Program-made: the position numbers and the translations under genes
Shown: positions 1-36,599 of the stretch, piece after piece
Layout of the letters: each line of letters opens with the position of its first letter
How positions within the stretch are numbered: position 1 is the stretch's first letter
Origin: Gracilibacteraceae bacterium
GTDB taxonomy: Bacteria > Bacillota > Desulfitobacteriia > Desulfitobacteriales > Syntrophobotulaceae
Assembly: GCA_031270805.1 (NCBI GenBank)
Contig: JAISWK010000183.1
Span: 1-36,599 of the forward strand
Reading direction: 5' to 3'
DNA: 36,599 nt
The notes under the pieces: model-generated
Databases searched by the model: none
Seen by the model: only the letters and a program-made list of their open reading frames with translations
Told to the model about the DNA's origin: nothing

Positions 1-22
1 GGCACCCCCGGGGTTTGGTTGG

Positions 23-80
23 GGCGCGCTTTGCGCGCCGGTGTCCCCATTTTTGTTATGCGGGCGCGCAATGCGCGCCC
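23..80. repeat. Two GC-rich intergenic palindromes
   Basis: Two near-identical short hairpins sit in the gene-free left end. GGCGCGC-ttt-GCGCGCC spans 23-39 (7-bp stem). GGGCGCGC-aat-GCGCGCCC spans 62-80 (8-bp stem). Neither is followed by a T-run on either strand, so they do not look like classic terminators. Their similarity and spacing fit a dispersed palindromic intergenic repeat, although only this one pair is present here. They lie downstream of the DUF2149-like gene, at the end of the minus-strand gene run. Nothing else is recognisable in 1-167. Confidence 0.5.
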
Positions 81-167
81 CTACGACTCCCTTTCTCACA
101 CAGTCTGACGGCCTGGTTATTTAATTAATGATCTATTTTATCTATCTTGCGCAGAATGACAGGGGGA

Positions 168-425
168 TCATTTATTATCCGCCGGCATAACGGCATATGC
201 CTTGCCGGTCTCAGGGTCCACATAGACATAGCCGCTCTCAACCAGACCGCTGTCCGCACCGCTTGCCGGTTCACCAAAACTCACATGGTAATACATAATA
301 ATAGAGAGCATGAGTCCGCAAATAAAAACAAGCATCAAATCCGCTAAATTGGCTACGCCTTCCGCCGGGTCGATCTCTTCCCGGCGCAGCCGGCGCGGTC
401 GCCGGCTGCGTAAACGAGTTTCCAA
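168..425 (-). CDS. DUF2149-like small membrane protein
   Basis: This 85-residue protein has a very basic N-terminus (Arg-rich, residues 4-15), then an acidic DP-x-EG-x-NLAD segment and one predicted membrane helix at about residues 27-46. A short soluble tail follows. The NLAD-hydrophobic pattern after DPAEG resembles DUF2149 proteins, which recall the ExbD/TolR topology. The only in-frame start after the upstream stop is a TTG with GGGGGA about 7 nt upstream. It lies 12 bp downstream of the ThiF-like gene, so it is probably co-transcribed with tupA and thiF. Its function is unknown. The family call rests on pattern recognition of a short sequence, so it is moderate. Confidence 0.6.
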   Translation of the reverse strand: METRLRSRRPRRLRREEIDPAEGVANLADLMLVFICGLMLSIIMYYHVSFGEPASGADSGLVESGYVYVDPETGKAYAVMPADNK

Positions 426-437
426 GCCCGAATCCCC

Positions 438-1448
438 CTACATCCCTATATACTCTGAGTAAACCGACTTGGCGGCGTTCTCGTCCGTGACGCCTTCGAT
501 GAGGGCCCGGCCGTCGGGAAAAAGCTTGAAGCGCGCCGCCGCTGAGGCAAAACTGAGAAGGAAGCGGCTCTGCTTCACTTCCCCCAAGGGGCGCAGCCGC
601 TCGGCCAGGGCGGCCAAGTCGCAGTCCGCCTGGCCGGCCGGCACGATCTGGATAGCGTCCTGGCCGCAGAGAGTGGTGCTGTAGGCCCCGCTTTCCCGGC
701 CCAGGTACTCGTATTCCCCCCGGGCGCAAACCGGGCAGGACGGATTTTTGGAGATTTTGACGAAATGAACCCGGTTTGTCCAGAGATCCAAGGTCATGTA
801 GTCGCGGCAGGGCTCGGCCTGGATGAGGATCTTCAAAGCCTCCCCCGCTTCGTAGTTGGCGACGGCGCCGGTCACGGCGTTCAGCGCGCCTACCGTGCTG
901 CAGGTGGGATAGGAACCGGCCGGGGGCGCGGCGGGCGCCAGGCAGCGGAAACAGGGACCCCCGGGCAAGATGTTCAGGGAGGCCCCGGCCGAGCCGGTGG
1001 CGCCGCCATAGACCCAGGGCAGCCCCAGCTTGTGGCAGGCCTCATTCAAGATATAGCGAACTTCAAAGTTGTCCGAACCGTCCACTACCAGGTCCAGACC
1101 CGCCAGCAGGCGTTCGGCGTTGCCGGAGTTAAAATCGGCAACCACCGGCTCCAGCTTGATTTCAGAGTTCACCGCCCGGAGATGCTCCACCGCCGCCACT
1201 GCTTTTGGCTGTTGCTGTCTCACGTCTTCTTCGGTGTAAAGAATCTGGCGCTGCAAGTTGGTGATCTCGCAGTAGTCCCGGTCGATCAGGCGCAGATAGC
1301 CGACTCCGGCCCGGGCCAGAGCATTCGCAATCACAGAGCCCAGCGCGCCAAGGCCGACGACGGCTACCCGGGAGGAAAGAAGTTTTTCCTGCCCGGGCCG
1401 CCCGATGCCGCGAAAGGAGACCTGGCGGGCATAGCGGTCAGTATTCAT
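438..1448 (-). CDS. ThiF/MoeB/HesA-family adenylyltransferase with a non-rhodanese C-terminal domain
   Basis: This is an E1-like enzyme that adenylates the C-terminal Gly-Gly of a MoaD/ThiS sulfur carrier. Visible motifs in its 336 residues are the nucleotide-binding GLGALGS (33-39), D56-R-D, NLQRQ (64-68), DGSDNF (123-128), the zinc pairs CxxC at 166-169 and 238-241, and Cys183 in PTCSTVGAL at the usual catalytic-cysteine position. After about residue 260 comes a roughly 75-residue C-terminal domain that does not look like the rhodanese domain of MOCS3-type proteins. The ATG overlaps the tupA stop by four bases (ATGA), indicating translational coupling. Its likely partner is the MoaD-like protein at 9137-9394, and the likely product is the tungsten-pterin cofactor of the AOR. 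The link to tungstate uptake supports this assignment. Confidence 0.85.
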   Translation of the reverse strand: MNTDRYARQVSFRGIGRPGQEKLLSSRVAVVGLGALGSVIANALARAGVGYLRLIDRDYCEITNLQRQILYTEEDVRQQQPKAVAAVEHLRAVNSEIKLEPVVADFNSGNAERLLAGLDLVVDGSDNFEVRYILNEACHKLGLPWVYGGATGSAGASLNILPGGPCFRCLAPAAPPAGSYPTCSTVGALNAVTGAVANYEAGEALKILIQAEPCRDYMTLDLWTNRVHFVKISKNPSCPVCARGEYEYLGRESGAYSTTLCGQDAIQIVPAGQADCDLAALAERLRPLGEVKQSRFLLSFASAAARFKLFPDGRALIEGVTDENAAKSVYSEYIGM

Positions 1449-2338
1449 TGCGGATTTGTCATGTCCGTGAAGAACAAGGCTTCCCCGTATTCAGCGATTC
1501 CATACTGGGCGATCAGGCCCAGGGCTTTCTCCGAGGTGATCCATTCCGCAAAGGCAGTGGCGCCGTCAATATTTGTGTCCGGCCACTTGTCCGGAGAAAT
1601 GAGCAATACCGAGTAGGTATTCTTCATCTCATCCGAACGCTCCAAGAGAAGCGTCAACTGGCCGCGCGCCTCATGGGCCAGGTAGGTAGCTTTGTCGGTC
1701 AGCAGGTAGGCCTGCTTCTCGGCCGCCAGGTTGAGACAAGCGCCCATGCCGGCGCCGGCGGAGACGTACCAGCTATCCGCAGCGGGATCGGGAGTGCCAC
1801 CGGCGGCGTCCCATATCTTTTTCTCCGCGTTGTGGGTGCCGCTGTCGTCGCCCCGGGAGATAAAGTCAAAGCCGCCGGCGGCAATCTGCCGGAAGGCTTC
1901 GGTGGCCGTGGCGGCGCTGCCTACGCCGGCCGGGTCCTCAGCGGGCCCGACGATAACAAAGTAGTTGTACATGAACGGGATGCGCTCGGGGGCAAAGCCT
2001 TCGGCGACGAAAGTTTCCTCCGCCGCCTTGGAATGCACGAGCAAAGCGTCGGCGTCGCCGGTGCGTCCCTTCTCAATCGCGGCCCCGCTGCCGGCGGAGG
2101 TGATCTCCAGGGTGTAGCCCGTGTCGGCCTCAAAGGCGGGTTGCAAGTAAGGAAGCAAACCGGAGTCGTTGACCGAGGTCGTCGTCGAGAGGCGAATGAC
2201 CGGATTGGCCGGAGCGGCTGGAGCGGCTGGAGTGGCTGGAGTTGTCGGAGTGGCCGGAGCGGCCGGAGCTGCGGGCTGGCAGGCGGTCAGACTCAATGCC
2301 AGCAGAATCAGGAACAAAGTGAGCAGACACTTTTTCAT
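1445..2338 (-). CDS. tupA: Tungstate ABC transporter substrate-binding lipoprotein
   Basis: This 297-residue lipoprotein has a signal peptide with lipobox LTAC (Cys20) and an Ala/Pro/Thr linker (about 21-45). A periplasmic-binding-protein domain of the TupA/WtpA type follows. Diagnostic segments are LSTTTSVNDSGLL, FISRGDDSGTHNAEKKIW and YVSAGAGMG, which in this family surround the oxyanion. It captures tungstate (or molybdate) outside the membrane. The ATG follows GGAGAG with good spacing. The permease (TupB) and ATPase (TupC) are not in this window, so the gene is an orphan binding protein here, co-transcribed with thiF. Its presence beside cofactor genes fits supply of tungsten to the AOR at 9418-11373. 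Tungstate rather than molybdate is inferred from family and context. Confidence 0.88.
   Translation of the reverse strand: MKKCLLTLFLILLALSLTACQPAAPAAPATPTTPATPAAPAAPANPVIRLSTTTSVNDSGLLPYLQPAFEADTGYTLEITSAGSGAAIEKGRTGDADALLVHSKAAEETFVAEGFAPERIPFMYNYFVIVGPAEDPAGVGSAATATEAFRQIAAGGFDFISRGDDSGTHNAEKKIWDAAGGTPDPAADSWYVSAGAGMGACLNLAAEKQAYLLTDKATYLAHEARGQLTLLLERSDEMKNTYSVLLISPDKWPDTNIDGATAFAEWITSEKALGLIAQYGIAEYGEALFFTDMTNPQ
2211..2273 (-). repeat. Seven 9-bp tandem units encoding the TupA Pro/Ala/Thr linker
   Basis: On the plus strand, seven consecutive 9-nt units resembling GGAGCGGCT run without interruption. On the coding (minus) strand they encode the low-complexity Pro-Ala-Ala/Thr tether between the lipidated cysteine and the binding domain. 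The length is a multiple of three, so unit gain or loss would keep the frame and only change tether length. Confidence 0.7.
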
Positions 2339-2541
2339 GAACTCTCCTTCTTTCTTCGTTTGTTTTCGTACAATACCGGGCCTTTATGTGGACTAACACA
2401 TAGTAGCATGAATTTCCATAAAAGAGAATAACCCCAAAATATAAAAAAAACCAGTTTTATCGTACTGACAGTGCAAAAAGATAGATCTACTTTGCCAATT
2501 CATCCGCCGTCTATAGGGGCGGGGGACTTCTTGTTATTCTG
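2339..2541. other. Intergenic region between the desulfurase gene and tupA
   Basis: This 203-bp gap is the longest within the minus-strand run 168-12950 and is AT-rich compared with its surroundings (about 2400-2470). It is the natural place for a promoter of tupA-thiF-DUF2149. I see several TATA-like hexamers on the minus strand but no convincingly spaced -35/-10 pair. I also see no clear terminator hairpin with a T-run behind the desulfurase gene. Confidence 0.4.
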
Positions 2542-3678
2542 TCAAGACAGCTCTCTGGCAATCCCGGCGACCGCCGTGACAAAAACTTCCAGTTCGGCTT
2601 CGGAGTTCAAGGGGCCGAGGCTGGCCCGTACGGTGCCGCCGGCCAGCGTGCCCAGGGTGCGATGAGCGTCGGGGGCGCAGTGCAGACCCGCTCTGACGGC
2701 GATGCCAAAGCTCTGGTCCAGGATGGCGGCCACATCAGCGGGAGGCGCCCCCGCAATCCGGAAGGATACCACGCCCGCTCGCTCCGGCCCCGGGGGCGGC
2801 CCATAAAGCTGCACGCCCCGGATATCGGCCAGTCCGGTCCATAAAATATTCGCCAACCGGGCTTCCTCGGCGGCGACAGCCGCCAGCCCCCTGCTCTGGA
2901 GGAAGCGGGCCCCCGCCGCCAGGCCCGCCAGGCCCGGGGTGTTGGCCGTACCGCTTTCGTAGCGATCCGGGAATATAGACGGCTGCGTTGCGCTTTCGGA
3001 AAAACTGCCCGTACCGCCGAAACGGAGAGGGCGCAGCTCAATCTCCGGGCCGGTGAAAAGAGCCCCGGTACCCTGGGGGCCGAGCAAGGCTTTGTGCCCC
3101 GGGAAAGCGAGCAGATCCACCCCGGCGGGGAGGGGACGGCAACCCGCCGATTGGGAAGCGTCCACCAGAAGCCGGATCCCGGCCGCCCGGGCCACGGCTT
3201 GAATCTCAGGCAGAGGGTTCACCGTCCCGGCCACATTGCTCACATGCGTGACGGCGATCAGGCGGGTGGCCGGGCGGATAGAGCGCTTGATTTCTTGGGG
3301 ATCGACGCCGTTGACCGGATCGGAAGGAACCTTGGTCACCGCCACGCCCGCTGTTTCCAGCGCCGCCAAAGGCCGGGTCAGGGAATTGTGGCCCAAAGAG
3401 TCCGTCACCACATGATCGCCGGGCTGGAGAAAGCCAAACAAGGCCAGATTCAAAGCGTCAGTGGCGTTCAGGGTGAAGACCAGGCGCTCCGGGTGGGACA
3501 AGTCCAGGAGGGAAGCCACCGCCAGCCGGGCGTCTTCCACCACCCGGCCCGCCGCCAGGGAAAGAGCGTGGCCGCTGCGCCCGGGGTTCCCGGCCTGCTC
3601 CCGCCCCGCCTTGTCTATGGCCGCATACACGGCTTCCGGTTTCGGCCAGCTTGTCGCTGCGTTATCAAGATAAATCAA
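2542..3678 (-). CDS. Class V aminotransferase / cysteine desulfurase family protein
   Basis: This is a PLP enzyme of the cysteine desulfurase fold, 378 residues from the chosen start. It begins IYLDNAATSWPKP and carries the GNPGRSGH segment. The PLP lysine is in FPGHKALLGPQGTG (Lys196) and the candidate persulfide cysteine is in AGLHCAPDAHRTLG (Cys334). This matches the SufS-like subgroup with the NAATSWPKP signature. A longer reading starts at a TTG at 3705, but AAGGAG lies 7 nt before the TTG at 3678, which also puts the first strand at the family's usual position, so I chose 3678. It lies 23 bp after the PucR-like gene. Its probable role is to supply sulfur to the MoaD/ThiF system or to Fe-S clusters. 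The target is inferred. Confidence 0.85.
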   Translation of the reverse strand: MIYLDNAATSWPKPEAVYAAIDKAGREQAGNPGRSGHALSLAAGRVVEDARLAVASLLDLSHPERLVFTLNATDALNLALFGFLQPGDHVVTDSLGHNSLTRPLAALETAGVAVTKVPSDPVNGVDPQEIKRSIRPATRLIAVTHVSNVAGTVNPLPEIQAVARAAGIRLLVDASQSAGCRPLPAGVDLLAFPGHKALLGPQGTGALFTGPEIELRPLRFGGTGSFSESATQPSIFPDRYESGTANTPGLAGLAAGARFLQSRGLAAVAAEEARLANILWTGLADIRGVQLYGPPPGPERAGVVSFRIAGAPPADVAAILDQSFGIAVRAGLHCAPDAHRTLGTLAGGTVRASLGPLNSEAELEVFVTAVAGIARELS

Positions 3679-3701
3679 CTCTTTACTCCTTCGCTTTATG
3701 C

Positions 3702-4796
3702 TCAATGAACGCCGCCGCCCTCCATGAGCGCGAGAATAGCGGCGGAGATCAGGACGCTGAAACGGGCTTCGGACTCAAAGACCGACTCCCCGATGAGCGC
3801 CCTGATCTTGTTCAAACGGTAGGACACCGAGCTGCTGCACACGTGGAGCTTTTGCCGGGTACGGGAATAACTTTTGTCCTGGGACAGGTAGACGAAGAGG
3901 GTGCGCAGGAGATCCCGATCCAGCTCATGCAGCATCTCAATATCGGGCCGCACGAAGGCGCGATAGCCAAAGGCGTCAATGATGATCCGGGCCAAATGGC
4001 TCAGCATATAGTTCTCATAAAAGGCCAGCGGATAGTCGGAATCTGCCTCGGAACAGTGCGCGGCGGTGAAACTTGCCTGGGTATAAAGGTCCGGCAAAAT
4101 ATCAAAATCCGCCGCGGGGAATGAACAGCCGCCGATGCACCCGCTCTGGCGCAGGTAGTGGCGGAAAGATTGTTGTACGACCGGATCGGAAAGATCCCGG
4201 CTGTACGCCCTGGAATTGACGACGGCTACGACGGCGCCGCCCAGTTCCGCGAAGCGGGCGTCGAGCTGCGGGGAGAGGCAGAGCCGCAGACCATTCAGAT
4301 CAGCGCCCTGTCCGGCCGGCGGCTTGACCACGGCGACCTGGTAACGATCCTGGCGCAACCAGCCGAGTCGGCTCAACCCGGCGGCCATCTCCGCTCCGAA
4401 TTGATTATGCCGGTGAAGCGCCGCCGTAAGGAACACCTCCGCCGGATCACGCGCCGCGCTTGTCCCGTGGGAATTCAGCGACTCCGCCAAGCGGAGCAGA
4501 CCGACGACAGTGCGGCGCACATCCTCCGGCCGGGCGGCGCCGGGCGGCAGCCAGAGACTTACCGGCAGGGCGGGAAAACGCGCCGGCTCACCGAGCAGGA
4601 ACAGGCGGAGGTCGGCCGTGGGCGGCACAAAAGCCGCCTGGGTCTCATCGACGACGTAGAGGCAACCCGGCTGCGGCGGCCGGGCCTGGTCAAAGAGGCA
4701 GCAGTCAAAGACCGCGCCGCCCTTATCGTCACTGACTGTAAGCTGCGGAAAAAAACTACGGAGACTGTCCCCCAGAATCGAAATTGGTATAGACAT
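3702..4796 (-). CDS. PucR/CdaR-type transcriptional regulator (C-terminal HTH_30)
   Basis: The last ~65 of 364 residues carry the PucR-type helix-turn-helix: LRTLFVYLSQDKSYSRTRQKLHV followed by SSSVSYRLNKIRALIG. The N-terminal 300 residues have no clear sensor motif and show the loose alpha/beta look of the middle region in this family. The open frame extends further upstream, but that extension only antisenses etfA. The ATG at 4796 has GGGGAGG seven bases before it and gives a sensible start. It sits 32 bp after etfA and 23 bp before the desulfurase gene, inside the operon, so it may regulate the alcohol/aldehyde/ETF block. Its ligand is unknown. Confidence 0.8.
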   Translation of the reverse strand: MSIPISILGDSLRSFFPQLTVSDDKGGAVFDCCLFDQARPPQPGCLYVVDETQAAFVPPTADLRLFLLGEPARFPALPVSLWLPPGAARPEDVRRTVVGLLRLAESLNSHGTSAARDPAEVFLTAALHRHNQFGAEMAAGLSRLGWLRQDRYQVAVVKPPAGQGADLNGLRLCLSPQLDARFAELGGAVVAVVNSRAYSRDLSDPVVQQSFRHYLRQSGCIGGCSFPAADFDILPDLYTQASFTAAHCSEADSDYPLAFYENYMLSHLARIIIDAFGYRAFVRPDIEMLHELDRDLLRTLFVYLSQDKSYSRTRQKLHVCSSSVSYRLNKIRALIGESVFESEARFSVLISAAILALMEGGGVH

Positions 4797-4828
4797 TCTC
4801 GCCTCCCCTGCGCCACTGAGCCTTAGGG

Positions 4829-5755
4829 CTATGATTTTTGCAAGATATTGGTGAGGGCCGGGGCGACTTTGTATAAATCGCCGATGAGGCCATAGTCGCA
4901 TTGCTTGAATATGGGGGCGTTCTTGTCCTTGTTGACGGCGACGATGACCCTGGCCCCGGCCACCCCGACCATGTGCTGCACCTGGCCGGACACGCCGAAG
5001 GCCCAATAGACGTCCGGCTTGATCATCGCGCCGGTGACGCCGATGTAGCGTTCCTTCGCCATCCAGTTTTCGCCTTCGGCCACGGGGCGCGTGCAGCCTA
5101 TTTCGGCCCCCAGGGCCCGGGCCAGGTCCCCGATGAGGGCCAAATCATCCTGCCGGGCCAGACCGCGCCCGACCCCTACCACCTGCTTGGCCGCGCCCAG
5201 GTTGACCTTTTCTGTTTCCACCTGGCGGCGTTCCACCAGGGTCGCGCCGGAAGAAACCGGTTTTGACTCCTGCACGGCCACCGGCGCCTTGCCCCCGGCT
5301 GCCTCCGCCGCAAAAAAACCGCCGCCGATCATGAGCATAGCGAGCCCGGTCGCTTTTTGCGCGCGCACTGCCGCGCCGCCGAACATCAGGGCCTCGACCA
5401 GCAATTTTCCCTCGACCAGAGCGCAAGACTCAAGATTCGCCATGATCGCCGTTCCCATCCTGGCCGCAATCCGCCCCGCGAGCGCCCTGGCGCGGCGGCT
5501 GTCGCGGACGAACAGAGCATCCGGCTGCTCCGCCAGCAGCAAGGCGCTGACCGGGGCCGTGAAGTCCTCAAAAAGATCGGTTGCCCCCCGGGGCCAATAA
5601 TAAACCTGGTCCGGACCGGCGCCGGAGGCCTGTTCCGCGTCCGCCGCGCTGCCGATGACGACGGCGCTTACTTTTTGCCCGTATTGCCGCGCCCCGGCAC
5701 AGAGTTCCGGCAGGTTTTCCGCCTTCTCGCTTAAAATCCAGATATTCGCCAGCAT
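4829..5755 (-). CDS. etfA: Electron transfer flavoprotein, alpha subunit
   Basis: This 308-residue protein matches EtfA/FixB. Its C-terminal FAD domain (about 190-300) shows GRGLARQDDLALIGDLARAL, the conserved Arg of the TRP segment, GVTG, AFGVSGQVQHMVG, VAVNKDKNAPIFKQCDYG and GDLYKVAPAL. It binds FAD and, with EtfB, passes electrons between acyl-CoA dehydrogenases and the membrane or ferredoxin/NAD systems. The start at 5755 (MLANIW) has GGGGG upstream and follows the etfB stop by 10 bp; an earlier in-frame start would overlap etfB by about 30 bp. The two acyl-CoA dehydrogenases at 14658-16916 are the obvious partners in this window. Bifurcating activity cannot be judged from the sequence by eye. 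Confidence 0.92.
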   Translation of the reverse strand: MLANIWILSEKAENLPELCAGARQYGQKVSAVVIGSAADAEQASGAGPDQVYYWPRGATDLFEDFTAPVSALLLAEQPDALFVRDSRRARALAGRIAARMGTAIMANLESCALVEGKLLVEALMFGGAAVRAQKATGLAMLMIGGGFFAAEAAGGKAPVAVQESKPVSSGATLVERRQVETEKVNLGAAKQVVGVGRGLARQDDLALIGDLARALGAEIGCTRPVAEGENWMAKERYIGVTGAMIKPDVYWAFGVSGQVQHMVGVAGARVIVAVNKDKNAPIFKQCDYGLIGDLYKVAPALTNILQKS

Positions 5756-5765
5756 ATTATCCCCC

Positions 5766-6530
5766 TTACCGACCAAGCTCTTTTTGCAAATGCCCAACCA
5801 ACTCCGCCACCTTGTCCGCGCTATCCCCTTCGATCAGGACGCATTGCCGCGGCGTCGGCTTCGGGGCCAAGGTGGAAATTACTTCCAGAGTCTGCTCCGC
5901 CTTAATCTCCAGCGGAAGCACCGCAACCGGTTTTTTGCCCGCGTTCAGGATGTCCTTCATGCCGGGGATCCGGGGGCGGTTGATGTCGGTGGTCACAGTG
6001 AGTACCGCCGGGAGCGGCAGGTCGAGAACCTCCGCTTCCGCCTCCAGCCTACGCTCTATCCTGATTCGCCCGTCTTGGGGCGTGATCCGGCTTACGGCGT
6101 TGAAGGCCGGAAGGCCCAGCAATTCGCCCAGCTGCTGCCCCACCTGCTGCCCGTAGACGTCGGCCGAACCCTCGCCGCAAAGCACCAGGTCGCAGTCCGG
6201 CTGCCAAGAGCGAATCGCGGCGGCCAGGGCGCAGGCGGTCTGATGCGGATCCGCGTCTTTGAGCTCTGGGGCGATAACCAGCCCCAGAGCTTCGGCCCCG
6301 CGCGAGAGGATACCTTTGCGCAGCTTGCCGTTCTCCAGCTCCGCGGCCCCCACGCTCAAAACCAGCAGTTGCCCGCCCGTCGCGGCGGCGAGCTGGGCCC
6401 CCGCCTCGACCGCGTTCAGATCATACTGGCCGATTTTCCATTCCGCCCGGGCGTAAGATAGGCCGCGATCCGGGTCGACCAAAAAATCCTGTTCCTCGGG
6501 TACTATTTTATAACAGGCGATTATTTTCAA
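5766..6530 (-). CDS. etfB: Electron transfer flavoprotein, beta subunit
   Basis: This 254-residue EtfB/FixA-type subunit begins with KIIACYKIVPEEQDF. It carries YDLNAVEAGAQLA, an adenine-nucleotide-binding region with LVLCGEGSADVYGQQVGQQL, the ETF-beta signature-like segment around VTTDINRPRIPGMKDI, and a C-terminal arm. It forms the heterodimer with EtfA that accepts electrons from acyl-CoA dehydrogenases. The start is TTG, supported by GGAGG six bases upstream. It is separated by 10 bp from etfA and 39 bp from the small upstream gene, consistent with one transcript. Confidence 0.92.
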   Translation of the reverse strand: MKIIACYKIVPEEQDFLVDPDRGLSYARAEWKIGQYDLNAVEAGAQLAAATGGQLLVLSVGAAELENGKLRKGILSRGAEALGLVIAPELKDADPHQTACALAAAIRSWQPDCDLVLCGEGSADVYGQQVGQQLGELLGLPAFNAVSRITPQDGRIRIERRLEAEAEVLDLPLPAVLTVTTDINRPRIPGMKDILNAGKKPVAVLPLEIKAEQTLEVISTLAPKPTPRQCVLIEGDSADKVAELVGHLQKELGR

Positions 6531-6569
6531 AACTTACCTCCTACTCGGCTCTGGGGCGGATAAATGAAA

Positions 6570-6782
6570 CTATCTTCCCGCCTGCGCCAGCAACTCGGCC
6601 CGCGGCCGGGCGGTGGTACGGGCTATGCGCTCCAGCACCTCCTCCGGGAGACCGGCAAAGATAATCCCGGCGCGATGAAGGAGGCGGCAAAGATCCGCCT
6701 CGCTGCCGTCGTACCGGGAGAGCAGGTAATCCAATTCCATGTCCGCCGGCACCGGGTCATGGGTATGGCAGAGTTCGCACAT
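6570..6782 (-). CDS. Small CxxCH protein of unknown function
   Basis: This 70-residue protein starts MCELCHTHDP, so it has an N-terminal CxxCH pair, and then two or three predicted helices rich in Leu, Arg and Glu. The part DLCRLLHRAGIIFAGLPEEV and the following LERIA resemble the N-terminal helical bundle of NuoE-type subunits (Gly-x-LPEEVLE-x-IA), but there is no thioredoxin-like [2Fe-2S] domain. A GGAGG lies 11 bases before the ATG. It lies between the SMP-30-like gene and etfB in the same direction, so it is probably part of this operon. The NuoE likeness is a weak inference. I do not assign a function. Confidence 0.6.
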   Translation of the reverse strand: MCELCHTHDPVPADMELDYLLSRYDGSEADLCRLLHRAGIIFAGLPEEVLERIARTTARPRAELLAQAGR

Positions 6783-6899
6783 TGTTCACTTTCCCTCCTT
6801 GAGAATCGCGCCGCAGGCAAAGCAACCCGGTTCCCCAGGCCGGATTACCTTGCCCCGCTGCGCTCACAACAACGAGTTCCGGGGTGGGCTGCCTGCGGT

Positions 6900-7913
6900 T
6901 CAGGCGGTGGGGCTGGTGTTGATGGCGATGCGCCAGATGGTGCTGGTGGAAGCTTCGCAGACGTACAAGTAACCCTCATGGAGGCACAGGTTGTCGGAGA
7001 GGAGGCCGGCTTCGGCCGGCAGACCGATCTTGCAAATTTCGTAACCCTTGCGGTCAATGACCACGACTTCGCCGGCTTCCAGGTGGGCCGCATAGACATT
7101 GCCGTCAGAGTCGCACTCCACACCGTCGGGACCGATGCCGCCGACAAGGCGCGCAAAGACCCGGGTACCCTCGTTGCCCACATATTTTTTGGTGGGGATG
7201 CAGATGATCTGGTTCTCAGCAAAACCGGCCACATACAGGTACATCCCGGTGGGATCCATCGTGATACCGTTCGGGTAGATCAGACCGGTCTCGATCTGCT
7301 CCAGCGTGGGCTCGGCCGCGCTGTAGTCGCAATAATACACCGCGCCGATCGGGTCGGTCAAGTAGGAGACGCCGGGGTCGGTGAAGTAGCAGCCGCCCTC
7401 CCCGTCCAGCACCAGGTCGTTCACGGCGTTAAACCGCTTGCCTTCGTAGCTGTTGAACAAGACCTCGAAGGTGTTGGTGGTCAGGTCGAACTTGATCAGG
7501 CCCTGGATCCGGTCCGTGATCAGCATGGTATTGTCGTCAATGAAACGGGCGCCGTTCGGCATGATGTCAGGGCTTTCGAACTGGGTCTGCACCGCGCCGT
7601 TTTCGTCCACGTAGTAGATGGCATGGCCGGCCACGTCGATGAACCACAGGCGGTTGGCGCTGTCAAAATTGACGCCTTCAATGAAGATGCCGCCCTCTTT
7701 GGTCGCGACTTTTTCCCATTGGGCTCCGGGAACCACGATTTCATCAATACTGTGTGAGGTGGCTCTGTCCGGTTTGATGGCAAACTCAGCCGCGGGCTCA
7801 GGCGCCGTAGCGCCGGCGGCCGGCGGCGGCGTGGTCTGGGCGGGCTGGCCGCAGGCCACCGAGGTCAGAAGTACGAGAAGCAGGAGAAGCGCCAGAATAC
7901 ATTTTCTTTTCAT
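6900..7913 (-). CDS. SMP-30/gluconolactonase-like exported lipoprotein
   Basis: This 337-residue protein has a lipoprotein signal (lipobox SVAC, Cys21), a Pro/Ala linker to about residue 45 and a six-bladed beta-propeller of the SMP-30/gluconolactonase type. The four positions that bind the divalent metal in this family appear present: Glu79 (FIEG), Asn165 (AVNDLVLD), Asn215 (YPNGITMDP) and Asp263 (GPDGVECDSDG). It would act outside the cytoplasmic membrane as a lactonase or other metal-dependent hydrolase, or as a binding protein. AGGAG lies upstream of the ATG. It lies 29 bp downstream of the zinc alcohol dehydrogenase. The substrate is unknown; an extracytoplasmic lactone or ester upstream of the alcohol/aldehyde pathway is a guess. 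Confidence 0.82.
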   Translation of the reverse strand: MKRKCILALLLLLVLLTSVACGQPAQTTPPPAAGATAPEPAAEFAIKPDRATSHSIDEIVVPGAQWEKVATKEGGIFIEGVNFDSANRLWFIDVAGHAIYYVDENGAVQTQFESPDIMPNGARFIDDNTMLITDRIQGLIKFDLTTNTFEVLFNSYEGKRFNAVNDLVLDGEGGCYFTDPGVSYLTDPIGAVYYCDYSAAEPTLEQIETGLIYPNGITMDPTGMYLYVAGFAENQIICIPTKKYVGNEGTRVFARLVGGIGPDGVECDSDGNVYAAHLEAGEVVVIDRKGYEICKIGLPAEAGLLSDNLCLHEGYLYVCEASTSTIWRIAINTSPTA

Positions 7914-7942
7914 GGTGACTCCTTTCTTTTTCCCTTGAGCGT

Positions 7943-9052
7943 TCAGCGGAGATCGAAGACCGCTTTCATGTCCTTCCCCTCGATCATGCTGTCTACGGCC
8001 TCATCGGCCTGCTCCAGCTTGTACTTGGCGGTGACCATGAGGCCCACCGGGTATTTGTCGCGGATGGCGGAGAGAAACTTGAGGGCGCGGTAGAAGTGCA
8101 CAATATCGGCGCTGCCGCTGCCGATAACCGTAACGTTCTTGCCCAGGATATTGAAGGGGGCGAATTCAATCTTCTTCGGGGTGGTCTGGCCGAGGACGAG
8201 GTAGGTCGAACCGCGATCCAGGAAGCTGAAACCCTGCTCGAAGGCGGGCGGGAAGCCGGAACACTCGATCGCCAGTTCGGCGCCGCGTCCGCCCGTCATC
8301 TCCATGACCAGCTTGACCCGTTCGGCATGGTCGGTAACGGTGAAGATGTCGATGGTCTCCGCCGCGCCCCATTTTTTGGCCATGTCGAGACGACCTTGCG
8401 GGCCGCCGACGACGATGACTTTGCCGGCGCCGCTGCAAACCGCGCATAGCAAAGCGTACATGCCAATGGGGCCCGAGCCCTGAACCACCACGGTGTCGCC
8501 CAAGAGCAGCGGTTTGGTGGCCTGCAGTTTGACAAAACCGCTCATGACGGAACGCATCGCGCAGCCCACGCCGATGGCCTCTTCGTCGGTCAGGTTGTCC
8601 GGCACCTTGACCACTTCGGTGCGGTTCATGACGCGGACGTACTCGGCGAAGCCGCCCATCAGTTCCTTCGGGTGAGAGAAGCCGTAGCCGATATTGCGGT
8701 TGCACATGAAAGGCATCCGCATGACCGCGCAATAGTAGCACTCGCCGCAGAAGCGGTGGGCCCACATGATGCGATCACCTTCCTGGAGCGGGGCGCCGGC
8801 CACGTCATGCTTGCGGTCGGGGCCCAGGGCGACGATATGGCCGATCGTCTCGTGCCCGGGGATGAACGGGGGCTTGAACGGGAGAGCGATGCTGCCGTCC
8901 TTCTGGTGCAGGTCGGTGCCGCAGATGCCGGCTAAGTGGACCTTAACCAGAATCTCGTCGCCTTTGATCTCAGGGATCGCGATGTCCTGGATCTCATAGG
9001 GCTGGTTGTAATCAGGCAGAACCACGGCGCGACAGATTTTGGGAATGCTCAT
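7943..9052 (-). CDS. Zinc-dependent alcohol dehydrogenase (MDR family)
   Basis: This 369-residue medium-chain dehydrogenase carries the catalytic zinc site Cys44 (CGTDLH) and His67-Glu68 (GHE). The structural zinc cysteines are 102, 105, 108 and 117 (CGECYYC...C). The Rossmann motif is GSGPIG (192-197). The family interconverts alcohols or polyols and aldehydes or ketones with NAD(P). GGAGG precedes the ATG. It lies between the AOR/MoaD pair and the SMP-30 protein, so alcohol to aldehyde (this enzyme) followed by aldehyde to acid (AOR) is an attractive two-step reading. The exact substrate cannot be read from the sequence. Confidence 0.88.
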   Translation of the reverse strand: MSIPKICRAVVLPDYNQPYEIQDIAIPEIKGDEILVKVHLAGICGTDLHQKDGSIALPFKPPFIPGHETIGHIVALGPDRKHDVAGAPLQEGDRIMWAHRFCGECYYCAVMRMPFMCNRNIGYGFSHPKELMGGFAEYVRVMNRTEVVKVPDNLTDEEAIGVGCAMRSVMSGFVKLQATKPLLLGDTVVVQGSGPIGMYALLCAVCSGAGKVIVVGGPQGRLDMAKKWGAAETIDIFTVTDHAERVKLVMEMTGGRGAELAIECSGFPPAFEQGFSFLDRGSTYLVLGQTTPKKIEFAPFNILGKNVTVIGSGSADIVHFYRALKFLSAIRDKYPVGLMVTAKYKLEQADEAVDSMIEGKDMKAVFDLR

Positions 9053-9114
9053 CTCAGTTTCCTCCTTCTGGCTTGTTCCTTACTGTTCGTAAAACGTAAG
9101 GATGACAAAATATA

Positions 9115-9130
9115 TAGCAAATATTTGCTA
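9115..9130. promoter_or_regulatory. 16-bp perfect palindrome, candidate operator
   Basis: TAGCAAATATTTGCTA is a perfect inverted repeat in the 84-bp gap between the MoaD-like gene and the zinc alcohol dehydrogenase. It ends 63 bp before the dehydrogenase start. On the minus strand a possible -35 (TTGTCA) lies a few bases downstream of it, though no strong -10 is evident. The position and symmetry suit a dimeric regulator controlling an internal promoter for the adh-SMP30-etf genes. The PucR-like protein at 3702-4796 is one candidate. Confidence 0.45.
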
Positions 9131-9136
9131 CCAATA

Positions 9137-9394
9137 TTAACCGCCGCCCAGGGGACGCAGCAATGTCAACTCATCACCGTCCACCAGCCTGTCGGAAAGA
9201 GTCAGCGGCGTACTCCGGCGCAGCACGGTGGAGGTCACGAAGGCCTGAGCCGTGATCTCGCGGCAGATCCGGGGCTGCTGCTCCATACAGGTCTGCAGGG
9301 CGTCAGCCAGCGCTGCGGCGGCGGGCAAGTCAAGCGTCATCTCCGCAATATCCGGGTCGATATCAACTGTGATAAACTTGATCGTCACAATCAT
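9137..9394 (-). CDS. MoaD/ThiS-family sulfur carrier protein
   Basis: This small beta-grasp protein ends in Leu-Gly-Gly-Gly, with the segment VDGDELTLLRPLGGG typical of MoaD/ThiS carriers. Its C-terminal glycine would be adenylated and thiocarboxylated by a ThiF/MoeB-like enzyme and donate sulfur to the pterin dithiolene. Two ATGs are possible. GGAGG sits too close to the first (9400) but at normal distance from the second, so I start at 9394, giving 85 residues. It lies 23 bp downstream of the AOR gene. MoaD-like proteins next to AOR genes are a common arrangement in anaerobes and are thought to serve the tungsten cofactor. Confidence 0.85.
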   Translation of the reverse strand: MIVTIKFITVDIDPDIAEMTLDLPAAAALADALQTCMEQQPRICREITAQAFVTSTVLRRSTPLTLSDRLVDGDELTLLRPLGGG

Positions 9395-9417
9395 AGACAT
9401 ACCTCCAGGGGGAGTAA

Positions 9418-11373
9418 TTATTTCTTTTCGGCTTTCTCCGCTTTCGGGTCGTCTATCTTGGTGCCGGGGGGCATGACGGAGGGAGCGGCCGCCTGGCCGC
9501 CTTCGCCGTAGAGATCGCGGATCACATGTTCCATGCCGCCGACAAACTCCAGCATGTCGCGGCGCGGTACGCCCTCCGCGTCATAACCGATGGCGTTATA
9601 CAAGTTGTCGCCCAGGCGCTCGTAGTCCACTTTGATGCCCTTGAGCGGGCCGCTCTCAAAGACGAATTCCCCTACGCGGTAGGACAGGGTGAAGTCTTTG
9701 CGGCGCAGACCTTCGCGGATATTGAACATCCAGCGCATGGTGAAGGCCCGCATTCCGTAGCGGCGCAGGCGCACAGGATCCTTGTAGCCGACGCCGGTCA
9801 CATACTTCAGCGCGTCAAAGATGGAACCCGGCGGCATCAGGCGGATAGAGAAAATACAGAGGCCGGCGCTGTTGATGAACTCGGTATTGCAGATCTCACT
9901 GACGTCATGAAAACCGGTGACGCGATAGTCGAACTTTTGTTCCATGGTCATCTGATCGTTGGCTTTTGCCAGACCGCCCTTGGTGTGCCGGCCGGGGCTC
10001 GGGTCAAGCTGGAAGGTGCGATCATAGCCGGGAGCGCGGCGGGGATCATGCTGAGCAATCTCAATCCCGCTGGCGACGAAGAGAAACTCATGCCCCTTGC
10101 CGAGTTTGTCGGCGGCATACTGGGATCCGTTGCCAAAGATCTCGCCCAAAGGCCCTTCCTGGCTGGCCACCATTTGGGTAATGGCTACGGCCGCGTCGCC
10201 ATCGCCCCAGTAGGGCTCAATGCCGCCCAGTTCTTCCTTGGTCAGGAGGCCTTGATTGAAACACTCAAAAATCCAAGCCACCGTACCGCCGCAGGAGATG
10301 GTGTCGCAGCCGTACTCGCCGGCGATGTCATTGCACTTGGTGACGGCGACCGAGTCCTTGACCAGGAGACAGGGACCCCACCAGCCTAAGGATTCGTATT
10401 CCGGGCGCGGCACATGCTTCATCGGGTATTTTTCGTCGTCGATGTCCAAAAAGGCCCCACAGCCCAGAGCGCAGCTGTGACAGCGGAAGGTGGCGGATTT
10501 GTACTTTTGGGTTAATTTCGGAGCGCCCAGCTCATCAAAATCCTGCGCGGTCATCCCTACATCTTCAAGGGAGCAGGAGTAGTTCTTGACGCCGGCGTCC
10601 CCGCTGGCGGTGGAGGCCAGGAAGCCGCCGGTGGTGCCAAACGTGCCCATCGGGCCCATGGCCGGGTGGACTTTCAGATGGGCGACCGCCATGCGGTTGA
10701 ACTCGAGCATACCGGCTTTGTCAAATAGTTCAATCTTTTGCTTGCCGCGGCAGACCACGGCCTTCAGCTTCTTGGAGCCAATGACGGCGCCCGTGCCGCC
10801 GCGACCGGCCGCCCGGTGCCCGTCATTCATCACGGCGGCTATGTGGGACATTTTTTCACCGGCCGGGCCGATGAAGGACATCTTGATCCCGTCGTCGCCG
10901 ATGTCCTGGAACATAGCTTTTTCAAACTCCGTGGCACAGAGGCCCCAATATTTGCTGGCGTCGCGGATTTCGGCCTTGCCGTCGTCGATCCAGATATAGA
11001 CCGGGGTTTCCGAGATGCCATTGACGAACACACCGTCATAGCCGGCTTTTTTCAGCTGAGGGCCAAAGTAGCCGCCGGAGTTGGCGTCGTTCCAACCATT
11101 GTAGACCGGTGATTTGGAGACGACCGTATAGCGGCCGCCGAATTGCATGGTGGCATTGTTGTAAGGCCCGGTGACAAAACCGACCATGCTGTCCTCGCCA
11201 AACACATCCGCTCCGGCGGGCATATATTCGTAAAGAATACGCGCGCCCAGAGCCGGGCCGCCGATGAAATCAGCGTACCATTCGAGCGGAATCTCCTTGT
11301 CTTCCAATACTTTGGTCGTAAGGTTGACAAACAGCATTTTACCGATGTGCCCGTAGATCTTCCTCTCTCCCAT
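9418..11373 (-). CDS. aor: Tungsten-containing aldehyde:ferredoxin oxidoreductase
   Basis: This 651-residue enzyme of the AOR family oxidises aldehydes to carboxylic acids with ferredoxin, or reduces acids in reverse. It uses a tungsten bis-pyranopterin and one [4Fe-4S] cluster in the cytoplasm. The cluster cysteines appear as Cys298, Cys301 and Cys305 (CHSCALGC) plus Cys506 (NSAGLC). The pterin-binding segment HRAAGRGGTGAVIGSKKLKA is intact at about 186-205. The C-terminus has a charged tail of about 35 residues beyond the usual end. GGAGG precedes the ATG. The DUF4125 gene overlaps its start by 35 bp and moaD follows after 23 bp. Which aldehyde is used is unknown; the neighbouring zinc alcohol dehydrogenase could produce it. 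Confidence 0.95.
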   Translation of the reverse strand: MGERKIYGHIGKMLFVNLTTKVLEDKEIPLEWYADFIGGPALGARILYEYMPAGADVFGEDSMVGFVTGPYNNATMQFGGRYTVVSKSPVYNGWNDANSGGYFGPQLKKAGYDGVFVNGISETPVYIWIDDGKAEIRDASKYWGLCATEFEKAMFQDIGDDGIKMSFIGPAGEKMSHIAAVMNDGHRAAGRGGTGAVIGSKKLKAVVCRGKQKIELFDKAGMLEFNRMAVAHLKVHPAMGPMGTFGTTGGFLASTASGDAGVKNYSCSLEDVGMTAQDFDELGAPKLTQKYKSATFRCHSCALGCGAFLDIDDEKYPMKHVPRPEYESLGWWGPCLLVKDSVAVTKCNDIAGEYGCDTISCGGTVAWIFECFNQGLLTKEELGGIEPYWGDGDAAVAITQMVASQEGPLGEIFGNGSQYAADKLGKGHEFLFVASGIEIAQHDPRRAPGYDRTFQLDPSPGRHTKGGLAKANDQMTMEQKFDYRVTGFHDVSEICNTEFINSAGLCIFSIRLMPPGSIFDALKYVTGVGYKDPVRLRRYGMRAFTMRWMFNIREGLRRKDFTLSYRVGEFVFESGPLKGIKVDYERLGDNLYNAIGYDAEGVPRRDMLEFVGGMEHVIRDLYGEGGQAAAPSVMPPGTKIDDPKAEKAEKK

Positions 11374-11995
11374 TGTCTAAAACCTCCCTGCTGTGCAATA
11401 TGATTTCTTCCAAAGCCTCCAGCGATTTGCAGCCGTATTTTTCTAACTCCAGGGCAATGGTCTGCATGGCGATGTTCTGCCCTCCGGCCCGGTAACGGTA
11501 CATAAAGTTGCGGTACAGTTGCAAGGTGCGCAAAGAATATGTGGCTAATTCGCCCCGCAGATAGGCGTCCAGCGAGGTGAGGCCAACAGTGCCGGCGTTC
11601 AGGCTGGGCGGGCGCCCGAGGGAAGCCGCCAGCGGATAGCGCCGGGCGAAATCGGCGTAGGCGTCCAGGTGGGCCCGGGTGATGTCCTCAATCAGCGCCT
11701 CTTTTTCCGGGCTGAGCGGCGGCAATCTATGGGCCAGAGCGGCAAATTCCTCCGGCGCGGTGTAACGCATCATGTAGGCATATTTCTCGCTCAGGAGGTT
11801 GCGCCGCTCTTTTTTGGCCTGCCGCAAGTCAGACAGATAGGAGTCGCGTGTCTCATCATCCCAGACCTCAAACTGGCTGCGCCGCATCCGGGCAAAAGTA
11901 TAAAAATCGTCCTGGCAATGAGCGCGCCCCCCGATATTTTGCACCCGCCCGAACATCTCCCACTCCAGGGCAATGATTCTGTCTATTGTATCCAT
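11339..11995 (-). CDS. DUF4125 family protein
   Basis: This 218-residue, mostly helical soluble protein has the features I associate with DUF4125: the opening IIALEWEMFGRVQNIGGRAHC, QDDFYTFARMRRSQF, WDDETRDSYLSDL and NLLSEKYAYMM. There are no membrane segments or classical catalytic motifs. The ATG follows GGGGGG. It sits 22 bp after the DUF4037 gene and its 3' end overlaps the AOR start by 35 bp, implying coupled translation. DUF4125 and DUF4037 genes tend to occur together in Clostridia, and their function is not established to my knowledge. Confidence 0.75.
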   Translation of the reverse strand: MDTIDRIIALEWEMFGRVQNIGGRAHCQDDFYTFARMRRSQFEVWDDETRDSYLSDLRQAKKERRNLLSEKYAYMMRYTAPEEFAALAHRLPPLSPEKEALIEDITRAHLDAYADFARRYPLAASLGRPPSLNAGTVGLTSLDAYLRGELATYSLRTLQLYRNFMYRYRAGGQNIAMQTIALELEKYGCKSLEALEEIILHSREVLDNGREEDLRAHR

Positions 11996-12017
11996 GATTC
12001 CCCCCGTTCCTTGTTGC

Positions 12018-12950
12018 TCACCACCGGGACATTACGGGCAGACCGCGCAATCCTTCGTGCCGGATCCGGGCCGACACCTCCGGGGCGTGATGGAGCAGGA
12101 AGTCGCCGGCAGAGTCGCTCAGGCCGGTTTCGCGCAGTGTCTGGCTGGTCTGGGCGCAGATCGCCTCAATGATCTCTTGCTTGCCGGCCCCGGAACCGGG
12201 CTGGAACAGCGCCCGCAATTGACTGTAAGTCCACGGCGCCAGGTCGCGCAGGCCCCGGTGCGCCCATTTGGCAAAAGGCATGTAGCGCCGGTGGAGCAAG
12301 TAGGTGATCGAACAGGCGGCCCGGCTGAACTCCGCCAGCGCCAACCCGGCGGCTACATCCTCGCCCCGGCGCCGGGCACGGGCATAATTGTACTGACCGG
12401 ACTGGCCCATCCGGGCGGCGCGGGAGGCGATTTTTTTGAGCCGGATATCCTCCGGGTAACAGGGAAGCAGCTGGGCGCGGATACTGCTGAATTCCCCGTA
12501 ATCGTCCACAAAAACTTCACCGTTGGTGGCTGTGGCCAAAAAACTCTCCGGCAGCCGTAACCACTCGCCCAAGGTGCGGGGCGCCCGGTTCAAGCCGATA
12601 AAACGCTGATAGTATTGGCTGGTAGGCAGCGCGGACAGGCGCTGGTCGCCCTGGGTCCTGATATTACGCTTGCGGTAACCCCTATACTCGCCCGGCAGTC
12701 TGTCGTAGGCCGCCCGCAAGGCGTCGCCGACGGCGGCTTCGTCCTCGTCGCTGAGCCAGAGGCAGAAGCCCGGGCCGAAGTCGTGGTCCCGTGACCATTG
12801 GTCGTCAAAACCGAAGCACTCGGAACCCTCGCCCGCCAAACCGCAGGCAATGCGGGCGGCATAGCGAGGAAATTGGAGGGCGATCATCGGGCGCCCATAT
12901 TCTTCATAATAGCCACGGGCCAATTCCATTCCGGTCATATGGCCGGGCAT
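12018..12950 (-). CDS. DUF4037 protein with nucleotidyltransferase-like motif
   Basis: This 310-residue protein has the DUF4037 hallmark: GLAGEGSECFGFDDQWSRDH directly followed by DFGPGFCLWL (about 38-67). The Gly-Ser...DD...D pattern is reminiscent of the polymerase-beta nucleotidyltransferase fold, and a helical C-terminal half follows. The start is uncertain: ATGs at 12950, 12938 and 12929 are all in frame, and GAAGGG directly abuts the first. It lies 23 bp after the sigma-54 activator and 22 bp before the DUF4125 gene. A TPR protein, a frequent companion of this pair as I recall, is encoded at 27105-28046. Its molecular role is unknown. Confidence 0.75.
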   Translation of the reverse strand: MPGHMTGMELARGYYEEYGRPMIALQFPRYAARIACGLAGEGSECFGFDDQWSRDHDFGPGFCLWLSDEDEAAVGDALRAAYDRLPGEYRGYRKRNIRTQGDQRLSALPTSQYYQRFIGLNRAPRTLGEWLRLPESFLATATNGEVFVDDYGEFSSIRAQLLPCYPEDIRLKKIASRAARMGQSGQYNYARARRRGEDVAAGLALAEFSRAACSITYLLHRRYMPFAKWAHRGLRDLAPWTYSQLRALFQPGSGAGKQEIIEAICAQTSQTLRETGLSDSAGDFLLHHAPEVSARIRHEGLRGLPVMSRW

Positions 12951-12973
12951 CCCTTCGGAAACAGATTATGCGC

Positions 12974-14359
<1,386 letters not shown>

Positions 14360-14550
14360 CTTTACATCCTTTTGTTATAGGCTTACTTTTGCCGACACAA
14401 ACACGGGCCCGCGCAAGCAAGATGTCATTAAACAGCAAGAATCCTGGTTGCGAGAGAAGTCGGCGTCAGATGGCATGAAAGATGTTCTGATTATGATCTT
14501 TATTATTATTGTTATTTAATTTGAGTGAAAACGGAAAGTGCATTGAGCCC

Positions 14551-14580
14551 ATTATATCATGGTTTTTGCCTATAGTCTAA
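14551..14580 (-). promoter_or_regulatory. Sigma-70-type promoter of the sigma-54 activator gene
   Basis: On the minus strand TTAGAC (14575-14580) is followed after 18 bp by a perfect TATAAT (14551-14556). The predicted start near 14543 would give a leader of about 180 nt before the activator ATG. It is the best vegetative promoter in the window and fits constitutive production of the regulator. Confidence 0.65.
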
Positions 14581-14659
14581 TTTTGCGCCCGGCGGCGCTC
14601 TGGCGGTGATGATGGAGCGGAGACCGCCCCGGCGTTCGCGAGAGATGTCGGGCGACATC
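14581..14659 (-). terminator. Hairpin-rich 3' region of the GRE operon
   Basis: Directly at the stop of the last acyl-CoA dehydrogenase gene is GATGTCG-gg-CGACATC (14644-14659). Further along are GGCGGT/ACCGCC (14602-14628) and a small GCGCC/GGCGC hairpin. None is followed by a U-tract on the minus strand. They may still block transcription or protect the 3' end, because an independent promoter for the next gene begins right after. Apart from these hairpins and the promoter, 14360-14657 holds no gene that I can support. Confidence 0.3.
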
Positions 14660-15758
14660 AGGCCACCGTTTTCTGAGCGATGTCGAGGATGACGGACTGC
14701 CCGCCGCCATGGAAAAGGCTGATGCCTTTCATGTCGGTAAGTAGCGGCGCGATGCCTAAGTCGAGGCTAAAGCCATAGCCGCCGTGAATCTGCATTGCAT
14801 CGAGGACGGTTTGCTCGCCGGTACTCTGAGCGAAGCCGCGGGCGACGCTGGCCGCGAGGCTGAAGTCCTCCCCGTCGTCTTTGAGCGCGGCCGCCTTATA
14901 GGCCAACAGGCGGGCCGCTTCACTGTTCATCTTCATCTTGCCCAGCATCACCTGGATGGCCTCGAACCGGCTGATCGGGCGGCCGAATTGTACGCGCTGG
15001 GCGCCGTAGGTCATACTCTTAACTAAGGCGGTTTCTTGCAGGGCGGCGGCAATCATCGCGATGGCGACGTCGTGGAGAGCCATGGCTTCCGCCGCGATCT
15101 GCCGGCCTTGACCGGGTTGGCCCAGCAACTGGGCAGCCGGGATGGCGACGTTATCCAGGGCCAGGTCACAGACCCGCAGGCCGCTCAGCCCCATCATGGC
15201 CTGGGCGCCGCCCCAGCTGAGGCCGTCGGCGTCGCCGTCGACGACAAAGGCGCTCAATTCGTTCTCGGCTGTGCGGGCCAAGACAATCAGGGCGCTGTCC
15301 CCGCCATAGCAGGGCACATAAGATTTGGCGCCGTTCAATATATAGCTCTCGCCCTCCAGGCGGGCGGTGGTCGTGATCAGGCCATAGTCCACGCCGGGTT
15401 TGCCCTCGGCGCAAGCAAAAGCCCCGATCTTAGCGCCGCTTAACAGGGCAGGCAGAAAAGCCCTCCTAGCCTGTTCGGCGCCATATTTTTCCACAACATT
15501 CAGGGCGAGGCAGACATGCCCGGCGTAGATAAAAGCGGTGACCGGCGAAACTTTGGCCAGCTCTTCGACACAAATCAGAAAACTGGTGCAATCGCAGGCC
15601 AGGCCGCCGTACTCCTCGCCGGCCATAATGCCGAGGGCGTCCATGTCAGCCAAATCCTTGACTACTTGATATTTGTCCTCTTGGGCCAGGGATTCGGCCG
15701 CAAATTCCCGGATACTCTGGCTGAGCAGAGCCTGTTCCTCAGTGAATTGGAAATCCAT
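14658..15758 (-). CDS. Acyl-CoA dehydrogenase homologue lacking the usual catalytic Glu
   Basis: This 366-residue protein has the full acyl-CoA dehydrogenase fold: MDFQFTEEQ start, a FAD/substrate region around FACAEGKPGVDYG, RVQFGRPISRFEAIQ, and MQIHGGYGFSLDLGIAPLLTDM. At the C-terminal position where most members have YEGT-x-Q with the catalytic Glu, this protein reads LFHGGGQ, so His350 stands where Glu is expected. It may use another base, catalyse a different reaction, or act as a partner of the next enzyme. Of two nearby ATGs, the second (15758) has GGGGG at correct spacing. It lies 15 bp after the second dehydrogenase gene and is the last gene of the GRE operon. Confidence 0.9.
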   Translation of the reverse strand: MDFQFTEEQALLSQSIREFAAESLAQEDKYQVVKDLADMDALGIMAGEEYGGLACDCTSFLICVEELAKVSPVTAFIYAGHVCLALNVVEKYGAEQARRAFLPALLSGAKIGAFACAEGKPGVDYGLITTTARLEGESYILNGAKSYVPCYGGDSALIVLARTAENELSAFVVDGDADGLSWGGAQAMMGLSGLRVCDLALDNVAIPAAQLLGQPGQGRQIAAEAMALHDVAIAMIAAALQETALVKSMTYGAQRVQFGRPISRFEAIQVMLGKMKMNSEAARLLAYKAAALKDDGEDFSLAASVARGFAQSTGEQTVLDAMQIHGGYGFSLDLGIAPLLTDMKGISLFHGGGQSVILDIAQKTVA

Positions 15759-15773
15759 ATACATCCCCCTTGT

Positions 15774-16916
15774 TCAAGTGCCTGCCAGCGTGGCCCCGCC
15801 GATGACAATCCGCTGAATCTGATTTGTGCCTTCATAAATCTGCATGACTTTGACGTCGCGCATTAATTTTTCCACCGGCGATTCCTTCATAAAGCCGTAG
15901 AGGCCAAAGATCTCCACCGCCAGGCAGGCCACTTGCGTCGCTGTGTCGGTACAGAAGAGCTTGGCCATAGCCGCCGCTTGGCTAAAAGGCTGGTGCGAAT
16001 CCTTGAGGAAGGCCGCCCAATAATACATATTCCGCGCCGCCGCCACTTGGGTCGCCATATCGGCGACTTTGAACTGGATGTCCTGCGAGCGGCTGAGCGG
16101 TTTGCCGTTCCTGGTTTCGGTGCGGGTGAATTGGACGACTTCTTCCAGCGCCCGTTGGGCCAGACCTACGGCCATGGCCGCCTGGTTGATCCGCCCGGAA
16201 TCGAGTCCGCCCATAGCCAGCTTGAAACCGATGCCTTCCCGGCCGATCAGCTGAGATTTGGGAACACGCAAGTCGTTCAGAATCAGCTCCACGGTGTTGG
16301 AGGCGCGGAGGCCCAGTTTGTTCTCGTGCTTGCCGATTTTGAGGCCGGGCGTACCGGCTTCGACATAGAAAGCCGAGAGGCCTTTGGTACCCAGGCTGGG
16401 GTCGGTGGAGGCGATGATGCAGAAAACACTGGCGTAGGCGCCCGTGGTGATAAAGCATTTGCTGCCGTTGAGGACATAGCAGTCCCCGGCGGCGACGGCG
16501 CGGGTGGCCACCGCCGCGGCGTCGGAACCGGCGCCGGGCTCAGTCAGGGCAAAGGCGCCCAGCTTGCCGTCAGTGAGAAATTGGAACCACGCTTTTTTCA
16601 GTTCGTCGGAACCGCCCAGCAGCACCGGGTAGGAAGAAAGCCCATTGCCGCCCAGGCAGGTGGCGACGCCGATACAGCCGCGGCCCAATTCTTCCGTGAT
16701 GAGGCCTATGGTCAGCGCGTCATAGCCGGGTCCGCCATACTCGGCGGGGACGCAGGTCTGGAGATAGCCTTGTTGGCGCGCTTCATCAATGATCGGGGTC
16801 GGAAACTCGCCCTTTTCGTCGAATTCTTTTACTTGGGGGATAACGCAGCTGTCGACGAAAGCCCGGGTTTTTTGCTGGATTGCTACTTGTTCCGGCGCTA
16901 AATTCAGGTTGAACAC
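15774..16916 (-). CDS. Acyl-CoA dehydrogenase
   Basis: This 380-residue flavoenzyme oxidises an acyl-CoA to the 2-enoyl-CoA and passes electrons to ETF. Family segments are FALTEPGAGSDAAAV (FAD binding), CFITTGAYA, GLRASNTVEL, FG-like helix residues around ETRNGKPLSRSQDIQFKVADM, and the canonical catalytic QIYEGTNQIQR with Glu362. The start is GTG with AAGGAAGG upstream, and it overlaps the end of the GlmL-like gene by 13 bp. The chain length and shape of its substrate are unknown. Given the mutase and CoA-transferase, a branched or carboxylated acyl-CoA is plausible. Its neighbour at 14658-15758 lacks the catalytic Glu. Confidence 0.93.
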   Translation of the reverse strand: MFNLNLAPEQVAIQQKTRAFVDSCVIPQVKEFDEKGEFPTPIIDEARQQGYLQTCVPAEYGGPGYDALTIGLITEELGRGCIGVATCLGGNGLSSYPVLLGGSDELKKAWFQFLTDGKLGAFALTEPGAGSDAAAVATRAVAAGDCYVLNGSKCFITTGAYASVFCIIASTDPSLGTKGLSAFYVEAGTPGLKIGKHENKLGLRASNTVELILNDLRVPKSQLIGREGIGFKLAMGGLDSGRINQAAMAVGLAQRALEEVVQFTRTETRNGKPLSRSQDIQFKVADMATQVAAARNMYYWAAFLKDSHQPFSQAAAMAKLFCTDTATQVACLAVEIFGLYGFMKESPVEKLMRDVKVMQIYEGTNQIQRIVIGGATLAGT

Positions 16917-18295
16917 GGCCAGCCTTCCTTTCGGAGTGTTTTCAGGTACTTTTTCGCGATGGTCAACGCCTTGGCCGGCTCGGACTGGGCGAGAAGCCCG
17001 ATCGCGAACAGGATATAGCGTTCGTCCAGCAGGACGGACGGACTGACCGGTTTCAGCACATTAGCGGCTGTCTCTTCGAAAATGGCCCCGGACAGCACCT
17101 GCAACGGGTCGGGGGAGAAAGCGACCGGCCCGCCGGCCCCAATGAGCAGCTGGATCCGGGTCAGGTCTTTGCCCCGTTGGACAAAATGTTCGCCCTGGAC
17201 GGTATAGACTTGTTCAATGCGACCCACATGGCGATCGACCGCCGTTTTCACCGCTAAACGCGACAGGTGCAGATGCCCGGGGACATCTTCGTCCGCCGGC
17301 AGCCCGTTGTTGGCCTGGAGACGCTGAACCAGATCGCCCGGCGGCGAGGCGCCGTCTCCCGTCGCGGCCAGTTCCGCCAGGGCGTCCAAGTTGTGGAACA
17401 GACCCAAGTCGCCTTCGACCGTGCGTTTGGCCCAGGGCTGGGGCAATCCCAGCATAGTGACGCCGGTTCGCGTGGGCAGACCTTTGGCGACGGAGTAGAC
17501 GTCTGTCGTAGCGCCGCCGACGTCGACCAGCAACAACTCGCCCAGACCCGCCCGGCCTTTGACGCCTTGGGCCAGGAGTTGGGCGGCGGCCATGACCGCC
17601 GCCGGCGTGGGCATGATCACGCCGGAGATGACGCTGCGCACCCGGGAGATGCCTTTGGCCTCAGTGATGCGGTGCAAAAAGAGGTCGCGGATCTGTGCGT
17701 TGACTTTATCCAGGTTGAGGATGCCGATCTCCGGCATCGCATTGTCGGTATAAACGACATTGATGGATGATGAGGCGAAGGCGTCCTCCAGATCGTCACG
17801 GGCGGACTTATTGCCGGCGACAATGATGTTTTTAACTACCTTACTCAAGGCCAGCATCCGCCCATTGGCGGTGATGACCCTGCGGTTGCCGCCGTCTGTG
17901 CCGCCGGTCAAGAGGACGATATCGGGCGCCAGCCTCTCTATCTCACTCATTTCCCGTCTGGTCAGCTCGTAAGAACAAGTCCCGACGATCCGGGCCCCGG
18001 CCCCCAAGGCCGCCATCCGGGCCGCCTCGGTAGTATACTCCGGCACGAGACCGACACAGACGACGCGCAAGCCGCCGGCCGCGCTGCTGCTGGCCACGGC
18101 TTGCCGCCGCATAGCGGCACTGACGGGCACAATCTCCGCCATCAAGCTGAGGGCTGCCTCCAGCCCCAGCATGATGTCGGTACCTACAGTGGAGGGCGCC
18201 TGCACCCGGCCCAGCAATTCTTCCCGCTCCAGATCGAAGGCCACGACCTTGGTATAGGTGCTGCCGAAGTCGATGAATAGTTTGCTTTGGCCCAT
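16904..18295 (-). CDS. GlmL/MutL-type reactivating chaperone of a B12-dependent mutase
   Basis: This 463-residue ASKHA-fold ATPase has DFGSTYTK (9-16), GGTDGGN (131-137) and DVGGATTDVYS (258-268), and a late Gly-rich GAGG. This is the signature of GlmL, encoded with glutamate mutase, which is thought to reactivate the mutase by exchanging damaged cobalamin. This is not the DNA mismatch-repair MutL. It lies downstream of the GlmE- and GlmS-like genes but is separated from them by the MmgE/PrpD and MFS genes. The ATG follows GGGGGCG. Its presence supports an active adenosylcobalamin enzyme rather than a remnant. Confidence 0.92.
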   Translation of the reverse strand: MGQSKLFIDFGSTYTKVVAFDLEREELLGRVQAPSTVGTDIMLGLEAALSLMAEIVPVSAAMRRQAVASSSAAGGLRVVCVGLVPEYTTEAARMAALGAGARIVGTCSYELTRREMSEIERLAPDIVLLTGGTDGGNRRVITANGRMLALSKVVKNIIVAGNKSARDDLEDAFASSSINVVYTDNAMPEIGILNLDKVNAQIRDLFLHRITEAKGISRVRSVISGVIMPTPAAVMAAAQLLAQGVKGRAGLGELLLVDVGGATTDVYSVAKGLPTRTGVTMLGLPQPWAKRTVEGDLGLFHNLDALAELAATGDGASPPGDLVQRLQANNGLPADEDVPGHLHLSRLAVKTAVDRHVGRIEQVYTVQGEHFVQRGKDLTRIQLLIGAGGPVAFSPDPLQVLSGAIFEETAANVLKPVSPSVLLDERYILFAIGLLAQSEPAKALTIAKKYLKTLRKEGWPCST

Positions 18296-18327
18296 ACAGT
18301 CGCCCCCAAAAAACTTTGTGCCGGAGA

Positions 18328-19695
18328 TCAGGTCAACTTGTCCTTAGTCTCTGTGCCCAGGATGAAGATGGCGCAGGCGGCCACGATAGAGACCGCGACA
18401 ATCAGGATAAAAACATTGTTCACGTTCCCGGTGCCCATGATGTAACCCACAATGACCGGGCCGGAGATACCGCCGACCCGGCCGAAGACCGAGGCAAAGC
18501 CGGTACCGAGACCGCGGATCCGCGTCGGGAACAACTCAGACAAGTAGGTGGAGTAGGTCATATTGTAGCCAAATTGGAAAAAGGTGTAGATGAAGCCGCA
18601 GATGAGAACGGTGACGACTGCCCCTTGCATACCATAGACATAGGCCGCGGCGCCAACGCCCAAGGCCATCACGATGTTGGCGACCTTGCGCCCGAATTTA
18701 TTCAAGATCCACACCATGGCAAAGTATGCCGGGATGCCGCCGGTGGCAAAGATGGCGATCATACCGGTCGAACGCTGGACGGTGAAGCCTTTGCCCACCA
18801 GCAGAGTGGTCAGCCATGTGGTCAGGGAGAAATAGACCAGCATCTGACAGAAAGGCCAGATCATGCCGAGAAAGGTATGCTTGATCTGCTGCCGGCTCCA
18901 TAGCTCGCCGAAACCCGCCTTGGTCTGGGCTTCGAGCCTGCGGCGCTCGGCAATCTCCGCTTCAAACTTGACGACCTCTTCCTCGGTGAACTCATGAACC
19001 GGTTGGCCGCTGGACTTGGCGCAACGATCTTCGTAGGCGGTGACAATCTTGGCGGCCTCTTCCTGCCTGTTCTTGGATTCCAGCCAGCGGGCGGATTCAG
19101 GCAGAGCCTTGATAACAACGAACACCCAAAGGGCGAAGCAGGAAACAACGACAAAGAGTGTGCGCCAGGTAAAATAGCTGAGGATCAGGGTCGCGAGACC
19201 GGCGCCGCCGATCGTCGCAAAAGGCACCATCAGGAGGGAAAGCACGACGAAACTGGCCCGATTTTTGGACGGTCCCATCTCAGCCAACAAAGCCAAGCTG
19301 GCCGGCACCTGGGCGCCCGCGCCGATACCGAAGATGGCGCGGAAGACAAAGAGCATCTCTATGCTGGTCGAAGCGGCGAAAGCCAGGCCGGCCAGGCCCC
19401 AGGTAAACAGACAGATGATGAATACTTTTTTGCGGCCGATCCAATCGCACAAGCTGGCGGTGATGGCGGCGCCCAACAACATGCCCATGTTGTTGGCGGA
19501 ACTCAGCCAGCCCAGCAGTTCGGGGCTGATGGCGAACTCGGCCTGCACCAGGGGCATGCAATAGCCAAAGGCATTGACTTCGACGGCCTCGGCAAACATG
19601 GCGATGGAGACGACGATCGCGATCCAGCGCATGTAGCCGCACATGGGCAGATTCTCAATGCGCAGGGATATGGGCACCTTATTCCTGTCGACCAT
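18328..19695 (-). CDS. MFS transporter, metabolite (aromatic/organic acid):H+ symporter type
   Basis: This 455-residue protein has about 12 hydrophobic segments. MFS signatures are visible: DWIGRKKVF after the second segment, PESARWLE before a long central cytoplasmic loop (about 195-255), and ELFPTRIRGLGTGFASVFGR in the second half. This pattern matches the sugar/aromatic-acid:proton symporter group (AAHS/MHS-like). AAGGAGG precedes the ATG. It lies inside the GRE/mutase operon, 25 bp after the MmgE/PrpD gene, so it is probably the uptake system for the pathway substrate, plausibly a carboxylate. The substrate itself is not readable. Confidence 0.88.
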   Translation of the reverse strand: MVDRNKVPISLRIENLPMCGYMRWIAIVVSIAMFAEAVEVNAFGYCMPLVQAEFAISPELLGWLSSANNMGMLLGAAITASLCDWIGRKKVFIICLFTWGLAGLAFAASTSIEMLFVFRAIFGIGAGAQVPASLALLAEMGPSKNRASFVVLSLLMVPFATIGGAGLATLILSYFTWRTLFVVVSCFALWVFVVIKALPESARWLESKNRQEEAAKIVTAYEDRCAKSSGQPVHEFTEEEVVKFEAEIAERRRLEAQTKAGFGELWSRQQIKHTFLGMIWPFCQMLVYFSLTTWLTTLLVGKGFTVQRSTGMIAIFATGGIPAYFAMVWILNKFGRKVANIVMALGVGAAAYVYGMQGAVVTVLICGFIYTFFQFGYNMTYSTYLSELFPTRIRGLGTGFASVFGRVGGISGPVIVGYIMGTGNVNNVFILIVAVSIVAACAIFILGTETKDKLT

Positions 19696-19720
19696 TTTGA
19701 AAGCCTCCTTAATTTTTTGA

Positions 19721-21124
19721 CTAAAGTCTGCCCTCTCTCCGCAATGTCAGCGGGATGAGCGTCGTTACGTCCTGGCATTTGTCCAAGCTCTTGATCATCT
19801 CAATCAGTTTGGCCACATTTTCTTCCGGCAGGGGCTCGGGCAGGATAGAGAGACAACCGTGGAATTTTTCCTCCACATCGGCGAAATTCAACGGGTTGGT
19901 CGGGGTGCCCTTAGGCAGGTTGACCTGTTCGGTCAATTTGCTGCCGTCGCTGAAGGCGACTTCAACGCGGCCCGCCTCAATTTCCATGCCGGCAAAACTT
20001 TCATCGACCAGGGTCGGCTTGATTCTGGCGGCCAGGGCCAGCAGAGCCGGATCCTTGATGGCGGCCGGTGAGAAATCGTTGATGGTGGCGCCGCCGCGGA
20101 CAAAGACCGAGGTGACGCCCCAGGGGGCGCTGAACTGGCTGTCCACATAGTTGCGGGGCGCCGTCTTGAACTCGTGCGGGGCGCAAAGCAGATCCAAGGT
20201 GCCGGGGCCGCACCAAAGCTGGATCTGAGCGATGTCGTCCGGAGTGAAGGTCTTCTGGGACTTGATCTGCAAAGCGGCGTCGATGAAAGGATGAATTCCG
20301 CGGCAGCACGGGTAGGGCTTGATGGAGACGTTCTCTGTTTCAAAGAACTTGCCCAGGTCATTCACCAAGGTCTCGCGGGAGTATTTGTTATCGTGGTAGA
20401 CCTTGTAGAAGCCGGCGTCGCCCTCCAGGACGTTCCGGGCGCCGGTGAGGCCTTTTTGCGCCATCAGGGCTGATTCGATCCCGGCCTTGACCGCGAAACC
20501 CGGGCCGAGGCGCTTGGTCAGAGCGCCGTCTTTGACCGGCTGGGCGTTGCCGGAGGAGCGGTGGTAGGCGATGCCGATAGCGTTGAGGATGGTGTCCACG
20601 TCCAGCTTGAGGATGCGCCCAGCCACGGCCGCCGCAGTGATGGCGCCGTACAGCGTTGTCTGGTGCCAGCCGTAGGGGATGATGCTTTCGCCGGGGCGGG
20701 TCGCCAAACCAAGGCGACAGATCATGTCTGTGCCCAGGGCGATGGCGGTCATGAATTCCTCGCCGCTGATCCCGCGCACATACTCAGCCATGGTCAGGGC
20801 CGTTGGGATCGCCACCACGCCGGGGTGCATGATCGCCGCTTCGTGGACGTCGTCGAAGTCGAGGGTATGACACATGGTCACGTTGACCTGGGCGGCGTTG
20901 GGGGCCGGGACCTTGTCGCCGTAGTAGAGAGTCGTGCATTGCGGCGCGCCGCCCCACTCGCGGTTCAGGGCCACCAACTCCGGGACGCCGCGTTGGGTGG
21001 CGCCGCCCAGACCGACGCCAAAATAGTCGAGTACTTGCAATTTGGTGATTTCGGCCACTTTTTCAGATAAATCTGAAAACTTAGCGTCATGGAAGGTTTG
21101 TGCGTACAAATATATAGCGTCCAT
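19721..21124 (-). CDS. MmgE/PrpD family protein
   Basis: This 467-residue protein belongs to the family of 2-methylcitrate dehydratase (PrpD), cis-aconitate decarboxylase and iminodisuccinate epimerase. Family segments are LDFDDVHEAAIMHPG, GWHQTTLYGA, TKRLGPGFA and PCCRGIHPFIDAA. From memory, active-site residues of cis-aconitate decarboxylase (Asp93, His103, His159, Lys207, His277) line up with Asp91, His100, His154, Lys204 and His278 here, so it should be active on a polycarboxylic acid. Two ATGs six bases apart are possible; AGGAGG is correctly spaced for the second. It sits directly after the mutase subunits, implying that it acts on the mutase product or substrate. Dehydration, decarboxylation and epimerisation are all possible. 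Confidence 0.9.
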   Translation of the reverse strand: MDAIYLYAQTFHDAKFSDLSEKVAEITKLQVLDYFGVGLGGATQRGVPELVALNREWGGAPQCTTLYYGDKVPAPNAAQVNVTMCHTLDFDDVHEAAIMHPGVVAIPTALTMAEYVRGISGEEFMTAIALGTDMICRLGLATRPGESIIPYGWHQTTLYGAITAAAVAGRILKLDVDTILNAIGIAYHRSSGNAQPVKDGALTKRLGPGFAVKAGIESALMAQKGLTGARNVLEGDAGFYKVYHDNKYSRETLVNDLGKFFETENVSIKPYPCCRGIHPFIDAALQIKSQKTFTPDDIAQIQLWCGPGTLDLLCAPHEFKTAPRNYVDSQFSAPWGVTSVFVRGGATINDFSPAAIKDPALLALAARIKPTLVDESFAGMEIEAGRVEVAFSDGSKLTEQVNLPKGTPTNPLNFADVEEKFHGCLSILPEPLPEENVAKLIEMIKSLDKCQDVTTLIPLTLRREGRL

Positions 21125-21159
21125 AAGCATTACCTCCTGCTAATAAGCCATTGCGACAG

Positions 21160-21639
21160 TCACGGGGCAGCCATTTTGGCCTTGAAAGCAAGATCTTTTT
21201 TTAAGTCTTCGATCGCCAAGCGCACATCGGTCTCCGGCGGATACACCCGGTCGAAACCAATTTTTTTGAATTTTTCCTCATCTTCGCGCCAGTCATGCTT
21301 CATGACGCCAAGGATGCCGCCAATGTAGAGCAGGATGCCGCCCAGGCCCGCTTCCGTGAACTTAGCGCGGATGCCTTGCACGTCCATCTCGGCCATGCCG
21401 TAGAGGGAACTCATGAAGACGGCGTCAGCGGCAGTCTCCTGGGCCACTTTGACAAACTCCTCCACCGGGGTCTGGGCGCCCAAACCGACGGCGTTAAATC
21501 CTTCGTCCTGGAGGATGCGCGTGATGATTTTTGTGCCGATCACATGGGCGTCAACGCCCACGGTGCCGGTGATAACGGTTATTTTGTCTTTCTTGCTATA
21601 ATTTTCCACAGAATCGTCTCCTATTCCATCATAGAACAT
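21160..21639 (-). CDS. Cobalamin-binding mutase subunit (GlmS/MutS-like)
   Basis: This 159-residue B12-binding domain protein resembles the small subunit of glutamate mutase. It has the base-off/His-on motif DAHVIG (Asp30, His32, Gly35), the SSLYG segment (77-81) and LLYIGG (103-108) that cradle the nucleotide tail, and the characteristic ending around FDRVYPPETDVRLAIEDLKKDL. It forms the active mutase with the GlmE-like subunit encoded 44 bp upstream. The start is ambiguous: an upstream TTG is in frame at 21663, but the ATG at 21639 is the first ATG after AGGAGG (12 nt away). The protein is about 20 residues longer at the N-terminus than typical GlmS. Confidence 0.93.
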   Translation of the reverse strand: MFYDGIGDDSVENYSKKDKITVITGTVGVDAHVIGTKIITRILQDEGFNAVGLGAQTPVEEFVKVAQETAADAVFMSSLYGMAEMDVQGIRAKFTEAGLGGILLYIGGILGVMKHDWREDEEKFKKIGFDRVYPPETDVRLAIEDLKKDLAFKAKMAAP

Positions 21640-21683
21640 ATTCCTCAAACACCTCCTTCCCAACGGGCCCCAGGTGGCTGCGG

Positions 21684-23150
21684 TTATTGCGCGACTTTGC
21701 CGATCAGTTGACCTTTGCTGATGGCCCAGAAGTCTTCGAGGGAGACATAGTAATCCATCTTGCGTCCTTCCGCGGCGGCGCGGGCGGCGACTTTTTGGCG
21801 GTGAAAATCTTTCATTTCTTCCGGGTAGGGCAGGTTGCCGAAATCCAAATAACGCGTGGCGCCGTTTTTGTCCCGAATGCCCAGTACCTGGTCTTTGGCA
21901 TGGATATTGATGGAGAAGGGGCTGTCCAGCACTCCCGCTTTGAAGGCCAAAACCGTGCCGGCAATGAGATCGCCGTCGCCCATGTCCAGCACTTTGTCCA
22001 AAATGCAGGAGACTTCGCGGAAGGTGACTTCCTCTTCTTCCTTGATGGCCTCGTTGTCCACAATGAAGTTCTCTTGCTGCCTGACGACATTGAAAATCCA
22101 GTTGCTGCCCTTGTATGTCTGGACATGAGACTCGCGGCTGGGAACCCCCAGCGCTTCGTCAATGGTCTTGATGAAAGCGATCGGCGCCCTGGCCAGAGCG
22201 GCGGTAACCGCGGTGTAGAGGCTATAGCCAAAGGCCGAGCCCACATCCTGGGGATAAGGGTACAACGGCACTTGGCTGGCGACGATGCCGGGGATGATGA
22301 CGTCCCGGTAGCCCAGCTTGTCGAGGTATTTATGGTACAGGCGCGGCATGGCGCGCATGTCGCCGATGTCCTGAGCCATGCAGCCCTGCAGATTGACCTG
22401 GGGCATGACACATTTGGCCCCTTGGCAAATGACATTGACCGCCTCGATAATCTGGGTGGCAATATTGACGCTTTGGGGAATGACGCCGTTGGGCAGCCAA
22501 CCGTGGTTGTCCGCGGTGATGATGACTCCGTTGTCCGCATAGTAGCCCATCAGGCGGCCCATGTACTGGGCGGTTTCAATGAATTCCTCAATGGTACATT
22601 TTTTGTCGTAGCCGCCCAACCAGCCGAACAAGCTGCAGGGCATGGCATTCATGCCGGAGGCGAAAGCCATTTCGGCCACCTGGCTGTTGGCTTCGCGGGA
22701 GCAGCGCGGGTCCAGACAGGCATCGACAGACTCGACAAGTTTTCGGTTGTTTTGCAGGCCGTGGTTGACTATGGGGTAGCCATTCAGTTTTGGTTTGCCG
22801 CTCTCAATGCTTTCTCTCAGGCCTTGCTCCGATTTGTCGAAACGACCGTTGCGCGTATAGCTGTCAGTGGTGAGCGGCAGACAGGTGACCCCCAACTCGG
22901 TCAGGGTCTGCACCAGGGCGATTTCTTCTTCGAGGATCGGGGTGCCCTGGCGGGGCAGGACGGCCATGCGGCCTTCGTTGACCAGTTTTTGCAGTTGCTT
23001 GTAATAACGCTTGGTATCCGGCAGGCTCTTCTGGTAAGCGACCGCTTCTTCCAAGTCGATCTCTTGCAACGTAGGCCAGGCCGAGAGAACTTTTTGGCGT
23101 AAGCGCAGGAACAGTTCTTCATCAATCCGTTCTTGCTTGATGGTAGTCAC
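21684..23150 (-). CDS. Glutamate mutase-like large subunit (GlmE family), probable altered substrate
   Basis: This 488-residue TIM-barrel subunit of an adenosylcobalamin carbon-skeleton mutase aligns over its whole length with GlmE. With the GTG start at 23150, chosen because GGGAGG lies 8 nt upstream of it, the carboxylate-binding arginines fall at Arg67, Arg100 and Arg149. In Clostridium cochlearium GlmE they are 66, 100 and 149. Tyr181 and the Lys328/Glu332 pair (KTIDEALG) are kept. However, the place of Glu171, which contacts the substrate amino group, is Pro171, and Tyr177 is Trp177. A dicarboxylic substrate without the amino group is therefore likely. Residue equivalence is from memory of the family and a hand alignment. 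An alternative ATG at 23168 lacks a ribosome site. Confidence 0.9.
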   Translation of the reverse strand: MTTIKQERIDEELFLRLRQKVLSAWPTLQEIDLEEAVAYQKSLPDTKRYYKQLQKLVNEGRMAVLPRQGTPILEEEIALVQTLTELGVTCLPLTTDSYTRNGRFDKSEQGLRESIESGKPKLNGYPIVNHGLQNNRKLVESVDACLDPRCSREANSQVAEMAFASGMNAMPCSLFGWLGGYDKKCTIEEFIETAQYMGRLMGYYADNGVIITADNHGWLPNGVIPQSVNIATQIIEAVNVICQGAKCVMPQVNLQGCMAQDIGDMRAMPRLYHKYLDKLGYRDVIIPGIVASQVPLYPYPQDVGSAFGYSLYTAVTAALARAPIAFIKTIDEALGVPSRESHVQTYKGSNWIFNVVRQQENFIVDNEAIKEEEEVTFREVSCILDKVLDMGDGDLIAGTVLAFKAGVLDSPFSINIHAKDQVLGIRDKNGATRYLDFGNLPYPEEMKDFHRQKVAARAAAEGRKMDYYVSLEDFWAISKGQLIGKVAQ

Positions 23151-23167
23151 AAACTCAACCTCCCACA

Positions 23168-24085
23168 TTAATTCTTGATTTCACAAACCAGGCAATGTTT
23201 TTCGAAAATGGTCTTCAGATGCTCCATGTGCTCGGCGCTGGGCGGCGTGGCCGCCTCCATCGCGAAAGCGCGATCCAGGATCGTGTATTTTCCTTTGCCA
23301 AAGCGGTGGAACGGCAGCAAGTGGACATAAGAAACCGGCGTCCCCAAACTCTTTGCCCGCACGGCGATACTCTCCATTTCGGCGTCGGAGTCGTTGATAT
23401 CCGGCAGCACCGGCACTCTGATCACGATCTCGGCGCCGGAGCCGGCGGCCACCTCCAGGTTGTGCTGGATCAGTCTGTTGCCTGTGCCGACATACTGTTT
23501 GTGTTTTTCATCGTCCATCAGCTTAATGTCAAAATAGAGTATATCCGTTTCCGGCAAGACCTTGAGTAAGTTTTCCGTGGGGGCGAAACCCGAGGTGTCC
23601 AAACAGGTATTGAGACCGGCCTCGTGGCAGCGGGCAAAAAGGGCTAAGACAAAATCCGGCTGGCCCAACGGCTCGCCGCCGGAAACCGTGACGCCGCCGC
23701 CGGAATTGTTGTAATACAGTTTGTCTTTTTCGACGGTGGCAAAAACCTCATCCACAGTCATTTCCCGGCCCATCATCTGCATGGTGTTCGTGGGGCAGGG
23801 GTCGACGCATAGACCGCAGTCATTGCATTTGGCCCGATCAATCGTGACGCCCGTTTCCTCACTTACCGCGACGGCTTTTTCCGGACACACGGTCACACAA
23901 GTGCGGCACTTGATGCAGGATACGTCACGGTGGACGACTTCGGGGGCATATTTTTGTGATTCCGGATTGGCGCACCAAAGGCAAGTCAGCGGACAGCCCT
24001 TCAAAAAAACCGTACTCCGAATGCCCGGGCCGTCATCCAAGGTATAGCGTAACACGTTAAAAGTCATAGCGCTTTCGTTCGCCAC
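23168..24085 (-). CDS. Glycyl radical enzyme activating enzyme (radical SAM)
   Basis: This 305-residue radical SAM protein has the CxxxCxxC motif at Cys31, Cys35 and Cys38. An inserted dicluster ferredoxin domain follows with Cys57/60/63/67 and Cys87/90/93/97. SGGEP binds SAM, and the C-terminal half is the usual partial TIM barrel. It generates the glycyl radical on its partner GRE, encoded 104 bp upstream. The two extra [4Fe-4S] clusters are typical of activases of the PFL-like family other than PflA itself. The start is GTG with AAGGAG at 7 nt. Its last bases overlap an in-frame ATG of the GlmE-like gene, so the two are translationally close. Confidence 0.95.
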   Translation of the reverse strand: MANESAMTFNVLRYTLDDGPGIRSTVFLKGCPLTCLWCANPESQKYAPEVVHRDVSCIKCRTCVTVCPEKAVAVSEETGVTIDRAKCNDCGLCVDPCPTNTMQMMGREMTVDEVFATVEKDKLYYNNSGGGVTVSGGEPLGQPDFVLALFARCHEAGLNTCLDTSGFAPTENLLKVLPETDILYFDIKLMDDEKHKQYVGTGNRLIQHNLEVAAGSGAEIVIRVPVLPDINDSDAEMESIAVRAKSLGTPVSYVHLLPFHRFGKGKYTILDRAFAMEAATPPSAEHMEHLKTIFEKHCLVCEIKN

Positions 24086-24135
24086 ATCACTTCTCCTTGC
24101 CCTTCATGTTCTGAGGCGGATAATCAAGCAGAAGG

Positions 24136-24167
24136 GAGGCAGTCCCAGCCGGGGGCGGAACTGCCTC
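24136..24167 (-). promoter_or_regulatory. Intercistronic stem-loop between GRE and activase genes
   Basis: In the 104-bp gap, GAGGCAGTTCC pairs with GGGACTGCCTC (11 bp with one G-U pair) around a 10-nt loop. No U-tract follows on the minus strand. The position suggests an mRNA processing or stabilising element that keeps GRE message more abundant than that of the activase and downstream genes, as is common where enzyme and activase are needed in very different amounts. Confidence 0.55.
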
Positions 24168-24189
24168 TATCTGAAAGGAAGAATTGGTA

Positions 24190-26721
24190 TTAAACAGCGT
24201 CATGCATCGTGCGCAGGACGATCTCATCCTGAAGTTCCGGCGGCAGATCCACAAAGTAGGCGCTGTAGCCGCCGACGCGCACCAACAGATTCTTGTAATC
24301 GGCCGGACTCTTCTGGGCTTCTTTGAGTTCTTCGGCACTGTGGATGTTGAACTGGACATGCCAACCGCCGCGGTCGCAATAGGTTTTGACCAGGCTGGTG
24401 ACTTTCTTGACCTTTTCCGTGCTATTCAACATTTGTTTGGAGAACTTCATGTTGTGGGTGTAGCCGCATACTTCAAAAGCATAGTCACTGTAGCGGGTCG
24501 CAGAGTTGATCAGGGCGGTGGGCCCGTTGATATCCATGCTGGGCATGGCCGAGGAAGCGGCGTCGTTCAGGGCCTTGCCTGCCTGGCGCCCATTGGGCAG
24601 AGCGGCGACGGAGGCCCCCTGGGTCACATGGCCGGCAGCCGCGCCCTTGAAGAGCATCGGTTTTTCGCCTGTGAAAGGATCCGGGCGTTTCTGCATAACG
24701 CGCTGAGTCAGCTTCAGGGTTCTGGCGAACAGCTCGTCCGGCATATCCTCGTCATTGCCATACTTTGGCGCCGCCAGGCACATCTGCCGCAACGCTTCGT
24801 CGCTCGCCCAGTTGGTGTGGATGGCGTTCAACAGTTTGGCCATGGAGACTTTCTTGGTGTCGAAGACCAGGTGCTGGATAGCGGCCAAACTGTCGGCGAT
24901 GTCGGTGATGCCGCGATCGCCGATCCAGGAGGCGCGGCAGACAGGATAGCGGGCGCCGCCTTCCCGGGAGGTCGCGCCGGCGGGGATGCAGTCTTCATAC
25001 AACATGGCGGCGCGTAAGCCGCTCATCGGGCTGTGGTCGATCTCCACGCTCCACCAGATAAAATAATGTTTGCGGAGGACGTCGCAGAAACGATCCAACT
25101 GCAATTCGAAGGCGGCAAGGATCTCATCCACGGATTTGAAATTATTGGGATCCCCGGTTTTCAGGCCCAGTTGCTTGCCGGTTCTCTGGTCGAAACCGTT
25201 ATTCAAGGTCAATTCAAAGATTTTGGCATGGTTGAGGCTATAGAACCCGCCCTGATGCTCGGCGCAATCCAGATGGTAACCCAGGCAGCCGCTGGCATTC
25301 CAGTTACAGGCATCTGTGATCGGCACACCGCGATCCAGGTAACGGGCCGTACCCAGGGTATCGTTCAGGAAGGCCGGGTTGCCGCCGCCAAAGTCGATAT
25401 TGCACTCCAGGGCGTGTACCATGAACTCCTCATCAATATCGTCATGGTAGCGAATGTAGATGGCCGGTTCGCTCAACATGGTCTGCCGCATGGTCTCCAG
25501 CACCAGCCAGGATACTTCGTTGATCAGGTCGGCGCCAACCTCGTTGCGCCCGCCCAGGGTGCAGTCCGGCAGCAGGGTGCCGGGGGCGGCGCGGTGTTCG
25601 CGGGCGACAGTAACCAGGTTCTCGGTCTCCCGCAGTTTGAGCCAGAGGGCCCCCATCATCTCGGCCGCATCCTGCCGGGTGATCTTGCCGGATTTGATGT
25701 CTTCTATATAGTAAGGATAGAAAATCTGGTCGATGCGGCCTACGCCGACTTCCGGGCGCTCGGAACTCTCTTTCCAGGCGGCCAGGTGCAGGAAACGGAA
25801 GGACTGCACGACCTCCTGGAAGCTACGGGGCGGGTTAGCCGGGACGTTCCGGCAAATCTCGGCGATCGTCTCCAGTTCGGCCTTGCGCTTGGGATCCTTA
25901 CAGGCGGCAGCCTGACGGAGGGCCTCCTCGGCGTGGCGCTCCGCGTACTTAATGACCGCTTGGCAGGAGATGATGACGGACTTGAGCAGGCAATACTTGC
26001 GGTGGGCCTGAGAAGAAATGCCCTGAACTTTGTAGCCTTGTTCGTCCATCCGTTTCAATTCATCCTGGGCTAAGGCGATGATGTAATTGAGACCGTTCCA
26101 AATCGCGGGCTGGGTGGGCATGCAGTTGCCGCCGCCAAAGGCGCCCCAGTTCTGGAACAGACCGCGGTCGATGCGCTCGCGCACGGCGCGCCCCTCAAAG
26201 ACCATGCCGTGGTCGAACATCAGGTCAAAATGCTCTTCCCCCAGCTCATAGCGGATGGCGTCGTTAACATAATTATCCTGGGGCATGACCTGGGCCCAGT
26301 ATGTGGCGTCGGCTTTCAGGGCGGCGAGATCCTCATCGGTAATATGGGAGGCGGCCGTGTCGCTGCTCTTGCGATCGAAGCGGCCAGTCTCGCACATGCG
26401 GAGAATTTCGCGGGGCTTCATGGCGCACAGAGTGCCCTGCCCGCGGGTGAACTTGGTTAACTGGCCGACGACCAGCTCGTTCTCGCGGATGATAACGGGG
26501 CCTTCCAGGAGACGTTTCTCAAAAGCCTTGGCCCAACGGATATCAATCGGCACCCCCTCGGTCTCTTTCCAGGATGCTGTGAACAGCAGGGTGTCGTCTA
26601 CATAGACCTGGGGCGTGGCGTTTTCCCACTCGGCTTTGAGTTTTTTGACGCGATCCGTCATGACATTGCAGGCATTGATATCGGCCTTGGTGAAATCCTT
26701 GGGATACTTGTGTTTTGCCAT
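24190..26721 (-). CDS. Glycyl radical enzyme (PFL-like family), reaction unassigned
   Basis: This 843-residue glycyl radical enzyme has the C-terminal glycyl loop VRVGGYSAYFVDL with the radical-bearing Gly818. The thiyl cysteine is Cys479 in NASGCLGYHL. Dehydratases, decarboxylases and C-N/C-S lyases of this superfamily usually read GCVE, with a Glu two residues after Cys; here that Glu is replaced by Gly. This excludes a simple CutC, glycerol/propanediol dehydratase or HpdB assignment. It leaves open an X-succinate-synthase-like addition to fumarate or a new reaction. No small Fe-S subunit gene is adjacent. The start at 26721 has GGAGG; the upstream open frame runs through the promoter region. 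It is the first gene of the nine-gene sigma-54 operon. Confidence 0.93.
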   Translation of the reverse strand: MAKHKYPKDFTKADINACNVMTDRVKKLKAEWENATPQVYVDDTLLFTASWKETEGVPIDIRWAKAFEKRLLEGPVIIRENELVVGQLTKFTRGQGTLCAMKPREILRMCETGRFDRKSSDTAASHITDEDLAALKADATYWAQVMPQDNYVNDAIRYELGEEHFDLMFDHGMVFEGRAVRERIDRGLFQNWGAFGGGNCMPTQPAIWNGLNYIIALAQDELKRMDEQGYKVQGISSQAHRKYCLLKSVIISCQAVIKYAERHAEEALRQAAACKDPKRKAELETIAEICRNVPANPPRSFQEVVQSFRFLHLAAWKESSERPEVGVGRIDQIFYPYYIEDIKSGKITRQDAAEMMGALWLKLRETENLVTVAREHRAAPGTLLPDCTLGGRNEVGADLINEVSWLVLETMRQTMLSEPAIYIRYHDDIDEEFMVHALECNIDFGGGNPAFLNDTLGTARYLDRGVPITDACNWNASGCLGYHLDCAEHQGGFYSLNHAKIFELTLNNGFDQRTGKQLGLKTGDPNNFKSVDEILAAFELQLDRFCDVLRKHYFIWWSVEIDHSPMSGLRAAMLYEDCIPAGATSREGGARYPVCRASWIGDRGITDIADSLAAIQHLVFDTKKVSMAKLLNAIHTNWASDEALRQMCLAAPKYGNDEDMPDELFARTLKLTQRVMQKRPDPFTGEKPMLFKGAAAGHVTQGASVAALPNGRQAGKALNDAASSAMPSMDINGPTALINSATRYSDYAFEVCGYTHNMKFSKQMLNSTEKVKKVTSLVKTYCDRGGWHVQFNIHSAEELKEAQKSPADYKNLLVRVGGYSAYFVDLPPELQDEIVLRTMHDAV

Positions 26722-26786
26722 TTTTTCCTCCTTTTTACATAACAATAGTTCCTTGCGTCGTTGAAGAGTGCCGGCGCAATCCATAC

Positions 26787-26803
26787 ATGCGAGAATCGTG
26801 CCA
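26787..26803 (-). promoter_or_regulatory. Sigma-54 (-24/-12) promoter of the GRE operon
   Basis: The minus strand reads TGGCACGATTCTCGCAT. The invariant GG (26801-26802) and GC (26789-26790) have the required 12-bp register. Only one base departs from the TTGCAT-type -12 box (TCGCAT). The predicted start is near 26777, giving a leader of about 55 nt with GGAGG before the GRE ATG. It matches the two other candidate sites in the window closely, and a sigma-54 activator is encoded at 12974-14359. Confidence 0.75.
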
Positions 26804-26840
26804 AGCAATGCGGAAAATCTTGAAAAATATTCGGGCAACT

Positions 26841-26857
26841 TGGCGCGAATCTTGCAT
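26841..26857 (+). promoter_or_regulatory. Divergent sigma-54 (-24/-12) promoter
   Basis: The plus strand reads TGGCGCGAATCTTGCAT, with GG at 26842-26843 and GC at 26854-26855 in perfect register and an exact TTGCAT -12 box. It points away from the GRE gene toward the TPR/transporter genes, starting near 26868. The first plus-strand gene begins 237 nt later, so it drives either that gene with a long leader or a short untranslated transcript. Confidence 0.65.
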
Positions 26858-26919
26858 ATACTACTGTATGCCGGGAAACTGCAAGCGCGTTAAACCGTAG
26901 TAATTTGATTTGAGCCGAA

Positions 26920-26956
26920 GTCAGTTACTTCTTCCGGCGGGATACTGACCTTTTTT
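26920..26956 (+). terminator. Possible attenuator/terminator in the divergent leader
   Basis: GTCAGT (26920-26925) can pair with ACTGAC (26944-26949) around an 18-nt loop, followed by C and six T. The stem is short, so this is a weak candidate. If real, it would end a transcript of about 85 nt from the divergent sigma-54 promoter. Confidence 0.25.
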
Positions 26957-26984
26957 CTCCGGAGCGCAAACAAGCGGCCAACGA

Positions 26985-27032
26985 TGTTGCAAATAGTGTA
27001 CATTGATGTTGCAATTCGGAAACAGGTTGCAA
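26985..27032. promoter_or_regulatory. Three GTTGCAA repeats, candidate enhancer (UAS)
   Basis: GTTGCAA occurs at 26986-26992, 27008-27014 and 27026-27032. The first two lie within an eight-base TGTTGCAA and are exactly 22 bp apart, two helical turns; the third is 18 bp further. They lie about 185-230 bp upstream of the GRE sigma-54 promoter, a normal distance for an enhancer-binding protein. TTGCAA is itself palindromic. The rest of the 383-bp region 26722-27104 holds the two -24/-12 promoters and no gene I can support. Confidence 0.45.
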
Positions 27033-27104
27033 TAGAGAGACAATTTGTATCTTTTAGAAAATAAAAATGTTTATGTCAATGTTTGGGAAAGGTGGTGGTC
27101 AGCT

Positions 27105-28046
27105 ATGAGCGAAGCCTTCTACGCCGAAATGGATGCGGTATACGCCGCCGCCGGCAAAGAAGGAGCGGAGCAGTTCCTCCAAGAGCGGAGGGCTCAGGCG
27201 CTGGCCGCGGGCGGTCAGACGCATCCGGACTACATTTTGGTCGTGTCGGAGTTGGGTAATTTATATCGGGGCCTCAGCCGCTATGCGGAGGCCCTGACCG
27301 CTTACAACGAGGCGGCGACGGTAATAGCCGCCGTGTTTGGCGAAAATTCGCCCAACTACGCTTCCAATTTAGTAAATACTGCCGGGGCCTACCGGATGAT
27401 GGGCGACAGCGACGCCGCTTGGCGGATTTTCAACCGGGCCATCGCCATTTATGAAAGTTTGGCGGAGGTTGATCTGTACCTCTATGCCGGCGCTCTGCAC
27501 AATATGGCCTCCCTCTGCCAGAGCCGGTCGGATTTTGCCGCAGCCATATCCTGGTCTCTGCGGGCGGTGGCCTTGCTGGAAGAGCGGTCGGACCTGGCAG
27601 GGGAATTAGCCGTCGCCTGTTCCAATCTCTCCGCTCTTTACCAGTCGAACGGGCAGCCCGGCGAAGCGGCCGTCTTTTTGGATCGGGCCCTGTCGATCTG
27701 GCAGGAGAGCGGCGGCGGCGGCAAAGACCCCCACTACGCGGCCGCCCTTAACAACAAAGCTCTGCGTTTAGCGGCACAGCAGGAGCTGGACGGAGCGCGC
27801 GCGCTGTTGGAAGAGGCCAGAACCATCGTCCGCCGCTACTTCGGCGCCAATGCGGACTATGCCTCCCTCAGTCGCAACCTGGCCCATATCTGCCGCCGCT
27901 CCGGCGACACGGCGTCCGCCCTGGTCTGTCTCCGCGAGGCGGAAGACGCCTTCACTCAGGTTTTCGGGCCGGAACATCCGCAGGTGAGCGCCATCCGCAG
28001 CGAGTTGGCCGCCTGGGAGCAGGCAAGGGGGTGGGCGGATGCCTGA
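27105..28046 (+). CDS. Tetratricopeptide repeat protein
   Basis: This 313-residue soluble protein is built from about six TPR units of the kinesin-light-chain-like type. Examples are ILVVSELGNLYRGLSRYAEA, NLVNTAGAYRMMGDSDAAWR, ALHNMASLCQSRSDFAAAI, ACSNLSALYQSNGQPGEAA, and LSRNLAHICRRSGDTASAL with FGPEHPQV near the end. It should be a protein-interaction scaffold. The open frame starts earlier (27045), but the ATG at 27105 has an AAAGGTGG-like site and a sensible N-terminus. It overlaps the next gene by 8 bp. TPR proteins often accompany DUF4037/DUF4125 genes, which here sit at 11339-12950, so a shared function is possible. Confidence 0.82.
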   Translation: MSEAFYAEMDAVYAAAGKEGAEQFLQERRAQALAAGGQTHPDYILVVSELGNLYRGLSRYAEALTAYNEAATVIAAVFGENSPNYASNLVNTAGAYRMMGDSDAAWRIFNRAIAIYESLAEVDLYLYAGALHNMASLCQSRSDFAAAISWSLRAVALLEERSDLAGELAVACSNLSALYQSNGQPGEAAVFLDRALSIWQESGGGGKDPHYAAALNNKALRLAAQQELDGARALLEEARTIVRRYFGANADYASLSRNLAHICRRSGDTASALVCLREAEDAFTQVFGPEHPQVSAIRSELAAWEQARGWADA

Positions 28047-29319
28047 CCATCCCTCGTCCGGGGAAAGAATAAGGGCCGGGGTCGCTTTCACCTTCCGCTC
28101 CCTCAAGTACCGCAATTATCGTCTTTTTTTCCTCGGCCAATGCGTCTCGCTGGTCGGGATGTGGATGCAGAACGTCGCCATGGGTTGGTTGGTATTCTCC
28201 CTCACCGGCTCAGAACTGCTTCTCGGGGTCGTGGGCTTTGTCGAAAACCTGCCCGTTCTTCTGCTGACCCCGTTCGTCGGTGTTTTTGTTGACCGCTGGA
28301 ACCGCCACCACATCCTGGTCGTCACTCAGTCCCTGATGATGGTGCAGGCTTTTGTCCTGGCCCTCCTGGTGCTGACGGGCAATACCACCGTTCCGCTGAT
28401 TATGGCCCTGGCGGTGGTGTTGGGGACGATTACCGCCGTCGACATCACCGCCCGTCAGGCTTTTTGGATCCAGATCGTCGACAATAAGGACGACCTCAGC
28501 AACGCCATCTCCCTTAACTCCACCGTTTTCAACGCCGCGCGCCTGGTGGGGCCGTCCCTCGGCGGCGTCATCATCGCCGCGATCGGCGAGGGCTTATGCT
28601 TTCTGCTCAACGCCTTCAGCTATATTGCTGTGCTGGTCGCCCTGCTCTCCATGAAATTTGCCGCCGGCGTCCGCAAGGCGACGGCCCGGCGCGGTGGATA
28701 TCTGGCCAACCTCAAGGAAGGTTTTAGCTATGCCTGGGGCTCGCTGAGCATCCGCTTGACCTTGTTTACGCTGGCCTGCTCCAGCCTGGTTGCCATCCAG
28801 TATATGGTCATGCTGCCAGTTTTTGCCGCAGACGTGCTGAACGGCAATGCCATGTACCTCGGCTACCTGCTGGGCTCTGCCGGAGGCGGCGCCCTTGTCG
28901 GTGCCATCTACATGGCGCGGCTCAGGAACGCCCTCGGTCTGACCGGTATTCTCCGAACCGGCATCATCCTGGCCGGTCTGGGCTTCATCGGCTTTTCCTT
29001 CTCCCGCGTCCTGCTCCTGTCCATATTGGGTATCCTGGTTTTGTCTTTTGGCATCATGCTCGTCATATCTTCCTGCAATGTTCTGGTTCAGACTGTGGTT
29101 GACGACGACAAGCGCGGGCGCGTCATGGGTTTGCACGCCCTTTGCTTCAGCGGCATGGCGCCTTTTGGCAACCTGTATATGGGCGCCGTTGCCGAAACCT
29201 GGGGGGCGCCGGCGACCTTTTTGCTCAGCGGCGTGCTGATGCTGGTACTGGCCGCCGTCTACTCCACCAGGGCGAACAGCATAGAAGCGGTGATCGCCGT
29301 CCAGGTAAAGGCAAAATGA
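28039..29319 (+). CDS. MFS transporter, MFS_3 (EntS-like) type, copy 1
   Basis: This 426-residue membrane protein has about 12 segments. It opens with FRSLKYRNYRLFFLGQCVSL and contains GVFVDRWNRHHIL after the second segment, DITARQAFW, NAISLNSTVFNAARLVGPSLGG and DDDKRGRVMGL. These are hallmarks of the MFS_3 family, which includes the enterobactin exporter EntS and other drug or metabolite exporters. Its ATG overlaps the TPR stop by 8 bp. It is strongly similar along its length to the transporter at 30702-31958, so the pair is a local duplication with a different transporter between the copies. The substrate is unknown; efflux of a small molecule or pathway intermediate is possible. Confidence 0.88.
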   Translation: MPDHPSSGERIRAGVAFTFRSLKYRNYRLFFLGQCVSLVGMWMQNVAMGWLVFSLTGSELLLGVVGFVENLPVLLLTPFVGVFVDRWNRHHILVVTQSLMMVQAFVLALLVLTGNTTVPLIMALAVVLGTITAVDITARQAFWIQIVDNKDDLSNAISLNSTVFNAARLVGPSLGGVIIAAIGEGLCFLLNAFSYIAVLVALLSMKFAAGVRKATARRGGYLANLKEGFSYAWGSLSIRLTLFTLACSSLVAIQYMVMLPVFAADVLNGNAMYLGYLLGSAGGGALVGAIYMARLRNALGLTGILRTGIILAGLGFIGFSFSRVLLLSILGILVLSFGIMLVISSCNVLVQTVVDDDKRGRVMGLHALCFSGMAPFGNLYMGAVAETWGAPATFLLSGVLMLVLAAVYSTRANSIEAVIAVQVKAK

Positions 29320-29338
29320 AAACGGGAGGTTCAACCTG

Positions 29339-30709
29339 ATGCCCAAACGCTTGTCCATCTATAACGCCACAACTTTGCGCTACGGCGCCACTAACTTCAT
29401 CACTAACATGGCGCCGTTGATGCAGAATACTTTTATCGCCTTTTTCCTGACCACTGTGGTCATGATTGACAACGCCAGCCTGACCGGCGTCCTCACCCTC
29501 ACTCGCAGCATCGACTTGATTTTGCTGCCGCTCATCGGGATCGTCATTCAGTCCTCCAATCCGAGGATGGGGCGCATCCGTTTTTGGCTGCTAATCGCCG
29601 GGGCGGCCTCCATTCCTTTTTTTACCCTCCAGTTCACGGCGCTGGGTTGGAACGGCGCCGACCCTGTTACTTTTGTCTTTTATTGCGTCATGTACCTTGG
29701 GGCCCTGATCTTAGTCAATGTGGGCCAGACCGCCTACAGCGCGGCGATCAACCTGGTCGCGCATACGCCGCAGGAGCGCATCAACTGCTCGGCGGTGCGT
29801 TCCCAGTGCAACACCCTGGGCAAGATCATCTTCGGCGCCACCTCGGTGCTGGTCATCGGCGGCATCGGTGGGTGGCTGGGCAGCGCCGGTCTCGGCTATA
29901 CAGCGCTGGCCTTAATGATCGCCGTCCTGACGGCCGTGTTCTACGGCAATATCATGAGCATGATCAAAGGGCGGGAACCATATGTTCCGCGCCGTACCCA
30001 GGCCAAAGCGGAAAAAGTCCACTTACTTGACATGCTGCGCTATATCTTTACCCGGCCGCTGCTGACGCTGGTGGGCGCGGGCGCCCTGATCCGCGTCGCC
30101 ACCTATCTCGTCAGCGGTCTGGCGGCCTACTACTACTCCTATGTGGCCGGCAGCATGGAAATGCTGGCGGTCTACCTGACCTTGACCAACTCCCTGGTTT
30201 TTGTCGGCGCCTTTATCGGCCCCTTTATCAAAGACGGCTTCAAACTGGGCGGCAAGTGGACATATGTGGTGGGGCTGGCCCTCTATAGCGTTTGCTCCCT
30301 CTTGACCTATGTATTCGGCGCCAGCCCGCTCATGTTCACAATCCTGCTCTCGCTCTGCTCGGTGGGCTTCGGTATGTGCATGAGCCTGGAGATTGGCTTG
30401 TTTGGCCACTGCGCCCAGTGGACGGTGGCCACCAAGAAAAAAGACGTGACCGCTTTCCTGTTTTCCCTGACCGCCATGCCGGCCAAGATCGGCACTACCC
30501 TGGCCGGATTGATCCTCGGTCTCGGGCTGATGGCCATCGGGTTCGATGCCCAAGCCAGCGAAACAGCCAATAGCGTCGTCGACGGGTTACGCACCTTGAT
30601 GGCTCTCCTGCCGGCGGGGGCGGCCGCGCTGGGGATAGTCAGCATGGTGTTTTTTCCGCTCACCGACAGCCGCATGGAGGAAATACAGGCGGCGATGAAC
30701 GATGAGTAA
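29339..30709 (+). CDS. MFS transporter, GPH (glycoside-pentoside-hexuronide)-like symporter
   Basis: This 456-residue polytopic protein has an N-terminus LRYGATNFITNMAPLMQNTF, a RINCSAVRSQCNTLG segment after the fourth to fifth helix, and GLFGHCAQWTVATKKKDVTA with TAMPAKIGTTLAGLILG. These are reminiscent of MelB/GPH cation symporters (the H-x-AQW-T and K-x-G segments), although the usual DPxxGxxxD-type early motif is not obvious. It starts 19 bp after the first MFS_3 gene and overlaps the second by 8 bp, so all three are co-transcribed. Uptake of a glycoside, uronate or similar solute with Na+ or H+ is the family expectation; the real substrate is unknown. Confidence 0.8.
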   Translation: MPKRLSIYNATTLRYGATNFITNMAPLMQNTFIAFFLTTVVMIDNASLTGVLTLTRSIDLILLPLIGIVIQSSNPRMGRIRFWLLIAGAASIPFFTLQFTALGWNGADPVTFVFYCVMYLGALILVNVGQTAYSAAINLVAHTPQERINCSAVRSQCNTLGKIIFGATSVLVIGGIGGWLGSAGLGYTALALMIAVLTAVFYGNIMSMIKGREPYVPRRTQAKAEKVHLLDMLRYIFTRPLLTLVGAGALIRVATYLVSGLAAYYYSYVAGSMEMLAVYLTLTNSLVFVGAFIGPFIKDGFKLGGKWTYVVGLALYSVCSLLTYVFGASPLMFTILLSLCSVGFGMCMSLEIGLFGHCAQWTVATKKKDVTAFLFSLTAMPAKIGTTLAGLILGLGLMAIGFDAQASETANSVVDGLRTLMALLPAGAAALGIVSMVFFPLTDSRMEEIQAAMNDE

Positions 30710-31958
30710 GGCCCTCCGGGACACATTCCGCTCGCTCCACTACCGTAACTTTCGCCTGTTTTTCAGCGGCCAGTGCATCTCCCTGATTGGGGTCTGGCTG
30801 CAAAACGTGGCCATGGGCTGGTTAGTCTACCGCCTGACCGGCTCGGAGCTGCTCCTCGGCGTGACCGGATTTTGCGAGAATTTGCCGATGCTGGTTTTGA
30901 CGCCCTTTATCGGCGTTCTGGTGGATCGCTGGGATCGCTACCGTATCCTGTTGGTGACCCAGACCCTGTGTATGCTGCAGGCCGGAGTTCTGGCTTTCCT
31001 TGTCCTGGCCGGCCTGGTCACAGTCCCCGCCGTCCTTGTTCTCAGCGTGGTACTCGGTTCGATTATGGCGCTGGATCTGACCGCGCGCCAGGCCATCTGG
31101 GTTTTCCTCGTCGACGACAAGCGCGACCTCAGTAACGCCATTGCCCTGAACGCCAGCCTGTTCAATGTCGGCCGCCTGCTGGGGCCGTCGCTGGCCGGCA
31201 TCGTCATTGCCCTGATCGGTGAAGGCCTGTGTTTTCTGCTCAACTCCCTCAGTTACATCGCCGTATTGGCTGCGCTTTTGGCCATGAGACTCACGCGGGC
31301 GGCCAAGCCGGCCCAAGTCTCCCCGGAAGGTTTTTTTGCCCACATGACGGAAGGCTTCCGCTACGTCTGGAACAACCGCGCTATCCGCTACACGATGATC
31401 ATGCTGGCGGTTTGCAGCGTCGTCGCCATGCAATACCTGGTGATGATGCCGGTGTTTGCGATCGAGGTGCTGCAAGGCGATTCGGTGACCCTGGGCTTCA
31501 TCGTCGCCGGTTCCGGCGTCGGCGCTCTGGTCGGGACGGTCTATATGGCCGGCCGCAAGGATCCCCGCAACCTTACCCGGGTTATCAACCTGGGCGCGGC
31601 CCTGGCCGGGTTCGCCTTCATCTTCTTTGCCCTCTCGCGCAGCTGGTGGCTCTCAATATTAGTGATGCTTTTCCTCTCATTCGGGATCATGGTTATACTC
31701 TCCCCCAGCAACATCCTGATCCAGACCATAGTTGACGAGGACAAACGCGGTCGCGTCATGAGTCTTTACGCTCTCTGTTTCAGCGGGATGGCGCCTTTGG
31801 GCAGCCTGTACATGGGGGCGGCCTCTGAGGTCTGGGGGGCGCCGGCGACTTTTATCGCCAGCGGCGTGGCTCTGCTCATCATCGCCACCATCTACCCCCG
31901 TATGCGCGGCGCGGTGGAAGCCGCCGTCGCCGCGAAAACAGCCGAATCGGCCATATGA
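30702..31958 (+). CDS. MFS transporter, MFS_3 (EntS-like) type, copy 2
   Basis: This 418-residue paralogue of the transporter at 28039-29319 has the same ordered landmarks: FRSLHYRNFRLFFSGQCISL, GVLVDRWDRYRIL, DLTARQAIW, NAIALNASLFNVGRLLGPSL and DEDKRGRVMSLYALCFSGMAP. Its start overlaps the preceding gene's stop by 8 bp. Two related exporter-type proteins in one operon might work on different substrates, or be in the process of diverging after duplication. Whether they act as a pair is unknown. Confidence 0.88.
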   Translation: MSKALRDTFRSLHYRNFRLFFSGQCISLIGVWLQNVAMGWLVYRLTGSELLLGVTGFCENLPMLVLTPFIGVLVDRWDRYRILLVTQTLCMLQAGVLAFLVLAGLVTVPAVLVLSVVLGSIMALDLTARQAIWVFLVDDKRDLSNAIALNASLFNVGRLLGPSLAGIVIALIGEGLCFLLNSLSYIAVLAALLAMRLTRAAKPAQVSPEGFFAHMTEGFRYVWNNRAIRYTMIMLAVCSVVAMQYLVMMPVFAIEVLQGDSVTLGFIVAGSGVGALVGTVYMAGRKDPRNLTRVINLGAALAGFAFIFFALSRSWWLSILVMLFLSFGIMVILSPSNILIQTIVDEDKRGRVMSLYALCFSGMAPLGSLYMGAASEVWGAPATFIASGVALLIIATIYPRMRGAVEAAVAAKTAESAI

Positions 31959-32067
31959 ATGTTATGTAAGCGGCGGCCGGGAGCGCCAGGAAACCAGCCC
32001 CCAGCCAGCCGTCAACATAAGGGTCTCCGCATCCGGCACACTCTATATTTAAAGGAGGAAGCAGCAA

Positions 32068-33276
32068 ATGTCCTACGAAGTCAAACTCACCCCCAGCATC
32101 TTCAGCAGCCCGAACTCCCTTTTATTCGGCTGCGGCGTCGCCAAGCAGATCGGCAAGCACCTGAAACGTCTCGGTTGCACCAAGGTACTCCTGGTCTACG
32201 ACAAGGGCATTGAGGCCACCGGCATGGCCAAATCGGTGGCGGAGTGGATCGAGCAGGAAGGCCTTGGCGTCGTCCATTTCAACGAAGTTGAGGCCGATCC
32301 CCCGGTCTGGCAGGCCGAAAAAGCCGGCCTCGTCGGGCGGGAGGCGGGCGTGGACGGCGTCGTCGGCCTCGGCGGCGGCAGCTCCATCGACAGCGGCAAA
32401 GCGGCCAAGTTTTTGCAGCGCAACGACCCGCCGCTGAAGGACTATCTGGGTCGCGGGAACAAGAAAAAACAAAACCTGAGCGTCCCCCTGGTGGTCATCC
32501 CCACCACGGCCGGAACCGGCAGCGAGTGTACACCCGGCGGCACCCTGACTGACACCGACCTCGGCATCAAGACTAATATCAACGGGCCGGCGGCCTTTGT
32601 TGATCTCGCCCTGCTCGACCCGGAAATGACCGTCGGTCTGCCGGCCGCCATTACTGCCGCCACCGGCATGGACGCTCTCTGTCACAGTGCCGAGTCCTAT
32701 CTCTCCACCCTGGCCAACCCTTTCTGTGAGACCACCGGGCGCGAAGGCATTCGCCTCGTTGCTCAGCACCTGAAAAAAGCCTGCGATGAACCCGGCAACA
32801 TGGAGGCGCGCACCGGCATGATGCTGGCCGCCACTCTCGGCGGGATGAGCATGTTAGGCCCCCTGTGCTGTACGCCGCATGACGTGGGCCGTTCCCTCGG
32901 CGCCAAGTTCCATATGCCCCACGGCAACGCCTGCGCGGCCACCCTGCCCCAGTTCTTCCAGCTGGCCGCCCCGTACGAACCGGAAAAAGTCCGCTACATC
33001 GCCAACTGTTTCGGCGCCGGTCTCGGCGCGGACGCCTCCGCGGAAGCTATCGGTCAAGCCGCCTACGACCTGACCCGCAACCTGATGAAGAGCATCCCGC
33101 TGAAGCGGATGCAGGACTACGGCATCAGCCGCAATGACCTGCTGGCCCAAGTGCCGGACGAAGTGGTCATGCAGACCGCCGGCTTCGTCCAGGTGTTCGG
33201 CCAGGCCGCTTCCCCGATGCCCGTGACCAAGGAGTTTGTCAGCGAACTGGTCTCCCGCGCCTACGATGAAAACTGA
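32068..33276 (+). CDS. Iron-containing alcohol dehydrogenase (group III)
   Basis: This 402-residue enzyme has the NAD-binding GLGGGSSIDSGKAAKF (100-115) and IPTTAGTGSE. The metal ligands are Asp202, His206 (GMDALCH), His271 (CTPH) and His285 (MPHG). At the place of the His four residues after the third ligand (His267 in FucO), this protein has Arg275. That residue lies near substrate and nicotinamide in FucO, so an acidic substrate such as a hydroxy- or semialdehyde-acid is conceivable. AAAGGAGG precedes the ATG after a 109-bp gap from the transporter genes. It ends before a strong hairpin. It may interconvert an alcohol or hydroxyacid with the matching carbonyl compound in the same pathway. 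Confidence 0.92.
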   Translation: MSYEVKLTPSIFSSPNSLLFGCGVAKQIGKHLKRLGCTKVLLVYDKGIEATGMAKSVAEWIEQEGLGVVHFNEVEADPPVWQAEKAGLVGREAGVDGVVGLGGGSSIDSGKAAKFLQRNDPPLKDYLGRGNKKKQNLSVPLVVIPTTAGTGSECTPGGTLTDTDLGIKTNINGPAAFVDLALLDPEMTVGLPAAITAATGMDALCHSAESYLSTLANPFCETTGREGIRLVAQHLKKACDEPGNMEARTGMMLAATLGGMSMLGPLCCTPHDVGRSLGAKFHMPHGNACAATLPQFFQLAAPYEPEKVRYIANCFGAGLGADASAEAIGQAAYDLTRNLMKSIPLKRMQDYGISRNDLLAQVPDEVVMQTAGFVQVFGQAASPMPVTKEFVSELVSRAYDEN

Positions 33277-33301
33277 ACCACGGTCGACGTAGAAAACAAG
33301 C

Positions 33302-33324
33302 GGGGGCGGCGATACGCCGCCCCC
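33302..33324. terminator. Strong hairpin between convergent genes
   Basis: GGGGGCGGCG pairs perfectly with CGCCGCCCCC (10 bp) around ATA, in the 86 bp between the iron alcohol dehydrogenase and the convergent CoA-transferase. There is no T-run on either side. Position favours a bidirectional stop or mRNA end-protection. Alternatively it is another copy of a GC-rich dispersed palindrome like those at 23-80. Confidence 0.5.
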
Positions 33325-33362
33325 ACCCCTAAGCTTAGCGCTGCGGTTCCGAGCTCAATCAC

Positions 33363-34604
33363 TCAAATCTTGATGTCCTGGTTGGCGGCCAGCGCGGCGA
33401 TCTTTTCAGCGCTGACCCCGCACTCCCGCATGATCTCCGCCGTGTGTTCACCCAGGCGCGGCGCCTTGCTGATCGGGGCCAAGCCGGCCTCGGCAAACTG
33501 CACCGGGTTGCGGATGGCCGTGCGGGTTCCGCTCTTATACTCCAATTCAAAGAAGCAGTCGTTCGCCCAGGCCTGGGCGTCCTGCAAAACCTCTTTCCAG
33601 ACCTGCGCCACCGCAAAAGCCACGTCGGCCTCCGACAGGAGCGCGGAGACTTCCGCCGCCGTCAATTCAGCGAAGCGGGCGGCCACATTGTTGTACATGT
33701 CGGCGCGGTTAGTCCCCTCACTGAGAGCGGCGAAGTTGTTGTAGCGCGGATCACTTAGCCACTCTTCCCGGCCCAAGGCCTTGGCGAAGCCGGGGAGCAT
33801 GGCATTGTAGATCGGCAGGGCAATTTGCACCCAGCGGTCGTCCCTGGTTTTGAAACAGGTCATCAAGGGGTTCGGCGCCTGCCGCTTGGTGATGGGGTAT
33901 TCGATCAGGTCGTACTGCGCCGTCTGGATCATTGTCCCCTGCATGAAGATAGCGGTTCCCATCAGACTGACGGAGATCTTCTCGCCCCGGCCGGTGCGCT
34001 GCGCGTTGAACAGCGCCGCCAGAACGCCGGCCGCCATGCTCATGCCGGTAGCGCGATCACCCATGCTGGGGATCAGGTTCATCGGCGTCTCGCCTGCTTC
34101 ATAGAGGCTGCCGAGGATGCCGGAGCGCGTCCAAAAAGCCGTGAAGTCGTAGCCGGGCAGATCGCAGTCGGGGCCTTTTTCGCCGAAGCCGGTGACCGTG
34201 GCATAGATCAGTTTGGGAAACCTGACCTTGAGCGACTCGTAGTCCAGGCCCATCCGGGCTAAGGCCTGCGGGCGCCAGCTGGTGATCAGAATGTCACAGG
34301 CGGCGATCAGTTTCAGCAGAACATCGAAGCAGTCCTTGTTTTTCAGGTTGAGACTGATGCTGCGTTTGTTGCCGTTCTCAATCTCGAAGGTCAAGTTTTC
34401 GGACATGTCGTCTTTAAAGACGGGCCTTCCCTCGCCTTCGGCCGCCCAACGAATCCCGTCGCCGCCCAAGGTCTCGACCTTGATGACATCAGCCCCGTGG
34501 TCAGCCAGGAACCGCGCCGCAGCCGGGGCGGCCACAAAAGTAGCCAACTCCACCACCTTGATCCCGGACAGCGGTCGGTTTTTCAGGTCTTCCAATTTTG
34601 CCAC
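33363..34604 (-). CDS. Class III (CaiB/BaiF) CoA-transferase
   Basis: This 413-residue family III CoA-transferase moves CoA from one acyl-CoA to a free carboxylic acid. Its N-terminus VVELATFVAAPAAARFLADH and the DVIKVE and GDGIRW segments resemble the HadA/FldA (2-hydroxyacid) and CaiB branches. The catalytic aspartate is Asp153 in LPGYDFTAFWTRSG. The start is GTG with GGGAGG eight bases upstream. It stands alone on the minus strand, convergent to the alcohol dehydrogenase and divergent from the nitroreductase, and has a textbook sigma-54 promoter. Thus it is probably the CoA-activating step of the pathway encoded by the GRE operon 7 kb away. Which acid it activates (for example the mutase or MmgE/PrpD product) is inferred. 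Confidence 0.93.
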   Translation of the reverse strand: MAKLEDLKNRPLSGIKVVELATFVAAPAAARFLADHGADVIKVETLGGDGIRWAAEGEGRPVFKDDMSENLTFEIENGNKRSISLNLKNKDCFDVLLKLIAACDILITSWRPQALARMGLDYESLKVRFPKLIYATVTGFGEKGPDCDLPGYDFTAFWTRSGILGSLYEAGETPMNLIPSMGDRATGMSMAAGVLAALFNAQRTGRGEKISVSLMGTAIFMQGTMIQTAQYDLIEYPITKRQAPNPLMTCFKTRDDRWVQIALPIYNAMLPGFAKALGREEWLSDPRYNNFAALSEGTNRADMYNNVAARFAELTAAEVSALLSEADVAFAVAQVWKEVLQDAQAWANDCFFELEYKSGTRTAIRNPVQFAEAGLAPISKAPRLGEHTAEIMRECGVSAEKIAALAANQDIKI

Positions 34605-34652
34605 CGTTAAACCCTCCCATCAAAAAATTGTTATTGCGTCCATATATTTATT

Positions 34653-34669
34653 ATGCAAGAATTGTGCCA
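34653..34669 (-). promoter_or_regulatory. Sigma-54 (-24/-12) promoter of the CoA-transferase gene
   Basis: The minus strand reads TGGCACAATTCTTGCAT, an exact TGGCAC-N5-TTGCAT match with GG and GC in the 12-bp register. The predicted start near 34642 gives a leader of about 38 nt that includes GGGAGG. It is the best of three such sites in the window and shares the surrounding ATTCTTGCAT-like sequence with the GRE-region promoters. Confidence 0.8.
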
Positions 34670-34711
34670 TTCCCCTGCCGCTTTTCCATATGCCGAGAAG
34701 GAGGCCAGAAA

Positions 34712-35269
34712 ATGAGCAACCCCACCATTGCCGCCATTATGAGCCGTTACACCTGCCGCGACTACAGCGATAAAATGCCCCCGGCCGACGACCTCACTAC
34801 CATTGCCCAAGCGGCGCTCTCCTGCCCCAGCGGCGGCGGCAAGCTGCCCTGGCAGATCATCGTGGTCAAGAACAAAGAACTTATGCAAGCCATGGACGAG
34901 GAAGGCCTGGCGGTCATGGCCGAAAAAATGCCCCAACGCCTTGAGGCGACCAAAGCCCGCGGCGGCCTGTTCTGCGGGGCGCCCTGTATGATCGTGGTGC
35001 CGATGCTGCCCGGCGGCCCTAACGGCAGCATGTTTGACTGCGGCATCGTCGTACAGACCATCGCCATCGCCGCCCGATCGCTGGGGATCGACAGCATGAT
35101 CTCCGGGTCTTCCGCTTTGGCCTTCCAGGGACCCCGCGGCGACGATTTCAAGCGGAGGCTGGGTTTCGCCGCCGACGCTCAGGTGGGACTGAGCGTCCTG
35201 CTCGGTTACGCCAAAACGCCCGGCCGGCCGCACGAATTGTGCATGGACAAAATCAGCGTCATCGAGTAG
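34712..35269 (+). CDS. Nitroreductase-family FMN protein
   Basis: This 185-residue protein has the nitroreductase start IMSRYTCRDYSDKMPPADDL (with the FMN-phosphate Arg), AALSCPSGGGKLPWQIIVVK, and GIVVQTIAIAARSLGIDSM before the C-terminal GYAKTPGRPHE. Members are homodimeric flavoproteins that reduce nitro groups, enones or quinones with NAD(P)H. The ATG at 34712 has GAAGGAGG upstream; the longer open frame to the left overlaps the sigma-54 promoter region. It is divergent from the CoA-transferase and 8 bp upstream of the next MFS gene. A physiological substrate cannot be assigned. Confidence 0.88.
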   Translation: MSNPTIAAIMSRYTCRDYSDKMPPADDLTTIAQAALSCPSGGGKLPWQIIVVKNKELMQAMDEEGLAVMAEKMPQRLEATKARGGLFCGAPCMIVVPMLPGGPNGSMFDCGIVVQTIAIAARSLGIDSMISGSSALAFQGPRGDDFKRRLGFAADAQVGLSVLLGYAKTPGRPHELCMDKISVIE

Positions 35270-35277
35270 GGGGGCAG

Positions 35278-36441
35278 ATGAAGAATTTCATCCTCATATA
35301 CCTGACCAACTTCTTCATCGCCACCAATTTTTACCTGCTGATGGTCACGATTTCCTCCTTCGCCATGGACTATTTCGCCGCCTCGCCCAGCCAGGGCGGC
35401 TTGGCGTGCAGCTTGTTTGTCATCGGCGCCCTGTTTGCCCGCCTGTTCTCGGGCCAGCTGGTTGAACGCGTCGGCAACAAGCACACGCTGGTGTTCGGAT
35501 TGGGGCTGAACCTGGTCATGTCCACCCTCTACTTTGCCGTCGGCGGTCTCGGATCGCTTTATGCCGTCCGTTTCCTGCACGGGGTTGGCTTCGGCTTCTC
35601 CAGCACTGTTGCCGGAGCGATCGTGGCCAATTACTTGCCCCAGGAGCGCTTTGGCGAGGGTATCGCCGTTTTCATGCTGAGCATCACCCTGGCTACGGCG
35701 CTTGGCCCCTTCCTCGGGATGCTGCTGCTCAACACGGGGGATCACACGCTGCTGTTTTTCTGTAATGTCGCCTTTATCAGCCTCGGTTTTGCCATGTCGT
35801 TCCTGTTGACGCAAACGGAAAGCCCTCCGCCGGAAAATCCCCCGCCGGCGCCCGCCGGGCCGATGTGGATTGAAGCTTTCATCGCTACCGGCGCCGTGCC
35901 GATTTCCCTGTTTTGCGGTTTGGCCTACATGTGCTACTCCAGTCTGATGTCCTTTTTGCTCTCCTACGCCCGGGACATCGGCCTGGTCAGGGCGGCCGGC
36001 TTCTTTTTTCTGCTCTATTCGGCCGCCATCCTGCTGTCGCGCCCCTTTGCCGGGCGGATCATGGACAAAAAAGGCGACAACTTCGTCATCTATCCCGGCA
36101 TCGCGATTTACGCCGTCGGTATGTTCATCCTCAGCGGCGCCCGCCACGGCGCGGCCATACTGCTTGCCGGGGCCTTGATCGGCTTAGGCTACGGGGCGCT
36201 CCAGTCCTCCGGCCAGACCATCGCGCTTAAATCCGTGCCCCCTCACCGCCGGGCCTTGGGCGCCGGCACCTGCCTGATGTTCTGCGACCTTGGCACCGGC
36301 ATTGGACCATATATATTCGGGCTGTTCATCTCCCTGGCCGGCTACCGCCCCATGTACTTCGGCGTCGCTTGCTTCATCCTGGTCACTGCCCTCCTGTACC
36401 ATGGACTGCACGGGCGGAAGCACAGGCGGCCCGGGGGATAA
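35278..36441 (+). CDS. MFS transporter
   Basis: This 387-residue protein has about 12 hydrophobic segments. An MFS signature follows the second helix (LFARLFSGQLVERVGNKHTL), and GRIMDKKGDNFVIYPGI is the equivalent in the second half. A Pro-rich central loop (ESPPPENPPPAPAGP, about 185-199) separates the two halves. It resembles the drug:H+ antiporter/YfcJ-like MFS_1 group. The ATG at 35278 has GGGGGG six bases upstream; the open frame extends 39 bp into the nitroreductase end. It is probably co-transcribed with the nitroreductase, perhaps exporting or importing its substrate. Confidence 0.85.
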   Translation: MKNFILIYLTNFFIATNFYLLMVTISSFAMDYFAASPSQGGLACSLFVIGALFARLFSGQLVERVGNKHTLVFGLGLNLVMSTLYFAVGGLGSLYAVRFLHGVGFGFSSTVAGAIVANYLPQERFGEGIAVFMLSITLATALGPFLGMLLLNTGDHTLLFFCNVAFISLGFAMSFLLTQTESPPPENPPPAPAGPMWIEAFIATGAVPISLFCGLAYMCYSSLMSFLLSYARDIGLVRAAGFFFLLYSAAILLSRPFAGRIMDKKGDNFVIYPGIAIYAVGMFILSGARHGAAILLAGALIGLGYGALQSSGQTIALKSVPPHRRALGAGTCLMFCDLGTGIGPYIFGLFISLAGYRPMYFGVACFILVTALLYHGLHGRKHRRPGG

Positions 36442-36450
36442 GATTGTTAG

Positions 36451-36599
36451 ATTTTAGATTCGGCTGTCAACGTCTGTCTCGGCACGGCCTGTTATGTCAA
36501 AGGCGCCCAGATGATCCTGGAAAAAATCGAAGACATGCTGAAGATCAAGGTCGGGCACACGACGGCCGACGGCCGGTTTTCCCTGGAAGCGACGCGCTG
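36451..36599 (+). pseudogene. NuoE-like [2Fe-2S] thioredoxin-fold fragment without N-terminus, runs off the window
   Basis: After an in-frame TAG at 36448-36450 the frame reads LDSAVNVCLGTACYVKGAQ, then MILEKIEDMLKIKVGHTTAD and GRFSLEATR. This matches the NuoE/HndA thioredoxin-like [2Fe-2S] domain (the first cysteine pair CLGTAC; the second pair would lie beyond the window). Complete NuoE-type subunits carry an N-terminal helical bundle of about 80 residues before this point. Here there is no room for it: the MFS gene ends at 36441 and no ATG, GTG or TTG precedes the domain in frame. It is therefore probably a 5'-truncated remnant, or a short ferredoxin-like gene with an unusual start. Confidence 0.6.

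Follow-up and report, generated by a model that had tools for sequence, protein, structure and literature searches.

A divergent glutamate mutase-like protein with a Pro/Trp active-site signature is co-inherited with a glycyl radical enzyme of a distinct subfamily

Introduction

2-Methyleneglutarate mutase of Eubacterium barkeri (EC 5.4.99.4) is an adenosylcobalamin (AdoCbl)-dependent carbon-skeleton mutase that acts on a C5 diacid free of amino groups, and its one polypeptide ends in a B12 domain. We know of no glycyl radical enzyme (GRE) in the nicotinate pathway of E. barkeri. In glutamate mutase (GlmES, EC 5.4.99.1; C. cochlearium structures 1CB7 and 6H9E), the two substrate carboxylates are bound by R66/R149 and by R100, respectively; the glycyl half of the substrate is held by R66/R149 together with E171, which makes a partial hydrogen bond to the amine, and the acrylate half by R100 and Y177 (2022 structural study, PMC9545868). 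Among GREs, the X-succinate synthases BSS and MASS carry a fumarate-binding Arg at position Cys+15 (PMC12358834).

A literature search for gene clusters combining a GRE with a glutamate mutase found nothing relevant in open-access papers; a 2025 paper on a limonene GRE was set aside as a precedent, its subject being X-succinate synthases. Here, such a cluster is described from a 36,599-nt stretch (positions 1 to 36,599 of contig JAISWK010000183.1, GCA_031270805.1) of a Gracilibacteraceae bacterium, the whole of which is referred to as the window (Table 1).

Table 1. Features of the GRE-mutase region in the window.
Feature	Position	Strand	Basis
Aldehyde:ferredoxin oxidoreductase (AOR) family protein	9418..11373	minus	PF02730 + PF01314
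DUF4125 + DUF4037 proteins	11339..12950	minus	PF13526, PF13228
PrdR-like sigma-54-dependent regulator	12974..14359	minus	PF00158; PrdR-type best NCBIfam match, under cut-off
Acyl-CoA dehydrogenase family protein 2	14658..15764	minus	PF02771/02770/00441
Acyl-CoA dehydrogenase family protein 1	15774..16916	minus	PF02771/02770/00441
GlmL (MutL), methylaspartate mutase accessory protein	16904..18295	minus	NF040745 518 bits vs 475 cut-off (above)
MFS transporter, aromatic acid:H+ symporter-like	18328..19695	minus	TIGR00895 213 bits, under 418.55 cut-off
MmgE/PrpD family protein (2-methylcitrate dehydratase / cis-aconitate decarboxylase superfamily)	19721..21130	minus	PF03972 + PF19305
GlmS2, B12-binding subunit	21160..21663	minus	NF002612 180 bits, TIGR01501 147 bits, both above cut-off
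GlmE2, divergent glutamate mutase E subunit with P171/W177	21684..23150	minus	PF06368, 1CB7 alignment, fold
Radical-SAM GRE-activating enzyme	23168..24085	minus	TIGR02494 343 bits, above cut-off
GRE, distinct subfamily	24190..26721	minus	PF02901 + PF01228; subfamily alignment
Iron-containing alcohol dehydrogenase	32068..33276	plus	orthologues in relatives
Family III CoA-transferase (CaiB/BaiF), candidate product activator	33363..34604	minus	PF02515

A glutamate mutase-like protein encoded next to a GRE

The genes of the cluster follow one another in the order GRE, activase, GlmE2, GlmS2, MmgE/PrpD, MFS transporter, GlmL and the two acyl-CoA dehydrogenases. On the minus strand, the glmE2 frame can be read either from an ATG (23168-21684), which overlaps the stop codon of the activase gene preceding it, or from a GTG (23150-21684) preceded by GGGAGG. 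The GTG agrees with the homologues, whose starts fall near IKVRQ.RID, and it reproduces the residue numbering of the original prediction (the number in the ATG-initiated frame minus 6). In profile searches, GlmE2 matches PF06368 with 503 bits and scores 375.8 bits against TIGR01503, below the 390.1 cut-off of this glutamate mutase equivalog. It is 35% identical to the C. cochlearium enzyme (1CB7/6H9E), and its AlphaFold model (pLDDT 90.6) has glutamate mutase 6H9E as its best PDB match (TM 0.94, 2.0 Å). GlmE2 is the only PF06368 protein encoded in the host genome, whose assembly is 84% complete. Its partner GlmS2, whose start is probably an internal ATG, has the motifs DAHVIG (DxHxxG), S.L and GG, i.e., an intact B12 motif, and the window thus contains both the DxHxxG B12 subunit and the GlmL expected of a glutamate mutase.

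The active site of GlmE2

Alignment with C. cochlearium GlmE (1CB7), free of gaps across residues 149-181, pairs the residues of the window protein with those of the structure as follows: R67 with R66, R100 with R100, R149 with R149, P171 with E171, W177 with Y177, Y181 with Y181, K328 with K326 and E332 with E330. The arginine claw (R66/R100/R149), Tyr181 and the Lys328/Glu332 pair are hence placed as originally predicted, and so is the replacement of Glu171 by Pro and of Tyr177 by Trp; Asn123 (1CB7 numbering) is retained as well. A glutamate hidden at position 171 by a small register shift was ruled out in this sequence alignment, since it is gap-free and has no acidic residue within 3 positions. 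Further substitutions, absent from the earlier list, are H150C/S, G173S, E214D, F216H, a change at H291, M294L and G295Y/F.

Comparison with homologues shows how unusual these changes are. At 17 active-site positions, canonical GlmE proteins from Firmicutes, Campylobacterota and gammaproteobacterial genomes all read RGRNRHEGYYEFHMGKE, even though those of the latter two groups are only 26-28% identical to the window protein. The clade to which GlmE2 belongs, hereafter the P/W clade, reads instead RGRNR, then C/S/T, then PSW, with P171 and W177 together in every full-length member (44/44, versus 0/67 canonical sequences, all of which have Glu171 and Tyr177). R66/R100/R149, G68, N123 and E330 are conserved throughout, and K326 almost always; the adenosine contacts G68 and N123 are thus unaltered in the clade, as is the claw. 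When columns at least 97% conserved in the 67 canonical sequences, divergent Campylobacterota among them, were taken as canonical-invariant, 54 of the 100 such columns were kept in the 44-member clade, 27 had switched to a different residue that is itself conserved, and the other 19 had changed in some other way. The switched columns include 171, 173, 175, 177, 180, 214, 216, 218, 291, 293, 294 and 340; the residues newly conserved in the clade comprise P, W, S, F, H, Q and L. Random drift at 171 and 177 was ruled out by the contrast between 67 invariant canonical homologues and a clade that is P/W without exception. Set against the contacts described for glutamate mutase (PMC9545868), the switched columns affect both halves of the pocket and leave the carboxylate anchors intact. 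As judged from the aligned sequences, the substrate pocket of the P/W clade has been remodelled in a coordinated manner.

Distribution of the P/W clade and its sister lineages

A whole-collection scan returned about 50 loci of the clade, in Bacillota, Actinomycetota, a Bacteroidota MAG, Spirochaetes, a deltaproteobacterial/Myxococcota MAG, Acidobacteria, Chloroflexi and Burkholderiales. In a maximum-likelihood tree, a branch supported at 100/100 separates the P/W group from the other sequences; the question raised by the original prediction, whether the Pro/Trp pair marks a GRE-linked clade, can therefore be answered positively, the group being both monophyletic and co-inherited with the GRE (see below). 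GlmE and GlmS are fused into a single chain in at least 30 clade members and are split in the window.

Just outside the P/W group lie Dehalococcoidia with G171/E177 and Burkholderiales with S171/S177, the canonical enzymes being farther away. Since these sister lineages have no GRE (L091:10001-11437, L093:10001-11431, L118:10001-11476 and L095:261-1712), the loss of E171 preceded both the fixation of P/W and the link to the GRE. They are probably further substrate variants. The clusters of L091, L093 and L118 contain 2-3 family III CoA-transferases and another CoA-transferase-like gene. GlmE-like proteins of Gordonibacter (L105:10001-11434 and L106:10001-11434; 31% identity) have partly lost the claw (Q66, N149), and their genes adjoin those for GlmS, GlmL and an MmgE/PrpD relative.

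Co-inheritance with a distinct GRE subfamily

GlmE2 and the GRE are paired across genomes. Across 301 genomes from the family to which the Oscillospiraceae MAG G457 belongs, both were found in 21, GlmE2 alone in none, the GRE alone in 1 and neither in 279 (p = 2e-31), while none of the 14 genomes with a canonical glutamate mutase in this sample has a GRE of the SGCLGYHL type. A phylum-wide sample of 399 genomes gave 3, 0, 1 and 395, respectively (p = 4e-7). Both p-values assume independent genomes, an assumption that does not hold for relatives; the occurrence of the clade in several phyla nonetheless supports the link. A GRE orthologue (at least 59% identity) is present in 20 of the 21 P/W genomes checked versus 0/5 non-P/W genomes. 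The order GRE-activase-GlmE-GlmS is kept between distant genomes, and in some P/W genomes the GRE does not adjoin GlmE2 and is encoded elsewhere. The only genome of the phylum sample with the GRE and without any GlmE (L172, G395:C41:175-2673) has the GRE gene at a contig edge.

The GRE frame of the window is open to 26838, with a probable start at the ATG of MAKHK. The protein has the hallmarks of the superfamily, namely a PFL-like domain with its catalytic Cys, a Gly-radical domain and an activase (PF02901, PF01228, TIGR02494; fold), with SGCLGYHL at the catalytic Cys and RVGGYSAYF at the radical Gly. A profile search against the NCBIfam equivalogs gave none at cut-off, and a closer named GRE sought in a plasmid collection gave at most 32% identity among the matches listed. 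By fold it is closest to glycerol and propanediol dehydratases and by sequence to diol and hydroxyproline dehydratases, with benzylsuccinate/alkylsuccinate synthases (BSS, MASS) ranking lower in both respects. With the dehydratases and lyases (glycerol, 1R8W; propanediol, 5I2G; hydroxyproline, 6VXC; CutC), it shares the fold (TM 0.8-0.9), the catalytic Cys, the C-terminal radical Gly and a radical-SAM activase. However, SGCLGYHL replaces their GCVEP, so that the catalytic Glu of the GCxE motif of diol dehydratases is missing, and a conserved ES(S/P)xR(P/A)EV segment takes the place of the His281-Ser282 region of glycerol dehydratase. X-succinate synthases (BSS, 4PKC; MASS, 9O8U) share the GRE fold, but their Cys+15 Arg is a Tyr or His in the subfamily and no small beta/gamma subunit genes were seen beside the GRE; an X-succinate synthase is not supported by the features tested.

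Three GRE orthologues contain a single in-frame TAG/TAA in an otherwise intact frame (G456:C18:3316-5850, G463:C109:32-2566 and G628:C96:1821-4394), and may be pseudogenes, assembly errors or cases of recoding. Another locus (L068:14586-17075) has a second, ordinary GRE with a GCVEPQ motif and its own activase near the GlmE2 cluster.

Other genes of the locus and its relatives

Several of the other genes recur in related clusters. The MmgE/PrpD gene adjoins glmES in many relatives, AORs recur, and orthologues of the iron-containing alcohol dehydrogenase (50-57%) are encoded immediately upstream of the GRE in many others (L063, L064, L067, L070, L078, L164-L168). DUF4125, DUF4037 and a TPR protein (window 27045-28046) are found again beside this type of GRE or the AOR in unrelated genomes (L155, L164, L092). 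Homologues of the PrdR-like regulator are present on GRE or glmES contigs (L155, L156, L082, L089), and this regulator probably controls the GRE-glmES locus. In L054 (6185-10669), L050, L055 and L060, HyuA, HyuB and small-subunit genes of the acetophenone-carboxylase/caprolactamase family are located 3' of the mutase.

An attempt to read the substrate from the neighbours gave no single answer: acetophenone-carboxylase/caprolactamase-like, AOR/ALDH, SDR, VprA-like and BaiCD-like genes differ from one lineage to the next, and no single pathway can therefore be deduced from them. The iron or zinc alcohol dehydrogenases, SDRs, AORs and ALDHs suggest an oxidation from alcohol to aldehyde to acid, and the MmgE/PrpD, BaiCD-like and VprA-like reductase genes suggest free unsaturated acids or enones, with CoA transfer taking place late.

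A likely function for GlmES2

The claw, the B12 motif and GlmL indicate that GlmES2 almost certainly carries out AdoCbl radical chemistry on a dicarboxylate. The mechanism would be that of glutamate mutase, an adenosyl radical abstracting a hydrogen and a two-carbon carboxylate fragment undergoing 1,2-migration, whereby linear (glutarate-type) and branched (methylsuccinate-type) skeletons would be interconverted. The simplest reading of E171P, with no replacement acid, would be a dicarboxylate substrate without the 2-amino group; the amine could nevertheless be retained, as a backbone carbonyl, a water molecule or another residue could bind it. Nor is the claw by itself selective for one diacid, given that canonical glutamate mutase binds tartrate. 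Our favoured reading, which we hold to be probable, is that GlmES2 is an AdoCbl carbon-skeleton mutase of an amino-free dicarboxylate that shares a pathway with the GRE. Alcohol/aldehyde oxidoreductases would also take part in this anaerobic catabolic pathway, joined, depending on the lineage, by CoA-transferases, an MmgE/PrpD enzyme and reductases of the enoate or enone type. The direction of the reaction, the identity of the diacid and the order of GRE and mutase are ones that we infer.

Several other readings were weighed against this one. With glutamate mutase, GlmES2 shares the fold, the claw, G68/N123, K326/E330, the DxHxxG B12 subunit and GlmL, and it differs by E171P, Y177W, F216H, the changes at H291, M294L and G295 and some 20 more canonical-invariant positions, as well as by the GRE linkage of its clade, the frequent fusion to GlmS and, for the window protein, the TIGR01503 score. 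Lacking E171/Y177 and falling under this cut-off, GlmE2 departs from glutamate mutase in two diagnostic features. A glutamate mutase altered in its details, the GRE pathway making or using glutamate or 3-methylaspartate, would agree with the small shortfall against TIGR01503 and with the conservation of claw, adenosine site and GlmL; yet E171, Y177, F216, H291 and M294, invariant even at 26-28% identity, have switched in every or almost every clade member, and we judge this very unlikely. A substrate that still bears nitrogen, be it in an amine that is substituted or displaced or in a larger amino acid, with pocket changes that fit the substituent, is less readily dismissed: the 27 switched columns cluster at about 145-180, 214-226, 291-294 and 322-340, which goes beyond the removal of one contact. 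No new conserved acidic residue stands in for E171, however, and such a substrate seems unlikely.

GlmES2 could also have the known activity of 2-methyleneglutarate mutase, forming 3-methylitaconate as in nicotinate fermentation, from a substrate made by the GRE and an alcohol dehydrogenase. 2-Methyleneglutarate is a diacid that lacks the amine and bears a hydrophobic group in its place, which fits P171/W177, and alcohol dehydrogenases adjoining the GRE would suit a hydroxymethyl/formyl pair. The fused clade members resemble the E. barkeri enzyme in their single-chain layout, to judge from its general description, but GlmE2 of the window is split and E. barkeri, as far as we know, uses no GRE here; we regard this identity as unlikely too. 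The precedent does show that the "new substrate class" of the original prediction was worded more strongly than the evidence permits, since an amino-free C5 diacid skeleton is already rearranged by this mutase. Finally, the GRE might add fumarate as an X-succinate synthase, with GlmES2 rearranging the branched succinate directly, without CoA, in a pathway of the hydrocarbon type. By analogy, the gene content of the operon matches a route in which a succinate adduct is rearranged in its skeleton, loses a carboxylate, receives CoA and meets acyl-CoA dehydrogenases, and the alkane pathway also has a subsequent skeleton rearrangement. The Tyr or His at the position of the BSS/MASS Arg (PMC12358834), the fact that no small subunit genes were seen beside the GRE and its closer kinship to diol and hydroxyproline dehydratases all speak against such a route, which appears highly improbable.

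The favoured mutase can be described fairly as a PF06368 AdoCbl carbon-skeleton mutase variant in an undescribed pathway with two radical enzymes. In a broader and decidedly speculative form, the GRE and GlmES2 would lie at the heart of a so far undescribed anaerobic pathway of gut, digester and sediment bacteria from several phyla that handles a plant-derived, perhaps lignin-phenolic, acid, the mutase working on a diacid not used by any characterised mutase. Only one cultured carrier of the P/W clade was found in the whole-collection scan, Sporobacter termitidis DSM 10068, which has the fused form of GlmES2 and grows exclusively on methoxylated aromatics via O-demethylation and ring cleavage (PMC4585845; PMC8359953), and a LigM/DesA-like demethylase is encoded near the mutase or the GRE on actinobacterial contigs; a phenolic-acid pathway is therefore a lead rather than a result.

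Because PF06368 matches GlmE2-type proteins unreservedly, caution is warranted in annotating them as "methylaspartate mutase". Few classes of AdoCbl carbon-skeleton mutases are known, and the P/W clade couples a changed active site with a nearly obligate GRE partner, itself from a subfamily under the cut-off of every characterised family. The two genes hence annotate each other, and S. termitidis DSM 10068 provides a cultured host in which to search for the substrate.
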